Positions 1-64,000 of a stretch of 64,000 nt of DNA are shown here, piece after piece; within the stretch, counting starts at the first letter, position 1; every line of letters starts with the position of its first letter. The notes beneath the pieces were generated by a model that was not told the DNA's origin, did no database searches, and worked only from the letters and a program-made list of their open reading frames with translations. Position numbers and translations under genes: made by a program. Source of the DNA: Crocinitomicaceae bacterium (GTDB lineage: Bacteria > Bacteroidota > Bacteroidia > Flavobacteriales_D > Crocinitomicaceae); NCBI GenBank assembly GCA_030730025.1, contig JANQWC010000005.1, positions 143,886 through 207,885 on the forward strand. Reading direction: 5' to 3'.

Positions 1-1046
1 CGCATGGCAATTTCTACTTTGCGCTCTCGCAACAGATGCTGAAACTCATAGCGCGCATTGGCGATGATTTCTTCTACTTGCTGCAGCTCTTTGGAGCGCT
101 CCTTGACATTTTCGTTGGAGATGCGTTGTAGGTATTCGATCGAAAGGTATTTGACCGCATGCGCATCTAGGATGGCTTGGTCGAGGTCTTGCGGTATAGC
201 GAGGTCGATGACGATTTTTTCTTGCGTTTCGCCGTTCAGTAAAGTATGGTAAAGTGCGGGCGTAACAATAACCCCTTCTGCGGCTGTACAGGTAATCAGT
301 ACGTCGAAACCACTTTGGTAATTAGGTAGCGCCTCCAGTGCAAAAGCATTTCCGCGAATTTCGTCGGCAAGTTTTTGTGCGTTGTCCAAAGAACGATTGA
401 AAACTTGAAAGTTTTTGAAGCCGTGTTTTTTGAGAAAACGAGACATCGTGGTGTTCGTGACACCGGCACCAATGATAAGAATGCGTGCCTCGAGTGGAAT
501 ATTGAGTTGCTTGAGGTATTGGTAGGCCAAAGAAACAACGGAAACAGGTTTGGTTGAGATGCTGGTCTCGGTGTAAACTTGCTTGGCGGTTTCGATGACT
601 TTTTTCATGAGCAAGCGAAGGAGGTCACCGGTGAGTTGGAGGCTGTTGCAGTATTCGTAAGCCAAGCGCACTTGGGTAATGATTTCGCGCTCCCCGATGA
701 TCATGGAGTCTATGGAAGAGGCTACGGATAGTGCGTGTTGAACTGCTGCGCTTCCGGTGTACACTTCTGCTTTGCGAACGTAGTCTTCTAATTGGATCGG
801 AACCAACTTAGGATACAATGTTTGCAATAGACGCGTTAGAAAAGGGGTGTCGAGATCGGTGTTGTTCACAAAAGTGATTTCGACGCGGTTGCAGGTGGTC
901 AGGAACATGAGTTCTTTGAGGCCCAGCGCTGCTTTGAGTTGCGCTAATTGCTCGACTTGCGCTTCTTTTTCGATGTGCAACAAACCGATTTTACTGACTT
1001 CTAATTGTCGGTGTGTGAAGGCGATAATATGGAGTTGTTGCAACAA
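1..1046 (-). CDS. hemA: Glutamyl-tRNA reductase, 3'-truncated by the window edge
   Basis: Catalyses NADPH-dependent reduction of glutamyl-tRNA to glutamate-1-semialdehyde, the first committed step of tetrapyrrole (heme) synthesis by the C5 pathway. My translation of the minus strand gives about 348 residues without a stop, so the C-terminal dimerisation region lies beyond base 1. Visible are an N-terminal LHIIAFTHRQLEV, the catalytic-cysteine motif TTCNRVE (Cys about 52), the GEREIITQVR segment and a dinucleotide-binding ILIIGAGVTNTTMSRF. There is no ATG in the N-terminal region. Candidate starts are TTG at 1046 or 1043; an upstream TTG at 1067 lies inside the -7 promoter box and is unlikely. 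Transcribed divergently from the HAD gene. The family call is secure; the exact start is less so. Confidence 0.93.
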   Translation of the reverse strand, partial: MLQQLHIIAFTHRQLEVSKIGLLHIEKEAQVEQLAQLKAALGLKELMFLTTCNRVEITFVNNTDLDTPFLTRLLQTLYPKLVPIQLEDYVRKAEVYTGSAAVQHALSVASSIDSMIIGEREIITQVRLAYEYCNSLQLTGDLLRLLMKKVIETAKQVYTETSISTKPVSVVSLAYQYLKQLNIPLEARILIIGAGVTNTTMSRFLKKHGFKNFQVFNRSLDNAQKLADEIRGNAFALEALPNYQSGFDVLITCTAAEGVIVTPALYHTLLNGETQEKIVIDLAIPQDLDQAILDAHAVKYLSIEYLQRISNENVKERSKELQQVEEIIANARYEFQHLLRERKVEIAM

Positions 1047-1064
1047 GGCGCTTTTTCTATAGTG

Positions 1065-1072
1065 CAAAGCTA
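1065..1072 (-). promoter_or_regulatory. -7 promoter element for hemA
   Basis: TAGCTTTG on the minus strand matches the Bacteroidota -7 consensus TAnnTTTG. It lies 18 nt before the TTG proposed as the hemA start and covers the alternative TTG at 1067, which argues against that start. Confidence 0.6.
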
Positions 1073-1149
1073 AGTGCTAGCTGCCGCCGTATTGTCATCG
1101 AATTGTCATTTTGGCTAATTTAGAATGGGTTCAAATAGCTCAAGAACCT

Positions 1150-1157
1150 TAACTTTG
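1150..1157 (+). promoter_or_regulatory. -7 promoter element for the HAD hydrolase gene
   Basis: TAACTTTG matches TAnnTTTG and ends only 4 nt before the ATG at 1162. The TAA of the box is an in-frame stop for the gene, so translation cannot begin upstream. The transcript would be leaderless or nearly so. Confidence 0.6.
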
Positions 1158-1161
1158 CTAT

Positions 1162-1779
1162 ATGCAACAAACCTATCAGGCCATTCTTTTTGATTTAGGT
1201 GGCGTGCTCATCGATATCGACTACCACGCCACAGAAAAAGCTTTTGAAAAATTGGGCGTTTCAGATTTCAAGGAGCGCTACACGCAATTTGCTCAAAATG
1301 CGCTATTTGACCGTTTTGAATGCGGTGAAATTTCCGAGCAGCACTTCGTCAATCTCTTGTTGCCCTATACGCAAGCAGGCACTTCTCCGAACCAAGTTGT
1401 TGCGGCCTGGAATGCCATGATCGGCGCTTTTCCACAAAAAAAGCTTGCGCTTTTGAATCAATTGAAAAGCCAACAAATACCGCTTTTTTTACTGAGCAAC
1501 ACCAATGCTTTGCATCTCGTTGAGGTGTCAAAAGCCTTAAAAAAGGTTTCTGATGTAACCTTGGGCTCCTATTTTGAGCAGGTTTTTTTATCGCACGAAA
1601 TTGGCAAGCGCAAACCGCATCCTGAAACGTTTTTGTGGACCTGCGATCAAATGGGTTTTGCGCCGGAAGCTATACTGTTTATAGACGACAGCCCCCAGCA
1701 TATTGCAGGTGCTCAGGCAGCTGGTTTACAGACTTATTTTTACGAGAACGAGACCGCTTTTTACGCGCTCTTTTCTTGA
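1162..1779 (+). CDS. HAD-superfamily (subfamily IA) phosphatase
   Basis: A 205-residue cytoplasmic haloacid-dehalogenase-type hydrolase. Motif I is ILFDLGGVLIDID near residue 9 with the nucleophilic Asp. Motif II is the Ser of LLSNTN, motif III the Lys of GKRKPHPETF, and motif IV FIDDSPQHIAGA. The DLGGVLIDID form resembles YihX-type sugar-phosphate phosphatases, but the substrate cannot be told from sequence. The ATG at 1162 is the only workable start because an in-frame TAA lies 12 nt upstream. Its 3' end overlaps the convergent methylmalonyl-CoA epimerase gene by 19 bases. Confidence 0.9.
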   Translation: MQQTYQAILFDLGGVLIDIDYHATEKAFEKLGVSDFKERYTQFAQNALFDRFECGEISEQHFVNLLLPYTQAGTSPNQVVAAWNAMIGAFPQKKLALLNQLKSQQIPLFLLSNTNALHLVEVSKALKKVSDVTLGSYFEQVFLSHEIGKRKPHPETFLWTCDQMGFAPEAILFIDDSPQHIAGAQAAGLQTYFYENETAFYALFS

Positions 1780-2165
1780 CACAGCTCTACGAGTAGGCCG
1801 TTGGTCGATTTGGGATGTAAAAACGCAATGCGCTTGTTGTCGGCACCGTCTTTGGGGCTTTGATGGATCAATTGAAAGCCCGCCTTTTCTAAGCGCTCAA
1901 GCTCCGTATCGATATCTTCCACCTCAAACGCAACATGATGAAAACCTGGGCCATTTTTTTCTAAAAACTTGGCAATCGGAGAGTCGGGCTTACTGGCTTC
2001 CAGCAGTTCAATTTTAGATTCACCCACCTGAAAAAAGGCTGTTTTGACCCCTTCAGATGCCACCGCTTCTTGTTTGTAGCAAGGCGTATTGAGCAGTGCT
2101 TCAAACAGCGGAATAGACTGCTCTAAACTTTGTACTGCAATGCCGAGGTGTTCGATGCGCTTCAT
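1761..2165 (-). CDS. mce: Methylmalonyl-CoA epimerase
   Basis: Interconverts (R)- and (S)-methylmalonyl-CoA in propionyl-CoA metabolism and the methylmalonyl-CoA mutase route. The 134-residue protein is a single glyoxalase/VOC fold. MKRIEHLGIAV carries the first metal-binding His (His6), GPGFHHVAFEV the second (His76/77), and GLLVELCQ a C-terminal Glu ligand (Glu127). The reading frame stays open upstream, but the family begins at MKRIEHLGIAV, so I place the start at 2165. That is 2 nt after the stop of the upstream T9SS gene, so the two are probably co-transcribed. No mutase gene is in the window. Confidence 0.92.
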   Translation of the reverse strand: MKRIEHLGIAVQSLEQSIPLFEALLNTPCYKQEAVASEGVKTAFFQVGESKIELLEASKPDSPIAKFLEKNGPGFHHVAFEVEDIDTELERLEKAGFQLIHQSPKDGADNKRIAFLHPKSTNGLLVELCQEKSA

Positions 2166-2167
2166 TT

Positions 2168-2980
2168 TTAGTCGTCGATTTTGATGAATTTTTCTGTTTT
2201 GTTGTCGTAGTTGATGAAATACACACCGCTCACAACATTGCGGCAATCTACCGTTGCACTGTAACCTGTTTTGAGCAGGTTTCCATAGGCATCGTAAATC
2301 TCATATTTCGTTTTGACCACTTGATTTTTGGCCTTAAAAGTCAGGGTGGAATGTACTTTTGTGGGGCTGAAGCTGACGGCTGCAATAGTCGAGGTAAAAC
2401 TCGTGCTTTTAGAAGCTCTCGGCTTGCCCGAACTATCGGTCTGACTCACCCTCACGGTGTTTTTACCAGAGTGTGGCGTCAATTGAAATTGATACGTATT
2501 TGTACCCTTGGTCCCTTTACCTTTGACTTGCCCAACTTCTACCCAGCGCCCCCACTTATATTGCTCAATACTGAAATCGAGGACAGCCTGCTCGTTGGAT
2601 GTGGCCCAGCTTAGGTTTCCGTCTTTTTGGGCCGAAATTTGTGTGCACTCAAACGTACTTTTGGGCAATAAAATACTGGGGTTCAAAAAGCGCGGTTCGC
2701 AGCCAGCGGCGTGTTCGAGCACCACAAACACGTCAGCGCCTTTTTTGAGGTGAAAGAGCTGAAAATCGATCTCAAAGTGTGAGGTTTGAATAACTGCCGG
2801 GAGGATTTCGCCATTGACGAGTACTTTGCTGATGCAAAAGCCAAAGCCGTCGGCCATTGGCGGGTTATTGACAATCAGGTTTTTTTCTTGGTAGGTACCT
2901 TCAAGTGAGAGGAGCTCGACTTGTGCGTTGGTGGTCAAACTCCATCCGAGCAGATAAACGAACAATAAACGAACCAACAT
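2168..2980 (-). CDS. Secreted protein with C-terminal T9SS-like sorting domain
   Basis: A 270-residue protein with a Sec signal peptide (MLVRLLFVYLLGWSLTTNAQ). The middle is beta-rich and not assignable to a family. The last 70 or so residues (SFSPTKVHSTLTF, IYDAYGNLLKTG, VVSGVYFINYDN) look like a type A T9SS C-terminal domain, so the protein is probably exported to the cell surface or medium. The gene has its own -7 box 16 nt upstream and is followed after 2 nt by mce, an odd pairing of a secreted protein with a cytoplasmic enzyme. Function unknown. Confidence 0.75.
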   Translation of the reverse strand: MLVRLLFVYLLGWSLTTNAQVELLSLEGTYQEKNLIVNNPPMADGFGFCISKVLVNGEILPAVIQTSHFEIDFQLFHLKKGADVFVVLEHAAGCEPRFLNPSILLPKSTFECTQISAQKDGNLSWATSNEQAVLDFSIEQYKWGRWVEVGQVKGKGTKGTNTYQFQLTPHSGKNTVRVSQTDSSGKPRASKSTSFTSTIAAVSFSPTKVHSTLTFKAKNQVVKTKYEIYDAYGNLLKTGYSATVDCRNVVSGVYFINYDNKTEKFIKIDD

Positions 2981-2996
2981 TTGCTTGCTTTTCTTA

Positions 2997-3004
2997 CAAA
3001 TATA
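2997..3004 (-). promoter_or_regulatory. -7 promoter element for the 270-residue T9SS gene
   Basis: TATATTTG on the minus strand matches TAnnTTTG, 16 nt before the ATG at 2980. Divergent from the hemJ promoter 23 nt away. Confidence 0.6.
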
Positions 3005-3026
3005 GCATGAATCAAGTGCTTTCGAT

Positions 3027-3034
3027 TAATTTTG
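3027..3034 (+). promoter_or_regulatory. -7 promoter element for hemJ
   Basis: TAATTTTG matches TAnnTTTG and ends 4 nt before the ATG at 3039. The TAA in the box is in frame with the gene, so the start cannot lie upstream. Predicts a leaderless transcript. Confidence 0.6.
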
Positions 3035-3038
3035 TCTC

Positions 3039-3590
3039 ATGCCGAATACAAACTACGACTTCATCAAAGCACTGCACCTTATTTTTATGGTGAGTTGGTT
3101 TGCAGGACTGTTTTATATGGTGCGCTTATTCATCTACTTCAGAGAAGCCGCCGATAAAACTTCCTCTGAAAAAGAAATTTTACAAAAGCAGTTTGTCATC
3201 ATGATGCAGCGCCTGTGGTGGATCATCACTACGCCGGCAATGGTCTTGACAGTTGTATTTGGCGCCTGGATGCTTGCCCTCAACCCGGCATATTTACTCA
3301 AGGCTCCGTGGATGCACCTCAAACTCGGTTTCGTCTTCCTCTTATTGATTTATCACTTTTATTCGCAAAAGTTATTGCGAAATGCAGAGGCTGGTCAGAT
3401 CAAATGGTCTTCTAATCAGCTCCGGATTTGGAATGAAGTGGCCACACTCTTATTGGTCATAATCGTCTTTTTAGTGGTCCTGAAAAACCACCTGAACTGG
3501 ATCAGCGGAACCCTTGGGTTTTTTGGCGTCGGCATTGCGCTGATGCTAGGAATCAAACTCTACAAGAAATTGCGCAAAACTCAAGCCTGA
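3039..3590 (+). CDS. hemJ: Protoporphyrinogen IX oxidase, HemJ (CopD/UPF0093) type
   Basis: An integral inner-membrane protein of 183 residues that in this family oxidises protoporphyrinogen IX to protoporphyrin IX in heme synthesis. Four or five hydrophobic segments are visible. The N-terminal FIKALHLIFMVSWFAGLFY carries the conserved His (His13), and WMHLKLGFVFLLLIYH carries a His/Lys pair (His93, Lys95) characteristic of HemJ. The C-terminal tail is basic. hemA, an earlier gene of the same pathway, lies 2 kb away on the other strand. A general CopD-like membrane protein is the alternative, but the two motifs favour HemJ. Confidence 0.85.
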   Translation: MPNTNYDFIKALHLIFMVSWFAGLFYMVRLFIYFREAADKTSSEKEILQKQFVIMMQRLWWIITTPAMVLTVVFGAWMLALNPAYLLKAPWMHLKLGFVFLLLIYHFYSQKLLRNAEAGQIKWSSNQLRIWNEVATLLLVIIVFLVVLKNHLNWISGTLGFFGVGIALMLGIKLYKKLRKTQA

Positions 3591-3607
3591 ATTGTTCAAA
3601 AATTAAA

Positions 3608-3637
3608 TTGTTTCTTTAGAAAGTTTGGTTACCTTTG
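3608..3637 (+). promoter_or_regulatory. Promoter of the ATP synthase operon (-33 and -7 elements)
   Basis: TTG at 3608-3610, a 19-nt spacer and TACCTTTG at 3630-3637 form a very good Bacteroidota promoter (TTG-N19-TAnnTTTG). It is followed by a 37-nt A-rich leader before the atpB ATG. Confidence 0.7.
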
Positions 3638-3674
3638 CAAAAATTTTTTCGCAAACACGCAAAAACACAATCTA

Positions 3675-4781
3675 ATGCAGCAAGCAGGTAAGTTTTCTTC
3701 ACTTTTGCAAATCATCGTTTTCGCATTGTCATTCTTTGTTTTTCAACCTTTTGCAAAGGCCGCTGAAGAAGAAAATTTCAACGTTGGCGAAATGATCATG
3801 CACCACATCAAAGATGCGCATGAATGGCATATCACTGGCCCTGAGCACGGCGGCACCAGCATTTACCTCCCTGTTATTCTCCACGACAACGGCTTTAAGT
3901 TTTTCAGTTCAAAATACTTCTACCACGGGAAAGAAGTAACTGTCACCAACAAAGACAGCCTTACGCTTCATTATATGGAAGGTGTCGGCCCAGCAAAAGG
4001 CTACGCACTTTATCACGAAGAAATTTACAAGCTCAACAACGAAGGCGCGCTTCATTTCGAAGGCGAACACCCTCACAACGCTTCACCTACAGACCTCTCG
4101 GTTACTAAAAACGTAGCTTCATTGTTGTTAGGTTCGTTATTGATCCTTATCATTATGCTTACTGTAGCTGGTTTTTACCGCAAAAACGGCGCAGTCGCAC
4201 CTAAAGGCTTAGCTAAGTTCTTAGAGCCCATTATTGTTATGGTCCGCGACGACATCGCCAAAGCCAACATCGACAAACACAAATACCACAAGTACGTTCC
4301 TTACTTACTGACCATTTTCTTCTTTATCTGGATCAACAACATGTTGGGCCTCATTCCAATCATTCCCGGTGGAGCCAACCTCACTGGTAACATCACCATC
4401 ACGCTTTTCTTGGCTTTCTGTACTTTACTCGTAACAGTATTCTCAGGTAACAAAAACTACTGGGGTCACATCTTCTGGATGCCAGGCATTCCTGTTCCTA
4501 TGAAAATCTTCATGATTCCAATTGAGTTGATCGGCATCTTCACTAAGCCCTTCGCCCTCATGATCCGTTTGTTTGCGAACATTACGGCAGGTCACATTAT
4601 CGTTTTAGCTTTGATTTCCATCATCTTTATCAACAAAAACATCGCTTGGGCAGGCTTGTCTGTCCCGATGGCTTTGTTTATTTCGGTGCTCGAAATCCTC
4701 GTTGCTTTCTTACAAGGCTTCCTTTTTGCAATGCTTTCTGCATTGTTTATCGGGGCAGCTGTAGAAGAAGCACACCATTAA
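3675..4781 (+). CDS. atpB: F0F1 ATP synthase subunit a, long Bacteroidota form
   Basis: Subunit a forms the proton half-channels facing the c-ring in the inner membrane. At 368 residues it is about 100 longer than the E. coli protein. A signal-like N-terminus (residues 1-30, ending FAKAA) and a hydrophilic, His-rich periplasmic segment (about 31-145) precede the usual five or six membrane helices. The essential Arg is Arg298 in FALMIRLFANITAGH. The extended N-terminus is usual for Bacteroidota. First gene of atpBEFHAG; no atpI-like gene precedes it, hemJ does. Confidence 0.97.
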   Translation: MQQAGKFSSLLQIIVFALSFFVFQPFAKAAEEENFNVGEMIMHHIKDAHEWHITGPEHGGTSIYLPVILHDNGFKFFSSKYFYHGKEVTVTNKDSLTLHYMEGVGPAKGYALYHEEIYKLNNEGALHFEGEHPHNASPTDLSVTKNVASLLLGSLLILIIMLTVAGFYRKNGAVAPKGLAKFLEPIIVMVRDDIAKANIDKHKYHKYVPYLLTIFFFIWINNMLGLIPIIPGGANLTGNITITLFLAFCTLLVTVFSGNKNYWGHIFWMPGIPVPMKIFMIPIELIGIFTKPFALMIRLFANITAGHIIVLALISIIFINKNIAWAGLSVPMALFISVLEILVAFLQGFLFAMLSALFIGAAVEEAHH

Positions 4782-4788
4782 TTAGTAA

Positions 4789-5028
<240 letters not shown>

Positions 5029-5035
5029 TTAAACT

Positions 5036-5076
5036 CAAAAGGAAACTGCAACGGTTGGTTGCGGTTTCCTTTTTTT
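5036..5076 (+). terminator. Intrinsic-terminator-like hairpin inside the atp operon, between atpE and atpF
   Basis: A 12-bp stem (5041-5052 with 5058-5069, one G-T wobble) closes a 5-nt loop, is followed by seven T residues (5070-5076) and preceded by an A-run. It lies between atpE and atpF in an otherwise compact operon, so it probably terminates part of the transcripts or stabilises the atpBE 3' end. A separate promoter for atpF is not evident in the short remaining gap. Confidence 0.75.
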
Positions 5077-5097
5077 AAATTTTAAAAACACACAAAA

Positions 5098-5592
5098 ATG
5101 GATTTGATATTACCCGATTTTGGTTTATTAGTTTGGACAGGCCTCGTATTTAGCCTTTTGATGTTCTTATTGGCCAAATTTGCATGGAAGCCAATTTTGA
5201 ATGCGGTCAATACGCGCGAGCAAAAAATTTCAGAAGCATTAGAACTTGCCGAGAAAACAAAAGCAGAAATGCAGGCGCTCAAAGCTGAAAACGACCAAAT
5301 TCTCAAAGAAGCACGTGCAGAACGCGATCAAATTTTAAAAGAAGCAAAAGAAGCTGCATTAGGCATGGTTGAAGACGCTAAAGGAAAAGCGAAAGACGAA
5401 GCAGCTAAAGTTGTGGAATCTGCACGCCTTACCATCAACAGCGAAAAAGCAGCTGCTATGGCCGAGCTCAAAAACCACGTAGCTAGTCTTTCTTTAGAAA
5501 TCGCTGAGAAAGTCGTTCGCCATGAACTCAGTTCAGACGACAAACAAAAAGCCCTTGCAACGCAACTTGCTGGCGAAATCAAAATGAACTAA
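5098..5592 (+). CDS. atpF: F0F1 ATP synthase subunit b
   Basis: The peripheral-stalk subunit, 164 residues. A single N-terminal membrane anchor (about residues 8-28, LLVWTGLVFSLLMFLLAKFA) is followed by a long Ala/Glu/Lys-rich coiled-coil helix typical of subunit b, with repeated KAEM/KEARAERDQ patterns. It ends 3 nt before atpH. It holds F1 against rotation together with the delta subunit. Confidence 0.96.
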   Translation: MDLILPDFGLLVWTGLVFSLLMFLLAKFAWKPILNAVNTREQKISEALELAEKTKAEMQALKAENDQILKEARAERDQILKEAKEAALGMVEDAKGKAKDEAAKVVESARLTINSEKAAAMAELKNHVASLSLEIAEKVVRHELSSDDKQKALATQLAGEIKMN

Positions 5593-5595
5593 TCC

Positions 5596-6126
5596 ATGAA
5601 GTCCAATAAATCCGCTGTTCGCTATGCCACTGCTCTTTTAGAGTTGGCTATCGAGCACAACAAAGTGGAGCTCATCGAGGCAGACATCCTTCAACTGCTC
5701 AAAACAGCCGAAGAAGTCCATGACTTCCAAGTTTTCTTGAGTTCACCACTCATCATCACCGACAAGAAAATTGCGATCCTGAATCAAATTTTCAAGGATT
5801 TCAACCAAACTACCCTCGATTTCTTGTCACTGGTAGCCAATAATGGTCGCGAGTCCATCATGGTCTTCATCGCCAATCAATTCATGTCCTTGCTCAAAGC
5901 GCATCGCGGAATTGTTCCGATCACCATCATCAGCGCTCAGCAACTAGAAGAAAGCACCAAAGCTTCTATTCTTTCTCAAATTTCAGCAAGTATCAAAGGT
6001 ACAGCCGAAATCACAGAAAAAATCGACGCCGACCTCATCGGTGGTTTCATCGTTCGCATGGGTGACCACCAAATAGATGCTTCTGTAGCAAGTCAGCTCA
6101 AGCGTCTCAAACAACAATTTGTATAA
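5596..6126 (+). CDS. atpH: F0F1 ATP synthase subunit delta
   Basis: A 176-residue OSCP/delta protein that links the b-subunit stalk to the top of F1. The N-terminal helical domain begins SAVRYATALLELA, and the C-terminal part has the family pattern IIGGFIVRMGD-like (DLIGGFIVRMGDHQID) with a final SQLKRLKQQF. It lies tightly between atpF and atpA in the standard order. Length and order match the family. Confidence 0.95.
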   Translation: MKSNKSAVRYATALLELAIEHNKVELIEADILQLLKTAEEVHDFQVFLSSPLIITDKKIAILNQIFKDFNQTTLDFLSLVANNGRESIMVFIANQFMSLLKAHRGIVPITIISAQQLEESTKASILSQISASIKGTAEITEKIDADLIGGFIVRMGDHQIDASVASQLKRLKQQFV

Positions 6127-6156
6127 TCGTCAACAGACAAAATAAAATAAGTACAC

Positions 6157-7734
6157 ATGGCAGATATTAAACCAGCAGAAGTTTCCGCAATATTGAGAGA
6201 GCAACTCTCAGGTTTCCGCTCAGAAGCTGAATTGCAAGAAGTAGGAACGGTACTTCAGGTAGGAGATGGTATTGCACGCATTTACGGCATGAACGGCGTT
6301 CAGTACGGCGAACTCATTGAATTTGACGGAGGCATGCAAGGAATTGCACTCAACCTCGAAGCAGACAACGTCGGGGCAGTATTGCTCGGCCGTTCTTCTA
6401 GCGTTAAAGAAGGTGACACCGTACGTCGTTTGGGTAAAATTGCATCTGTTAAAGTTGGAGATGGCATGGTTGGTCGCGTTGTTGACACACTAGGTCAGCC
6501 TATCGACGGTAAAGGACCCATCCAAGGTGAGCTTTACGAAATGCCAATCGAGCGCAAAGCACCAGGTGTTATCTTCCGTCAGCCAGTAAACGAGCCTCTT
6601 CAAACAGGTATCAAAGCAATTGATGCCATGATTCCAATTGGTCGTGGACAGCGCGAGCTCATCATCGGTGACCGCCAAACCGGTAAAACTACTGTTGCGA
6701 TTGACACCATCATTAACCAACGCGAGTTTTACGACCGCGGCGAGCCAGTTTACTGTATCTATGTAGCAATTGGCCAAAAAGGTTCTACCGTTGCCGGTAT
6801 TGTTAAAAAATTAGAAGATGCAGGTGCAATGGCCTACACAACCGTAGTTGCCTCCAACGCATCTGATCCAGCTCCAATGCAGTTTTACGCGCCAATGACT
6901 GGTGCAGCTGTCGGAGAATACTTCCGCGACTGCGGTAAGCCTGCGCTTATCGTTTATGATGACCTTTCTAAGCAAGCGGTTGCTTACCGTGAGGTATCGC
7001 TTCTTTTGCGTCGTCCGCCAGGACGCGAGGCTTACCCAGGTGACGTCTTCTACCTTCACTCCCGTTTGCTCGAGCGTGCGGCAAAAGTGATCGCTGACGA
7101 CAACATCGCTAAACAAATGAACGACCTTCCAGCTTCTTTGAAAGACAAAGTACGCGGTGGTGGTTCACTTACAGCACTTCCAATCATTGAAACACAAGCA
7201 GGTGACGTTTCTGCTTACATTCCTACAAACGTAATTTCCATTACCGACGGTCAGATCTTCTTGGAAGGTGACTTGTTCAACTCTGGTGTTCGTCCGGCAA
7301 TTAACGTAGGTATCTCTGTATCACGCGTAGGTGGTTCTGCTCAAATTAAGTCAATGAAAAAAGTGGCTGGTACCTTGAAGCTTGACCAAGCGCAATACCG
7401 CGAACTCGAAGCGTTTGCTAAATTTGGTTCTGACCTAGATGCAGCTACAAAAGCTGTCCTAGACAAAGGTGCACGCAACGTAGAAATCTTGAAGCAACGC
7501 GAAGGTGATCCATATCCAGTAGAAAAGCAAATTGCAATCATCTACGCTGGTGTGAAAGGTCTTATGCAACCGGTTCCAGTTTCTAAAATCAAGGAGTTCG
7601 AAAAAGACTATCTTACTGTTTTAGAGGCCAACCACGCAGATACACTTGTCGCACTCAAAGCAGGAAAATACACAGACGAAATCGAGGCCGTTTTAACAAA
7701 AACAGCTAAAGAAGTTGCTGCTAAATTTGCATAA
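6157..7734 (+). CDS. atpA: F0F1 ATP synthase subunit alpha
   Basis: The non-catalytic nucleotide-binding subunit of the F1 hexamer, 525 residues, close to the usual length. The Walker A motif GDRQTGKT is at residues 171-178, followed by the conserved [11 protein letters not shown] and [17 protein letters not shown] segments with the Walker B region. It is strongly conserved along its whole length. The catalytic beta subunit gene atpD and atpC are not in this cluster; Bacteroidota commonly carry them at another locus. Confidence 0.99.
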
Positions 7735-7758
7735 TTACAGCCTTAATTCAGGATTACA

Positions 7759-8628
7759 ATGGCGAATCTAAAAGAAATACGTAACCGCATTAGTTCAGTG
7801 GGCTCCACCATGCAGATTACCTCTGCAATGAAAATGGTGTCGGCTGCTAAATTGAAACGCGCACAAGATGCCGTAACGCAAATGCGTCCGTATGCGGGCA
7901 AGTTGCGCGAGATCCTCGAGAATTTAAGTGCGAGCCTTGATCTCTCAGAAAACGCCTATGCAGAACAGCGCGAGGTCAACAAAATTCTGATTGTCGGCAT
8001 TACTTCTAATCGCGGTCTTTGTGGTGGTTTCAACAACAACATCATCAAGCGTGTAGGCACCCTTATTGCCGAAGATTACGCAGGAAAAGAAGTCTCAGTA
8101 CTTTGTTTAGGTAAGAAAATCAAAGACGTGTACAAACGCACGCCAAATTTCTATGCCAACGACAAGTTAGAGAACATGGAAGACGTTTACGCCAACCTAC
8201 GTTTCGAGCTCGTTGCAGAAGTTGCAGAAGAAATCATGGCGCAATTCCTCAACAAATCCTTTGACAAAGTGGTGTTGGTTTACAACCGATTTGTAAACGC
8301 AGCCACGCAGTCTATCGAGACAGAACAGTTTTTACCTATCGTACCAACTGTTTCAAGTTCAGAATCTGGCGACTACATCTTTGAACCTTCAAAAATGGAC
8401 ATCGTAGAAGATTTGTTGCCAAAATCCATGAAACTTCAGCTTTACAAAGCCATCAGAGATTCATTTGCTTCTGAACACGGCGCGCGCATGACCGCCATGC
8501 ACAAAGCTACCGACAACGCAAGTGAACTTCAGAAAAGCCTCAAACTCAGTTACAACAAAGCGCGCCAAGCGGCCATTACCAACGAGATCCTCGAGATTGT
8601 TGGTGGAGCCGAGGCCCTTAACGGTTAA
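7759..8628 (+). CDS. atpG: F0F1 ATP synthase subunit gamma
   Basis: The central rotor shaft of F1, 289 residues. The N-terminal helix ANLKEIRNRISSVGSTMQIT and the C-terminal helix (ARMTAMHKATDNASELQK, then NKARQAAITNEILEIVGGAEAL) are the two conserved coiled-coil strands of gamma. It is the last gene of the operon and is followed by a strong hairpin terminator, so the unit is atpBEFHAG. Confidence 0.98.
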   Translation: MANLKEIRNRISSVGSTMQITSAMKMVSAAKLKRAQDAVTQMRPYAGKLREILENLSASLDLSENAYAEQREVNKILIVGITSNRGLCGGFNNNIIKRVGTLIAEDYAGKEVSVLCLGKKIKDVYKRTPNFYANDKLENMEDVYANLRFELVAEVAEEIMAQFLNKSFDKVVLVYNRFVNAATQSIETEQFLPIVPTVSSSESGDYIFEPSKMDIVEDLLPKSMKLQLYKAIRDSFASEHGARMTAMHKATDNASELQKSLKLSYNKARQAAITNEILEIVGGAEALNG

Positions 8629-8650
8629 AAGAGTTCAAATAACCTTATAC

Positions 8651-8680
8651 AAAAAGAGCGCTGATTTCAGCGCTCTTTTT
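8651..8680. terminator. Bidirectional terminator between atpG and sufD
   Basis: A near-perfect inverted repeat pairs 8651-8664 with 8667-8680 around a tiny loop, with A-run and T-run on the two sides. It ends the atp operon on the plus strand and could also serve the convergent suf operon, whose stop is at 8716. Confidence 0.85.
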
Positions 8681-8715
8681 TGTTTATCATACTTTCTATA
8701 GTGGGGTAGGATCAA

Positions 8716-9954
8716 CTAGTAATTCCAATTGAATCTTTGTGCGATGCGCTGATGGATGTAGGCCAGTACTTCTTCGTGTTTGATATACGTCAGTACATCT
8801 TCCATAAAGGCTTGTAGGAGTAGGTTTTTGGCCGAAGCAGCACTTAAACCACGAGCTCTAAGGTAAAATAGTGCGTTTTCATCGAGCTGCCCGGTTGTGG
8901 AGCCGTGTGAACACTTCACGTCGTCGGCATAAATCTCGAGTTCTGGTTTGGAATTGATGCTTGCGTTGTCTGACAACAGTACGTTGGCGTTGCTCTGGTA
9001 GGCATTTGTTTTTTGGGCGTCTTTGCGTACAAAAACCTTTCCGTTGAACACAGCCGTTGCTTTGTCTGCGGCTACACCTTTGTACGTTTCAAAAGACTCG
9101 CAATTGGCAACTTTGTGGTCCATGGTGGTGTAGTTGGCCACGTGTTGTTCGTCTTTGAGCCAGTAAGCGCCATTCAGATAAGTTTGGGCGTGCTGACCTT
9201 CAACGGCAACAACAGCATCATTGCGGACAAAACTGCCGTCTAAAGTAATGGTATTGATTTCAAAATGAGATTGTGCACCTTGTTTGGCGCGGTCTTCATT
9301 GAAGTCGAAATGGCCTGTGCTGCAATCTTGAATTTTTGAAACCTTGATGCGTGCTGCTTTCGCGACGTCATATTGAAAATGCGTGTGGGCAAAACCAATG
9401 GTGTCTGCGCTGCTTTTTGAAACAAAGTAGATGGCTGCTTCGGAATTTTCACCAAATTGAAAATGATGGCGATAGAAACACTTGCCTCCGCTATTGACTT
9501 GTATAAGTTGAATAGGCTTATCTAAGGTGCAATTGGCTGCAATACTGATGCAGACACCTTGCTGGGCATAAAGTGCGTTCAGCGCTCCAAAAACATCGTT
9601 AAATGTAGCGTCGTGGAAGCTTGTGCTGGCCTCGTTGAGCAGTTTGATCTCTACACCAAGCGGTAAGTCTTGTGGTAAGAACACTTGCTCGTTATTGATC
9701 AGGACAGTATAAGCATCTTGAACCACAGAATAGGCCTTTAATTGCGTCTCATCGAGCAAAACTGGGTCGTGGAACTGAGCGGCAGCCAACTTACCAAGTC
9801 TGGTGTATTTGAAGCGCTCTGCTCTGGTCGTCGGGAAGTCTTTACCCAATAGATAGGCTTGCGCTGTTTCTTGCAGGGCTGTTGGTATTTCAATTTGACT
9901 TGCCTTAAGATCGGCAATAAATTGATCGAGTTTGTTGCTGACAATGGTTTCCAT
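8716..9954 (-). CDS. sufD: Fe-S cluster assembly protein SufD
   Basis: The scaffold partner of SufB in the SufBC2D complex, which builds Fe-S clusters in the cytoplasm. At 412 residues it has the beta-helix core typical of SufB/SufD and the C-terminal signature DDVKCSHGSTTGQLDENALFY, with the conserved Cys/His. It is the last gene of sufA-B-C-D, one nt after sufC. The cysteine desulfurase gene sufS, which often follows, is absent: the terminator and atpG come next. Confidence 0.95.
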   Translation of the reverse strand: METIVSNKLDQFIADLKASQIEIPTALQETAQAYLLGKDFPTTRAERFKYTRLGKLAAAQFHDPVLLDETQLKAYSVVQDAYTVLINNEQVFLPQDLPLGVEIKLLNEASTSFHDATFNDVFGALNALYAQQGVCISIAANCTLDKPIQLIQVNSGGKCFYRHHFQFGENSEAAIYFVSKSSADTIGFAHTHFQYDVAKAARIKVSKIQDCSTGHFDFNEDRAKQGAQSHFEINTITLDGSFVRNDAVVAVEGQHAQTYLNGAYWLKDEQHVANYTTMDHKVANCESFETYKGVAADKATAVFNGKVFVRKDAQKTNAYQSNANVLLSDNASINSKPELEIYADDVKCSHGSTTGQLDENALFYLRARGLSAASAKNLLLQAFMEDVLTYIKHEEVLAYIHQRIAQRFNWNY

Positions 9955-9955
9955 C

Positions 9956-10702
9956 TTACAAACTTTCTTTGATCCAGTCGTAGCCGCGTTCTTCTAGTTC
10001 TAGCGCAAGTTCTTTTGGCCCTGATTTGACGATTCTACCGTCGTAAAGCACGTGCACTACATCTGGAACGATGTAGTCGAGCAAGCGCTGGTAGTGGGTT
10101 ATTACGATGGTGGCGTTTTCTGCTGACTTGAGCGCATTGACACCATGAGAAACAATGCGCAATGCATCGATGTCCAGACCAGAATCGGTTTCGTCTAGAA
10201 CCGCTAATTTAGGTTCGAGCATCGCCATCTGAAAGATTTCATTGCGTTTCTTTTCGCCGCCTGAAAAACCTTCATTGACTGAACGCGAGGCCAATTTGGC
10301 GTCTAGTTCTACAAGTGCTGATTTTTCGCGTACAAGCGCCATAAAATCTTTTGCAGAGATGGGGTCTTGACCCAAGTAAGCACGCTTTTCATTGAGTGCC
10401 GTTCTTAAAAAGTTGACGTTGCTCACACCCGGAATTTCTACAGGATATTGAAAAGCCAAGAACAAACCTTCTCTTGCGCGGTCTTCGGTTGCGAGTTCGA
10501 GGAGGTCTTTGCCTAAGAATGTAACGCTGCCTTCCGTAATTTCGTAATCTTCACGACCTGCTAAAACTGAAGCAAGTGTACTTTTACCGGCGCCGTTAGG
10601 TCCCATAATGGCATGTACTTCACCTGCTTTTACTTCGAGGTTCAATCCTTTGAGGATTTCCTTACCGTTGATGCTCGCGTGTAAATTTTCTATTTTTATC
10701 AT
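9956..10702 (-). CDS. sufC: Fe-S cluster assembly ATPase SufC
   Basis: The ABC-type ATPase of the Suf machinery, 248 residues. Walker A is GPNGAGKST at residues 34-42, the signature FSGGEKKR at 146-153 and Walker B LAVLDETDSGLD at about 166-177. The Phe-Ser-Gly-Gly-Glu-Lys-Lys-Arg-Asn form is specific to SufC. It lies 28 nt after sufB and 1 nt before sufD. Confidence 0.98.
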   Translation of the reverse strand: MIKIENLHASINGKEILKGLNLEVKAGEVHAIMGPNGAGKSTLASVLAGREDYEITEGSVTFLGKDLLELATEDRAREGLFLAFQYPVEIPGVSNVNFLRTALNEKRAYLGQDPISAKDFMALVREKSALVELDAKLASRSVNEGFSGGEKKRNEIFQMAMLEPKLAVLDETDSGLDIDALRIVSHGVNALKSAENATIVITHYQRLLDYIVPDVVHVLYDGRIVKSGPKELALELEERGYDWIKESL

Positions 10703-10730
10703 TGTTGTGGGTTCTGATCTTGAGATTTGT

Positions 10731-12179
10731 TTAACCTACGCTTCCTTCAAGGCTGATGGCCAAGAGTTTTTGCGCTTCTACGGCAAATTCCATCGGTAAT
10801 TGATTGAGTACTTCTTTGCAATAGCCATTGACGATGAGGCTGATGGCTTTCTCTTCGCTGATGCCGCGCTGCATGCAATAGAAAAGTTGGTCTTCACCAA
10901 TTTTTGAGGTCGTGGCTTCATGTTCGATTTTTGCGCTCGGATTCTTACATTCGATATACGGGAAAGTATGTGCTCCGCAATGGTCGGTCATGAGCAAGGA
11001 GTCGCATTGCGAGAAATTGCGCGCGTTTTGGGCTCCTTTATGAATTTGGACAAGGCCTCTGTAGGAGTTTTGTGAGTTTCCGGCAGAGATTCCTTTTGAA
11101 ATGATTGTTGATTTGGTGTTTTTGCCGAGGTGGATCATTTTGGTTCCGGTGTCGGCTTGTTGGTAGTTGTTGGTGACAGCTACCGAATAGAATTCGCCAA
11201 CTGAGTTGTCGCCTTTTAGGATGCAAGAAGGGTATTTCCAAGTAACGGCTGAGCCGGTTTCTACTTGAGTCCAGGAAATTTTAGCGTTGGTTTCGCAAAT
11301 GCCGCGCTTGGTGACAAAATTAAATACACCGCCTTTGCCTTCTTTGTCTCCGGGGTACCAGTTTTGTACTGTTGAATATTTGATTTCGGCGTCTTTGAGG
11401 GCGATGAGTTCTACCACTGCTGCGTGCAATTGGTTTTCGTCGCGCTGAGGAGCCGTACAACCTTCAAGGTAAGAAACATAAGCGCCTTCATCTGCCACTA
11501 CAAGTGTACGCTCGAATTGCCCGGTACCGCCTGCGTTGATCCGAAAATAAGTAGAGAGTTCCATCGGGCAGCGAACGCCTTTTGGAATGTAGCAAAACGA
11601 ACCATCGGTAAAAACGGCACTATTGAGCGCTGCGTAGAAGTTGTCTGTGCTGGGTACAACGGTGCCCATGTATTTTTGCACGAGTTCGGGATGTTCTTGA
11701 ACGGCTTCCGAGAAAGAACAAAAGATAATACCGAGCTCGCTGAGTTTGGCTTTGAATGAGGTGGCCACAGAAACGGAGTCCATGACGAAATCGACGGCTA
11801 CGCCAGTGAGACGTTGTTGCTCTTCCATAGAAATACCCAATTTTTTCATGGTTTCCTTGAGCTCTGGATCGACGTCGTCCCAAGATTCGTATTTCTTGGT
11901 TTGTTTAGGCGCAGAATAATAGGCGATTCCCTGAAAATCAGGTTTGTTGTAGTGTACATGAGCCCATTCTGGCTCGGTCATGTCTTGCCAAATAGCGAAG
12001 GCTTTGAGGCGTTCGTCTAGAAGCCATTGTGGCTCATTTTTTTTAGCAGAAATCAGGCGAATGATGTCTTCGTTGAGACCAATCGGAACGGTATCGGTTT
12101 CGATATCGGTAACAAAACCAAATTTGTATTCTTGGTTTTCGAGGTCTTGGGCAAGTTCGTTTTCGGTGTAGTTCGACAT
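10731..12179 (-). CDS. sufB: Fe-S cluster assembly protein SufB
   Basis: The main scaffold subunit of SufBC2D, 482 residues, the standard length. Conserved stretches include [34 protein letters not shown] and [21 protein letters not shown], with the Cys of EGCTAP, and SSCILKGD-like [16 protein letters not shown] near the C-terminal third. It begins 2 nt after the sufA-type gene and is the second gene of the operon. Confidence 0.98.
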
Positions 12180-12181
12180 CT

Positions 12182-12505
12182 TTATACAGAAAAGGATTCA
12201 CCACAACCACATGTACGATCGGCATTGGGGTTCTGAAAAACAAAACCTTTGCCATTGAGCCCACCTGAAAAATCAAGGGTTGTGCCTACTAAATAGAGGT
12301 AACTTTTTTTGTCCACAACAACTTTGACGCCGTTGTTTTCAAAGGACATATCGCCTTCGTGTTCTTGGTTGTCAAAAGTAAGTTGGTACATGAGGCCAGA
12401 ACAGCCTCCGCCTTGTACACCTACTCTGATAAAGAAACCATCTTTTTGTTCGTCTTCCATAAGACGAATCGACTGTTTTTTGGCAGCATCTGTAACGGTT
12501 AACAT
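12182..12505 (-). CDS. sufA: A-type iron-sulfur carrier (HesB/IscA/SufA family)
   Basis: A 107-residue carrier that receives Fe-S clusters from the Suf scaffold and passes them to apoproteins. The three ligand cysteines of the family are present: Cys35 in GGGCSG, and Cys99 and Cys101 in RTCGCGESF. It is the first gene of the sufABCD operon, 2 nt before sufB. The name sufA is given by context; erpA/iscA-type function cannot be excluded. Confidence 0.93.
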
Positions 12506-12551
12506 CTCGTTTTTATTTAGATTAATTATAAATAAAACACTTTGTTTGCTG

Positions 12552-12579
12552 CAAATTTACCACTTTAATGGTATTGCAA
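12552..12579 (-). promoter_or_regulatory. Promoter of the suf operon
   Basis: On the minus strand TTG (12579-12577), a 17-nt spacer and TAAATTTG (12559-12552) match the Bacteroidota -33/-7 consensus; a TTTG at 12584-12581 is an alternative -33. A leader of about 40 nt precedes the sufA ATG at 12505. I saw no recognisable Rrf2/IscR-type site. Confidence 0.6.
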
Positions 12580-12637
12580 CCAAAGATTTAAACAAAGAAA
12601 TTACGCGCTTGTTTGTGTTTCTAGTTATTTTTAGCAG

Positions 12638-13582
12638 ATGAAGAGCTATTTCCTTAGTGCATTTTTCCTGCTTTGTTTTGTTGGCCAGGTAGTTGGTCAG
12701 GTCGCAGAACAAAAGTTCAATACCAATTACGTTTATATATTAGTCATCGATGGCCCGAGATACTCAGAAACGTATGGCGAGCCCACCTGCAAATACAGCC
12801 CCATTCTCTGCGATTCGCTCAAGCACGAGGGCACCTTTTATGCCAACTTCAAAAACAACGGCCCCACTTACACGGTTCCGGGCCACACCGCAATCGTCAC
12901 CGGAACTTATCAGCGTATCTCCAATGCGGGTACCGCCTTGCCCAAAGAGCCCAATATTTTTCAGTACTTTTTGAAAGCGTCGGGCAAAGACTCCACAGCG
13001 GCATATGTTGTGGCCAGCAAGGGCAAATTGGATGTATTGGTCAATACTTCGCACAAAAAATGGAACAACCAATTTGTAGCCAGCACCTATTGCGGCCCCA
13101 ATGGCAATGGCTTGGGTTATGGCCGCGACGACAAAACTTTCGCCAAAACTGCTGAGTTGGTGCAGTCTGCCAATCCTCCACAACTCATGCTCATCAATCT
13201 CTTGGCTGTCGATGTGTATGGCCATGCCAACAACTGGGACAAATACCTTGAGTCTATCACGCAAACAGATCTTTATGCAGCCAAGCTTTGGCAAATGATC
13301 CAAGAAAATCCTGTATTGCGCAATCAGACAACGCTATTTATCACCAATGACCACGGCAGGCACTTAGATGGCGTGCGATCAGGGTTTGTCAATCATGGTT
13401 GTCGTTGCGAGGGCTGTCGGCATATTTCGCTTTTGGTGTTGGGGCCAGATACCCCAAAAGGTGTTGTGGTGACGGAAGAAGCCGAAATGACAGACATCTC
13501 CAAAACAATTGCGGAAATATTACATTTTGAGATGCCAACGAGCAAAGGTGAGTTGCTGAGAACAGCCTTACCTTTGAAATAG
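12638..13582 (+). CDS. Secreted alkaline-phosphatase-superfamily hydrolase
   Basis: A 314-residue protein with a signal peptide (MKSYFLSAFFLLCFVGQVVGQ). Metal-site and nucleophile motifs of the alkaline phosphatase/phosphodiesterase superfamily are visible in order: VIDGPR (Asp38), YTVPGHTAIVTG (Thr79 nucleophile, His83), LAVDVYGHANNWDKY (Asp192, His196) and TNDHGRHLDG (Asp238, His239). A later His262 in CRCEGCRHI could complete the second metal site; the three nearby cysteines are unusual. Nucleotide pyrophosphatase, phosphodiesterase or sulfatase activity are all possible. Only a weak box (TATTTTTA) precedes it, and it is divergent from suf. Confidence 0.82.
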   Translation: MKSYFLSAFFLLCFVGQVVGQVAEQKFNTNYVYILVIDGPRYSETYGEPTCKYSPILCDSLKHEGTFYANFKNNGPTYTVPGHTAIVTGTYQRISNAGTALPKEPNIFQYFLKASGKDSTAAYVVASKGKLDVLVNTSHKKWNNQFVASTYCGPNGNGLGYGRDDKTFAKTAELVQSANPPQLMLINLLAVDVYGHANNWDKYLESITQTDLYAAKLWQMIQENPVLRNQTTLFITNDHGRHLDGVRSGFVNHGCRCEGCRHISLLVLGPDTPKGVVVTEEAEMTDISKTIAEILHFEMPTSKGELLRTALPLK

Positions 13583-13612
13583 AGTGTTAATGCTCTGTGG
13601 TCTTTCTTGTTT

Positions 13613-15613
13613 TTAGAAAAGATCTTCTAATAGCTGCTCATCAACCAAATTAGGCAGTGTTACTTTCAAAAGCGGTTCGGCTTCCATGGCGCGTTTGATG
13701 GCAAAAGTAGCGTTTTCATTGCGTGCCCAATTGCGTCTGGCAATTCCGTTATTGACATCCCAATGGAGCATGCTCGTGAGGTTGCGTTGCGCTTGTGCTG
13801 AGCCGTCTAACAGCATGCCAAAACCACCGTTAATGACCTCGCCCCAACCTACACCGCCACCGTTGTGGATACTCACCCAAGTCGCGCCGCGGAAGCTGTC
13901 GCCGATGACGTTTTGGATGGCCATGTCTGCGGTAAATCTTGAACCGTCGTAGATATTTGAAGTTTCGCGGTAAGGAGAGTCGGTTCCGGATACGTCGTGG
14001 TGATCACGGCCTAAAATGACGGGGCCAATTGCTCCTTTGGCAATGGCTTCATTGAAAGCAGCAGCGATGCGCATGCGGCCTTCTGCATCTGCATACAAGA
14101 TGCGTGCTTGCGAACCCACCACCAATTGATTGGCGCGCGCTCCCTTGATCCATTGAATGTTGTCGGCCATTTGCTGCTGGATTTCTGCTGGGCTCTCTTG
14201 CATCATGTGCTCGAGTACTGCACAGGCAATGGCATCGGTTTTTTCGAGGTCTTCGGGCTTGCCGCTGGCACAAACCCAACGGAAAGGGCCAAAGCCGAAA
14301 TCAAAGCACATTGGGCCTAGAATATCTTGGATATAAGAAGGGTATTTGAAATCGATGTGGTTGGCTGCCATGACCTCTCCACCAGCCCTTGAAGACTCCA
14401 GTAAGAAGGCATTGCCGTAATCGAAGAAGTAAGTGCCTTTTGCAGTGTGTTTATTGACAGCCGCAGCGTGTCTGCGCAAGCTTTCTTGAACGAAGGTTTT
14501 GAATGTTCCTGGGTCGTTAGCCATCATGTCGTTGGCTTCATCGAAGCTCAAGCCGGCTGGGTAATAACCACCTGCCCATGGGTTGTGCAGCGAAGTTTGG
14601 TCCGAACCGAGGTCGACATGAACGCCTGTTTGGTCGAATTTTTCCCAGACGTCGACAACATTGCCTAAGTAGGCAATAGACACGACTTCTTTAGCTGCTT
14701 GTGCTTTTTTGACGCGTGCAACGAGTTGGTCTAAGTCTGAAATGATTTCGTCTACCCATCCCTGTTCGTGACGCGTATGTGCCGCTTTGGGGTTGACTTC
14801 TGCCGTAACCGAAATGACACCAGCGATGTTGCCAGCTTTGGGTTGTGCGCCCGACATACCACCTAAACCTGCAGTCAAGAATAACTTGCCTTGGATGTCG
14901 TCGCGGTTTTTAGCCAACCTGCGCACTGCATTGAGTACCGTAATAGTGGTGCCGTGCACGATTCCTTGCGGGCCAATATACATGTAAGATCCGGCTGTCA
15001 TTTGCCCGTATTGGGTAACGCCTAGTGCATTGAATTTTTCCCAGTCGTCTGGTTTAGAGTAGTTCGGAATCATCATGCCATTGGTAACCACCACGCGCGG
15101 GGCGTTTGGATGCGATGGAAACAAACCCATTGGGTGGCCAGAATACATGACCAAGGTTTGTTCGTCGGTCATTTCGGACAAATACTGCATCACCAAACGG
15201 TATTGGATCCAGTTTTGGAAAACCGCACCGTTTCCGCCGTAGGTAATGAGCTCGTGTGGATGCTGTGCGACCCGATGATCGAGGTTGTTTTGGATCATGA
15301 GCATAATGGCTTTCGCCTGAGCTGATTTTCCGGGGTAGTCGTCTATTGGCCGTGCAAAAATAGGATGCTCGGGCATGAAACGATACATATAAATACGACC
15401 GTAGGTTTGCAGTTCTTGCGCAAATTCTGCCGCAAGAATGGCGTGTTGTGCTTTCGGGAAATAACGCAAGGCGTTGGCAATAGCCAATTTCTTTTCAGCA
15501 GGGCTTAAAATCTCTTTGCGTTTTGGCGCATGATTAATGGCTGGATCCCAGGCTTTTGGTGCAGGGAGTGCTGTAGGTATTCCTTGTTTGATTTCGTCGG
15601 CAAAACTGATCAT
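13613..15613 (-). CDS. hutU: Urocanate hydratase, long form
   Basis: Converts urocanate to imidazolone propionate in histidine degradation, using tightly bound NAD+. At 666 residues it is about 100 longer than the common 550-560-residue bacterial enzyme and closer in size to the eukaryotic form. Recognisable conserved stretches include ITYGGNGAVFQNW, the NAD-binding LFLTAGLGGMSGAQPKA and the C-terminal WVSIHNGGGVGWGEVINGG. No other hut gene lies nearby, so the pathway is dispersed. A -7 box lies 16 nt upstream. Confidence 0.97.
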   Translation of the reverse strand: MISFADEIKQGIPTALPAPKAWDPAINHAPKRKEILSPAEKKLAIANALRYFPKAQHAILAAEFAQELQTYGRIYMYRFMPEHPIFARPIDDYPGKSAQAKAIMLMIQNNLDHRVAQHPHELITYGGNGAVFQNWIQYRLVMQYLSEMTDEQTLVMYSGHPMGLFPSHPNAPRVVVTNGMMIPNYSKPDDWEKFNALGVTQYGQMTAGSYMYIGPQGIVHGTTITVLNAVRRLAKNRDDIQGKLFLTAGLGGMSGAQPKAGNIAGVISVTAEVNPKAAHTRHEQGWVDEIISDLDQLVARVKKAQAAKEVVSIAYLGNVVDVWEKFDQTGVHVDLGSDQTSLHNPWAGGYYPAGLSFDEANDMMANDPGTFKTFVQESLRRHAAAVNKHTAKGTYFFDYGNAFLLESSRAGGEVMAANHIDFKYPSYIQDILGPMCFDFGFGPFRWVCASGKPEDLEKTDAIACAVLEHMMQESPAEIQQQMADNIQWIKGARANQLVVGSQARILYADAEGRMRIAAAFNEAIAKGAIGPVILGRDHHDVSGTDSPYRETSNIYDGSRFTADMAIQNVIGDSFRGATWVSIHNGGGVGWGEVINGGFGMLLDGSAQAQRNLTSMLHWDVNNGIARRNWARNENATFAIKRAMEAEPLLKVTLPNLVDEQLLEDLF

Positions 15614-15629
15614 AAATATAGTTTTGCCA

Positions 15630-15637
15630 CAAAAATA
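15630..15637 (-). promoter_or_regulatory. -7 promoter element for hutU
   Basis: TATTTTTG on the minus strand matches TAnnTTTG, 16 nt before the hutU ATG at 15613. A second, imperfect TATATTTA directly abuts the ATG. Confidence 0.5.
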
Positions 15638-15644
15638 AGCAATG

Positions 15645-18113
15645 TTAGTACTTCAGCACGACAAAACCGTGTTTTTGAAGCTCAATACCGCCATCTAAAG
15701 TCGCATCTATGCGGTAGAAGTAGGTTCCTTCTTCAACGGTATCGCCCGCGGCTGTTTTGCCGTACCATTTTTCGGCAGGGTTGGTATATTCAAAGATGAC
15801 ATTACCCCAACGGTTCAGAATGGTACATTTAAACTCAGCGATGCCTTGGTAGTCTACAAAAAAGGCATCATTGCCACTCAGTGAAGAAAGCACAACAACG
15901 TTTGGAGCGGTGATGTCGCAGGGTTTGTAGGTGATGTTGGCTGTGTCGCTAATGGTATTACATGAATTTTGTGCGGTATAAATATAATTACCGGCTTCTG
16001 TGGCTAGTCTTGGCACTTCTGTGCTGCCGTCCCACCATTGTCCGTTGATAGGCGGGCTGTAGCCACTTTGCAGCGGCGGTGTGTTGATGACATAAGGGTT
16101 GAGCCATAAGTTAGCTCCTTGGCAAATGGCCGAATCTAAAATGGCTGTATAGACGTAAGGCATAAATTCAATGCTAGCCGCGACGGTGTCTTGGCAGGCG
16201 TTGTCTATAAAAAATACAGGGAAGACGCCGCCCATATTGTAGGTCATGATTTCGGGGTTGTCTACGAGGTTATTTGGGATAAAATGAACCGCTGTATCCA
16301 AAGCAAACCATTGACCGCCCGCATAAGCGGTAGTATTACCTACAAAGTAGCTATAGTTGCAAACGGCAGTATCTGAGAAAATAGCTGGGCGAGGCAAAAC
16401 AACGAAGGAAACAGTGGTGTCGTAGTTACAACCAAAGTTGTCGGTGATGTTGTAGGTGTAGTTGGTGATACCTGCTGTATTCGGTTGGATCACGATGAGG
16501 GTGTCGTTTTGGCCAGAGATAATGGTGGGGTCTGACAACCAGCCTTCGGTAACCACGTAGTTTTGGTACCCTTCGCTTTCAGGATAAAGGGAGGCATTGA
16601 AATAGATACCCCAAGAGAAAATATAGCCGTCGTCGATACCTTGGTTGTCTTGAACGGAGATGGTCCAGTTGCCATTGATAGGGCAGCCTGCAAATTGGTT
16701 GAAATCGCCGTCGGGGAGGTACACGCCATCCGGATTCATGGACGGAAAGCCGTAGTCATTGATGACGGTATTACCAGCCGTATTCTCAGCACAAATGGTA
16801 CCGAAGGTATTGTTCACCGCTGAAAAGCAATAGCTCCAAACAGGTGAGCCCGGGTTGCCGCCGTCGATATCGGTATCGTTGCCTAAGAAAGTACTGATGC
16901 CGTTGCCACAGCCACCCGGCACTAAAGCGGCCCAACCAAATGGCGTGCCATTATAGGCATTCATAATGGAGACGGTTGTTCCATTCGGACAACTTAAAGT
17001 GATTTCTAAGTCGCCAATGTAGGAGTGCTCGATGTCCAAACAAATTTGTTCGATATCGGCGCCTGAGGTAATGACCGCTGTAGAGTCAAAGCCCGACATC
17101 GGAATATTGGTTTGGTACATTTGCCCCGCGCCATCTGGCAAGAAAGTAAGGCCCGCGAAAGTACCGCCAATTTGGAAGGTGCCGCCAGGGATTTCAATAC
17201 CAACGGTGTCTTGTTGGGTAACACCACCAATTAGGTATGAGTTTTGACCCAAACAAACGGTGTCTTCTAGTGGCCCTGTACCTGCAAAAATTGGAGGGAT
17301 AGAAACGCGCACTTTGAAATTAGAGTGAATGGTTTGCGGAAACTGGTCGGTAACGGCGAGGTCTACGTAATAACCGGTATTGGCCGTGGGTGTGAACCAA
17401 ACTTGGTCACCTGTAAATTGCCCTACACCACCAATAGTCCAAACGAAAGTACAGTTGGCATTGGTTTGCGAATAGCCGGTGTTGGTATTTTCTAAGGAGT
17501 GCGGAAATGCCGGGAGTGCTTTGAGCAAGACGCTATCGCCAGGGCAGAGGTCTACAAAACCGGTGTCTAATGGATTCATGATGTTGGTGCCGCCGCCATT
17601 TTTGAAGGCCTCGACATGTGCAACAATCGGCTGAGGTGGATTGCCACAAGCGACGTTTGCTACCCAACCAGTACCTTCATTTGCTCCGTTAGATTTGAAG
17701 CGCAAAGTAAGACAGCCTGTTGGGTTGTTCCAAGAAGCCTGCGCAAAAAGCCCAACCGGATTGGTGCCGTTGTTGTAGGCGCCGAGTAGGGGCGAAGCAG
17801 TTGATGGCCCGTCGTAGATGTAGAGCGTGTCGGTAGGATGGACATCCCATTCAAAGCCAATGTTGGTGGCAAATGCGATTGATACTTTTGAACCTTGTGT
17901 GAGGTCGGGGCAGAGCACTAAAGTTTCGTTCATGTTGGGTGCGTAGTTGCCCGCACCATCTATGAAGTTGGTACCGCCCGTTGGCACAATACCAGAACAG
18001 TTGAGCGGGTTGGTTTGCCCGTAGTCTGGACCTGTTAAAGTGAGGGTTACTTGCGCCTGAACAGAAGAAATGAACGCAAATAAGAAAAGGGTTGAGCGTA
18101 GAATTAGTTTCAT
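15645..18113 (-). CDS. Large secreted protein with CUB-like and P-domain-like modules and type B T9SS sorting domain
   Basis: An 822-residue surface or secreted protein. After a signal peptide (residues 1-20, ending SSVQAQ) comes a CUB-like module (about 35-160, with WDVHPTDTLYIYDGPS and LTLRFKSNGANEGTGW). A middle module (about 320-520) resembles the proprotein-convertase P domain (LDIEHSYIGDLEITLSCPNG and NGNWTISVQDNQGIDDGYIF). Immunoglobulin-like segments follow. The C-terminal 90 residues (FKCTILNRWGNVIFEY, EEGTYFYRIDA) are a gliding-motility/CHU_C type B sorting domain. No protease catalytic motif is visible, so binding or adhesion is more likely than catalysis. Its ATG overlaps the upstream gene's stop (ATGA). 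Confidence 0.85.
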   Translation of the reverse strand: MKLILRSTLFLFAFISSVQAQVTLTLTGPDYGQTNPLNCSGIVPTGGTNFIDGAGNYAPNMNETLVLCPDLTQGSKVSIAFATNIGFEWDVHPTDTLYIYDGPSTASPLLGAYNNGTNPVGLFAQASWNNPTGCLTLRFKSNGANEGTGWVANVACGNPPQPIVAHVEAFKNGGGTNIMNPLDTGFVDLCPGDSVLLKALPAFPHSLENTNTGYSQTNANCTFVWTIGGVGQFTGDQVWFTPTANTGYYVDLAVTDQFPQTIHSNFKVRVSIPPIFAGTGPLEDTVCLGQNSYLIGGVTQQDTVGIEIPGGTFQIGGTFAGLTFLPDGAGQMYQTNIPMSGFDSTAVITSGADIEQICLDIEHSYIGDLEITLSCPNGTTVSIMNAYNGTPFGWAALVPGGCGNGISTFLGNDTDIDGGNPGSPVWSYCFSAVNNTFGTICAENTAGNTVINDYGFPSMNPDGVYLPDGDFNQFAGCPINGNWTISVQDNQGIDDGYIFSWGIYFNASLYPESEGYQNYVVTEGWLSDPTIISGQNDTLIVIQPNTAGITNYTYNITDNFGCNYDTTVSFVVLPRPAIFSDTAVCNYSYFVGNTTAYAGGQWFALDTAVHFIPNNLVDNPEIMTYNMGGVFPVFFIDNACQDTVAASIEFMPYVYTAILDSAICQGANLWLNPYVINTPPLQSGYSPPINGQWWDGSTEVPRLATEAGNYIYTAQNSCNTISDTANITYKPCDITAPNVVVLSSLSGNDAFFVDYQGIAEFKCTILNRWGNVIFEYTNPAEKWYGKTAAGDTVEEGTYFYRIDATLDGGIELQKHGFVVLKY

Positions 18114-18502
18114 TTTTGCTGAGTTTGCATTTCTAATGAAAGGATGTTTTTGGATTTAACAACCAAGATTTTATTGGTGTTCGCTACCAAAAAGTATTGT
18201 GTTCTGTCTAGAATTTTGAGATCAAAATCTGTAAAGACGATGGGTTCTTTTGAAATGACCATAGGAACATCTGGGTTTGAGCTCAATTGAATGGTCTGAA
18301 AATTTGAAACGTCTTTACCTTGTGGGGCATCAATTAAATAACAAGCATGCGTCAGGGCGTACTCGTAAAGCGGCAAGGAGTTTTCGGCTTTGAACTGCGC
18401 AATTTCTTCTTTGGAATAACTTTTGCTAAGCTTAGTTTCGAGGGTTTGAGACCAGCTAGAAAGGCTTAAAAGGGCAAAAAATAGGGTGTAAATGAGTTTC
18501 AT
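18110..18502 (-). CDS. Small exported protein of unknown function, coupled to the CUB/P-domain gene
   Basis: A 130-residue protein that I do not recognise. It has a signal peptide (MKLIYTLFFALLSLSSWSQ) and a mature part of about 110 residues with one Cys and no repeats. Its TGA overlaps the start of the 822-residue T9SS gene (ATGA), so the two are translationally coupled. The pairing suggests a role linked to export or surface anchoring of the larger protein, which is inference only. It has no recognisable C-terminal sorting domain and probably stays periplasmic. Confidence 0.7.
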   Translation of the reverse strand: MKLIYTLFFALLSLSSWSQTLETKLSKSYSKEEIAQFKAENSLPLYEYALTHACYLIDAPQGKDVSNFQTIQLSSNPDVPMVISKEPIVFTDFDLKILDRTQYFLVANTNKILVVKSKNILSLEMQTQQK

Positions 18503-18511
18503 ATTGGATAG

Positions 18512-18539
18512 AATTCGTTCTATGACGTCACAATTCGTT
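18512..18539. promoter_or_regulatory. Possible operator: 20-bp-spaced direct repeat flanking a palindrome
   Basis: AATTCGTT occurs at 18512-18519 and again at 18532-18539, exactly two helical turns apart, with the perfect palindrome TGACGTCA (18523-18530) between them. It lies between the divergent 130-residue gene and the transketolase unit. No binding protein is known to me. Confidence 0.35.
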
Positions 18540-18594
18540 GAAAAGTTGCATCAAATGTTCAAAGCTTTAAATATAGGGCTAAGTTAATAAAACG

Positions 18595-18602
18595 TAGCTT
18601 TG
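18595..18602 (+). promoter_or_regulatory. -7 promoter element for the transketolase/VWA unit
   Basis: TAGCTTTG matches TAnnTTTG, 26 nt before the transketolase N-subunit ATG at 18629. No clear -33 TTG at the usual distance. Confidence 0.5.
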
Positions 18603-18628
18603 TAGCACCAAAAGTTCAAATAATAAAC

Positions 18629-19471
18629 ATGGAAAACACAGCATTGGCAGGCATTGCCTCACAAGTAAGAAGAGATATCGTCAGAATGGTTTCGGCCGTT
18701 AATTCAGGTCATCCGGGTGGTTCACTTGGCTGTACAGACTTCCTTACTTATTTATATTTTGAGCAAATGCAGCACAACGCTGCTGATTTTCAAATGGACG
18801 GCAAAAACGAAGACCTTTTCTTCTTGTCCAATGGCCATATCTCACCAGTTTGGTATAGCGTGTTGGCGAGAGCTGGCTATTTTCCAGCGGCCGAATTAAG
18901 CACTTTTCGCAAGCTAGGCGCACGCCTCCAAGGCCACCCGTCTACGGACAAAAATCTACCAGGTATCCGCATGGCTTCTGGTTCACTTGGCCAAGGGCTT
19001 TCTGTTGGTCTTGGTGCTGCACAAATCAAAAAACTCAATCAAGATTCGACCTTAGTATATACCTTGCACGGCGATGGCGAGCTGCAAGAGGGTCAAATTT
19101 GGGAAGCCGCAATGTACGCTGCAGCCAACAAAGTAGACAACATTATTGCTACCATAGACGCCAACGGACGTCAAATTGACGGCGATGTAGACGAAGTACT
19201 TTCACTCGGTGACCTCCATCAAAAATGGGTATCGTTTGGCTGGGAAGTCTTGCACATGGATGGCCACGATTTTGATAGTATTCGCAGCACAATGCAGCAA
19301 GCAAAAGCCATGACAGGCAAAGGCAAACCGGTAGTGATCATCATGAAAACCGAAATGGGTCAGGGTGTGGATTACATGATGGGCTCACACAAATGGCATG
19401 GCGTTGCACCCAATGCAGAGCAGCTCCAAGTGGCACTTGACCAACTCGCAGAAACCCTCGGAGACTACTAG
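18629..19471 (+). CDS. Transketolase, N-terminal (thiamine-diphosphate-binding) subunit
   Basis: The half-transketolase that carries the ThDP/metal-binding PP domain, 280 residues. GHPGGSLGCTDFLTYLY, SGSLGQGLSVGLGAA and HGDGELQEGQIWEA are the conserved ThDP and Mg2+ contacts. It functions with the separate C-terminal subunit (20823-21785) in the non-oxidative pentose phosphate pathway. Split transketolase genes are usually adjacent; here a von Willebrand A gene sits between them, starting at the last base of this gene's stop codon (TAGTG). Confidence 0.95.
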   Translation: MENTALAGIASQVRRDIVRMVSAVNSGHPGGSLGCTDFLTYLYFEQMQHNAADFQMDGKNEDLFFLSNGHISPVWYSVLARAGYFPAAELSTFRKLGARLQGHPSTDKNLPGIRMASGSLGQGLSVGLGAAQIKKLNQDSTLVYTLHGDGELQEGQIWEAAMYAAANKVDNIIATIDANGRQIDGDVDEVLSLGDLHQKWVSFGWEVLHMDGHDFDSIRSTMQQAKAMTGKGKPVVIIMKTEMGQGVDYMMGSHKWHGVAPNAEQLQVALDQLAETLGDY

Positions 19472-20820
19472 TGAAAGCAATTTGGGCCCTCCTCTTTCTG
19501 ACTTTTTTCAGTTTCGGCTGGACCCAAACCACTACGCGCATTCTTTTCATTTTGGATGCCTCCAATTCCATGAACCTCGATTGGAATAACCAAACACGCA
19601 TGGCTGCTGCCAAAGAAGTACTGACGAAAAGTGTCGAAAGCTTGCGCGGTGTGCCCAACCTCGAGCTCGCTTTGCGGGTTTACGGCCACCAATCTAACGT
19701 CACCAACACCTATCAAGACTGCCAAGATACCAAGCTAGAAGTGCCTTTTGGCCCTGCGAACATCGACCCTATCAAGACAAAAATCAAAGGGCTACAAGCC
19801 AAAGGCGCTACGCCAATTGCAAGGTCTTTAGAAGCTTCAGCAGCAGATTTCCCCGACACACTCGCTCGCAACTTCATCATCCTCATCACCGATGGCCTAG
19901 AGTCTTGCGACAACGACCCTTGTATTGTGGCGCGCAAACTCCGCGAAAAAGGGGTTAAAGTCACGCCTTTTGTGATCGGCCTCGGCATGGACCTCAGCTA
20001 CCTCGACAAATTTGAATGTATCGGCAGCTACACCGACGCCGAAAGCAAAGCCGCTTTTGAAAACGTGCTTTCCAATATTTTGTCCAAAGCGCTTTTGAAC
20101 ACTACCGTTCAAATCAACCTCAACACCGTTGAAGCCAAGCCACTCGAAACAGACGTCAGTATGTTTTTGTACGAAGCCGGCACGGCCAACTTAAAATACA
20201 CGTTCGTCCATACCCTCAACCGCAAGGGCTTGCCAGACACCCTCGTGCTCGACCCTTCCTTGCGCTACGATTTGCGCGTGGCCACCGTGCCGCCACTTGC
20301 CAAAAATAACATTGCCATCCTTCCCCATACGCACAACACCATTCAGGTGCCAGCAGGGCAGGGCCAGCTCAAAGTGACCTCCGTCAAGAGCCCCGCGGGC
20401 ACCAAACTAGAAACGCGCATACTGCAAACTGACGCCAGCAAAACACTCCATGTGCAGCAACTCGGCGATATTCAAAAGTATTTGGTGGGCAGCTATCAAT
20501 TAGAAGTGTTAACACTGCCGCGCACCTACAAAGAAGTCAAAATTGAGCAATCGAAACTAACGAGCATCGACATTCCGGCGGCAGGTCAGTTTGTATACCA
20601 AGCGCCCAAAGGCATTTTAGGCCAGGTGTTTTATGAGCGCAATCCGGGTCAGTGGGAGTGGGTTTGCGACCTCCAATTCAATCAAACGGCTGGCACAATT
20701 TACTTGCAACCAGGAAATTTCAAAGTGGTGTACCGCGAAAAAGACCAGCGCTCCAGTACCTACACCAAAGAAAAGAAATTCACTATTACATCCCTTAAAA
20801 TCAATAATTTAACTTTATAA
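19471..20820 (+). CDS. Exported von Willebrand factor A domain protein inserted between transketolase genes
   Basis: A 449-residue protein with a signal peptide (residues 1-18, ending GWTQ) and one VWA domain (about 22-210). The metal-ion adhesion site is complete: DASNS (Asp29, Ser31, Ser33), Thr114 in GATPIARS and Asp141 in LITDGLES. The remaining 240 residues are beta-rich and unassigned. The GTG start overlaps the upstream TAG by one base, and transketolase C starts 2 nt after its stop, so three genes are tightly coupled. A link to transketolase function is not obvious: this is an extracytoplasmic binding protein, while transketolase is cytoplasmic. Confidence 0.88.
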
Positions 20821-20822
20821 AA

Positions 20823-21785
20823 ATGGAATTTGAAGTATTCGGAAACAAAGACACCCGTTCGGGATTTGGCGAAGGTTTAGCCGTATTAGGCGAGCAAAAC
20901 CCAGATGTTGTTGCACTTTGCGCAGATTTAACGGGCTCTCTTAAAATGGATGCGTTTCAAAAGGCGCACCCTGAGCGTTTCTTTCAAGCGGGGATTGCCG
21001 AGGCAAATATGATTGGCCTTGCTGCCGGCATGACCATCGGTGGCAAAATTCCTTTTACGGGCACTTTTGCCAACTTTTCTACTGGCCGGGTTTACGATCA
21101 AATCCGTCAGTCCGTGGCTTATTCCAAAAAGAATGTAAAAATATGTGCTTCACACGCGGGCCTTACGCTCGGTGAAGACGGCGCTACCCACCAAGTACTC
21201 GAAGATATCGGCATGATGCGCATGTTGCCCAACATGACGGTTATTGTACCCGCAGACTTCAACCAAACCAAACAAGCTACCATTGCCATTGCCGCACATG
21301 AAGGCCCTGTTTACTTGCGTTTTGGCCGCCCGGTAATGCCAATTTTTGTGAAGCCAGATGCCGAATTTGTGATTGGTAAAGCGGATGTTTTAACAGAAGG
21401 CACCGACGTCACCATCATTGCTTGTGGCCATATGGTCTGGAAATCCATCGAAGCCCTTAAAGAATTACATGCTATCGGCATCTCAGCTGAGCTGATCAAC
21501 ATGCACACCATCAAGCCACTCGACGCAGCCGCGATTTTAAAATCTGTAGGCAAAACAGGTTGTGTTGTAACCGCAGAGGAGCACATGATGAACGGTGGTT
21601 TGGGTGAAGCAGTTTCTCAAGTGTTGAGTCGTCAGTATCCGGTTCCACAAGAATACGTAGCCGTCAACGACACCTTCGGTGAGTCGGGCACACCAATGGA
21701 ACTCATGACCAAATACCACATCGACACACCAGATGTAGTAGCTGCGGTCAAGCGCGCAATTGCACGCAAGTCTATTATTATTTAA
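20823..21785 (+). CDS. Transketolase, C-terminal subunit
   Basis: The Pyr-domain plus C-terminal-domain half of transketolase, 320 residues. It contains the catalytic Glu region ([19 protein letters not shown]), the [15 protein letters not shown] segment and the C-terminal [19 protein letters not shown]. It pairs with the N-terminal subunit to form an active enzyme. The last gene of the unit; its stop is separated by a single base from the stop of the convergent YyaL-like gene. Confidence 0.95.
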
Positions 21786-21786
21786 G

Positions 21787-23757
21787 CTAAAACGCTAAAG
21801 CTTCCGCTACTGTTTGGACAGGCCTTTGGCAACTCCCAAATTCACACACCGAGATGGCACCAACTGTGTATATCTCGGAGCAGGGTAAACTTTGGTGGTA
21901 AGAAAGCAAGCAGTCTATTTGTTTGGTGGCCTGAAAAACTTCCATGGGCGCTGCGCTGTTGAGTACATGCCAGTGCTTTTCTGGGTAAAGTTGTCTGAAC
22001 AGGAGCAGGCCCCAGTTGGAATAACCCGAACCGTAGGTCTCCATGCCGTCGTATATATTTTGAAGCATCTGCTCGGCGCTATTAGTCCATTCTTGGTTCT
22101 GGTAGTAAAAGCCCATTGTTAGAAAAGCATGCGCCATGACCGAATTGCTCGATGCGATTACGTTGTCATGGAGGTCCATGTTGCGGCTGATGAGCGTAGA
22201 ATCCGACGCTGTGAAATAACACATTTTGCTTTGCGGATGCTGAAATTCGTTGGCTACTTTTTCTGTGAGCGTTTTGGCAAATGCTAAAAAGTCGAGTTGG
22301 CCCGTACATTGATACGCGAGGCTCAAGGCTTCTATGGTGTGGGCGTAATCTTCTAAAAACGCAGTCACGGTTTTTTGCTGATTGGTATTGACCCTCAATA
22401 GTTGCTGACCATCCCATTGCACGTCCTTGATCCAAGAAAGAATTTTGAGGGCCCTAATTAAAAATGCGTCTTCGCCAAAAACCCGGTAAGCTTCTAGCAA
22501 ACCTTTGGCGGTCATGGCATTCCAGCTGACGAGCAGTTTGTTGTCTAAGCCGGGCCTCACGCGCAGACTGCGTTCTCTGAGCAAAGTTTCATTGATCTGC
22601 GCTTTTTGTTCGAGCCAAACGTCCAAATCTAGGCCTTCCATTTTGGCAAATGCCGCATCGGTCTGCTTGCGCAGTGGAATGTGTTTGCCCTCTTCCCAAT
22701 GTCCGGTTTGATTGATGTGGTAATAGCGCTTCACGCGCTCGGCCTGCGCCCCAAATAATTGGTCTATTTCGTTTGGCGTCCAGCAATAAAATTTACCTTC
22801 TTCGCCTTCGCTGTCTGCGTCTAGGGCACTAAAATAAGCACCGAGGTCTGAGCGCAGTTCGCGTTCGAGAAAATCAAAGGTCTGAAAAACAACATCTTTA
22901 AAATGCGTTGTTTGATAGGCTGCGAATGCTTGGGCGTACAAGCCGATGAGTTGGCCGTTGTCGTAGAGCATTTTTTCAAAATGGGGCACCTTCCACAATA
23001 CGTCTACGCTGTAGCGCGTAAAACCGCCGCCAACCTGATCGTAAATACCACCTAAAGCAATTTTATCGAGCGTCAGGCGCACTTGCTTTTCAATTTTAGC
23101 TTCGTCAAATTGCTGTGCATAGCGCAACAAGAAAAGCCAGTTATTGGGCAGTGGAAATTTCGGCGCTTTGTTGGTTCCGCCTTCAAAGGTGTCAAAACTG
23201 CGGGCCCAGCGCACCACCATTTCGTGGAGTCTTTCGGCTTCAAAGCCCGAAATTTCTGCTGGGGCGGCAATGAGTTCTGCTTGTTGAATGCCTTCGTGGA
23301 GTTGTCGGGCGTAGTCTATGGCCTTGGCTCTATCGTTGGCATACGTGTGCGCCAAAGATTTGAGAATATGCATCCATTGATCTTTCGGAAAGTAGGTGCC
23401 GCCGTAAATGGGCCTGCCGTCTGGGAGCGTGAAACAATTGAGTGGCCAGCCGCCGCGTTGGGTCATGAGCTGTACAGCCGTCATGTAGATTTGGTCTACA
23501 TCTGGGCGCTCTTCGCGGTCCACTTTTATATTGATAAAATGTGCGTTCATGAGCGCAGCTACTTCTTCGTCTTCAAAGCATTCGTGTTCCATGACATGAC
23601 ACCAATGGCAGGCCGAATAACCGACGCTGATCAAAACCATTTTGTCTTCGGCTTTTGCGCGCTCAAAAACGTCTTCGGACCAAGCTACCCAGTGCACGGG
23701 GTTTTGGGCATGTTGTAACAAATAAGGTGAACTTTCGTTGCCGAGTTGGTTGGTCAT
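21787..23757 (-). CDS. YyaL-like protein (DUF255 thioredoxin domain plus six-hairpin-like domain)
   Basis: A 656-residue cytoplasmic protein of the YyaL/SPATA20 family. The N-terminal thioredoxin-like domain begins NQLGNESSPYLLQHAQNPVHW and carries the CHWC motif at residues 50-53, followed by the NIKVDREERPDVDQIYM segment. The rest resembles the (alpha/alpha)6 glycan-epimerase or glycosidase-like fold found in this family. Its substrate is not established. It runs convergent to the transketolase unit and divergent from SGNH-1; I could not find a convincing -7 box upstream. Confidence 0.92.
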   Translation of the reverse strand: MTNQLGNESSPYLLQHAQNPVHWVAWSEDVFERAKAEDKMVLISVGYSACHWCHVMEHECFEDEEVAALMNAHFINIKVDREERPDVDQIYMTAVQLMTQRGGWPLNCFTLPDGRPIYGGTYFPKDQWMHILKSLAHTYANDRAKAIDYARQLHEGIQQAELIAAPAEISGFEAERLHEMVVRWARSFDTFEGGTNKAPKFPLPNNWLFLLRYAQQFDEAKIEKQVRLTLDKIALGGIYDQVGGGFTRYSVDVLWKVPHFEKMLYDNGQLIGLYAQAFAAYQTTHFKDVVFQTFDFLERELRSDLGAYFSALDADSEGEEGKFYCWTPNEIDQLFGAQAERVKRYYHINQTGHWEEGKHIPLRKQTDAAFAKMEGLDLDVWLEQKAQINETLLRERSLRVRPGLDNKLLVSWNAMTAKGLLEAYRVFGEDAFLIRALKILSWIKDVQWDGQQLLRVNTNQQKTVTAFLEDYAHTIEALSLAYQCTGQLDFLAFAKTLTEKVANEFQHPQSKMCYFTASDSTLISRNMDLHDNVIASSNSVMAHAFLTMGFYYQNQEWTNSAEQMLQNIYDGMETYGSGYSNWGLLLFRQLYPEKHWHVLNSAAPMEVFQATKQIDCLLSYHQSLPCSEIYTVGAISVCEFGSCQRPVQTVAEALAF

Positions 23758-23784
23758 ATGCTTAAAATTTGACTAAAGAAGAAC

Positions 23785-23792
23785 TATATTTG
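23785..23792 (+). promoter_or_regulatory. -7 promoter element for the SGNH/MBOAT cassette
   Basis: TATATTTG matches TAnnTTTG, 16 nt before the GTG at 23809. Supports GTG as the start. Confidence 0.6.
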
Positions 23793-23808
23793 CCCAAGAT
23801 ATTATACC

Positions 23809-25260
23809 GTGCAACAAATACGCCCTTACAAAGTTCTGCTTTTTTTAGTTCTAGTCTTGTCACTTTTGTGCATTCCTAGTGCACTTATTCCTGAAGAAGG
23901 CGTTAAGTGGCTGGGTGTCAATTGGCGCTTCTTGCCGCTAGAGCGCGTTTGGGTAGCCAAAAAACAAGTCGAGAAGAACATCGATAAAATTGTAGCTGCG
24001 GTAGATACCACCGACATCAACGACGGCGTCAAGCACATCGGTAAAAGCTCGGGCCAAACCGGCCTTCCGGATGGCGGTTCTTTGGCCAGCGAGCCGGCTC
24101 ATCCGCTGCAAATGAGCGGCAGTGCAGCAGCCAAACTCCACCGCTTTTTTGCGGCACTTCAAGGGGCTGCAGAAGGTCAAAAAATAAGCATCTTTCACTA
24201 CGGCGACTCCCAAATTGAGGGCGACCGCATGACTGGCTATATTCGCCAGCGCATCCAACAACAATTTGGCGGTATTGGCCCTGGTTTCATTCCGGCCTAC
24301 AACGTATACAACACGCAAAGCTTCAAGCAAAAAGTATCTCCTAACTTCAAGCGTTACACCGCTTTTTGGCCACCCAAAATGAGCTCTCGTCGTTATGGTG
24401 CGCTGTTATCTGCCGCTACATTTGATGTCAGCGGTGCCACAGAAACGCCAACCGAAGCTTGGGTAGAAATTGCGCCGTCGCCGTCGGCTTTTACGCGGGC
24501 CCGCACCTATAGCCAAGTCAAATGTTATTACAACAGTTGTTATGAGCCCTGCTCGGTCAAGATTTACGAGAACGACAAACTCATCCACGAAGACTCTTTA
24601 GTAGCCGATGGTGGGCAGCACGTTTTGCCCCTTAGTTTTGGACAAACACCCGGCAAATTGCGCTTTGTGTTTGCCTCTATCAAAAGCCCCATATTTACTG
24701 GCTTTAGCCTAGACGGCGATGTGGGCGTACAGGTCAATAATGTGGCCATGCGCGGCTCCTCTGGCCACGACCTCAGCTCCTCCGACGCCAGTATTTTTGC
24801 CCAAATGCACCGCGAAGCCAATACCAAGTTATTTATCTTGCAATTTGGGGGCAATTCAGTTCACGCCTTCAGCGACAGCAGCAGTGTGCGCTATTACATC
24901 GGGTCACTTAAAAACCGCATCAATTACATTCAAAAATTGGTGCCCGACGCCGCTATTATTCTCATTGGCCCCAGCGACATGTCTAGGCTGCAGGACGGCG
25001 TATTTGAAACCTACTCGTATTTACCCTACACATTAGACCGCATGCAGAAAATGTGCGCCGAAAATGGCGTGGCGTTCTGGAATTTATATGCAGCCATGGG
25101 CGGTAAAAACTCCATGCCGTCATGGGTTGTTCAGGGCTTGGCTGGAAAAGATTACGTGCATTTTAGCCCTCGTGGCGCCAGCATTGCGTCACAGTACTTT
25201 TTTGAGGCTTTTGGCGCTGCTTATTCCGAATGGCAGTCCGAGAAGGGGGGCGAACAATGA
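23809..25260 (+). CDS. SGNH/GDSL-like hydrolase, membrane-anchored or secreted
   Basis: A 483-residue protein starting at GTG with an N-terminal hydrophobic segment (about 8-25). A linker follows, then an SGNH hydrolase core. Block I is FHYGDSQIEGDR (Ser134 likely nucleophile), an FGGNS stretch fits the oxyanion Asn block, and GKDYVHFSPRG supplies the C-terminal Asp448/His451 dyad. It is the first gene of a three-gene unit with a second SGNH-like protein (ATGA overlap) and an MBOAT acyltransferase. That partnership is typical of O-acetylation of envelope or secreted polysaccharides, so an acetyl esterase or acetyltransferase role is inferred. Confidence 0.85.
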   Translation: MQQIRPYKVLLFLVLVLSLLCIPSALIPEEGVKWLGVNWRFLPLERVWVAKKQVEKNIDKIVAAVDTTDINDGVKHIGKSSGQTGLPDGGSLASEPAHPLQMSGSAAAKLHRFFAALQGAAEGQKISIFHYGDSQIEGDRMTGYIRQRIQQQFGGIGPGFIPAYNVYNTQSFKQKVSPNFKRYTAFWPPKMSSRRYGALLSAATFDVSGATETPTEAWVEIAPSPSAFTRARTYSQVKCYYNSCYEPCSVKIYENDKLIHEDSLVADGGQHVLPLSFGQTPGKLRFVFASIKSPIFTGFSLDGDVGVQVNNVAMRGSSGHDLSSSDASIFAQMHREANTKLFILQFGGNSVHAFSDSSSVRYYIGSLKNRINYIQKLVPDAAIILIGPSDMSRLQDGVFETYSYLPYTLDRMQKMCAENGVAFWNLYAAMGGKNSMPSWVVQGLAGKDYVHFSPRGASIASQYFFEAFGAAYSEWQSEKGGEQ

Positions 25261-26528
25261 GACGCTTTTTAATGCTCTGCATGCTACCCTTATTTGCTTT
25301 TGGACAATATCCAGCGCTTTGCACCAATGATTCACTCAGCGCCGTGGAGCAAGAAATTGCCAAAAATTATCCTTTTGTGGAGGTACAATGCAACCAATTT
25401 CAATTTTTTGGCACCGAAAGCCCCAATTGGCTGTACCTCAACAAGTCGCTTACCCAAATGATCGAGACGGGCGAGGGCAAACTCAATTTTTACCATATTG
25501 GCGGTTCTCACCTTCAGGCCGATATTTATTCTCACGACTTTCGCACATTTTTACAATCCAATTGGCCAGGCTTGAGTGGCGAGCGCGGTTTGGTATTCCC
25601 CTATAGTTTGGCCCACACCAACAATCCGACGAATTATAATTTTTCGTCGCCAAATACCTGGAAGGGTTTTCGCAGTGTGAATCAGCGGCCAGAAGACTTC
25701 GATTACGGCCTCAGTGGCGCGGCAATCTCTTGTGCAGATTCTTTGATCATTATCAACTTCAAGCACCTGCGCACCCTAGTGAAACCTCCTTTTGATCGCC
25801 TGCGCATTTACCACAACACCGGTGAATTCCCTTACGAGCTCAATTTCGGCGACCAAGAACTTTTAGTGACCAACCTCACTCACTTTCCCGAAATGGGTTA
25901 CACCGAAATTCGTTTCTCAGACCACCTCGATTCGCTAGACCTACTTTTTGTCAAGAAGTGCGCGACACCATTTACCATGGAACTTTTTGGGTTTGAGTTT
26001 TTAAATGACCTACCTGGTATCACTTACACCGCAATCGGCATCAACGGCGCAAGCTTGCCCACGTATTTAGCCAATGCCAATTTTAGCCGCGATTTGCAAT
26101 TGCGCGCACCGGATTTATTTATTTTCTCTGTGGGCACCAACGACGCGCATTGCAGTTATGAAGCTTTTGATCCGCAGGTGTATAAAGCCAATCTGGAAAA
26201 GATGATTTTACAGGTCTTGAAGAGCAATCCGAATTGCGCCATCTTGCTGACCGTTCCCAACGACGACTACTACATGCGCAAGTACCCCAATCGCAATACG
26301 GCGCGTCAGCGCGATGTGATTTTTCAGCTGGCGGCGCAGTACCAAATGGCGGTCTGGGATTTTTACGGCATTATGGGCGAGTTGGGCTCGTCAAAAACTT
26401 GGAAAAACTACGGGCTCATGCAAGCCGACTACGTTCACTTTACAGGTACAGGTTACCACCTCAAGGGTACATTATTGATCGAGGCTTTTCAAAAAAACCT
26501 CACGAGTTTACAAAATTTGCGCAATTGA
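25257..26528 (+). CDS. Second SGNH-like exported protein, with GGSH in place of GDS
   Basis: A 423-residue protein. I place the start at the ATG at 25257, which overlaps the upstream TGA, because it begins a clean signal peptide (MRRFLMLCMLPLFAFGQ). Block I reads FYHIGGSHLQAD: the nucleophile Ser84 is kept, but the usual Asp of GDS is Gly. FSVGTNDAH supplies the oxyanion block, and ADYVHFTGTGYH the Asp391/His394 pair. It lies between SGNH-1 and MBOAT with no intergenic room and probably works with them in polysaccharide acetylation. The altered block I may mean a changed donor or acceptor. Confidence 0.85.
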   Translation: MRRFLMLCMLPLFAFGQYPALCTNDSLSAVEQEIAKNYPFVEVQCNQFQFFGTESPNWLYLNKSLTQMIETGEGKLNFYHIGGSHLQADIYSHDFRTFLQSNWPGLSGERGLVFPYSLAHTNNPTNYNFSSPNTWKGFRSVNQRPEDFDYGLSGAAISCADSLIIINFKHLRTLVKPPFDRLRIYHNTGEFPYELNFGDQELLVTNLTHFPEMGYTEIRFSDHLDSLDLLFVKKCATPFTMELFGFEFLNDLPGITYTAIGINGASLPTYLANANFSRDLQLRAPDLFIFSVGTNDAHCSYEAFDPQVYKANLEKMILQVLKSNPNCAILLTVPNDDYYMRKYPNRNTARQRDVIFQLAAQYQMAVWDFYGIMGELGSSKTWKNYGLMQADYVHFTGTGYHLKGTLLIEAFQKNLTSLQNLRN

Positions 26529-26529
26529 T

Positions 26530-28191
26530 ATGAATCGCATACACGAACTATTTTCCTGGCAACATCAAGAAAGCTTGCTGTTCACGAGACTTGATTTTTG
26601 GTTGTTTTTCTTGGCCGTGATGGCCGTATTTGTCTTGATCCACAAGCGGTATTTGCTGCGCAGTATATTCCTTACGGCAGTCAGTTTGTTTTTCTATTTC
26701 AAAACCTCCGGCAACTTTGTGCTCTTGCTGGGTTTTATGCTTTTGTTCAATTATTTGATAGGTCGTGGTGTTGGTTACTTAAACCGACCCAAATGGAATA
26801 AAGCATTTTTGATTTCGGGGCTCATCGTTAATTTGGCAGGCTTGTTCTACTTCAAATACGCCTACTTTTTTACCGATGCCTTCAACGCACAATTTGGCAC
26901 CGATTTCAATGTGGTCAATCAGTTTGCGGTCATTGGCAACGAATGGTTTGGCAAAGGCAGTTTTGTCGATAAAATACTCGTGCCAATTGGCGTCTCGTTC
27001 TTTACGTTTCACAACATTTCTTACTTGGTAGACATCTCCCGAAAGGAAATTCCTGCGGCCAAAAACTTCTTTGACTACGCTTTTTATGTGACGTATTTTC
27101 CGCACCTGATCGCTGGCCCTATTGTGCGCGCCCGCGACTTCATTCCGCAAATTCATGCACCCTATCAGCTAAGTAAATACGACTTTTCGTGGTCGCTCTG
27201 GATGATCGGAAAGGGCTTGCTCAAGAAGCTCATTTTTGCAGATTATATCGCTGTGCACTTCATTGACAAAGTGCTCGATGCACCAGATGCATATCCGGGT
27301 TTTGTTGGCCTCATTGCCATGTTTGCCTATTCCCTGCAAATTTATGCCGACTTCTCGGGCTACACCGACATGGCCATTGGCGTTTCCAAGCTCATGGGCT
27401 TCAATCTTTTGGAGAATTTCAACTCGCCATACAAAGCCGTTTCTGTGGCAGAATTTTGGCGCCGTTGGCATAAATCTTTGAGTTCTTGGCTGCGCGACTA
27501 CCTCTATATTCCACTTGGCGGCAACAAGAAAGGATCTTGGGGAACGGCCATTATGACGGCAGTCATTTTAGGCTTTTTGTATTTCATCACCGGCTGGGTA
27601 GAGCTCTGGTATACATATGGAATGCTACTCGTTGTCTATCTGATATTATGGCAATTTTGGCCTGCTTTTCGAACGTTTGCTGTCCGCGACTTAAACTTGC
27701 TCATCACGATGATCGTAGGTGGTTTATGGCACGGTGCGAGTCAGAATTTTGTGATTTGGGGCGCTATGAATGGTGCAGCGTTGGTGATCTACAATTACTG
27801 GAAGCGCATTAGTCCATATGAAAACGCAACGCATTGGTCGGTGCGGGCCTGGCGTATATTGCTGACCTTGACCTTCATTACCTTTACCCGCATTTGGTTC
27901 CGTTTGCCCGAAGCCGATCAGCCTTTAAAGTTCTTGACGATTGTCACAGAACAATTTGACTGGACAAGCGCTACCTGGTGGAAAGTTTGGAACAATTACC
28001 AAGGAATCTTTTACCTCATCATGCTTGGCTTTTTGTCGCATTGGTTGCCACAAAAATGGAAAGACCAAACCGTTTTGTTCTTCTCTAAATGGCCAATGCC
28101 CGTTCAGGCGCTCACTTTCGCCGTGTCGGTTTTTATCATGTATCAAGCGGTATCAGATACCTTTAAAGCCTTTGTTTACTTCCAATTCTAG
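26530..28191 (+). CDS. MBOAT-family O-acyltransferase (AlgI/PatA-like)
   Basis: A polytopic inner-membrane acyltransferase of 553 residues that moves acetyl groups across the membrane for O-acetylation of periplasmic or secreted glycans. Conserved motifs are the SFFTFHNISYLVD and HLIAGPIVR segments, EFWRRWHKSLSSWLRDYLY with WRRWH at about 310-314, and the catalytic His401 in GGLWHGASQNFVIWG. It starts 1 nt after SGNH-2's stop. The cassette composition (MBOAT plus SGNH partners) is that of alginate or peptidoglycan O-acetylation systems, but the target glycan is unknown. Confidence 0.94.
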   Translation: MNRIHELFSWQHQESLLFTRLDFWLFFLAVMAVFVLIHKRYLLRSIFLTAVSLFFYFKTSGNFVLLLGFMLLFNYLIGRGVGYLNRPKWNKAFLISGLIVNLAGLFYFKYAYFFTDAFNAQFGTDFNVVNQFAVIGNEWFGKGSFVDKILVPIGVSFFTFHNISYLVDISRKEIPAAKNFFDYAFYVTYFPHLIAGPIVRARDFIPQIHAPYQLSKYDFSWSLWMIGKGLLKKLIFADYIAVHFIDKVLDAPDAYPGFVGLIAMFAYSLQIYADFSGYTDMAIGVSKLMGFNLLENFNSPYKAVSVAEFWRRWHKSLSSWLRDYLYIPLGGNKKGSWGTAIMTAVILGFLYFITGWVELWYTYGMLLVVYLILWQFWPAFRTFAVRDLNLLITMIVGGLWHGASQNFVIWGAMNGAALVIYNYWKRISPYENATHWSVRAWRILLTLTFITFTRIWFRLPEADQPLKFLTIVTEQFDWTSATWWKVWNNYQGIFYLIMLGFLSHWLPQKWKDQTVLFFSKWPMPVQALTFAVSVFIMYQAVSDTFKAFVYFQF

Positions 28192-28209
28192 AAATAGTTG
28201 GTTAATTAC

Positions 28210-28241
28210 TTGACATGGGGGGTCTTGATGTTGTATCTTTG
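28210..28241 (+). promoter_or_regulatory. Promoter of queA-ribF
   Basis: TTG at 28210-28212 and TATCTTTG at 28234-28241, 21 nt apart, fit the Bacteroidota consensus. The 35-nt leader contains a small hairpin (TCCC at 28245-28248 with GGGA at 28258-28261) followed by an A-rich stretch. Confidence 0.6.
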
Positions 28242-28276
28242 CGCTCCCCTGAAAGAAGGGAATCAAAAAACGTCCT

Positions 28277-29335
28277 ATGAGCAAAATGAAACTTTCTGAT
28301 TTTGACTTCAATCTCCCTGAAGAATTAATCGCCAATTATCCAGAAGAAACCCGTGACGAATGCCGCCTAATGGTGGTGCACCGTTCTACAGGTCTCATAG
28401 AGCACAAAATGTTCCGCGACATCCTAGACTACTTCAATGAAGGCGATGTCATGATCATGAACAACACCCGTGTTTTTCCTGCTCGCATGTATGGCAACAA
28501 AGAAAAAACTGGAGCCAAAATTGAAGTATTTTTATTGCGCGAGCTCAACCGCGAGAGCCTTTTGTGGGATGTCCTCGTAGACCCCGCCCGCAAAATCCGC
28601 ATTGGGAATAAATTGTATTTTGGCGAAGACGACTCTCTAGTGGCTGAGGTCATTGACAACACCACCTCTAGAGGACGCACCCTTCGTTTTTTATTCGACG
28701 GCCCATACGAAGACTTCAAAGCCAAAATCACTGAGTTGGGCGAAACACCCCTTCCAAAATATATCAAAAGAGAAGTTGAACCCGAAGACGAAGAGCGTTA
28801 CCAAACTGTATTTGCAAGTGTAGAGGGTGCCGTTGCTGCACCAACAGCTGGTCTTCACTTCTCAAAACAATTGCTCAAGCGTTTGGAATTGAAAGGCATC
28901 AACTTTGCTGAACTTACACTCCACGTTGGTTTGGGTACGTTTCGTTCTGTTGAGGTAGAAGACCTCACCAAGCACAAAATGGATTCCGAGCAGGTCATCA
29001 TCCCTGAAAGCGCCGTGCAAATGGTCAACGACGCCAAGCGCCACAAGCGCAAAGTTTGCGCTGTTGGTACCACTTCAATGCGCTCCATTGAAACGTCTGT
29101 CTCCACAGACGGCATGCTCAAGCCTTACGACGGCTGGACCAACAAATTCATTTTCCCGCCTTATGAATTCAGCATCGCCGATTGCCTGATCACCAATTTC
29201 CACACGCCTCTTTCTACTTTGCTCATGATGATTTCCGCCTTTATGGGCCACGAACTCATGCACAAAGCCTACGATGAAGCGGTGAGAGAAAAGTACCGTT
29301 TCTATTCTTACGGAGACGCCATGCTTATCCTCTAA
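28277..29335 (+). CDS. queA: S-adenosylmethionine:tRNA ribosyltransferase-isomerase
   Basis: Transfers and isomerises the ribosyl moiety of SAM onto preQ1-modified tRNA to make epoxyqueuosine. It is 352 residues long, the usual length. The N-terminal [18 protein letters not shown], the [13 protein letters not shown] stretch, [13 protein letters not shown] and the C-terminal [18 protein letters not shown] are conserved QueA blocks. ATG 28277 and ATG 28286 are both possible; the latter gives MKLSDFDF. The TAA overlaps the ribF ATG by one base (TAATG). Confidence 0.97.
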
Positions 29336-30267
29336 TGGAGCTGCACAAGCAACTAGCTACTTTTCCAAAAAACCAAAAAACGGTCCTCACCATCGGGACC
29401 TTCGACGGCCTGCATTTAGGTCATCAAAAAATACTTTCAACAGTTTGCGCGCAGGCCAAGCAACAAGGCTTGGCTTCTGTGTTGCTTACTTTTCATCCGC
29501 ATCCACGCCGCATCTTATTTCCAGATCAGCCTTTGGGCCTCATCCAGACCCAAGAAGAGAAACTCGCTAGACTGGCAGCGCTTGGTCTAGACCACGTTGT
29601 GGCGCTAGAATTCAACGCGCAATTGGCGCAGCAAACCGCAGCCGAGTTTGTCGAGGAGGTCTTGATCAAAGGACTCAATGCACAAAGCGTGATCATCGGT
29701 TACGACCACCAATTTGGCCATGACCGCCAAGGTAATTTAGCTTTTTTGCGCAGTTACGAAGCCAAAGGTTTTTTTGAAGTCAAAGAAATTCCAGTTGAGC
29801 AAATCGACGAAGTCTATATTAGTTCCTCTAAGATCAGAAAAGCAATAGAACAAGGCCAAATTGCGCAAGCAAATGCTTATTTAGGTCAGCCATATCAAGT
29901 ATCTGGGCACGTATCGAGAGGGCTGCAAAATGGGCGCAGTATTGGCTTCCCAACCGCCAATGTACAACTCACTGAGGCCGAGAAAATCTTGCCCGCCGAC
30001 GGCGTTTATGCGGTGTCGAGCGAATACAATGGCGTTACACTATACGGCATGATGAACATTGGCTGGCGGCCTACCATCAAAGAAACTAAAGTAGAACGTA
30101 AAATAGAAGTTCACTTCTTTGATTTTCAGGCCGATATATACGAGGCTTACCTTGCACTCTGTTTGCACGAGCGCATCCGCTCAGAACACAAATTTGCAAG
30201 CTTAGACGCCCTCAAAATGCAGTTGCACGCAGACGAACTACAAGTGCGCGCCTATTTCAAGCGCTGA
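29335..30267 (+). CDS. ribF: Bifunctional riboflavin kinase/FAD synthetase
   Basis: Makes FMN from riboflavin and then FAD. It is 310 residues long. The N-terminal nucleotidyltransferase domain has TIGTFDGLHLGHQKIL with the HxGH motif and the YISSSKIRKAI segment near 160. The C-terminal flavokinase domain contains GRSIGFPTANVQL and the GMMNIGWRPTI segment. Translationally coupled to queA by a one-base overlap. No FMN riboswitch precedes it, as expected for a gene internal to an operon. Confidence 0.97.
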   Translation: MELHKQLATFPKNQKTVLTIGTFDGLHLGHQKILSTVCAQAKQQGLASVLLTFHPHPRRILFPDQPLGLIQTQEEKLARLAALGLDHVVALEFNAQLAQQTAAEFVEEVLIKGLNAQSVIIGYDHQFGHDRQGNLAFLRSYEAKGFFEVKEIPVEQIDEVYISSSKIRKAIEQGQIAQANAYLGQPYQVSGHVSRGLQNGRSIGFPTANVQLTEAEKILPADGVYAVSSEYNGVTLYGMMNIGWRPTIKETKVERKIEVHFFDFQADIYEAYLALCLHERIRSEHKFASLDALKMQLHADELQVRAYFKR

Positions 30268-30284
30268 AGCTCTTTACAATCTAC

Positions 30285-31613
30285 TTATATTTTCTCGATG
30301 CGGTAAGTCTCTACTTGACCTGTTTGTTGGTCGCGCAGCTTTAAAAGGTAAATGCCTTCTTTAAATGAGTTGATATCGATTTGTACCGTTGTGGACACAG
30401 ATTCCGTAGACAAACATAACTGCCCAAGCGTGTTGTAGATTTCGACCGTTGTCTGGTGCTGACATCCTTTGATCTGAATGATATCCGAACTCGGATTCGG
30501 TGTAATCGCATAGCGCATAGCGGCTACTTCATTTAGGTTGCTTTGGCTCTCGTCAAAGAACAGTACGTTGTCTACAAAAACAACTCCTGCACCTGCTGGC
30601 GAACCCGATAAAATCAGTTGTGAAAAATGGCTCAAGCTGTTGAGGCCAGTGAATTGGCTGAGTGGAATTTCTAGGGTATTCCAAGTTTGGGCTACCGGCT
30701 GAAAACTCAATTCGCTCTCGCTGTCGTCGCCACCTGCGTATTGTCCATCGTTTCCAAAATCGACTAATTTCACTTTAAAAGGATCCATGTTAGCTGTCCA
30801 GTAGTCGAGTCTGAAATGCGTCATGTTGGTGAGGTCGAGTTGGTTGCCACCGAGTGTCTCGATACCCGCAAAATTGACCGAGCTATAACGTTTAGTGTCA
30901 TTTCCTTGGATCTGAAGGTCGGTCACTTGTGCTTGTGACCACGGTGCTTGCCAAGTATCTACAGTTACATTGACGTAAGGGTTGCTGAACATCGAAATCA
31001 CAGAAGCCGCAGGATATGTCGGTGTAGGTGCAGGCACCATTGGTGCTAATGATTGCGAGCCGTCTTGATTCGAGAACTTGATGTTGTCTATATAACACTC
31101 GTTGTTGTCTGAACGCTGGCCAAAATCCGGGAAAAAAATGATTTGATCGATGCCAATTGAGGTAGGATTACTCAATACCTGGGTAAAATCAAAAGTGAGT
31201 TCTTCCCATTGGTCTACAAGTGTATTCGAGACGAGGATCTCGCCAGAAGACGCGTTTGAAGGGGTGGCGAACTTGAGCCCAACCGGACTAATAACCGATT
31301 TGTAGACCATCACTTTGATCTGACAATTGGCAGCCGTTAAATTGAAAACACCGATGCCTTGGCCATGAACAGATTCAAAACCAGCCCAAGGAGCGCCGTT
31401 CACGAGTGCCGTGAATTTGCAAACGGTAGATGATAAATTGATGCCGCTTGGCGATGGATTGGCAACCATCTGAACCGGTGGGTTGTTTCCGTTTTCAAAT
31501 GTAGTCCAAGCCCAGTTGGCACCGAAGCCATTGGGTTCAAAATCGATAGGGCCTGCTTGTCCGAATAAAAAAGGAGCAGACAGCGCAAATGTGAGTGTCA
31601 AAAGAAATTTCAT
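30285..31613 (-). CDS. Secreted carbohydrate-binding-like protein with type A T9SS sorting domain
   Basis: A 442-residue protein with a signal peptide (MKFLLTLTFALSAPFLFGQ) and two consecutive beta-sandwich modules of the galactose-binding kind. The first (about 20-180) ends with DNNECYIDNIKFSN, the second (about 200-350) with AGAGVVFVDNVLFFDE; both endings are typical of carbohydrate-binding modules in T9SS-exported glycoside hydrolases. The C-terminus (TPNSSDIIQIKG-like region, IYNTLGQLCLS, FKEGIYLLKLRDQ) is a type A sorting domain. No catalytic domain is visible, so a stand-alone glycan-binding or adhesion function is inferred. Confidence 0.82.
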   Translation of the reverse strand: MKFLLTLTFALSAPFLFGQAGPIDFEPNGFGANWAWTTFENGNNPPVQMVANPSPSGINLSSTVCKFTALVNGAPWAGFESVHGQGIGVFNLTAANCQIKVMVYKSVISPVGLKFATPSNASSGEILVSNTLVDQWEELTFDFTQVLSNPTSIGIDQIIFFPDFGQRSDNNECYIDNIKFSNQDGSQSLAPMVPAPTPTYPAASVISMFSNPYVNVTVDTWQAPWSQAQVTDLQIQGNDTKRYSSVNFAGIETLGGNQLDLTNMTHFRLDYWTANMDPFKVKLVDFGNDGQYAGGDDSESELSFQPVAQTWNTLEIPLSQFTGLNSLSHFSQLILSGSPAGAGVVFVDNVLFFDESQSNLNEVAAMRYAITPNPSSDIIQIKGCQHQTTVEIYNTLGQLCLSTESVSTTVQIDINSFKEGIYLLKLRDQQTGQVETYRIEKI

Positions 31614-31684
31614 AATAGTGTAAGCGTTTTAGATATTGTTAAAAGTACAATAATTATCAATAGCCAAGCAGATTATTTTTTTCC

Positions 31685-31692
31685 TACCTTCG
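31685..31692 (+). promoter_or_regulatory. -7 promoter element (TTCG variant) for the LRR gene
   Basis: TACCTTCG differs from TAnnTTTG by one base and lies 4 nt before ATG 31697, or 16 nt before an alternative in-frame ATG at 31709. Confidence 0.45.
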
Positions 31693-31696
31693 TTAG

Positions 31697-32263
31697 ATGA
31701 GACTGCCGATGCTTTTATGCTTCCTTTTGGTTTGGAACGGAACCCTGTTTTGGGCCCAGACCATCAAATGGCAAGACGCCCAAAAGCTCGATCCAAAAAC
31801 GGTCACCTCACTAGATTGTTCAGGCCTCAAATGGGATACCCTACCCGTAAAAATTTTTGAGTTTGTGGCGCTGCAGTCTTTGGATTTATCTAAAAATAAA
31901 TTTGCTTTTGTTCCCGATGAAATGAAGGTATTTACGCAGCTTCAGGACTTGAAACTAGGAAAGAACAAACTCGACCATTTCCCTTTAGTGCTCTGCCAGT
32001 TGCCATTGCTACGCGATTTATCTTTGGAGCGCAATGCGCTGCGCATGTTACCCGATCAAATCAGTGCACTTTCTCAACTGCAATACCTCGACCTTTATGG
32101 CAATGCCATTGAACATTTTGGCGAAGGCATTTTTCTGCTGCCGAACTTGCGCTTGCTCAATATAGAAGGAGTGATGTACGGTACTATTTTTGCCAAGCAG
32201 CTGCTTGCGCGCTTGCCTCACACGAAAGTACTCATTGACCCACCGTGTAAGTGTTTGGATTAG
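31697..32263 (+). CDS. Exported leucine-rich-repeat protein
   Basis: A 188-residue protein with a signal peptide (MRLPMLLCFLLVWNGTLFWAQ) and about five leucine-rich repeats of the bacterial type. Examples are LQSLDLSKNKFAFVPDEM, LQDLKLGKNKLDHFPLVL, LRDLSLERNALRMLPDQI and LQYLDLYGNAIEHFGEGI. The C-terminus contains a CKC pair. Probably a periplasmic or surface protein-binding domain with no enzymatic function. The start may be ATG 31697 or ATG 31709 (MLLCFLLV). The GH25 gene's promoter overlaps its stop. Confidence 0.82.
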   Translation: MRLPMLLCFLLVWNGTLFWAQTIKWQDAQKLDPKTVTSLDCSGLKWDTLPVKIFEFVALQSLDLSKNKFAFVPDEMKVFTQLQDLKLGKNKLDHFPLVLCQLPLLRDLSLERNALRMLPDQISALSQLQYLDLYGNAIEHFGEGIFLLPNLRLLNIEGVMYGTIFAKQLLARLPHTKVLIDPPCKCLD

Positions 32264-32271
32264 TATCTTTG
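32264..32271 (+). promoter_or_regulatory. -7 promoter element for the GH25 operon
   Basis: TATCTTTG lies 3 nt before the ATG at 32275 and immediately follows the LRR stop codon. It shows that an upstream in-frame GTG (32251) is not the start. Confidence 0.55.
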
Positions 32272-32274
32272 CCC

Positions 32275-33138
32275 ATGACCCTGCTGCGCACTATTGTTTT
32301 CTGGCTCCTCAATCATCCGCAACACGTATTGATTGTCTTTTTGGCGCTGACTGCACTTTTAGTTTGGACCAAAAAAAAATGGCGTCGCAAACAACCTTAT
32401 TTACCTTGGATACTCGCCTTAGGTTTTGTGGGCTATGTTTTTGTCTTTATTCGCTTTTACGACCGCATAGACCTATTGCGGCCTGTCCTGCGCAATGCAA
32501 CGGCAGAGACGCTTTCAGAAACAGCCATAGCCGACGACCAAATTTATTGTTTTGGCATCGATGTATCGCAATACCAAGGCAGCATCAACTGGGATGAAGT
32601 ACTGCTGACCAAACATCCCCTGCGCTTTGCCATTGCCAGAGCCACCATGGGCACTGATGGCCTAGACCCACAATTTGCAGCAAATTGGCAAGCATTAGAA
32701 AGAGTGGGGCTCCAACGAGGGGCTTATCATTATTACCGACCTTTTCAAAATTCCACTGAGCAAGCCCAAAATTTCATTCAGCAAGTAAGGCTCAGTAAAG
32801 GCGATTTTCCGCCGGTATTGGATGTCGAAAAGATGTCGCCATTCGGAGCAGAAAACTTGCGCAAAGGTGTGCAAAATTGGCTGCGGATTGTAGGGCAGCA
32901 CTACCACTGCAAACCAATCGTTTACACGGGCCGCTTTTTCTATGAGCGCTATCTCAAAGGAAGTATAGACGGATATCCGCTTTGGGTGGCTTCTTACGGC
33001 CCACACCACAAAGTCGAGCACCTCCCCTGGACTTTTTATCAATTTTCAGAAAAAATGGTTGTTCACGGCATCAATACTTATGTCGATGGCAATTTCTTTC
33101 AAGGCAGCTTAACGAAACTTCGTAACTTCGGCTTATGA
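32275..33138 (+). CDS. Membrane-anchored GH25-family lysozyme
   Basis: A 287-residue peptidoglycan muramidase. Two N-terminal hydrophobic segments (about 7-30 and 44-61) anchor it, and the catalytic domain (about 92-285) begins CFGIDVSQYQGSINW. GH25 active-site acids are present: Asp96 in GIDVSQ and the Asp183/Glu185 pair in PPVLDVEKM; YPLWVASYG and the final NTYVDGNFFQG are also typical. It is the first gene of a coupled run with a membrane protein (ATGA overlap), rnpA and an S41 protease. Likely role in wall remodelling. Confidence 0.92.
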   Translation: MTLLRTIVFWLLNHPQHVLIVFLALTALLVWTKKKWRRKQPYLPWILALGFVGYVFVFIRFYDRIDLLRPVLRNATAETLSETAIADDQIYCFGIDVSQYQGSINWDEVLLTKHPLRFAIARATMGTDGLDPQFAANWQALERVGLQRGAYHYYRPFQNSTEQAQNFIQQVRLSKGDFPPVLDVEKMSPFGAENLRKGVQNWLRIVGQHYHCKPIVYTGRFFYERYLKGSIDGYPLWVASYGPHHKVEHLPWTFYQFSEKMVVHGINTYVDGNFFQGSLTKLRNFGL

Positions 33139-33776
33139 TTTTACTCGCGCTCCTTTTCAAGCTTGGTGTACGTTTTGCCATTTTTAATTTCATTTGGTTT
33201 TTTCTCGAATTAGCCCACAAAATGCTCACGGGCATGCGGCCTCCGTTTTTGGCAGAGCACTACATCCTCAAAGGGCTCAAGTATATCTTGCTTGTGAATA
33301 TCACTTTTGCGTATTGTCTAGAATATGCGCCAAATGCACCCACTTATGTGCTCAATTGGCAAAAACTAGTGCCGGGCGGTCTGATTTTAATGCTTTATTT
33401 ACTCGGAAAATTTCAAAAACAACAAGAACAACTCCAGTTTTTAGGTGCTTTTCAGATGCCGGTCCAACAGCGTCCGTATTCCAAAAACTTAGAAATTCTC
33501 CTTCTTGTTTTGGCTGCCTTTACCTTCACGGGGCTTTACTTCTTTCCACATTTGTCTCAGAATGGCATTTCTCAATGGTTTGAGTCGAATATCCGAAGCC
33601 TCGAGAAGGCTTTTTTACTTGGCTTTATCTTTCAAGTGCTTGGCTTCTTCTTTGTGCTCAGTGTGTTTTTTCGCTTGCTCAAAGCATTCAGCCCCAAACC
33701 CCCAACAACTGGTCCTACACAAGGCCCCGAAACTTATACAGATTACGAAGAAGTTTCAGACCAACACCTTGACTAA
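33135..33776 (+). CDS. Integral membrane protein of unknown function
   Basis: A 213-residue protein that I do not recognise. It has about five hydrophobic helices (around 3-27, 45-65, 78-92, 119-136 and 155-180) and a Pro/Thr-rich acidic cytoplasmic or periplasmic tail. Its start overlaps the GH25 stop (ATGA), and its end overlaps the proposed rnpA start by 8 nt. It is therefore in the same envelope-related transcription unit, and a function in envelope biogenesis is possible but unproven. Confidence 0.75.
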   Translation: MILLALLFKLGVRFAIFNFIWFFLELAHKMLTGMRPPFLAEHYILKGLKYILLVNITFAYCLEYAPNAPTYVLNWQKLVPGGLILMLYLLGKFQKQQEQLQFLGAFQMPVQQRPYSKNLEILLLVLAAFTFTGLYFFPHLSQNGISQWFESNIRSLEKAFLLGFIFQVLGFFFVLSVFFRLLKAFSPKPPTTGPTQGPETYTDYEEVSDQHLD

Positions 33777-34185
33777 ACTCCAACCACATACCGACGAATG
33801 TTTGCCTAAGGCTTATAAATTGTGCAGCCTTAAAAAAATAGAGGAGCTCTACAAAACAGGTGCCCTCATCAAAGCGTATCCGCTGCGCGTCATGTATTTC
33901 ACCGAAGCCATTGACCCTGCAGCGGAGCCAACCGAGGCATTTCAAGTGTTGTTTTCGGCGCCAAAACGCCGCTTCAAAAGAGCCCACGACCGCAATTACA
34001 TCAAGCGCTTGATGCGCGAAGTCTTGCGCAAAAACAAAATGCCATTGTTAGCGGCCCTCCACCAAAACAATAAAAAAATGGTGTTTTCGTTAACTTTTGT
34101 TTCCGATGAACGTCCGAGTTATCAACTTTTGGAACAAAAGTTGTGTAAGGCACTCGACCAACTTATAAAAGAAATCAACCCATGA
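33769..34185 (+). CDS. rnpA: Ribonuclease P protein component
   Basis: The protein cofactor that assists the RNA subunit in 5' maturation of tRNAs. About 138 residues from the proposed TTG start at 33769 (MTKLQPHTDECLPKAYKLCS). The fold's signature is VLFSAPKRRFKRAHDRNYIKRLMREVLR, a clear match to the family RNR motif (given here in parts: PKRRFKRAHDRN, then LMREVLRKNK). There is no suitable ATG at the N-terminus, and the reading frame upstream only shadows the membrane-protein gene. rpmH is not upstream as in the classical rpmH-rnpA pair. The stop overlaps the S41 protease ATG. Confidence 0.9.
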   Translation: MTKLQPHTDECLPKAYKLCSLKKIEELYKTGALIKAYPLRVMYFTEAIDPAAEPTEAFQVLFSAPKRRFKRAHDRNYIKRLMREVLRKNKMPLLAALHQNNKKMVFSLTFVSDERPSYQLLEQKLCKALDQLIKEINP

Positions 34186-35825
34186 TCAGACTGACTAAAT
34201 TATCTTTTCTCTTTTTTGCATTTTTACTGAGTCTTCAGTTCGGCTATGCCCAAACCAATTCTTTTGAAACCCTCAAGAGTTTGGAAATCATGGATCAAAT
34301 CTATGAGCACCTCGACCTCTATTTTGTAGATGAAACCAAAAATGGCCAATTAGCCAAAACAGGCATCGACGCCATGCTCAAGGAGCTCGACCCTTACACC
34401 GTTTATTACCACGAATCGAATATCGAAGATTACCGCCTCATGACCACTGGCCAATACGGTGGCATTGGTGCCCTGATCCGCAAAATGGGTGATTTCAGTT
34501 TTATTGCCGAACCTTACGAGGGCAAACCCGCGCAAGTTGCTGGCCTCAAAGCTGGCGACAAAATTGTGAGTATCGATGGCAAAAGCATGGAGAAAAAAAC
34601 AACTGAAGAGGTTTCAGATGCACTCAAGGGCCCCAAAGGAACGTCGTTTGAGTTGGTTGTCGAAAGAAAGGGCGAGGGCAACAAGAATTTTAAAATTACA
34701 CGCGACGAAATCAAATTGCCAGACGTGCCGTATTTTGGCATGTTACAAAACAAGGTAGGGTATGTCAAACTCAATTCATTTACGCAAACGGCTGCTGCTG
34801 ATGTCAAAAGCGCAATTGAAAAGTTACAAGCGCAGGGCATGCAAGAGTTGGTGTTGGACTTGAGAGGTAACGGTGGCGGTTTGCTCATTGAAGCCGTCAA
34901 AATCGTCAACTTTTTTGTCGAAAAGAACCAAGTGGTGGTGACCACAAAAGGCCGAGTGGCCGAAGAAAACCGCACCTACAAAACCCTAGAAGAACCTTTT
35001 GCGCCCAACATGCCACTCGTGGTGCTCATCGACGGCGGCTCAGCATCAGCTTCCGAAATTTTAGCGGGCAGCCTTCAAGACCTCGACCGCGCGGTAGTAA
35101 TCGGAGAAACCAGCTTCGGAAAAGGCTTGGTTCAGCGCACCTACGACCTCAAATACGGCTCTAAAATCAAGATCACCATTGCCAAATACTACACGCCATC
35201 GGGCCGCTGCGTCCAACGCTTGGAATATTATGACAAAGAAAACGGCGAAAAAGCCAAAGAGGTAGCTGATTCACTGCTCAAAACGTTTTATACGCAAAAC
35301 GGCAGACCAGTCATTGACGGCCGCGGCATCGAGCCAGACATCGAAATCGCTTTTGAAGACCTCAGTAGGTTAGCCGCTATGCTATTGGTGAAAAATCACA
35401 TCTTTAATTATGCCACTCAATACGCAGCAGCCAATCCAACAATTGCTGCCGCGGGCACCTTTAAAATCAGCCCAGAGGAATACGCTCAGTTCAAGGCATA
35501 TGTCATGGCGCAGCCCGATTTTGACTACACAACTGCTTCTGAAGAGGCGCTCCGCAAAATGAAGGAGACGGCAGAAAAAGAAGGTTATTTTGAAGATATC
35601 TCTGCTCAGTACAATCAAATGTTGGAGAAGGTTACGCCGTCAAAAGAGCGCGACCTCGATAAATTCCAACAAGAAATCAGTGAAGTACTTGAAGATGAAA
35701 TCATTTCGCGCTATTACTACCAAGAAGGGCGCGCTAAACAACAATTACAAGCAGATCCAGTTGTGCGCAAAGGCTTAGAAATTTTACAAGCCCCTGCACA
35801 GTACAATACTATTTTGAAGAATTAA
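34182..35825 (+). CDS. S41-family C-terminal processing protease
   Basis: A 547-residue periplasmic tail-specific protease with a signal peptide (residues 1-23, ending GYAQ). An N-terminal helical region is followed by a PDZ domain (about 85-170, YGGIGALIRK, GLKAGDKIVSIDG). The S41 catalytic domain carries the serine in DGGSASASEILAG (residues 285-295) and the general-base Lys314 in SFGKGLVQ. The C-terminal 150 residues are charged and helical. Its ATG overlaps the rnpA stop; the rnpA-S41 order is one I associate with other Bacteroidota. Confidence 0.95.
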   Translation: MIRLTKLSFLFFAFLLSLQFGYAQTNSFETLKSLEIMDQIYEHLDLYFVDETKNGQLAKTGIDAMLKELDPYTVYYHESNIEDYRLMTTGQYGGIGALIRKMGDFSFIAEPYEGKPAQVAGLKAGDKIVSIDGKSMEKKTTEEVSDALKGPKGTSFELVVERKGEGNKNFKITRDEIKLPDVPYFGMLQNKVGYVKLNSFTQTAAADVKSAIEKLQAQGMQELVLDLRGNGGGLLIEAVKIVNFFVEKNQVVVTTKGRVAEENRTYKTLEEPFAPNMPLVVLIDGGSASASEILAGSLQDLDRAVVIGETSFGKGLVQRTYDLKYGSKIKITIAKYYTPSGRCVQRLEYYDKENGEKAKEVADSLLKTFYTQNGRPVIDGRGIEPDIEIAFEDLSRLAAMLLVKNHIFNYATQYAAANPTIAAAGTFKISPEEYAQFKAYVMAQPDFDYTTASEEALRKMKETAEKEGYFEDISAQYNQMLEKVTPSKERDLDKFQQEISEVLEDEIISRYYYQEGRAKQQLQADPVVRKGLEILQAPAQYNTILKN

Positions 35826-35839
35826 GCGTTAGTAAACAC

Positions 35840-37270
35840 ATGTTGCAACGCTGGTTCGGGACCAAAGCCCATTCAAGATTACATTACCTGACCCTCCTAT
35901 TTTTTGTAATAGGGATGGTTTGCAGCAAGTTCTTGATGTCCATGGGCCTCTTGTTGGGCACTCTCAATCTCTTGTTAGAAGCCGACTTCAACACCTATTA
36001 CAGACGCCTCAAGGAAAATCGCTTGGTTCATCTGCTTTTGCTTTTTTATGTGCTCTTTTGGCTGAGCTTACTTTGGTCAGACAACTGGCGCGAAGGGCTA
36101 GATGAGCTACGTCGCTTCACGAGTTTACTGCTCATACCGATTATCATCTCTATTCGACCCTTGCCAAGCTCCCGAAAAATAGAAGGGCTCTGGAGTTTCT
36201 TTTTAGGTGCTTTGTTATTGACGTCTTTGGTCAATAGCATCTCTTATCACTTTTTTGCCGAACAACTCCACTTGGTGGACATCAGGGAAATGTCTTTGTT
36301 TGGTTCCCACATTCGTTTCGGCATCTTAATTGGCCTTGGCTTGTCTTTTACTTTATTTCGCATTCGTCAGCAAAGGTGGTATGTTTTATTGGCCTTTTGG
36401 TTCATCTTCTACACCCTAGACAGCCAGGCTTTATCTGGCGTCCTGACAGTTGTAGTTGTGCTGATGGGCCATGCTATTTCTTTTCTATTGCAAAGGAGAA
36501 AATGGGGTTGGGTACTTGGAATGGGCTCACTGAGTTTGGTTTTGTTGTTTGGCTTGGCGTATTATTTGGCTCAACCAATAGAGACGCGAGAAACGTGCCC
36601 TCCAAACCCTGCGCAAATGGCTCAAGAATGGCAAAAACGTTCTACCTTGCCTTTTGAAGGGAGAGATTTGAGGGGCCAGTTGTTGGCCTCAACCGTTGAG
36701 CGCTTTGTGCTCAGTAAAAATGGTTGTGCAGCGGCTTCGGGTGTAGCAGCTTTGAGTAATGAAGAAATCCGTTGGATAGAACTGGGCTTTGCTGATATCC
36801 GCGAAGCACAGGGTGGGCTGAGTGCGCGGCTTTTTGGTTTGCGTTACCAACTCCACCACAGCAATAATCCCAACGACCATTCTTTATTGGAGCGCATCGA
36901 ATACTGGCGCAATGCCACCTCACTTATTGCCGATCACTGGCTCATTGGCGTAGGTATCGGTGACCTCACCGACCAAATGCAAAGCCGTTACGAGGAGCGC
37001 GGCTCGCAATTGCGCCCGGACCGCCGCTTGCGCCCACATAATTATTACCTCACCACTTGGCTCAATCTTGGCTTCTTCGGTTTGTGCTTATTTGTTGGGC
37101 TCCTCTTGCTTTTTGTCAAAAGGCAATTGCAGTATCGCCAAGTACAAGGTATCCTGATCGGCCTGACCTTTATCCTGACGCTATTTATCGAGGACGGCCT
37201 CGAAACCCAAATGGGCCTCACTATCTTTGCCTTCTTTTTTGCGTTTTACTCCCGCAGGGTAGTGCATTAA
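35840..37270 (+). CDS. O-antigen ligase/polymerase-like membrane protein
   Basis: A 476-residue polytopic protein with around 10-12 transmembrane segments and one large periplasmic loop (about 245-370), the architecture of the WaaL/Wzy_C family. The loop end contains LIGVGIGDLTDQMQ and RLRPHNYYLTTWLNLGFFG, matching the conserved PHN motif before the last helices. It may ligate O-antigen or another glycan to a lipid carrier, or polymerise it. It starts 14 nt after the S41 protease stop. No glycosyltransferase cluster is next to it. Confidence 0.82.
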   Translation: MLQRWFGTKAHSRLHYLTLLFFVIGMVCSKFLMSMGLLLGTLNLLLEADFNTYYRRLKENRLVHLLLLFYVLFWLSLLWSDNWREGLDELRRFTSLLLIPIIISIRPLPSSRKIEGLWSFFLGALLLTSLVNSISYHFFAEQLHLVDIREMSLFGSHIRFGILIGLGLSFTLFRIRQQRWYVLLAFWFIFYTLDSQALSGVLTVVVVLMGHAISFLLQRRKWGWVLGMGSLSLVLLFGLAYYLAQPIETRETCPPNPAQMAQEWQKRSTLPFEGRDLRGQLLASTVERFVLSKNGCAAASGVAALSNEEIRWIELGFADIREAQGGLSARLFGLRYQLHHSNNPNDHSLLERIEYWRNATSLIADHWLIGVGIGDLTDQMQSRYEERGSQLRPDRRLRPHNYYLTTWLNLGFFGLCLFVGLLLLFVKRQLQYRQVQGILIGLTFILTLFIEDGLETQMGLTIFAFFFAFYSRRVVH

Positions 37271-37291
37271 ACGTTTCTTTGAAAAATTGAG

Positions 37292-37299
37292 TAACTTCG
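37292..37299 (+). promoter_or_regulatory. -7 promoter element (TTCG variant) for gldA
   Basis: TAACTTCG, one base from TAnnTTTG, ends 6 nt before the gldA ATG at 37306. Confidence 0.45.
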
Positions 37300-37305
37300 C
37301 ATACC

Positions 37306-38205
37306 ATGTCCATAGAAGTCAAAAATCTATTTAAATATTATGGCGAGCAGGCCGCTGTTCGCGACGTCAGTTTTTCGGTCAAAAAAGGGGAGATTGTCGC
37401 TTTTTTGGGTCCAAATGGCGCTGGGAAATCTACCACCATGAAAATCATGACCGGATTTATGCCAGCGAGCGAAGGCGAAGTATATATCTGCGGCAAAAAA
37501 GTAGATATCGACAAACTCGACACCCGTCAAATCATCGGCTATTTGCCTGAAAACAATCCGCTTTACACCGACATGTACGTACGCGAATACCTCGAGTTTG
37601 TGGGGCGTATTTATAAAATCAAAAACCTCAAAGCACGCGTCTCCGAAATGATCCACGCAGTGGGCCTCGACGTCGAGCAGCACAAGAAAATTGGCGCATT
37701 GTCTAAAGGATACCGCCAAAGGGTGGGTCTTGCACAAGCCATCATTCACGATCCAGAAGTGCTCATTTTAGACGAGCCAACCACCGGGCTCGACCCCAAT
37801 CAGTTGGTCGAAATCCGCGAACTCATCCGCAGTATCGGCAAAGAAAAAACCGTTTTACTCTCTACACATATCATGCAAGAAGTAGAGGCTATCTGCGACC
37901 GCGTGATCATCATTTCAAAAGGTCAAATTGTGGCCGACGACACCGCCAAAATACTCCAACAAGACCTCCAACACCAAACGGTTTACGTGGAGTTTGACAA
38001 CAAAGTCAGCGCGGCACAACTCAAAAAGATTCCGAATGCCAGCAAGGTTGAAGGGCTCAATAACGGTTGGCTGATCGAATCACTCAGCAACACCGACCTC
38101 CGAAAAGAGGTAGCTCAGTACGCGCAAGCACAAGATTGGCTCATTTTGACACTCAACATCGAGCAAAAAACACTAGAAGAAGTATTCAAAGAATTAACGA
38201 AATAA
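37306..38205 (+). CDS. gldA: Gliding-motility-associated ABC transporter ATP-binding protein GldA
   Basis: A 299-residue ABC ATPase. Walker A is GPNGAGKST at residues 35-43, the signature is [14 protein letters not shown], Walker B is [13 protein letters not shown] and the switch His lies in [16 protein letters not shown]. The sequence is that of the GldA family, whose members work with the GldF/GldG permease in gliding flavobacteria; neither partner gene is adjacent. The C-terminal 80 residues form the extra domain seen in multidrug/gliding ATPases. It is separated by 1 nt from tyrS, so the two are probably co-transcribed. Confidence 0.9.
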
Positions 38206-38206
38206 A

Positions 38207-39487
38207 ATGCCCAGCAACTTTATCGCAGAACTCCAATGGCGCGGCATGATCCACGACATCATGCCCGGAACAGAAGAAGCCCTCCTCAAAAAAGTATCCG
38301 CTGGCTACATTGGCTTTGACCCAACCGCTGATTCCCTACACGTGGGGCATCTCGTTCAAATCATGACCCTCGTGCATTTCCAACGCGCAGGCCACAAACC
38401 GTATGCACTCGTTGGAGGCGCTACCGGTATGGTAGGCGATCCGTCGGGCAAAAGCCAAGAACGCAATCTACTCGATACCGCCACCCTCGACCACAACGTG
38501 GCTTGTGTGCGCAAGCAGCTCGAGGCCTTCTTAGATTTTGACTGCGAAACCAACGCTGCCGAGATGGTCAATAACTACGACTGGTTCAAAGACATGTCTT
38601 TTCTAGACTTCATCCGCGACGTCGGCAAGCACATCTCAGTCAACTACATGATGGCCAAAGATTCTGTCAAAAAACGCTTGGAAACCGGTATGTCTTTCAC
38701 AGAATTCTCCTACCAATTGGTGCAGGGCTACGACTTCTATCACCTCAACAAACACCACAATTGTATCCTTCAATTGGGCGGCTCAGACCAATGGGGCAAT
38801 ATCGTTACGGGTACAGAACTCATTCGCCGCAAAGCAGGTGGTGAGGCTTATGCCGTAACCACTCCATTGATCAAAAAAGCCGATGGCACTAAATTTGGCA
38901 AAACAGAAAGTGGTTCTGTTTGGCTAGACCCTGAGAAAACAAGCCCGTATGCCTTCTATCAGTTCTGGCTCAATGCCTCCGATACAGATTCCGCTAACTA
39001 CATCCGCATCTTTACCTTGCGCACCAAGGAAGAAATTGAAGCTTTAGAGGCGGCTCATGCCGAAGCGCCACATTTGCGCATTTTGCAAAAAGCGATTGCC
39101 GAAGACATCACCACGCGTGTGCACGGTGCGGCAGCGCTACAGACAGCGATTGCTGCCAGTAATATCCTTTTCGGGAAGTCTACCGCAGACGACCTCCGTT
39201 CGCTCTCAGAAAAAGATTTCTTTGCCGTATTTGAAGGCGTTCCACAAGCCACCATCTCCGCTGCAGATTTCGGCGCTGGCATCAGCATCATCGATGCGCT
39301 GGCCGCCAAAACAGGTTTCTTGAGCTCCAACGGAGAAGCCCGCCGCGAACTCAAAGCCAATGCCATTTCTGTTAATAAAGAAAAGGTAGGCGAAGATTTC
39401 ATCATTACGGCAGCTGAACTCATCAATGCCCGCTATGCTTTGCTTGGCAAGGGCAAGAAAAACAACTACATCCTTATTATTGAGTAA
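38207..39487 (+). CDS. tyrS: Tyrosyl-tRNA synthetase
   Basis: A class I synthetase that charges tRNA-Tyr, 426 residues. The HIGH-equivalent is HVGH at residues 45-48, and the KMSKS-equivalent is KFGKT at 229-233. [15 protein letters not shown] is the conserved tyrosine-site block, and the C-terminal 65 residues are an S4 RNA-binding domain. Full length. Follows gldA with a 1-nt gap. Confidence 0.98.
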
Positions 39488-39509
39488 GATTTTTTGGCAT
39501 GTGCTTTGC

Positions 39510-39533
39510 TTGGTCGACCAAAACTACCGACCA
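39510..39533. repeat. Palindrome and overlapping hairpin upstream of the DUF3108 gene
   Basis: TTGGTCGACCAA (39510-39521) is a perfect 12-bp palindrome. The same bases can pair alternatively: TGGTCG (39511-39516) with CGACCA (39528-39533), which would cover the first base of the ATG at 39533. The two pairings are mutually exclusive. Confidence 0.4.
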
Positions 39534-40318
39534 TGAAAACACTTTCTTACGCGCTCCTTCCGCTTATTTTGCTCACCCTGCTTTCGAGCAGTGGTAAAGA
39601 AGTTTTTCCGGTCACCGACAACGATGCTTTTGCAGTAGGCGAGAAATTGCGCTACCACTTGTCTTATGGCCTGATCGACGCCGGTGAAGCCACGCTCTAT
39701 CTCAAATGGACTGAACGCAAAGGACACGGCCGCCACTTGTATCATGCAGTAGCAAAAGGCTATTCAATCAATACTTTTGACCACGTTTTTCATGTAGACG
39801 ACACCTATGAATCTTATTTAGACCAGCGCAGTATCATGCCTTGGTTTTTCAAGCGCCGTGTAGACGAAGGCGGTTATAAAATCAGTCAGGATTACACTTT
39901 TCATCATCAGAACGAGACCGTAGAAACCAACAAGGGAAAAACCTTTAAGATTCCGATGGGCGCCCAAGACATGATCTCTGCTTTTTACTACGCCCGAACC
40001 TTAGATTTCAAAGGCGCCAAAAAAGGTCAGACCTTCAGTTTCCCGGTCTTCATGGACAACGAAGTCTTTACGCTCAAAATCAAGTACATCACCGACCAAG
40101 TCATCGACACCGAAAAGGGCAAATTCAAGTGCCACAAGTTTGTACCACTTGTTCAGAAGGGCCGCTACTTCAAGGACGAAGAAGATGTTCAGTTTTGGGT
40201 CACGGCCGATGCCAATAGAATTCCGGTATTGGTGAAAGCCAAATTACCTGTTGGCGTGGTGCGCTTACATTTAGTGGGCTACACCAATTTGCGCAATCCA
40301 CTGACGTCGAAGCGATAA
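39533..40318 (+). CDS. Exported DUF3108-family protein
   Basis: A 261-residue protein from ATG 39533, which starts a plausible signal peptide (MKTLSYALLPLILLTLLSSS). The reading frame is open upstream to 39494, but the extra residues would spoil the signal peptide. The mature protein, with AFAVGEKLRYHLSYGLIDAGEATL and VFMDNEVFTLKIKY, is of the DUF3108 type: a beta-rich periplasmic or outer-membrane-associated protein of unknown function. It lies 45 nt after tyrS. Confidence 0.82.
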   Translation: MKTLSYALLPLILLTLLSSSGKEVFPVTDNDAFAVGEKLRYHLSYGLIDAGEATLYLKWTERKGHGRHLYHAVAKGYSINTFDHVFHVDDTYESYLDQRSIMPWFFKRRVDEGGYKISQDYTFHHQNETVETNKGKTFKIPMGAQDMISAFYYARTLDFKGAKKGQTFSFPVFMDNEVFTLKIKYITDQVIDTEKGKFKCHKFVPLVQKGRYFKDEEDVQFWVTADANRIPVLVKAKLPVGVVRLHLVGYTNLRNPLTSKR

Positions 40319-40346
40319 GTTGGGTGCTTTGCAGGAATAGAATTCC

Positions 40347-42266
40347 CTACTCCACCAACACTTTTTGAACACCTTCACCAATTTGAAGGAAATAAATTCC
40401 TGACGGTAGATGCTGAACATTGACGGCTTGATGGGCTGTTAGCATTAATTGAGAAAGCACGCGTTTTCCTTCGATATTCATCATGTGCAATTCTTGACCA
40501 ATGAGTTCTGGCGCCACATGGATGACTAAAATGTACTTGACCGGGTTAGGATAGAGGCTGAACTGCTGCCCGTTTTCAGTTAGGCCTGTAAAATCGAGCG
40601 TAAGGTTGAGGGTCAGTAGGCTATCGCAGCCTGCGGCATTGGTGAGCACTTGGGTGTAACTTCCAGAAGTGGTGTAGGTTTGTCCGTTCAGGGTATAGCT
40701 ATCAATGGCCGATGCAGTAATGGTGTTACTGGTTGCTTCATTGACACTGACAAAAACGGTGTCGGTGCTTTGGCAACCTTCGTTGCTTGCTCCGAAGAGT
40801 ACATAACTGCCGCTAGTTTGTGGAATAAAAGGAATCCCGTCGATGGCGAAGTCCCAGTACATGAAAATTCCACCGGTTCCGGTGAGCGTCACCTCTTGTC
40901 CAAAGCAAACACTTTGATCCTGGCCTGCGTTGAGGTCGGGAAGTGTTCCGTAAGCTAACAGGAGTGTGTCTGAGCCTGTACAGCCAAGGTTGTCTGTGCC
41001 AGAAACAACATACGTTGCGCTCGCGAATGGAACAAAGGTGGTGTCGTTGGGGATGTTGCCATTCCAAACGAGGTTATTGGCACCTGTTGCTAAAAGTGTG
41101 ATGCTGTCTCCAGGGCAAGTGACAAGATCTGGGCCCGCATCAATACTCGGTGCCGGATTGATGGTGAGCAAGACAGAATCTGAGGCCAAACAACCATTAG
41201 GGCTTGTTGCAAAGGCTGTAACATAACCGCTATTCAAAGGGAAAAATGGAATCCCGTTGCTCACATCGTTGTTGTTCCAGATGATATTTGGCGAGCCTGT
41301 GGCCGTAAGTACAGCGCTATCGCCTTGGCAAATGGTGAGGTCTTGGCCGGCATTGATGCTGAATTGTTCTAGTAGGATATTGGTTTGATCCCAAGCTGAG
41401 CAACCATTGGCATCAAAGCCTGTAAGGGTATAAGTTTGATTGATACTTGGATTAAAAGTTGACCCATTGCTTACATTTGGCGACCACAAGTATGTACTTG
41501 CGCCCGTTCCTGTGAGCGTAACCGCACCACCGTTGCAAGCATATAAATCTGGGCCGGCACTAACCGTGGTGAGGGTATTTGTTGAAGTATACAGGTCATT
41601 GACTTCACATGCAGACAAACAGCGGTTCCAGATACCGATGTCATCGATTTTACCATTGAAGTAATTGCCGCCAATTCCCCTGCCGACATAAAGTGGCAAG
41701 GTAGCGCTGGTAACGCCCGTATGATTAAAGGTGGCAGTGGCAACAGCAACGTTGTCTTTGTAAAGCGTCATGGCACCGGCGTTGTAAACCATGACAATAT
41801 GTGTCCAAACATTTGTAGTGCTGGTGCTTTGCGCCCAGATCCAGGCGGATTGTTGCTTATTGGTTCCAAATTGCATGTTTGTGGCGCCTGTTTGAAAAAT
41901 CCAAATGAAGTTTCCTGCTGCGTTGGTGGCATGCATAAGTGGAATGCCAACTACAGAACTGGTGTTGCGGTTGTGCCAGAAAGAAACCGTAAAGGTAGAG
42001 GTTGAGTTAAAAGAAAAACTTGGGGTGTTGCGGATGAGGTATTGCGTGCTGCCGTTAAAATTATAGGCGGCATCAGCGGCGCCAAAACGATCTGTTGTGA
42101 GCACCGCACCGTTGTTGGTGAGGTGGTTGTTGAGCACACTTGCATCGTTGCCATTGCCATTGAAGGGGTAAAAACACTGTAGACCTGCAACTGGTACATA
42201 GCTGGGTATTTGAGCGAAAAGCACCTCAGATAACAATAGGAAAAGCGGCAAGATATATTTCATCAC
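40347..42266 (-). CDS. Secreted LamG-domain protein with Ig-like repeats and type A T9SS sorting domain
   Basis: A 639-residue protein with a signal peptide (MMKYILPLFLLLSEVLFAQ). A LamG/concanavalin-like domain (about 28-228) runs from GLQCFYPFNGNGNDAS to GKIDDIGIWNRCLSACEV. Four related Ig-like repeats of about 65-70 residues follow, each starting with a pattern like (A/S)AGPDLYACNGGAVTLTG and containing a Cys pair. An extra SGSYTQVLTNAAGCDSL segment and a type A sorting domain (SLYPNPVKYILVIHV, GIYFLQIGEG) complete it. Likely a surface adhesin or glycan-binding protein. Confidence 0.87.
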   Translation of the reverse strand: MMKYILPLFLLLSEVLFAQIPSYVPVAGLQCFYPFNGNGNDASVLNNHLTNNGAVLTTDRFGAADAAYNFNGSTQYLIRNTPSFSFNSTSTFTVSFWHNRNTSSVVGIPLMHATNAAGNFIWIFQTGATNMQFGTNKQQSAWIWAQSTSTTNVWTHIVMVYNAGAMTLYKDNVAVATATFNHTGVTSATLPLYVGRGIGGNYFNGKIDDIGIWNRCLSACEVNDLYTSTNTLTTVSAGPDLYACNGGAVTLTGTGASTYLWSPNVSNGSTFNPSINQTYTLTGFDANGCSAWDQTNILLEQFSINAGQDLTICQGDSAVLTATGSPNIIWNNNDVSNGIPFFPLNSGYVTAFATSPNGCLASDSVLLTINPAPSIDAGPDLVTCPGDSITLLATGANNLVWNGNIPNDTTFVPFASATYVVSGTDNLGCTGSDTLLLAYGTLPDLNAGQDQSVCFGQEVTLTGTGGIFMYWDFAIDGIPFIPQTSGSYVLFGASNEGCQSTDTVFVSVNEATSNTITASAIDSYTLNGQTYTTSGSYTQVLTNAAGCDSLLTLNLTLDFTGLTENGQQFSLYPNPVKYILVIHVAPELIGQELHMMNIEGKRVLSQLMLTAHQAVNVQHLPSGIYFLQIGEGVQKVLVE

Positions 42267-42316
42267 ATGGTCAATTTGGGATTGAAAGTTAAGAAATTAT
42301 CACTTAAGTTTATGAT

Positions 42317-43684
42317 GTGAAAAAAACCTACACCCTCACCCAACTTGTAGACAGCGTCAAAAAAGTGCTCAATCGCACTTATGGCGAGCAAAGTTATTGG
42401 GTGTCGGGGGAATTGGTCAAGTTGAATATCAAAGGCGGGCATTATTATTTGGAGCTGGCCGATGCCGAGAAGGGGCTCAATACGGCACAGATGAAAGCTG
42501 TTATTTGGCGCACCCAAGTGTTGGCGCTGCAAACTAATTTAGGTGAAGAATTCAAACTATTGATGCAACCTGGCAACCGCCTGCTATTTAGGGTTTCCGT
42601 TACCTTCCACGAGATTTACGGCTTGTCGCTCACCATTCACGACCTCGACCCCGCTTTTACATACGGAGAAATCGAGCTCAAAAAGAAACAAACAATTGAA
42701 CGGCTCAAGCTAGAAGGGTTATTTGATTTACAGAAAGCCCTCCGCCTACCGATGATCGTCAAGCGCGTGGTGCTTATTGGTTCACCAGATACCTCTGGTT
42801 ACCGCGATTTTTTGAGTGAAATGCGCCAGAATAACATCTTTAGGAATTTTATCATTCAAGAAATTGCCACCACCGTACAGGGCGACAAAGCCGTTGCTGA
42901 AATTTGCGCGGCCCTCCAAGAAGCGGATACCTATGCTGCCGATGCCATCGTTTTGATCCGAGGTGGAGGCAGCAAAATGGATCTAAATGTATTCAATGAC
43001 TATCAAATTTGTAGTGCCATTGCCCAATTGCGTTTGCCGCTCATCACCGGAATTGGTCATGAAACCGATGAGGTGGTTGCCGATTTGGTCGCAAATACGC
43101 GTCAGATTACCCCGACCGCGGTGGCCAAATTCTTGTATATTCGGGTGGGGACATTTCGTGCTGAGTTGCAGTACTTACTCGATAAATCTTTGCAAATAGG
43201 CCTTACACAGCTCAACCAGGCCAGCGAACTTTTTTCGAGTACCAATAAATTCTTAACGCATTACTTTCAAAACATCATCACCGAATACCGCACAGATGTC
43301 CAAATCAAACTACACCGCATCCAAGTCAGCACCAACGAAATTTTAGCTGATCAGCGCGCCATATTAGATTTATCCTTAGAAAAAAGTGCGAGTGCAGCTT
43401 GCCATTTGTTAAACATTGTGCAAACGATAGAATTACCGTCAATGTTAGAAAAATTGGTTTTGCATTCCTCTAATCAAATAGAAATACAAAGGCTAGAAAT
43501 TCTCAATTTACAAGAAAAAGTTGCGGTACTCAATCCGCTGAAATTGCTAAAAGTGGGTTATACCATGAGCAGTATTGACCAAACCGACCTCTCGCTTTAC
43601 ACCGGCGAGCTCATTGGCAAAGAACTGCAAACACTTACCGATCAATTTATTGTTTATAGCACCATCACCAAAATTCAAAAATAG
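42317..43684 (+). CDS. xseA: Exodeoxyribonuclease VII large subunit
   Basis: The large subunit of the bidirectional single-strand-specific exonuclease used in repair, 455 residues. The N-terminal OB-fold has YWVSGELVKLNIKGGHYYLEL and MKAVIWR, and the catalytic region has DAIVLIRGGGSKMDLNVF and LITGIGHETDEVVADLVA. The C-terminal third is a long coiled coil. The start is GTG 42317; the two overlapping ATGs just upstream run into TGA. xseB follows after 1 nt. Confidence 0.95.
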   Translation: MKKTYTLTQLVDSVKKVLNRTYGEQSYWVSGELVKLNIKGGHYYLELADAEKGLNTAQMKAVIWRTQVLALQTNLGEEFKLLMQPGNRLLFRVSVTFHEIYGLSLTIHDLDPAFTYGEIELKKKQTIERLKLEGLFDLQKALRLPMIVKRVVLIGSPDTSGYRDFLSEMRQNNIFRNFIIQEIATTVQGDKAVAEICAALQEADTYAADAIVLIRGGGSKMDLNVFNDYQICSAIAQLRLPLITGIGHETDEVVADLVANTRQITPTAVAKFLYIRVGTFRAELQYLLDKSLQIGLTQLNQASELFSSTNKFLTHYFQNIITEYRTDVQIKLHRIQVSTNEILADQRAILDLSLEKSASAACHLLNIVQTIELPSMLEKLVLHSSNQIEIQRLEILNLQEKVAVLNPLKLLKVGYTMSSIDQTDLSLYTGELIGKELQTLTDQFIVYSTITKIQK

Positions 43685-43685
43685 C

Positions 43686-43877
43686 ATGCAAGAAAATTTA
43701 AGTTACGAAGAGGCGCTTACACAGCTTCAGGCCATCGTCAAGAAACTCGAGCAAAAAGAGGTCAAGATTGATGCGCTCGCAAGTACGGTGGCGCGCGCCA
43801 ACGAATTGGTAGCCTATTGCCAGTCTAAATTACAGCAGACAGAAGCTGAAATTCAAAAAATTGTGCAAAAAGGCTAG
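43686..43877 (+). CDS. xseB: Exodeoxyribonuclease VII small subunit
   Basis: A 63-residue helical partner of XseA. The MQENLSYEEALTQLQAIVKK start and the Leu/Glu-rich heptads match the family, and the length is usual (60-85). The frame is open upstream within xseA, but ATG 43686 sits 1 nt after the xseA stop and begins the conserved helix. Several copies bind each large subunit. Confidence 0.93.
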   Translation: MQENLSYEEALTQLQAIVKKLEQKEVKIDALASTVARANELVAYCQSKLQQTEAEIQKIVQKG

Positions 43878-43910
43878 TTGAGGACAGTCTTTACAAATTC
43901 ATTACCTTCG
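43878..43910 (+). promoter_or_regulatory. Promoter (TTCG variant) of the 204-residue gene
   Basis: TTG at 43878-43880, a 22-nt spacer and TACCTTCG at 43903-43910, 16 nt before ATG 43927. Confidence 0.45.
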
Positions 43911-43926
43911 TTTAAATCAAATTGAT

Positions 43927-44541
43927 ATGGCGGCAGCACAACAAAATTCGGGTTGGTCTTGGACCAAAATTTTAATCGGTTCGGCACTCGTTTTGGTCCT
44001 CGTTGGGGTGGTTTACAAACTTTTTGGCGGCCCTAGACAAGACGTCATGACCCCAGGGCAAATAGAGGCAGACTCCTTGCGTAATGTTTTACGCGAGACC
44101 CAAAAAGAACTCAATGCAGCCGAACAAAAAGCAGCCAAAAAAGACCTGACGCCACCGCTGACACTCGAGCAGCAGAAAGCCAAATTAGAAAAGGAACTCC
44201 TCAATAAGGAAATGCAGGAGCCACTCAAATACCTTTCCCTTGATTACGAGCACACCTATCGTTGGTTTGCGGGTAAAGAAGAGTATTCGGGCCAAATTTA
44301 CAATGAGGCCAAGTACGCGACTTTCATGAACTTTGAAATCCGCGTTACCTTTTTATCTGAAACCAAAACAGCCTTAGATTCAAAAGTTTATACGCTTTAT
44401 AAATATGCTGAGCCCGGAGGGCATATTCCGTTCAAGTTTCAGTCAAGCTCGCCAGGCGGTTACCGTTACCATCGTGTGGAACTGATCCGAGCGGTCCCTT
44501 ATAGCCCTAGTCTCGAGGAGTACGAGCCCAATGAGCAATAG
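43927..44541 (+). CDS. Single-pass membrane protein of unknown function
   Basis: A 204-residue protein that I do not recognise. One N-terminal transmembrane helix (about 12-33) is followed by a Lys/Glu/Gln-rich, probably coiled-coil segment (about 45-100) and a beta-rich C-terminal domain of about 100 residues with several Tyr/Phe. No catalytic motif is apparent. It has its own promoter and is flanked downstream by an inverted repeat that may be an operator or a weak terminator. Confidence 0.72.
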   Translation: MAAAQQNSGWSWTKILIGSALVLVLVGVVYKLFGGPRQDVMTPGQIEADSLRNVLRETQKELNAAEQKAAKKDLTPPLTLEQQKAKLEKELLNKEMQEPLKYLSLDYEHTYRWFAGKEEYSGQIYNEAKYATFMNFEIRVTFLSETKTALDSKVYTLYKYAEPGGHIPFKFQSSSPGGYRYHRVELIRAVPYSPSLEEYEPNEQ

Positions 44542-44562
44542 CGTCCAATTCACTTGCGATAA

Positions 44563-44589
44563 TCACAAGTTAACTTCATGGACTTGTGA
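44563..44589. repeat. 8-bp inverted repeat upstream of the 310-residue gene
   Basis: TCACAAGT (44563-44570) and ACTTGTGA (44582-44589) form a perfect inverted repeat with an 11-nt spacer, and another CACTTG half-site lies at 44551-44556. There is no T-run, so an operator is more likely than a terminator. Confidence 0.4.
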
Positions 44590-44620
44590 AATTATGTTAG
44601 GTGCACTGCGATTCCCGCAA

Positions 44621-44628
44621 TAAATTTG
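44621..44628 (+). promoter_or_regulatory. -7 promoter element for the 310-residue gene
   Basis: TAAATTTG matches TAnnTTTG. It covers the in-frame TTG at 44626, so the start must be ATG 44635 (6 nt downstream) or ATG 44644 (15 nt downstream). Confidence 0.55.
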
Positions 44629-44634
44629 ATCAAA

Positions 44635-45558
44635 ATGATCAATATGTATATTCGTCTGACTTTACTATTTTCCGTGCTTTTTTCCGTGTTTGTTGCCCAC
44701 GCACAGCAGCTCGACCCTATTCATTATCCACCTGAAGCTAAATGGGAATATCTTCAGACCAAAGAAACTGATTCACTTATTCAGGTGATGAAATTTTATT
44801 TTGTTTCGGATGACACCCTGTTTTTTAGAGAGGCGATTAGCCAAGCGGTGGTCAAAGTTGCGCTAGTTGATTTACAATATCCAACATTTTATTTAGGCAA
44901 ACAATATTTCTTTGCGCAAAGATTTTATGGTCCAAATGGGGTCAGTGCCAGCCGTAATTCTAAAAATGAAAAGCTTGATAGATTTTATTATTACTATTTG
45001 AATTCACCCGAATTGCCCTTCACAAAAACATTGTCTGAGCTAGCGCTTGATGTTCAATTTGATACCATTCCAAAAAGTAAACCTCTTGTACTTGATAGCG
45101 CGAAAGTTCAAGTTTACGATACAAAATTGGGCCAACATGCAGATACTGCGGCATACCTTTATTTGAATAATGGACGGACGATTCAAACAAGAAAAATATA
45201 TTTCGAATCGAATGGATATTATTATTTCGGGGCGGGAACCGAACGAAATATCTATAAAATCTCTGTATCCATGGTTGATTCACTTCAGGGTAAAGCTACC
45301 TTGGCTCATTTAGATTTAGCACAGCGCAAAGGATATGGATTTTATGGTGGCGTGATGCAAGTCATTGGTTATACGGGTTTTGTTTTCGGTACCTTTATTA
45401 CTACGGTTTCTGTATGGTTGGAGTCTCCATCAGGTGTTGTTTTTGGCACGACAATCGACGGTCTTTCAACCTTTGTAATGATTCGCGGCACCAAGCGTGT
45501 TCAAACCATGCGGCGCTATAAAAAAGCAGTTCTATTTGACGCGCAGAATGCCCGATAA
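44635..45558 (+). CDS. Exported protein of unknown function
   Basis: A 307-residue protein that I do not recognise. It has a signal peptide ending VFVAHAQQ and a mature part rich in Tyr, Asp and Gln, with YYYYLNSPELPF and KIYFESNGYYYFGAGTERN. One or two hydrophobic stretches lie near the C-terminus (about 245-270, VIGYTGFVFGTFITTVSVWL), followed by a basic tail. It might be an outer-membrane or periplasmic protein. The start is ATG 44635 or ATG 44644. The next gene, crtY-blh, has its own promoter, so a functional link is not implied. Confidence 0.7.
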   Translation: MINMYIRLTLLFSVLFSVFVAHAQQLDPIHYPPEAKWEYLQTKETDSLIQVMKFYFVSDDTLFFREAISQAVVKVALVDLQYPTFYLGKQYFFAQRFYGPNGVSASRNSKNEKLDRFYYYYLNSPELPFTKTLSELALDVQFDTIPKSKPLVLDSAKVQVYDTKLGQHADTAAYLYLNNGRTIQTRKIYFESNGYYYFGAGTERNIYKISVSMVDSLQGKATLAHLDLAQRKGYGFYGGVMQVIGYTGFVFGTFITTVSVWLESPSGVVFGTTIDGLSTFVMIRGTKRVQTMRRYKKAVLFDAQNAR

Positions 45559-45580
45559 AACATTTTGATAGTCAAATGGT

Positions 45581-45588
45581 TATATTCG
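45581..45588 (+). promoter_or_regulatory. -7 promoter element (TTCG variant) for crtY-blh
   Basis: TATATTCG lies 17 nt before the TTG at 45606, the distance seen for other genes here, and so supports the TTG start. Confidence 0.45.
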
Positions 45589-45605
45589 TAACCTAAACCT
45601 GCTAT

Positions 45606-47573
45606 TTGAATTCTTCGCGCCCGTCTTTTACGCATGCCTTTGTGGGCATGGGCTGTGCCAATTCGTTGTTGCTGCATGCGCTGCATCGCAATGGTCTGCT
45701 GAAAAATAGCCGCTTATTGGTCATTGATCCGGAACCAAAAACCACCAACGACCGCACTTTTTGTTTTTGGCTGAGCCCCGAAGAACTCGAGGCCAATGGT
45801 TTGGCATCTTTAGTTGAACACAGCTGGAATCAAGTCATTTGCAATGACCAAGCACCGCAGCTGTTGCACAACAAACGCTATTATTATTTGAGTGCAGCCG
45901 CGCTTTATGCGCACACCAAAACCATATTAGCACAGCATGAATTTACTTGGCAACACCGTGAGGCCGATGGAGATTTGAGCGAGTTGGCCACGCACGTTTT
46001 TGATGCGCGTCCGCCAGAATGGAAGGTTCAGCACGCGTCAGAAACCTTACTGAAGCAAAGTTTTTTCGGTTGGGTGCTGCGTACCGCAAAACCTATTTTT
46101 GATCCGCGCTCCTTCACCATGATGGATTTCAGCATTGCACAAAATGAGCAAACGCAGTTTATGTATGTTTTGCCTTTTGATGCGCAGCAAGCCCTACTCG
46201 AACCCACGCGTTTTGGAAGCGAAACGATTTCCAAAGAAGAGGCCTTTGGTCTGATAGAAACCTATTTAGCCCCTTTTGATACCACTTTTGAGCTCATTTC
46301 ACAAGAGCAAGGGATTATTCCGATGTGCAGTGCAGCGCCAGTTATTGAACAAAGTGCTCCGAATGTGCACCGCATGGGCGCGCGTGCAGGACAGCTCAAA
46401 CCAAGCACGGGCTATTCTTTCGTGCGCAACCTCCACGACGCAAATGCACTAGTTCATTCAATGAAAGAAAATGCAAGTTGCCTGGAACGCCGGATAGTCA
46501 AGCGGCGTTTTGCCTATTACGATCGTTTGCTATTGCAAATTTTAGCACAAAAGCCAACGAGCGGCAAGGAGATTTTCCAACGGTTATTTGCTCGCAATAA
46601 AGCGCAAGACGTCTTAAATTTCCTAGACGAGCGCAGCACACCGCTACAAGAGGCACGTCTCATGCTCACGCTTCCGATATTTTTATTTTTGGCCGCTGCA
46701 TGCAAAGATCTTTGGTTCAATATTGCGGGCCTTGTCAAAAAAGTCTCACCTGCTATATGGATGTGTTTTGTTTCACTCCTAGGGCAGAGTTTTGGATTCA
46801 TCGAATGGAGCTGGCTACCATTAGCGCTCGGATTGCTTTTTGTTGGTTTGCCGCACGGGGCAATTGATCATTTACATCAGTTTCCCGGAAAAAGATGGAC
46901 GCAGTTAGTGCCTTATTTCACGCTATATTTTGCGTTGGGAATAGGTGTTTTGTTATTTTGGTGGTTTTCTCCACCTTTGGCTTTAGTTGTGTTTTTAGCC
47001 TATTCAGCGTGGCATTTTGGCCAGGCTGATCTAGAAATTTGGAAGATCAAGAATGTAACTTGGCGCCCATTTTTGTGGGGAGCATTTTCGCTACTTTTTT
47101 TGCTTTCAACTCATTTTTTAGAGGTTCAAAAAGTACTTTTTGAAATGGGAATCGTGTCGCAAATGGAGCGTATTGCAGCGTTTCAGGGCTATTTTACGAA
47201 TGTAACATTTTGGTTGTTACTCAGCTTGATACCGCTTTTTGTCTTCAAATCGTGGAGAATTATGGAGTCGCTTTTTGTCTTGTTTTTATTGAGCTATTTA
47301 CCATTGATAGTGGCCTTTGGCATCTATTTTATCTTTCAGCACAGCTGGAATGGCTGGCGCTACCTCACGCAAATCACAGCCCTGAAACCACTACAACTTT
47401 GGTTGCAGGCTTTGCCGTTTACGTTGGCTAGTATCGGCCTTTTTGCAGGATATTATTTTTGGTCTTCAGCTCAAAATTGGGGGCTGCTCTTTATCTTTTT
47501 GTCGGCGTTATCTTTTCCGCATGTGTTTTTCATGCACCGAGCGTATCAGACTAAAAAAGGCGTCAATGTTTGA
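45606..47573 (+). CDS. Fusion protein: lycopene beta-cyclase (CrtY) plus Brp/Blh beta-carotene 15,15'-dioxygenase
   Basis: One 655-residue frame joins two enzymes of retinal synthesis. Residues 1 to about 365 are a CrtY-type flavoprotein cyclase (lycopene to beta-carotene): dinucleotide motif FVGMGCANS (12-20), RTFCFWLSPEE (50-60), QFMYVLPFDAQQALLEPT (184-201), EQGIIPM (234-240) and GARAGQLKPSTGYSFV (258-273). Residues of about 380-648 are a polytopic membrane domain with the Blh iron-ligand motifs: GLPHGAIDHL (414-423), AYSAWHFGQ (465-473), FQHSWNGW (577-584) and FPHVFFMH (637-644). Blh cleaves beta-carotene to two retinals. TTG 45606 is the only start that keeps the FAD motif. The stop overlaps the convergent DOMON gene by 11 bases. 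No rhodopsin or other crt gene is in the window. Confidence 0.9.
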   Translation: MNSSRPSFTHAFVGMGCANSLLLHALHRNGLLKNSRLLVIDPEPKTTNDRTFCFWLSPEELEANGLASLVEHSWNQVICNDQAPQLLHNKRYYYLSAAALYAHTKTILAQHEFTWQHREADGDLSELATHVFDARPPEWKVQHASETLLKQSFFGWVLRTAKPIFDPRSFTMMDFSIAQNEQTQFMYVLPFDAQQALLEPTRFGSETISKEEAFGLIETYLAPFDTTFELISQEQGIIPMCSAAPVIEQSAPNVHRMGARAGQLKPSTGYSFVRNLHDANALVHSMKENASCLERRIVKRRFAYYDRLLLQILAQKPTSGKEIFQRLFARNKAQDVLNFLDERSTPLQEARLMLTLPIFLFLAAACKDLWFNIAGLVKKVSPAIWMCFVSLLGQSFGFIEWSWLPLALGLLFVGLPHGAIDHLHQFPGKRWTQLVPYFTLYFALGIGVLLFWWFSPPLALVVFLAYSAWHFGQADLEIWKIKNVTWRPFLWGAFSLLFLLSTHFLEVQKVLFEMGIVSQMERIAAFQGYFTNVTFWLLLSLIPLFVFKSWRIMESLFVLFLLSYLPLIVAFGIYFIFQHSWNGWRYLTQITALKPLQLWLQALPFTLASIGLFAGYYFWSSAQNWGLLFIFLSALSFPHVFFMHRAYQTKKGVNV

Positions 47574-49266
47574 ACACCTGAAAGCGCAGGCGTTGCTCAC
47601 CGATGAGTAGGAGGTAGGTACCGTTGGTGATTTCGTCAAGTACAGCAATAGAATGAGCGGTTGTGCCTTCTTGAAGTAAGCGACCCTGTGTATCCCAAAT
47701 TTGATAAAAAACGACGTTATTTAGGCCTGAAATCCATAAAGTGCCGTCGGTAACAGGGTTGGGATAAGCAAGATACGACGTTGTATTTTCATCGAGTCCG
47801 CTGTCTTCTATGGTGAGGTTAATGGTGACGCTGCTGTCACAACCATTAACAGAAGTAAAGAACTGGGTGTAACTTCCAGAAGTTGCGTAGTCGATGCCAT
47901 TCCAATTGAAAGCATCCAAAACGGTGCTGTCAATACCAATAGCATAAATAGGGTACACATTCAGGTTGAGCGATACAACTGAGTCGCAACCGGCTGCGCT
48001 TTGTAGCGAATCAATATAAACGCCGCTGGCCCATAAAGTTTGGCCGTTCCAAGGGAAAGAGCCACATGCGTTCTCGTTAATTGTGGTCTGAATTGCCGGT
48101 GTAATGGTTAGATTGAGTGTTACAGTGGAGTCGCAACCATAAATGGTTTGCCCTGCATAAATGTAGGATCCACTTTGCGCGTAGTTTTGTCCGTTAAATG
48201 AATAAGGATCACAAGTTGTGACATTTAAAGTCGTGCTCGATTGCAGGTGTTGATTGATGACCACACTTATTGGGGTGCTTTGTCCGCAAGTATTTTGTGC
48301 CAGAACTGATAGCGTTCCGGACACAAAACTCGGGGAAAATATCAAACTGATGTTTGTTCCGGTACTTGAGCCTGTCACACCTGATGGTGTAGTCCAAACA
48401 TAGGAACTTGCACCTTGAATACTTGGGGTATTGAATAACTGAACGCCTCCGCTATAGCAAAAATCAAGATTGCCACCTATTGTGGATGGCGCCGCTGGAA
48501 TTGAAATCAGGGTGATGTTGACGGCCAAACGGTTCGTGGATTCCAATCCATTAACTGTTTGTGTAGCATAATAGCTTGTGCCATTTACCATAACTGTATT
48601 GGATGCAAGTGGCGTGCCTCCTGTTGGGGTAGCATACCATTGAATGGATGTTCCTGTGGCGCTCAATTGACTTACCGTTGCACCTGCGCAAAGTGTTTGG
48701 CTGGCCGCTCCGGTTGGGGCTGCTGGCGGAGCAGGCGGTGGTACAAATGTAAAACTGGCTGCAGTGATGCCGCGGTTAGAACCGCCGTGGTTGCTGTAGC
48801 TATAGCTTGCGGTACTGGAACGCGACCAAATGAGGCTAATGGAAGTTGGGTTTGCCGGAAAAATGTAGTCATTGGCATCGCCGGTGTTCAGTGCGCGCGT
48901 CGCAATGATGGTGCGGATACCCGCATTGACGACATCTGAGGTTATGGTCCAGTTTTGTTGGGCATCGGTTACTGGAGCAGAAAAACCTGTGAGTTTGCAA
49001 TCGAAAGCGCTGAGTGTGGTGGCGCTATGGACACCAACAACATCCGTTCCGTTGGTCATGGAGCTGGCATTGAAGCCAAGAGCAAACCAGCGGCCGGAAG
49101 GGCCTGTAAGTGTGAGTGTGACTTGTGTACCTACATCAATTTTGGCAGTCATGGCTAGGCCTGCTGTAGAACTCAAATTAACTACACCTGTGGTATAGGT
49201 TTGGGCAAACGATACAGGAAGGATAAAAAGCAGTAAAAAAGCCAATAATAGCGTAGATTTTTTCAT
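47563..49266 (-). CDS. Secreted DOMON-like protein with type A T9SS sorting domain
   Basis: A 567-residue protein from ATG 49266 (MKKSTLLLAFLLLFILPVSFAQ, a good signal peptide; an upstream in-frame ATG at 49290 would run into the ankyrin gene). A DOMON-like module (about 25-190) includes RWFALGFNASSMTNGTDVV and IRTIIATRALNTGDANDYIF; such domains bind heme or sugar. Ig/PKD-like segments follow (about 190-360), then three repeats with GSY(I/T) and GCDS (about 365-490). A type A sorting domain (AYPNPVTDGTLWISG, NGTYLLLIGEQ) ends it. Third gene of a probable operon with the giant protein and the ankyrin protein. Confidence 0.85.
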   Translation of the reverse strand: MKKSTLLLAFLLLFILPVSFAQTYTTGVVNLSSTAGLAMTAKIDVGTQVTLTLTGPSGRWFALGFNASSMTNGTDVVGVHSATTLSAFDCKLTGFSAPVTDAQQNWTITSDVVNAGIRTIIATRALNTGDANDYIFPANPTSISLIWSRSSTASYSYSNHGGSNRGITAASFTFVPPPAPPAAPTGAASQTLCAGATVSQLSATGTSIQWYATPTGGTPLASNTVMVNGTSYYATQTVNGLESTNRLAVNITLISIPAAPSTIGGNLDFCYSGGVQLFNTPSIQGASSYVWTTPSGVTGSSTGTNISLIFSPSFVSGTLSVLAQNTCGQSTPISVVINQHLQSSTTLNVTTCDPYSFNGQNYAQSGSYIYAGQTIYGCDSTVTLNLTITPAIQTTINENACGSFPWNGQTLWASGVYIDSLQSAAGCDSVVSLNLNVYPIYAIGIDSTVLDAFNWNGIDYATSGSYTQFFTSVNGCDSSVTINLTIEDSGLDENTTSYLAYPNPVTDGTLWISGLNNVVFYQIWDTQGRLLQEGTTAHSIAVLDEITNGTYLLLIGEQRLRFQVFKH

Positions 49267-49273
49267 ATTCAGG

Positions 49274-49804
49274 TTAGTTGTATTTTTCAAAAAGGGCAGT
49301 CAGTTCAGGGTTCTGATGCAAGCGCAGTAAATCGGTAACCGTTCTACCTTGTGCATCACGCACTTCTAGACGTACTCCAGCCTCTAAAAGTTGCTTGATT
49401 TGCTCAAAGCGCAGCAAGTTAATGGCCAAATGAATCGGGTAGCCTAACTCTTCTAATTGGCAAACTTGATTGACATCGACCCCTTTTTTGAGCAATAGCT
49501 CGAGCATTTGCGCATCTCCTTTGAAAATCACGCCATAGATAGGTGCACCTTCTTTGAAACATTGGTTGGGATCAGCGCCTGCGTTCAGTAGTACCTCTGC
49601 TACGGCGTGGTTACCGCGATAGGTTGCCAGCAACAATGGTGTTGCGCCGTGTTCAGAAGTCAAATTGAGCTGCTCCGGATGCTTTTTAAGGAGTTTTTGC
49701 ATTTGTTGGGCAGTACCTGAGCGCGCGATATCAAAAACACTTTGTGCGTGCACATGGCTCGCAGTCAATAAAATCGTCAAGAAAAGATAGCGCAGCAGTT
49801 TCAT
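49274..49804 (-). CDS. Exported ankyrin-repeat protein
   Basis: A 176-residue protein from ATG 49804, where a signal peptide begins (MKLLRYLFLTILLTASHVHAQ). Four or five ankyrin repeats follow, with EHGATPLLLATYRGNHAVAE, VLLNAGADPNQC, LLLKKGVDVNQ and LLEAGVRLEVRDAQGRTV. Ankyrin repeats usually mediate protein binding; export to the periplasm is uncommon but known. It lies 19 nt after the giant protein's stop and 7 nt before the DOMON gene, so co-transcription is likely. Confidence 0.85.
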   Translation of the reverse strand: MKLLRYLFLTILLTASHVHAQSVFDIARSGTAQQMQKLLKKHPEQLNLTSEHGATPLLLATYRGNHAVAEVLLNAGADPNQCFKEGAPIYGVIFKGDAQMLELLLKKGVDVNQVCQLEELGYPIHLAINLLRFEQIKQLLEAGVRLEVRDAQGRTVTDLLRLHQNPELTALFEKYN

Positions 49805-49823
49805 CTGATTTAGCAAATTAAAT

Positions 49824-52800
49824 TTAGCGCAATAGATTGACATGACCCATAAATACTTTGGTTTCTTGGCTAGCGGCAATCACCAATGAAATTTTCCAGG
49901 TGTAGGTGCCGTCTTGACAAGGAGTCGAACTATATCCTTCATGGCCATCCCAACCAACTTCAGGATCTCTGGATTCAAAAACGACCTCACCCCAACGGTC
50001 AAAAATGAGCAAGTGGTAAGTGTTGTTTTTAAATCCGGCAGACAGGATCGGTAGGAATTGTTGGTTGTTTTCGTCGTCGTTAGGTGTAAAGGAGTTAGGC
50101 ACATAAATACTGAGGTCCTCTACTACGCTAATTTTGGCGGTACTTGTATCGCTACAGTTCACCTCGTTGTAGGCCACGAGTTGTATGGTGTAGGTCGCTA
50201 CGGCATTCTGATACATGTGTTGAGGGTCTGTGGCAAAACTAGTCTCTCCATCGCCGAAATCCCAGCTATAAGAAACGGCATTTAAAGAGTTATTGGTGAA
50301 AGAGACCAGCGGTTGGTTGCTATCTAGAATGTAATCTGAAGCTTCAAAAGCGGCCACAGGATTGGCAAAAACACAAACGCCATCGGTGTAGGTTGTTTGA
50401 GCAGTACATCCTGCTGCATTGGTCACGGTCAGGCTCAGGTCATAGCAACCTAATTGATCAAATTGGGTGTTGGTGGTACCTAATTGTGGGCTGGTTTGTC
50501 CGTTTCCGAAGTCCCAAAGGTAAGACCAACCTTGGTTCAGGCTATCAGCAAAGAAAGTGACATCGAGGCTACCACAGCCAATGCTATCGGAGACTTCAAA
50601 GCTAGCTATGGGCAAGCTACCGATTTGTACCGCAAGGCTATCTTGAGCCACGCAACCGGTGTTGGCATCTGTTGTACTGAGGTTCACGATAAATGTTCCA
50701 GGGCCGGGATAGGTATGATTGGGGTTATTTAATATACTACTCGTACCGTCGCCGAAATTCCAAAGGAAGTTATTGCTGCCAGTTGTGTTGTTTTGAAATT
50801 GAACAGGGCTTTGGTCGCAAAGCGTGGTGCCGGTATATATAAAATTAATTTGAGGCAGCGGATTGACGCTAACGGCAATAGTATTGGGCAAAGACTGACA
50901 ACCTGTAGCAATTGCCGTAGCGACAACTGTATATTCTACCCCCTGAACAATATTTGTGGTTTGGCTCAGCGTATCGTCGATTAAATTGCTATTCTGAGCC
51001 GTATTGGCAGTTTCGCCGTAGACCTCTGGTTGGGCTGTTGCTTGCCAAACAAAATTACTCGGAATAGTGGCATCGAGGGCGAGATCTACCGGCGCACCTG
51101 AACAAATACTGAGGTTGGAGCTCAAAACAATAGGGAGCGAATTGACTAAAATGGTGAAATCCGCGGGTGTACCGGTACAGGTGAGGTTATTTGAAGTATA
51201 GTTCGGGATGACTACTATTTGAGCACTTGTAGTTTGCTGAGCTGTTGTCTGCGTAAGGAAACTAGGCAATGTATTTGTACCAATTGTGCCTAGCCCAATG
51301 CCAACATTGGTATTGCTCCAATTAAAAGTTGTGCCCGGAACGCTTCCCGTAAAATTTTGTTGCGGACAAATAACGCCTTCGCAAAAAGTAAGGTCAATGA
51401 GCCCCTGAACATTGGGGTCTGGCAAGACTAAAATATCAAAATTACTGGCTGTACCCAAACAGGTTTGCCCGTTGAATAGTAAGCTAGGAGTAATACTAAT
51501 TGTTGAAAGTAATTCTGTGTTGCTCGTGTTGCTCGTAGTAAAGGCCGGAATGATTTGTTGACCTGAGTTGCTGCCCATGCCGATATTTGGGCCACTTGCT
51601 GCCCAGTCATAGGTATTGGCTGCATTGTTGCCGTTGATAGCGATATTTCCCTGCGTTGTATTATGACACAAGGTCAAGTTATTTGGCGCGGATACTTGCG
51701 GTGTAGGTAAAACCTGAACCCATATCGGGAATATAGGCGTTGAACAACCATTGATTGCGGCCGTTCCGGTGACGTGATACAAGACCTCTTGGACTTGATT
51801 ACTCATATTTTGTAATACATCAGTGATCATGGCACTACTTACTAAGCTAGTGCTTTCTCCTGTGACGTTGATGTTTTGGTCGGCATACCATGTAAAGCTC
51901 ACGTTTGTATTGCCAAAGAGGCCGAGGTTCACGGCCGTTCCAGAACAGATGGCCAAGGTGTCGACGTTGAGCAATTCAAGTGGTGGCTTGATCAAAACTG
52001 ATAGCGTTTGTACGCCGCCTGCGCACCCTCCCACAACCGCAAGCGGCGTAATGGCATAGACCACAATTTGGTTCACGTTGGTGTTGTTCACCAATACGTC
52101 ATTGATATAAGTGCCGATGCTTGCACTAATCGATTCACCACTCACATTCGGATTGTCTACTGTAACAAACCAGCTAAAGTTGGAGGATACATTGGCATTG
52201 AGGTTGGCATTTACTGGCGAACCACTACAAATTTCCATCGTGGCTGGAACGGAAAGTTGAACGTCGGGCTGAACAGTAACCACGATACTGGAGTCTGGAC
52301 CTACACAACCAAAACTTGAAGTTGGAGAAATGGTATATGTAATTTGTTGGGGTGTACTTGAACTATTGACCAAAGTTTGAGCAAGTATGGGATTCGTTTG
52401 TGGTGTTTGTGCGGCTCCGCTAATGGCTGAATTATTGCTTGCAGACCATGTATAACTTGCTGCCACGGTACCCGCTAAATTGTAAAGAATGTTTCCACCG
52501 TTACAAATGGCGGTATCGTTAAAGGTAAGTAGAGATGGTTGCGGGTGGATGGTTATGCTGTAGCCACTCGAATCGCCAGGGCAGCTCAGGCCTAAGTTTG
52601 CATAAAACGGTAGAATGCTGATTTGTGCTATGGTGTCTTGATTGCTTAAATTTTGACTTAAAAAAGAGGGCACTTGGTTGCTGCCATTGGCGGGTAGACC
52701 TATCGTTTGATTGTCATTGGACCATAAATAGGAGGTGGCATTGCCTGAGATAAGTGTGGTATTGCTCAGTTCATTGTGACAATAACTCTGGTTGGGAATC

Positions 52801-55800
52801 AGATTGGCGAAGGCCACTGGGTTGACTACTAATTCAAGATCCAAGGCGGTTCCCGCGCAAGTTTGCAAGGCAGTTTGATACAACGGCGTAACGGTAAGGA
52901 GCGCTTCGTTCGGAACTGCACTAGTATTCGTGGTTAAAAAAGCGGGCAAGCTATCTTGCCCAGAGGCTGGTAAGCCCGTACTGATATTGTTATTGACCCA
53001 AGTATATGAATTGGCAGTGCCACTGAAACCCTGAGCAGCTACGCTTGTGCCGGTGCAATAAACCAAAGGTCCGGCATTAATGATATTGGGTTGTGGTAAA
53101 ACAGTCCAATCGAAATTCAGTGCCGTGCCCGGGCAAGCCAGCGCTCCGGCACTCACTATAGGCGTAACTTGAAAAGCAACCTGTAAAGGAGTAGCTGTCG
53201 TATTAGTGAGTGTGTAGGCGCCTATATTTCCTGTTCCGTTGGATGACAAAGGCAAGTTACTGCCGTTGTGCTGCCATTGGAATTGTGTATTGGCCACATT
53301 TCCACTAAATACAACTTGATTAGTACTTGCCCCGCTGCAAAGTTCTTGATTCGCTATGCTATCTACATTAGGAACCGGCAAGATGTGGATTTCAAATATT
53401 TCAGGTAAACCCACACACGTGAGTAAGCCCGTATCGATAACGGGTATGACGCTTATGCTTGCTACGGCATAAATGCTATCGAGGTTACTGCTGATAAAGG
53501 CAGGTAAGCTGGTGCTGGTTCCGCTGGCAGCAAGTCCGATTGTGGTATTGGTGTTCGTCCAGGAGTAATTGCTAGCCGTTCCGGTAAAAGGCAATGCGGA
53601 AATCGGACTGTTGGCACAGTAAAATAAATCTTGTTGGGCATTCATACTTGGGCCAGGTACAATATTGATGTTGAAGTTGATAGCTGAACCAGGACAATTT
53701 AATCCGTTCAAAGTATATATAGGGTTAATGCTTAAAAGTGCTGTATTATTACTAAGCCCCGGGTTGGCGGCAGTAAAAGATGGAATGCTGTCTTGACCGG
53801 TTGACGCCAAACCTATGCTCGGATTGTTATTACTCCAATTGTAAGAAGTACCTGTGCCCGTGAGGTTGATGGCGTTGGTATTGGCTCCGTTGCACCACAC
53901 TTGATTGCCAACAGCTTGCACAGTTGTAATCGGTGCTACACTAATATTAAACGTATCGATATTGCCAACGCAACTCAGCGCATTCAAATTGTAACTGGAC
54001 TGCACAATGAGCTGTGCAGTATTGACCACTTGGTTGCTGCTGTTTTGTGTGTTAAACGAACCGATGTTCCCCGTTCCAGAAGCTGCCAAACCGATACTTG
54101 GGTTGTTGTTGGCCCAACTAATGGTGTTTGCTGTACCACTGAAATTGATGTTACCTAAACTGCTCTGGTTACAAGCAAATACATCCTGAACTGGGTTGAT
54201 AAACGGTACGGCCAAGACTTGTATGGTGTAGGAGGAACTTGGTCCAGGGCAACTGAGCAAACCACCTGTGCTTGCAAACGCAGTCAGTTGCACGCTAGTT
54301 GTGCTGTTGCTGCTATTGGTGAGCAGCGCCGCCGGAAGCGACCCAGTACCGTTTGCTTGCACCCAACCAGAAAGCCCTGCTGAAACACTACCAAGGGTCC
54401 AACTGAAATTTGCGCCCGAAACCGTGCTATTCAAATTCACAATTTGTGAACTGTCTCCGCTGCACAAGACTTGATTGGCTTGCCCAAAACTAAGTATCGG
54501 AGTCGGGTTGACATCAATGAGTACGGTATCTGCAATACCCGGGCAACTGACGCCGTTGAGTTGTAAAGTTGCGAGCCCAACTAGAGCCGTTTGTTGTTGT
54601 GTATTACTAGTATTGGATACCAAGGTTGGTGGGGTATTGCCGAAGCCACTTGCTGCAAATCCGGAATTAGCCCCTAAGCTCAGCCAACTAAATGTGGAGT
54701 TGGGAAGTGAACTATTCCAGATGACCGCAGCACTTGAGTCTCCGTTGCAGAGCAATTGATCAGGGCTCCCACTCGTCATGACTTGTGGCAATACCGTAAT
54801 CAAAATGGTATCATTCGGCCCAGTACAACTCACGCCGTTAAGATTGTAGGTTGCAGTGACAAAAGCTGTGGCGCTGAGGTTATTGGCGGTATTGTTCTGA
54901 CTGATAAAATTGATGTTTCCTTGACCAATGCTTGGCAGGCCGATGCCATTGGGTAAACTCGACCAGCTGTAGCTTACTGGGTTATAAGCTGAACTGAAAT
55001 TGATATTTGCTTGACCTTGATGACAAAATGTTTCGTCGGAAGTGGGATCTACTAGTGGAAGCGGCAGCACATTGATTTCAAAATTGAGCGCTTGACCCGT
55101 ACACAATTGGCTTCCAAATGAATAAGTAGGCACAACTGAAATTTGAGCAGTTTCTAATTGAGTACCCTGATTTATTCCTATGAAACTACTCAAGTTGCTG
55201 CTTCCAGAAATACCTAAACCAATACTCGGGTTGTTGTTGGTCCAACTAAATGAACTGCCTGCAATATTACTTGAAAACCCAACGGCTGCAGTTGAATTAC
55301 CTACACAAATGCTCTGATCCTGAATTGGGTTTACAATCAAACTTGGGTGTACTGTAATATTGAAACTTGTTGGCAATCCAAGACAAGAAGCTGTGCCATT
55401 TGTATAGGTAGGCGTAATATCTACTTGCGCATTTAAGGCGATAGAGGTTAGGTTTTGACTCAAAAAAGAAATGTCTCCTGCGCCATTTGCCCCAAGTCCA
55501 ATGATTGGTTCGTTATTGACCCAACTATAACTATTGCCATTACTTGGTGTTGAACTGCCAAAATTGATATCGACATTGGTTAAGGCACAAACAACAATAG
55601 AAGAAACGGTATCGATGACCGGTAATGGATTGACGATGTATTGAAAAGATTGCACCGGACCCACACAGCCATTGATCGTTGCAGTGATGTTAAAGTTGCC
55701 GTTAATGGGGTTCGAAGTATTGTTTTGTGCTGTGAAACTCGGAATGCTGTCCTGACCACTACTTTGGTTCAAGCCAATGGCCGTATTGTCTAGGGTCCAA

Positions 55801-58800
55801 TTATAACTCACGCCGCTTACTGTCGAACTAAAATTACTGACGTTTGTCTGCGTGTTGTCGCAGTAGTAGAATGGGCCTTGGGCCAAAACTATCGGGTTGG
55901 GATTGATGCTGATTTGAAATAGGATTGGTGCAGATAAACAACCACTTGCGCTGGCCTGAACACTGATGTTGGCAACATTTAATGCGGTATCGAGATTGCT
56001 TGCTACAAAAGCGGGCAATCCCAAGCCATTGCCACTTACCCCAAGTCCAATGCTTGCGTTGTCGTTGGTCCAGATGTAACTAGTGCCAGCTACCGCATTT
56101 GGGTTAGAGAAAGCCAGTCCGCTGAAGTTTTGTTGATGACACAACTGAAAACTTGACTCCTGTGCAATACTTGGAATAGGTGTTGCGATGATTTGAAAAC
56201 TGATGGAGCTGCTGCTGCAGCCGTTGTTGGTGGCACTGAAGGTAATAAATGCAGTATCTGGGCTAGAACCTGTATTGTTGGCTACAAAACTCGGGATATC
56301 TCCTTGGCCACTTGCACCGAGCCCTATAGTTGGATTGTTGTTTGCCCAGTTGTACGTATTGCCACTAGGTTGTCCGCTAAAAGTAATGGCGTTGGTATTG
56401 GCACCACTGCACAAAACTTGATTACCAGGGTTTAGAATTTGAGGCGTGGGGAGTATGGAAATTGTAAAACTGAGCGCAGGCCCAGCACAACTACCTGAAT
56501 TACCCACAACAGTAACACTTGCGGTTTGTACGTTCAAAGTGGAATTTTGCACTGTGAACGAAGGAATGTCGCCATTTCCACTTGCGCCAAGGCCAATACT
56601 CGTGTTGTTATTTGTCCAGGAGAAGGTACTGTTGTTAAGGCTAGCGCCAAAGCTTACCGCATTGCTTGTTGCCCCCGGACATAAGGTTTGATTCAGCACT
56701 GTATCCACAATTGGGAGTGGTAGAATAGTGATGTCGAAGGTAACTGGTACACCAATACAAGCACCTTGGTTTGGCGTTACAATGATTTGTGCAATTTGTG
56801 GCGTAACGCCATTATTGAGTGCTGTAAAGTTAGGTAAGGGACCAGTCCCGCTGGCAGCTAAACCTATTGTAGGGTTGTTGTTGACCCAAGAATAGGTAAT
56901 GCCTGTATAAGAGCTACTGAAGTTTTGTATGGGCACCACTACTCCAGCGCAAAAACTCAGGTTATTGACCACATTCATGGTGTAGTTGGGCAATACGGTT
57001 ACAGAGAAGGTGAGCGAATCTGGGCAAGTGCCAAGATTGGCGTTTCCGTACACGCTGTATGTAACCGTCTGATTCACCAAACCATTATTGGTGAGTTGGT
57101 CATTGATGAGGTTGGTATTCTGCGGAGTAGTGCTTTCACCAGTGACATTTGCTTGGTTGGTGGCCTGCCAATAGAGATTCGAAGGCACATTGGCGCTTAA
57201 ACTCGTATTGAGCGTACTGCCATGACAAATGGTCGTAGCTGGCGGTGGATTGATTTGTAATTCGGGAAATACGGTGATGCTTTGTTGACAAGTTGAGTTG
57301 CAATTTGGCGTACCGAATTCTCCACCTGCCGGATCTTGCGGACTTACATTGAGGGTAAGGACATAGGTTTGAGCCGTATTGGTGGTGTTGTTGAGTATTA
57401 CCGTTGGTTGCGCAGCTGTCGAACTAGAGATGCTACCGCTCATACCCCCTGGGTTATTGAGGCTCCACAGGTAATTCAAGGGAATAGGAGAAGCATTACA
57501 AGTAGGCGCAACTGTGGAGTTAACCACTTGTAAATTAAGTGGTGAGCAACCAGATAAGGTGTCTAAAGAAAACCCACAAATAGGTGCTTCAATGACGCAT
57601 ATTTGTTGAATAAGCGTATCCAAGCCACAAGAATTGTATTGAATTTGAGAAATGCTATAGGTGCCGGGTGTGTTATAAGTAATGGCCAGTGTTTGGGAGC
57701 CGTTTCCAGCTAAGGAGTTGTAGTTGCCGTTATAACTGCCCAGTGTGCCACTATTTAGGGTAAAATCTACGCCTAGGGTTCCTCCGCCCAAGAGCCAATA
57801 AAATTTAGCTTGCCCGGTACAGTTGTAGGGTGCTGAGGTGCTCACGATATTGCCCGAAACACCGGTATTGGTGGCGGTAATTTGCGTGCCTGTACAGATG
57901 GTGGTGTCAGAAATGGTAAAGCCCGGCGTTGGAAGAGAATTGACGGTAATCGGAGAAACCGTACTGAAAGTTTGACCGCAAGCGTTTTGAGCGGTGACCT
58001 GCGCATAGAAGGTATTGTTGGGGAAATTGCTTCCTGTGGGGTAGGTAATACCGCAAGATGTTGTGCCAAAGATGTAATAAACGATTTGGTCGTTGGTGAG
58101 GTTGTTGTATGTTAATACCGTACTGGTGTCGTCATTGAAAGACAAGGTGTAAACAGTGCCTGGTGGATTGAAAATGCCAGGAGCCAATGTGGGGTCGATT
58201 ACGAAGGTAACCGGATTACCAGGGCAGATCCCTACTGAGTTGAGGGCCCCAAGAGATACAAAAGGATTGGAGCCAGAATAAATATTATAGGTTTGCGTCA
58301 GGTTACAAGCGCCGTTTTGTGCTGTGAGCGTAAAGTAGTTATTGCCGAGTGTGGCGGTCTGAGCAGCGCTATCGATATAGGTCTGCGCCGTTCCAGAACC
58401 ATAAGTGATGCTGTAGGTGGTGCCAGCTGGGTTAAGGTTGTTTTGATAAGCGGCGTTTTCAATCAGAATGGTAGTGGTGCCGAGTCCGGAACACAACGGA
58501 TAAGTTTGGGTACCATTGACGTCGATCGGGTTGTAATACACGCCGTTGGCAGAAACAAAGGGCAGTGAGAGTGTGAGGTTAGTGCTTGTAATTAGAATGG
58601 TGTCGTAGACCACGCAAGCCCCAAATGTTGCTTCAATGACATACGTTCCGGGAGCAGAGGACAATACATCGAGTTGGCTTGCGGTGCTATTGACAATTGT
58701 GCCGTTCAAAAACCAATTGATGCTACTCGGTGCGCCTGAATTACCCGTAAATGTTGGCGTGAGGGTTGTGGTGTCTGGGCCGCAGAGATTTTGGTTGGGG

Positions 58801-58895
58801 CCAAGACTTACTACTTGTGGGCACTGCGCGTTGGCAATACTCGAGAGAAAAGTATAGGAGAAAATTACAAGAAATAAGTGTAATCTTATAACCAT
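49824..58895 (-). CDS. Giant secreted repeat protein (3,023 residues) with type B T9SS/CHU_C sorting domain
   Basis: The largest gene in the window. ATG 58895 gives a signal peptide (MVIRLHLFLVIFSYTFLSSI then ANAQ). The in-frame TTG 18 nt upstream overlaps the -7 box and is rejected. About 545 N-terminal residues form Cys-paired Ig-like modules. About 23 PKD-like repeats of some 93 residues follow, then three PKD domains (NFLWNFGDGTSS, YLWDFGNGQTS, YSWDFGDGETS). The last 92 residues are a gliding-motility type B sorting domain (YVPNSFTPNDDENN, LLIFDRWGEVVFES). Probably a long surface filament or adhesin. It heads the operon with the ankyrin and DOMON genes. Confidence 0.93.
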   Translation of the reverse strand: MVIRLHLFLVIFSYTFLSSIANAQCPQVVSLGPNQNLCGPDTTTLTPTFTGNSGAPSSINWFLNGTIVNSTASQLDVLSSAPGTYVIEATFGACVVYDTILITSTNLTLSLPFVSANGVYYNPIDVNGTQTYPLCSGLGTTTILIENAAYQNNLNPAGTTYSITYGSGTAQTYIDSAAQTATLGNNYFTLTAQNGACNLTQTYNIYSGSNPFVSLGALNSVGICPGNPVTFVIDPTLAPGIFNPPGTVYTLSFNDDTSTVLTYNNLTNDQIVYYIFGTTSCGITYPTGSNFPNNTFYAQVTAQNACGQTFSTVSPITVNSLPTPGFTISDTTICTGTQITATNTGVSGNIVSTSAPYNCTGQAKFYWLLGGGTLGVDFTLNSGTLGSYNGNYNSLAGNGSQTLAITYNTPGTYSISQIQYNSCGLDTLIQQICVIEAPICGFSLDTLSGCSPLNLQVVNSTVAPTCNASPIPLNYLWSLNNPGGMSGSISSSTAAQPTVILNNTTNTAQTYVLTLNVSPQDPAGGEFGTPNCNSTCQQSITVFPELQINPPPATTICHGSTLNTSLSANVPSNLYWQATNQANVTGESTTPQNTNLINDQLTNNGLVNQTVTYSVYGNANLGTCPDSLTFSVTVLPNYTMNVVNNLSFCAGVVVPIQNFSSSYTGITYSWVNNNPTIGLAASGTGPLPNFTALNNGVTPQIAQIIVTPNQGACIGVPVTFDITILPLPIVDTVLNQTLCPGATSNAVSFGASLNNSTFSWTNNNTSIGLGASGNGDIPSFTVQNSTLNVQTASVTVVGNSGSCAGPALSFTISILPTPQILNPGNQVLCSGANTNAITFSGQPSGNTYNWANNNPTIGLGASGQGDIPSFVANNTGSSPDTAFITFSATNNGCSSSSISFQIIATPIPSIAQESSFQLCHQQNFSGLAFSNPNAVAGTSYIWTNDNASIGLGVSGNGLGLPAFVASNLDTALNVANISVQASASGCLSAPILFQISINPNPIVLAQGPFYYCDNTQTNVSNFSSTVSGVSYNWTLDNTAIGLNQSSGQDSIPSFTAQNNTSNPINGNFNITATINGCVGPVQSFQYIVNPLPVIDTVSSIVVCALTNVDINFGSSTPSNGNSYSWVNNEPIIGLGANGAGDISFLSQNLTSIALNAQVDITPTYTNGTASCLGLPTSFNITVHPSLIVNPIQDQSICVGNSTAAVGFSSNIAGSSFSWTNNNPSIGLGISGSSNLSSFIGINQGTQLETAQISVVPTYSFGSQLCTGQALNFEINVLPLPLVDPTSDETFCHQGQANINFSSAYNPVSYSWSSLPNGIGLPSIGQGNINFISQNNTANNLSATAFVTATYNLNGVSCTGPNDTILITVLPQVMTSGSPDQLLCNGDSSAAVIWNSSLPNSTFSWLSLGANSGFAASGFGNTPPTLVSNTSNTQQQTALVGLATLQLNGVSCPGIADTVLIDVNPTPILSFGQANQVLCSGDSSQIVNLNSTVSGANFSWTLGSVSAGLSGWVQANGTGSLPAALLTNSSNSTTSVQLTAFASTGGLLSCPGPSSSYTIQVLAVPFINPVQDVFACNQSSLGNINFSGTANTISWANNNPSIGLAASGTGNIGSFNTQNSSNQVVNTAQLIVQSSYNLNALSCVGNIDTFNISVAPITTVQAVGNQVWCNGANTNAINLTGTGTSYNWSNNNPSIGLASTGQDSIPSFTAANPGLSNNTALLSINPIYTLNGLNCPGSAINFNINIVPGPSMNAQQDLFYCANSPISALPFTGTASNYSWTNTNTTIGLAASGTSTSLPAFISSNLDSIYAVASISVIPVIDTGLLTCVGLPEIFEIHILPVPNVDSIANQELCSGASTNQVVFSGNVANTQFQWQHNGSNLPLSSNGTGNIGAYTLTNTTATPLQVAFQVTPIVSAGALACPGTALNFDWTVLPQPNIINAGPLVYCTGTSVAAQGFSGTANSYTWVNNNISTGLPASGQDSLPAFLTTNTSAVPNEALLTVTPLYQTALQTCAGTALDLELVVNPVAFANLIPNQSYCHNELSNTTLISGNATSYLWSNDNQTIGLPANGSNQVPSFLSQNLSNQDTIAQISILPFYANLGLSCPGDSSGYSITIHPQPSLLTFNDTAICNGGNILYNLAGTVAASYTWSASNNSAISGAAQTPQTNPILAQTLVNSSSTPQQITYTISPTSSFGCVGPDSSIVVTVQPDVQLSVPATMEICSGSPVNANLNANVSSNFSWFVTVDNPNVSGESISASIGTYINDVLVNNTNVNQIVVYAITPLAVVGGCAGGVQTLSVLIKPPLELLNVDTLAICSGTAVNLGLFGNTNVSFTWYADQNINVTGESTSLVSSAMITDVLQNMSNQVQEVLYHVTGTAAINGCSTPIFPIWVQVLPTPQVSAPNNLTLCHNTTQGNIAINGNNAANTYDWAASGPNIGMGSNSGQQIIPAFTTSNTSNTELLSTISITPSLLFNGQTCLGTASNFDILVLPDPNVQGLIDLTFCEGVICPQQNFTGSVPGTTFNWSNTNVGIGLGTIGTNTLPSFLTQTTAQQTTSAQIVVIPNYTSNNLTCTGTPADFTILVNSLPIVLSSNLSICSGAPVDLALDATIPSNFVWQATAQPEVYGETANTAQNSNLIDDTLSQTTNIVQGVEYTVVATAIATGCQSLPNTIAVSVNPLPQINFIYTGTTLCDQSPVQFQNNTTGSNNFLWNFGDGTSSILNNPNHTYPGPGTFIVNLSTTDANTGCVAQDSLAVQIGSLPIASFEVSDSIGCGSLDVTFFADSLNQGWSYLWDFGNGQTSPQLGTTNTQFDQLGCYDLSLTVTNAAGCTAQTTYTDGVCVFANPVAAFEASDYILDSNQPLVSFTNNSLNAVSYSWDFGDGETSFATDPQHMYQNAVATYTIQLVAYNEVNCSDTSTAKISVVEDLSIYVPNSFTPNDDENNQQFLPILSAGFKNNTYHLLIFDRWGEVVFESRDPEVGWDGHEGYSSTPCQDGTYTWKISLVIAASQETKVFMGHVNLLR
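50850..57260 (-). repeat. About 23 tandem PKD-like protein repeats in the giant gene
   Basis: By eye, 23 units of about 93 residues (about 279 bp). Most have the pattern QxLCSGxxTN, (Y/F)xWxNNNPxIGLxASGxGxIPSF and a second Cys, ending in ILPxPxV or similar. Units 1, 18-20 and 23 follow a different sub-pattern with NVSGE and Ix(D/N)xL. The units are well diverged at DNA level, so no long exact repeats remain. Confidence 0.85.
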
Positions 58896-58910
58896 ATATT
58901 CAATTAGCCA

Positions 58911-58918
58911 CAAAGTTA
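58911..58918 (-). promoter_or_regulatory. -7 promoter element of the giant-protein operon
   Basis: TAACTTTG on the minus strand matches TAnnTTTG and lies 15 nt before ATG 58895. It includes the TTG that could otherwise be taken as a start. Confidence 0.6.
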
Positions 58919-58967
58919 CCTAAAATTCAGGACTTTTACGGATAACGTCAGACAAGTAAAAGGGTTG

Positions 58968-59438
58968 CTATAAGGATTGAAATGCCGACCACAACATGGC
59001 GCCAACTAGCATGATTTTGAGCCCAGTACCCAGCAAAAAACCTAAAAAGGCACCTTGGGCAGAACGCCAGGCATCTTGGTTTTTGCGACCCGCGAGTAGT
59101 TCGCCGAGGTAAGCACCAATAAATGGCCCGAGAATGATGCCCCAGGGCCCGGCAAATAAGCCAAGTAAAACACCAATTGTGGCTCCCCACTGCCCCGCTT
59201 TTGTGCCCCCGAATTTTTTGGTGGTCCAGACGGGCAGTAAGTAATCGAGTAAGAGAATGGCAACAGCTGCAATCGCGTAAAAAATCAAAAGGTTATTGGA
59301 AAGCGAATGTCCGCCCAAGAAATGGATCAAAAGGAGACCAATAAAAGAGATCGGTGGCCCGGGCAAAACAGGTAAGAAGCTGCCCAGTAAACCGGCAAAA
59401 ATCAAAAGAAAACCGAGAATGGTCCAGATGAGTTCCAT
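58968..59438 (-). CDS. DUF456-family membrane protein
   Basis: A 156-residue integral membrane protein of the DUF456 family. It has about four or five hydrophobic helices with Gly-rich stretches (GLFAGPWGIILGPFIGAYLGE is the typical glycine-zipper-like region) and the ILGFLLIFAGLLGSFLPVLPG N-terminus. Function unknown. It lies 20 nt after the barrel-like gene and is probably the last gene of the amylase unit. No clear terminator follows before base 58911. Confidence 0.85.
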   Translation of the reverse strand: MELIWTILGFLLIFAGLLGSFLPVLPGPPISFIGLLLIHFLGGHSLSNNLLIFYAIAAVAILLLDYLLPVWTTKKFGGTKAGQWGATIGVLLGLFAGPWGIILGPFIGAYLGELLAGRKNQDAWRSAQGAFLGFLLGTGLKIMLVGAMLWSAFQSL

Positions 59439-59458
59439 TGGTACTTAAAAATGAATGT

Positions 59459-60316
59459 TTAGAAATGATAACTCAATTTGAGTTGAGCACCAGCGGTTTG
59501 ATAATTCAGATTGGGAAGCGTCAGCTCGTTGGTAACCAAAGTGTGTTTGGTAAAAAGACCTTTATAAATGAGTATTTCTAGGTTGAAGTAATGCAAATCT
59601 TTGCCAATAAACGAGAAACCATGGCCAATACCTAAATTGAGGCTGCTCACATTGGATTCAAAGGTCTTTTCCATGGTGGATGGAAAGGGAGGCATCGTGA
59701 GGTCGGGCACTTGGAATGTTTCGTTGTCTGCCAGGTTTTGATAAGAGAGGGTGATGGGGATATAACGTGCCACATTGTTTTTCATGGCATCGTATTGAAA
59801 GCGGTAGTTGAAGTTGTATTGACTGAAAATCGCAGGGTCTCCCAAAGCCTTGAGGTCGGTACTAAGGCCCACATAATGCTGGCGATGAATGTACTTCCCA
59901 AATCCTAAACTCAAGCATATGGGCGTGTAATAAAACATGCCGTTTTGGTTGCTCGAAAGGTAATAGTCATCGGGCTTGAAGCCAGGGTCGGTGCCTGCAA
60001 AAAGGGTATTGAGGCCAACATGAAAGTCGAGTTCGTCTATTTTGCGCGCACGCACCAAGGAATCGACGTTTTTCACGCGTTTTCGGTATATTTTGTCTTC
60101 TTCAAAGAAGTCGTACATTTCTCTAGACAGCGAGTACATGCGGTTGTATTGATCGCGAAACGTGAGGTCGCCATCTTTTTGGTTGAATTCGATGATTTCA
60201 CCAAAGAGGATCTTGCCGGTTTTGAGGTGCACGACGTCGTAAATTACTGGCTTCTTTGTGGCTTGTGCGCCACTTAAAAAAGGAACAAAAAGAAAGATAA
60301 AAACGAGGAGTCTCAT
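59459..60316 (-). CDS. Exported protein, probably an outer-membrane beta-barrel, function unknown
   Basis: A 285-residue protein with a signal peptide (MRLLVFIFLFVPFLSGAQ). The N-terminal 60 residues (DVVHLKTGKILFGEIIEFNQ) look like a small beta domain seen in Bacteroidota envelope proteins. The rest alternates hydrophobic and polar residues in the manner of beta strands and ends in LKLSYHF, with a terminal Phe as in outer-membrane barrels. It starts 9 nt after the alpha-amylase stop, so the two are probably co-transcribed. The barrel call is inference. Confidence 0.72.
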   Translation of the reverse strand: MRLLVFIFLFVPFLSGAQATKKPVIYDVVHLKTGKILFGEIIEFNQKDGDLTFRDQYNRMYSLSREMYDFFEEDKIYRKRVKNVDSLVRARKIDELDFHVGLNTLFAGTDPGFKPDDYYLSSNQNGMFYYTPICLSLGFGKYIHRQHYVGLSTDLKALGDPAIFSQYNFNYRFQYDAMKNNVARYIPITLSYQNLADNETFQVPDLTMPPFPSTMEKTFESNVSSLNLGIGHGFSFIGKDLHYFNLEILIYKGLFTKHTLVTNELTLPNLNYQTAGAQLKLSYHF

Positions 60317-60325
60317 AGGGGTATT

Positions 60326-61684
60326 TTAATTTATTTGATAAATACGGTAGGCAAAAGGCGTAAGTTGCACAGCGGATCCAACTGTTTCGTTCTGAGTACT
60401 TATTAAATTCAAAAACGTACCGGTAAGGGCAGGAGGTAAGCTGACATTTATGGTGGTATTTCTAACATTGACCAAAACCAATAGATTTTGGCTACCGCTG
60501 GTTTTTTTCCAACAAATGAGGTCGTTAGATAATTGGTAAATAGAATAATTATTGACCCTCGCTGCGGGGAAGTTGTTATAGACCTCATAAATTTTTTGGT
60601 AGGCCGCTAACATGTCGGCATTTGCGCTCCAATTGATGGTAGAATTAGAGAAAAAGGGCGTAGTGCCGGTTTTTCCGACTTCTTGTCCGGTATACAATAA
60701 TGGTGTTCCGCCTGAGAAAAGATTGGCTACACTTGCTGCAATGGCGCCGTTTTTGCCGTTGAAAAGCGTCATTGGTGAGGCTTCCCAAGCAGATTGATCG
60801 TGGTTGGTGGTAAAGCGCACTTTGCCTTTGCCGCTTGGCAACGAAGCCAATTCAACTTGATGTATTGATGTAAGTGCGCTGCTTGCCGTTCCGGCCCAAA
60901 CGTTTTTAAGGGCCGTGTAGTAGTTCCAGCTGTAAGTGAGGTCAAAGCCAGCTTGGTAGTGATCTGAGCGGGTGCCCTCTGCAAGCATCAGTACATCTCG
61001 TTTATTCAAAGCCTTGAGTGCAGTAATGGCTTCTGTCCAAAAATCAAAGGGCACGCCGTCTGCGTAGTCGCAGCGAAACCCGTCCACATTGGCCTCCAAG
61101 ACCCAATATTTCATTGCGTCAATTTGTGCTGCCCGCATAGCGGCCTGATTGAAATTCAGGTCAGCGACATCGTTCCAGTTGGTTCCGGGCGGAATAATGA
61201 TTTGGCCGTTGGCATTTTGGCTGTACCATTCGGGGTGCGCACTGATCCAGGGATGATCCCAGGAGGTGTGGTTGGCCACCCAATCTAAGATTACCGCCAT
61301 ACCGAGGGCGTGGGCCTGATCGGTGAGTGCGCGCAAATCGGCAAGGGTGCCGTATTCAGGACTGATCTTGGTGTAATCTTTGACGCAATAAGGAGAACCA
61401 ACGCTATTGACACTTCCTTCTTCGTAGATGGGCATCAGCCAAATGACATTGGTGCCGAGGCTTTTGATGTGCTGTAATTTGGAAATCACGCCCTGAAGAG
61501 TGCCTTCCGAACTTTGGGCGCGCAAGTTGACTTCGTAAATGCATGCTTTGTTGGGGTCAGGGACATTGACCAATGGCGTACCGTATTGTTGTGGGCCACT
61601 TGTTGGCGGCGGCACAATAGGGTCTTCACCACAGGCAAAGGCCAAGCTCAGCAGTAAACTGATTGCGGCGAATTTAAAGTTCAT
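60326..61684 (-). CDS. Alpha-amylase-family (GH13) lipoprotein
   Basis: A 452-residue glycoside hydrolase with a lipoprotein signal (LSLAFACGEDP, lipidated Cys18). The GH13 conserved regions are complete: region I DWVANHT (134-140), region II GFRCDYAD with the nucleophile Asp206, region III with the acid Glu236 (LMLAEGT), and region IV TNHD with Asp296. A C-terminal beta domain follows. It cleaves or transfers alpha-glucans, probably on the outside of a membrane. No susC/susD pair is next to it, so it is not in a classical polysaccharide-utilisation locus. Confidence 0.95.
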   Translation of the reverse strand: MNFKFAAISLLLSLAFACGEDPIVPPPTSGPQQYGTPLVNVPDPNKACIYEVNLRAQSSEGTLQGVISKLQHIKSLGTNVIWLMPIYEEGSVNSVGSPYCVKDYTKISPEYGTLADLRALTDQAHALGMAVILDWVANHTSWDHPWISAHPEWYSQNANGQIIIPPGTNWNDVADLNFNQAAMRAAQIDAMKYWVLEANVDGFRCDYADGVPFDFWTEAITALKALNKRDVLMLAEGTRSDHYQAGFDLTYSWNYYTALKNVWAGTASSALTSIHQVELASLPSGKGKVRFTTNHDQSAWEASPMTLFNGKNGAIAASVANLFSGGTPLLYTGQEVGKTGTTPFFSNSTINWSANADMLAAYQKIYEVYNNFPAARVNNYSIYQLSNDLICWKKTSGSQNLLVLVNVRNTTINVSLPPALTGTFLNLISTQNETVGSAVQLTPFAYRIYQIN

Positions 61685-61709
61685 AGCTCTAAATTACGGA
61701 TAATGGCTG

Positions 61710-61717
61710 TAATTTCG
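61710..61717 (+). promoter_or_regulatory. -7 promoter element (TTCG variant) for the yigZ-like gene
   Basis: TAATTTCG ends 4 nt before GTG 61722. Its TAA is in frame with the gene, so GTG is the first possible start and the transcript would be leaderless. Confidence 0.5.
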
Positions 61718-61721
61718 CAGC

Positions 61722-62300
61722 GTGGCCAGCTATAAAACAATTGCCAATGAAAGTGAAGGGTTCTATAAGGAAAAAGGATCTAAGTTCTTGGCATTTGCTG
61801 TCCCTGTCTCTTCTGAAGATGAAATCAAAGCGTTTATTGCCCAAAAGCGCAAGGAGCACCACCAAGCTGTTCATGTGTGCTCTGCCTTCCGCCTAGGCGC
61901 AGACCATAAAGTATATCGCGCCTCAGACGACGGCGAGCCTTCCAATTCTGCCGGGCCGCCCATTTTGGGGCAAATCCAAGCATTCGAGCTCACCAATATC
62001 CTCATTGCTGTGGTGCGTTATTACGGCGGCACCAACTTAGGCGTGGGCGGCCTCATATCAGCCTATCGAACAGCAGCCAAAGCCGCACTTGAAAATGCGC
62101 AAATCCTTGAAAAGGAAGAAATGGAGCGCTATGAATTTACATGTACCTATGCCCAAATGCCTGGTATCATGACCTTTCTCAAGAAGGAAAAGATAGAAAT
62201 CACGACCACTTCCATGGACTTGTCTTGCCATTTCAAGCTGCTTTTAAACAAAAGTGCTGCACCTGAATTGATTGGCAAACTCGAAGCCCTGTTGGCTTAG
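61722..62300 (+). CDS. YigZ/IMPACT-family protein
   Basis: A 192-residue cytoplasmic protein. The N-terminal IMPACT domain contains EGFYKEKGSKFLAFAVPV, the signature SDDGEPSNSAGPPILGQIQ and VVRYYGGTNLGVGGLISAYR. The C-terminal DUF1949-like ferredoxin fold follows from about residue 138. The family is linked to translation regulation or proline dipeptide processing, but its biochemical role is unsettled. The start is GTG because an in-frame TAA lies 12 nt upstream. Convergent with the OmpA-family gene across a terminator. Confidence 0.93.
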   Translation: MASYKTIANESEGFYKEKGSKFLAFAVPVSSEDEIKAFIAQKRKEHHQAVHVCSAFRLGADHKVYRASDDGEPSNSAGPPILGQIQAFELTNILIAVVRYYGGTNLGVGGLISAYRTAAKAALENAQILEKEEMERYEFTCTYAQMPGIMTFLKKEKIEITTTSMDLSCHFKLLLNKSAAPELIGKLEALLA

Positions 62301-62310
62301 CAAATTTTAG

Positions 62311-62344
62311 AGCAAAAAAAATCCCTCTTTTCGGGAGGGATTTT
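62311..62344. terminator. Bidirectional terminator between yigZ and the OmpA-family gene
   Basis: A 10-bp stem pairs 62318-62327 with 62335-62344 around a 7-nt loop, with an A-run on one side and a T-run on the other. It serves two convergent genes whose stops lie within about 20 nt on either side. Confidence 0.8.
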
Positions 62345-62360
62345 CATCGTTTAATGAGGC

Positions 62361-64000
62361 TTACATCTTAATAATGATGAATTCTGTGCGTCGGTTCAGC
62401 TGATGCTGTTCTTCGCTACAAGTAGATTTGACAGTCCCTTCGCAACCGCAGTCGTTCAACAACCTTGTTTCTCCGTAACCTTTACCGTAAATACGCGACG
62501 GATTGCTGATGCGTTGCTGAATATAAGCGGCAGATGATTTGGCACGGTTGCTCGAAAGCGTTTCATTGAATTTGATGCTACTGCGGCAGTCGGTGTGTGA
62601 ACCCAGTTCAATGACCATAGTTGGGTTCTCGTTCATGACCATCACAATTTTATCCAACTCAATAGCGGCATCTTTGCGGATATTGAATTTACCAAGGTCA
62701 AAATAAATAGGTTTGATACCCAACATTTTGGCGAGGTCTCCACCGAGTACGACTGGTTGAAGTTCAATTTTAAGTTTTTCGTGTAGCTGAATGACACCTT
62801 CTTGTTCGATACGCCCCTGGAAATCAATCGTTTTGTTCAGGTAACCTGGCATAGAAAGTTCGATTTTCAATTGCAGTTCATCGCCAACTTTGTACCCTTT
62901 GAGCGGTTCGCTTACATCTCCAGCAGATAGCGTGTTTTTGTCAACGAGTGTGTTTTTGGTTTTGAGGTCAGTAATGACAACACCTACACCAGCTAAAGGC
63001 GCTTTGGTGTCTGTATCTGTGACAAGTAAACGTATTCCGTAGTCTGGTGTAGGTGCGAGTCCAATTTTTTGTTCGAAAACAGTTGCATTTTTAGGCACCT
63101 CAATTTGTCTGATGACATCGTCGTACTTGTCTGTGCGTGTAGAAATCGTATAAGTAGTTCCGGCGATTCCTTCAAATTGGAAAGAGCCATTGGCATCGGT
63201 TTTGACGCTGGCAACGATATTTCCATTTTGGTCTTTGATGGTAATGGTTGCAAAAGAAAGTGGATTGTTGTTGTTCTTGTCAACGATTGTCATCTTGATG
63301 AGCGGGTTGAAGCGGATCTCCTGAATTTTTTCAAAGGCGTAGATGTCGTCGCTGCCCTTTCGGTTAGAAGATAAATAACCCCATTTACCGTTTGCTAAAA
63401 ATGTGAGCGCAAAATCATCGGCTGTGGAGTTGACAGATAAGCCAAGATTTTTAGCCGCCATATTTGCATCTGCAGGTACAGCAAAAATATCGAGCCCGCC
63501 TAAACCAGGGCGTCCGTTGGATGCAAAATACAAGAGTTTGTCAGTGCCTATCCAAGGAAATAATTCTTGGCCGCTCGTATTGATGTTTGGGCCTAAATTG
63601 ACGGGTTTGCCAAACTGGCCTTTGTCGTCCATAGTACAAGCATAAATATCGGCGCCGCCAAATCCACCGGGCATATCAGAGGCAAAATAAAGTGTCTTTC
63701 CATCTGCACTGAGTGCCGGATGACCACAAGCGTAGTCTGCGGAGTTATATGGGAATTCTCTGACATTGACCCACTCACTGCGCACTACATCGGCAATGTA
63801 GATTTTGAGGTGCTGAATGCCATCTTTGCCTAGTTTATTTTTCTTATCGCGGTTGTTGCTCGTGTAATACACCAACTGACCATTTGAACTAAAGCAGAGC
63901 GGGCCGTCGTGCTTGATAGAATTGATGGGTCTTTCCAACAAAATAGGTTCGGATAAAAATCCGTTTTCACCTGTCTGAACAAAAAAGAGCTCCAAAAAGT
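62361..64000 (-). CDS. OmpA-family protein with PD40 repeats, PorE-like, 5'-truncated by the window edge
   Basis: At least 544 residues, with the frame still open at base 64000, so the true N-terminus (signal peptide and probably more) lies outside. Order: PD40/WD40-like beta-propeller repeats (about 25-225, CFSSNGQLVYYTSNN, PALSADGKTLYFASDMPGG, LLYFASNGRPGLGGLDIF), carboxypeptidase-regulatory-like beta domains (about 230-320 and 325-400), and a C-terminal OmpA peptidoglycan-binding domain (about 430-540, VIELGSHTDCRSS, LSSNRAKSSAAYI). This architecture is that of the PorE/SprF-neighbouring proteins that tether the T9SS to peptidoglycan, which fits the T9SS cargo in the window. Confidence 0.9.
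   Translation of the reverse strand, partial: FLELFFVQTGENGFLSEPILLERPINSIKHDGPLCFSSNGQLVYYTSNNRDKKNKLGKDGIQHLKIYIADVVRSEWVNVREFPYNSADYACGHPALSADGKTLYFASDMPGGFGGADIYACTMDDKGQFGKPVNLGPNINTSGQELFPWIGTDKLLYFASNGRPGLGGLDIFAVPADANMAAKNLGLSVNSTADDFALTFLANGKWGYLSSNRKGSDDIYAFEKIQEIRFNPLIKMTIVDKNNNNPLSFATITIKDQNGNIVASVKTDANGSFQFEGIAGTTYTISTRTDKYDDVIRQIEVPKNATVFEQKIGLAPTPDYGIRLLVTDTDTKAPLAGVGVVITDLKTKNTLVDKNTLSAGDVSEPLKGYKVGDELQLKIELSMPGYLNKTIDFQGRIEQEGVIQLHEKLKIELQPVVLGGDLAKMLGIKPIYFDLGKFNIRKDAAIELDKIVMVMNENPTMVIELGSHTDCRSSIKFNETLSSNRAKSSAAYIQQRISNPSRIYGKGYGETRLLNDCGCEGTVKSTCSEEQHQLNRRTEFIIIKM

Follow-up and report, generated by a model that had tools for sequence, protein, structure and literature searches.

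A crtY::blh gene fusion widespread in Bacteroidota as a probable two-step route from lycopene to retinal

Can a single bacterial polypeptide carry lycopene all the way to retinal, the light-catching part that a rhodopsin requires, and which need would such a protein serve in a cell that also makes other carotenoids? The question is raised by a gene in a 64,000-nucleotide stretch of DNA (hereafter the window) from a Crocinitomicaceae genome that is 81% complete (G000), in which a lycopene cyclase and a β-carotene dioxygenase are encoded in one frame. In the accessible parts of the bacterial literature searched, crtY and blh are treated as separate genes.

The crtY::blh gene lies on the forward strand (45606..47573) and encodes 655 aa in a frame that runs from a TTG codon at 45606 to the stop codon at 47571–47573 with no internal stop. 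The inferred start is unusual but plausible, because the same alignment column is occupied by a TTG or GTG codon in eight near relatives (TTG in L002–L006, L008, and L009, GTG in L007). Residues 11–358 (45636..46679, +) constitute a CrtY-type lycopene cyclase half, which matches the Pfam family PF05834 (Lycopene_cycl) at 145.9 bits against a cut-off of 23.4 and over nearly the full length of the profile (positions 3–372 of 380). Behind a junction of residues 359–404 (46680..46817, +) follows a helical, hydrophobic Brp/Blh β-carotene 15,15′-dioxygenase half at residues 405–643 (46818..47534, +), recognized by PF15461 (BCD; residues 409–643, 101.4 bits, cut-off 28) and by the NCBIfam model TIGR03753 (Blh; 125.2 bits, cut-off 95.25). 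The two Pfam matches do not overlap, and no further Pfam family appears up to E = 0.1. Two NCBIfam cyclase models stay under their cut-offs, namely TIGR01790 of the lycopene cyclase family (108.9 bits, cut-off 209.5) and TIGR01789 (63.5 bits, cut-off 215.2); an unfused crtY adjoining blh (L240) likewise misses TIGR01790 with 96.4 bits. A whole-genome search showed that the fusion is present in one copy.

An AlphaFold2 model built from 23 fused sequences (mean pLDDT 88.3, pTM 0.74) displayed strands and helices to about residue 355 and helices only beyond. Consecutive helices at 358–379, 382–395, and 399–420 span the junction with no long loop, so a long linker is absent, and the hydrophobic segments of the protein start near residue 347. 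Among solved structures, neither half has a significant sequence match (best E 0.2). The 50 listed of 1099 Foldseek matches are all flavoproteins, such as geranylgeranyl reductase 3atq, and therefore support the first half only.

Adjacent crtY and blh genes exist in other genomes, and an assembly or sequencing error joining such neighbors could imitate a fusion. Recurrence refutes this explanation, to which virtually no credence is left. A scan of named genomes gave 342 stretches and 320 relatives, and among the best 80 of the 320, drawn from many assemblies, all 80 carry both halves in one frame, which excludes chance; the 22 other fusion proteins that were aligned are 31–86% identical to the window protein. 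Within the genus of the window, 25 of 37 genomes (G000–G036, including G000) possess the fusion, the copies in G032 and G033 being cut by contig ends, while in G025 the Blh half is reduced to an 88-residue tail with stops upstream of it. The true gene fusion proposed by the initial annotation is confirmed by both surveys.

The record titles of the 80 loci name Crocinitomicaceae, Cryomorphaceae, Vicingaceae, Chitinophagaceae, Flavobacteriales, and other Bacteroidota, nearly all as MAGs; the Vicingaceae records AH-578-N02 and AH-660-G13, which lack the MAG mark, may at a guess be single-cell genomes, and loci titled Streptomyces griseus, Sphingomonadales, and Chryseobacterium gleum are probably misnamed bins. 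A BCD match was found in 170 of 399 genomes drawn from the order, at least 86 of them in a frame of at least 600 aa (the CrtY half being checked in part of these) and the rest mostly in frames of about 300–330 aa. In a sample of 395 genomes from the phylum, BCD was matched in 59 and the fusion was present in five (G000, G020, G602, G618, and G716), the last three lying outside the class. The fusion has a wide distribution among Bacteroidota. A BCD match in a 958-aa frame (G629, L182) was considered as another fusion and rejected, as the CrtY match is absent; its composition reads as that of a long frame in a GC-rich genome. Viral contigs gave 97 pattern matches with no relative among them, and 19 plasmid records matched with none reaching 80% query coverage, the 15 listed matching the cyclase half only.

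To what extent both halves retain their presumed catalytic residues was assessed in 125 CrtY sequences (76 dereplicated fused, 23 linked, and 26 single) and 131 Blh sequences (including 74 fused, 24 linked, and 33 single). In the cyclase half, E199 of LLEPTRF (codon 46200..46202, +), in a region that we take to hold a conserved Glu with a catalytic role, is invariant in 125 of 125 sequences, as are Y92, Q151, F153, G155, and others. In the Blh half, four His residues, presumably the iron ligands, are conserved: H417 of PHGAIDH (46854..46856, +) in 131 of 131 sequences, H470 of AWHFGQ (47013..47015, +) and H579 of QHS (47340..47342, +) in 129 each, and H639 of FPH (47520..47522, +) in 130, the remaining row being a gap. 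The fused proteins have also lost residues. Whereas the initial annotation saw complete motif sets of both enzymes in one frame, the two families hold but the FAD motif is not quite complete: it reads G14-M-G16-C-A-N19, with the first two Gly of GxGxxG kept and the third replaced by Asn. Among the 76 fused proteins this position is occupied by Asn (48), Ala (18), Ser (6), or Thr (4) and never by Gly, which is kept by 13 of the 23 linked CrtY and by 24 of the 26 single ones. Similarly, position 583, the second His of HxxxH, is Gly in the window protein and holds one of Gly, Ser, and Ala in all 74 fused sequences, whereas 10 of the 24 linked and 16 of the 33 single Blh have a His there. Both losses weigh against a working bifunctional enzyme.

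The universal absence of the third Gly would suit a protein in which the dioxygenase half alone is active and the cyclase half serves as a scaffold or membrane anchor, the β-carotene being supplied by another cyclase, CrtYcd. The constraint on the sequence argues otherwise. Over 14 fused-gene pairs, with 11 unsaturated values for each half, dN/dS is 0.096–0.163 for the CrtY half and 0.095–0.227 for the Blh half, indicating that both halves are evolving under constraint; the cyclase half shows the stronger conservation in 10 of these 14 pairs, with one tie and three in reverse. The 125-fold invariance of E199 and its companions likewise speaks against a mere scaffold, a reading that is taken up again below with the distribution of CrtYcd.

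If retinal is the product, a rhodopsin is expected in the same genome, as the initial annotation had deduced. Searches with phmmer and HMMs found none in the 64-kb window and none beside the fusion copy there; the only PF01036 match of the genome lies on another contig (contig 13, G000:C13:14993-15652), which bears out the deduction. Its closest solved structures are 9jov and 9jou (E about 1e-94), relatives by which the protein is predicted to be a proteorhodopsin. Helix C reads RYVDWMLTVPLMCVEF, with the Asp, Thr, and Glu that, by the rule assumed here, form the proton-pump pattern, and fits a proton pump. By our reading of an alignment to green proteorhodopsin, the Gly of MWGVLSG falls at the putative carotenoid-binding position. 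Carotenoid binding is decided by Gly153 in Kin4B8 and Gly156 in XR, according to the part of the source available (PMC12308411).

Rhodopsin also accompanies the fusion across genomes. It is present in 23 of the 25 genus members that carry the fusion versus 3 of 11 that do not (Fisher p = 0.0002, kinship uncorrected, G025 excluded); all three exceptions are at most 85% complete and one of their rhodopsins is a fragment. No rhodopsin was found in the fusion genomes G004 and G007, which are 93% and 99% complete. Among the best 80 of the 320 named loci, whose flank lengths vary, 39 have a rhodopsin gene in the flanks, located directly upstream on the same strand in 29, downstream on the same strand in seven, and on the opposite strand in three.

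The supply of lycopene was traced in the same way. The initial annotation had called for crtEBI in this genome, and crtI and crtB are both present on contigs other than that of the fusion, in a same-strand row of an ECF sigma factor gene, crtI, a squalene/phytoene synthase gene (crtB), idi, and a photolyase gene. Other carotenoid genes occupy the contig of the window, where CruF (PF04240) is encoded about 189 kb from the fusion and CrtZ at the very contig end. CruF hydrates and CrtZ hydroxylates carotenoid ends. The CrtZ was recognized by 49% identity to a CrtZ-like query (L164, beside crtB and crtY), whereas the PF04116 profile is silent in G000 and in several fusion relatives. A retinal-only pathway lacking CrtZ was considered and rejected, since the L164 query matches 55 of 60 relatives, including G000.

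In a sister genome (G011, 99% complete, fusion 87% identical), CrtZ is adjoined by CrtYcd (PF18916), a lycopene cyclase from another Pfam family than the fused one. A search of 60 relatives located CrtYcd in 51, and these include 22 of the 25 genus members with the fusion. It was missed in the other three, namely G000, where the contig breaks off beside crtZ, G029 (78% complete), and G032 (66%). It also occurs in 10 of the 11 genus genomes without the fusion and is therefore a marker of the general pathway, not of the fusion. CrtYcd was also sought in 27 other genomes of the order whose BCD frame has the fused length, the CrtY half being verified for G072, G108, and G360; it was found in 25 and missed in G360 (86% complete) and G160 (62%). 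Most fusion carriers are thus predicted to have two unrelated lycopene cyclases, one CrtY-type and one CrtYcd. A similar split, with two CrtY, is seen in the linked genomes G422, G502, G510, and G521. Other linked genomes, for example G153, G664, and G719, show just a single cyclase. The presence of a second cyclase in most carriers suggests that the fusion probably serves as a branch dedicated to retinal rather than as the general supply of β-carotene.

A second cyclase is not always required for retinal, as CrtYcd co-occurs with a separate Blh in 14 genomes that show no near-full-length CrtY (G043, G052, G057, G069, G079, G092, G098, G109, G133, G156, G211, G213, G218, and G327); weak PF05834 matches confined to the FAD motif were excluded from the CrtY counts, PF05834 also matching 10 of 14 control genomes. 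These genomes, and the occurrence of CrtYcd in most fusion genomes, favor the scaffold function of the cyclase half raised above. Conversely, CrtYcd was not found, at the search sensitivity used, in the three f34 fusion genomes G602, G618, and G716, which show no further cyclase of the two kinds searched, and the fusion may therefore be the only cyclase there. Considering this together with the constraint on the cyclase half, an inactive cyclase half is regarded as unlikely.

Whether the cyclase half closes both ends of lycopene bears on the yield. A half that closed one end would lead to a monocyclic carotenoid, and cleavage would then release a single retinal together with an acyclic product. 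The cell is likely to contain monocyclic carotenoids, because CruF is present and CrtI scores 727.7 bits, above the cut-off of 640, with NF058655 (phytoene desaturase/3,4-desaturase). As far as the accessible parts of the papers tell, a Bacteroidota strain with crtYcd and cruF produces monocyclic carotenoids (PMC10784355), and one single-chain CrtYcd was named a monocyclase (PMC2889829). On the other hand, none of the sequence features examined separates a monocyclase from a bicyclase, half of each carotenoid would be wasted, and the available part of PMC11855829 states that in E. coli the CrtY of Nonlabens alone yields mainly β-carotene, whereas with CruF the main product is 1′-hydroxy-γ-carotene. 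One-end closure by the fused cyclase is accordingly considered quite improbable. The shift in the Nonlabens product implies that CruF competes for the same carotenoid ends.

These results make a bifunctional membrane enzyme probable, with a good margin of confidence short of certainty, in which lycopene would be converted via β-carotene into retinal to charge a rhodopsin, the fused cyclase being a second cyclase for retinal and the fusion having a single origin. In the predicted sequence of events, the N-terminal flavoprotein half would close both lycopene ends to form β-carotene, and the C-terminal membrane dioxygenase half would cleave it at the 15,15′ bond. The retinal would then charge the genome's own proteorhodopsin, the gene of which is observed. 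Genes apart from the fusion would make the other carotenoids, with CruF and CrtZ encoded on the same contig and CrtYcd beside them in the sister genome, and the fused cyclase would probably be set aside for retinal. The initial annotation holds as far as the gene fusion, rhodopsin, crtI, and crtB are concerned, while the wide spread of the fusion and the second cyclase CrtYcd were absent from its picture.

How the fusion arose was approached through trees of the two halves. CrtY frames with fewer than 250 and Blh frames with fewer than 190 matched residues were excluded, near-copies were removed by shared 5-mers, and the fused rows were thinned to 47 (quick tree) and 27 (careful tree) of 76 for CrtY and to 48 and 26 of 74 for Blh; L186 was assigned to the linked class by hand, and the careful Blh tree omits the long branches L127, L182, L248, and L139. 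The fused set forms one side of a branch in the quick trees (SH-aLRT 98 in both; 47 of 96 CrtY rows and 48 of 105 Blh rows fused) as well as in the careful trees (support 100/98 for CrtY with 27 of 76 rows fused, and 100/100 for Blh with 26 of 80), and this split was recovered in 100% of 200 bootstrap trees for each half. Both trees are midpoint-rooted and therefore fit a single origin without proving it. The genes of the window's genus are scattered over the fused clade and those of f34 are nested inside it, which makes transfer between lineages likely.

Judged from the trees, the nearest unfused relatives are adjacent crtY–blh pairs. In the CrtY quick tree, the linked pairs L241, L246, and L247 join the fused set (SH-aLRT 99), whereas in the Blh quick tree these three stand apart and ten other linked rows are nearest (SH-aLRT 91), so the two trees point to different sisters. 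In L241, L246, and L247, a possible blh start overlaps the crtY stop by 1 or 4 nt, and a rhodopsin gene lies just upstream of the pair in L241. The order is crtY then blh in 23 of 23 linked pairs, and in 15 of them a candidate blh start (ATG, GTG, or TTG) falls within 4 nt of the crtY stop. The fusion probably arose once, from an adjacent crtY–blh pair near a rhodopsin gene.

The tight spacing of the unfused pairs suggests that coupled expression was already under selection. It thereby lends weight to the possibility that both halves are active but independent and that the fusion fixes a 1:1 ratio and joint membrane delivery with no channelling, a reading with a substantial chance of being right, although clearly below an even one. 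Against it, though not decisively, insulation would be useful where a second cyclase, CruF, and CrtZ act on the same intermediates. Free β-carotene may be scarce in cells with CruF, CrtZ, and CrtYcd, and the joined active sites of the fusion may deliver β-carotene to the dioxygenase before CruF and CrtZ take the intermediates. It is proposed, tentatively and with somewhat less than an even chance of being right, that the protein is an old, widespread two-step retinal synthase with a private β-carotene pool passed on internally and shielded from CruF and CrtZ, a CrtYcd-type second cyclase being kept alongside.

Comparison with known systems was based on open-licence literature, and among the matches listed there no mention of a bacterial CrtY–Blh fusion was found; it may have been reported elsewhere. 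The parts accessible of PMC9418006, PMC10675870, PMC9227343, PMC12308411, PMC5864233, PMC13043013, PMC12422013, PMC7734400, PMC10784355, PMC11855829, PMC2889829, and PMC5877348 do not mention a cyclase–Blh fusion. The initial annotation had reckoned with the fusion being both common and already characterized; it is common in the phylum, and within the open-licence literature searched the CrtY–Blh fusion of Bacteroidota appears undescribed.

The closest likeness is a eukaryotic one. In the available portion of Rius et al. 2023 (PMC10016063), the protist Thecamonas trahens is described with a four-part protein, CrtI-CrtB-CrtYc/d-Blh (XP_013761525.1), for which direct cleavage to retinal was suggested. 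It resembles the window protein in uniting a lycopene cyclase and a C-terminal Blh in one polypeptide; in contrast, its cyclase is of the CrtYc/d type (PF18916) and it includes CrtI and CrtB, whereas the window protein comprises PF05834 and PF15461 only. Clusters of xanthorhodopsin, crtY, and brp/blh genes in marine MAGs (PMC13043013, as far as accessible) have the same two enzymes beside a rhodopsin, in the order also seen in L240, L241, and L248, but keep two separate genes in place of one. Likened by description in the part of PMC11855829 available, stand-alone CrtY of Flavobacteriia such as that of Nonlabens spongiae are comparable in that the conserved residues recur in the family's single CrtY; they differ in the intact GxGxxG noted above, and the Nonlabens enzyme acts with CruF in a myxol synthesis gene cluster. 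The Bacteroidota CrtYcd is likewise a lycopene cyclase and occurs in most of the same genomes as the fusion, yet it adjoins CruF and CrtZ. A stand-alone Blh is known from an uncultured marine bacterium, reportedly 66A03. This protein (Kim et al. 2009, as cited in the accessible part of PMC9227343), likened here by description, belongs to the Brp/Blh family like the dioxygenase half of the window protein but is not fused.

A single gene predicted to lead from lycopene to retinal would be a marker for retinal self-sufficiency in many Bacteroidota and a possible tool for producing retinal. The fusion would also offer a clean system for studying whether β-carotene is channelled between membrane enzymes, and the private-pool reading, if true, would provide an example of carotenoid channelling in nature. 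That most carriers retain two unrelated cyclases points to a separation of the retinal branch from the xanthophyll branch in these bacteria.

The rhodopsin gene of the window's own genome lies on contig C13 (14993-15652; 11976-12722 on the minus strand of the fetched locus L141), and its product has a glycine at the position that seems to admit carotenoid antennas. Because of this residue and because the genome also encodes CrtZ, a carotenoid antenna on this rhodopsin is possible, judging from sequence. The Pfam FA_hydroxylase model PF04116 fails to detect the CrtZ-like protein of this genome and those of others, and it is therefore unsafe to infer the absence of CrtZ from Pfam alone.

In a second member of the genus, G025, which is 98% complete and gave no rhodopsin match, the Blh half on contig C15 (L030) is reduced to its last 88 residues, with stops upstream; this tail seems to be what is left of a fusion that has decayed. 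In another member, G385, a divergent stand-alone blh adjoins a rhodopsin gene on the opposite strand, and the same genome contains a 499-aa frame that combines partial CrtY with Blh and, in addition, another piece of CrtY (L127 on contig C166; contigs C183 and C66).

At 6823-11873 of locus L161, crtI, crtB, and idi stand in a row, preceded by the gene of a sigma factor and followed by that of a photolyase; the family scan covered the L161 proteins only. A similar order recurs in L162, L163, L165, L166, and L171 from several genus genomes, and the row is perhaps a light-related operon.

Within the window, a DOMON/PKD protein (47563-49290) is encoded close to a repetitive open frame of 3029 aa (49824-58913, minus strand), whose C-terminus seems similar to gliding-type sorting domains.

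The third glycine of the GxGxxG FAD motif, corresponding to residue 19 of the window protein (45660-45662), is replaced by Asn, Ala, Ser, or Thr in all dereplicated fused CrtY halves (76/76), a signature that could serve to sort short contigs.
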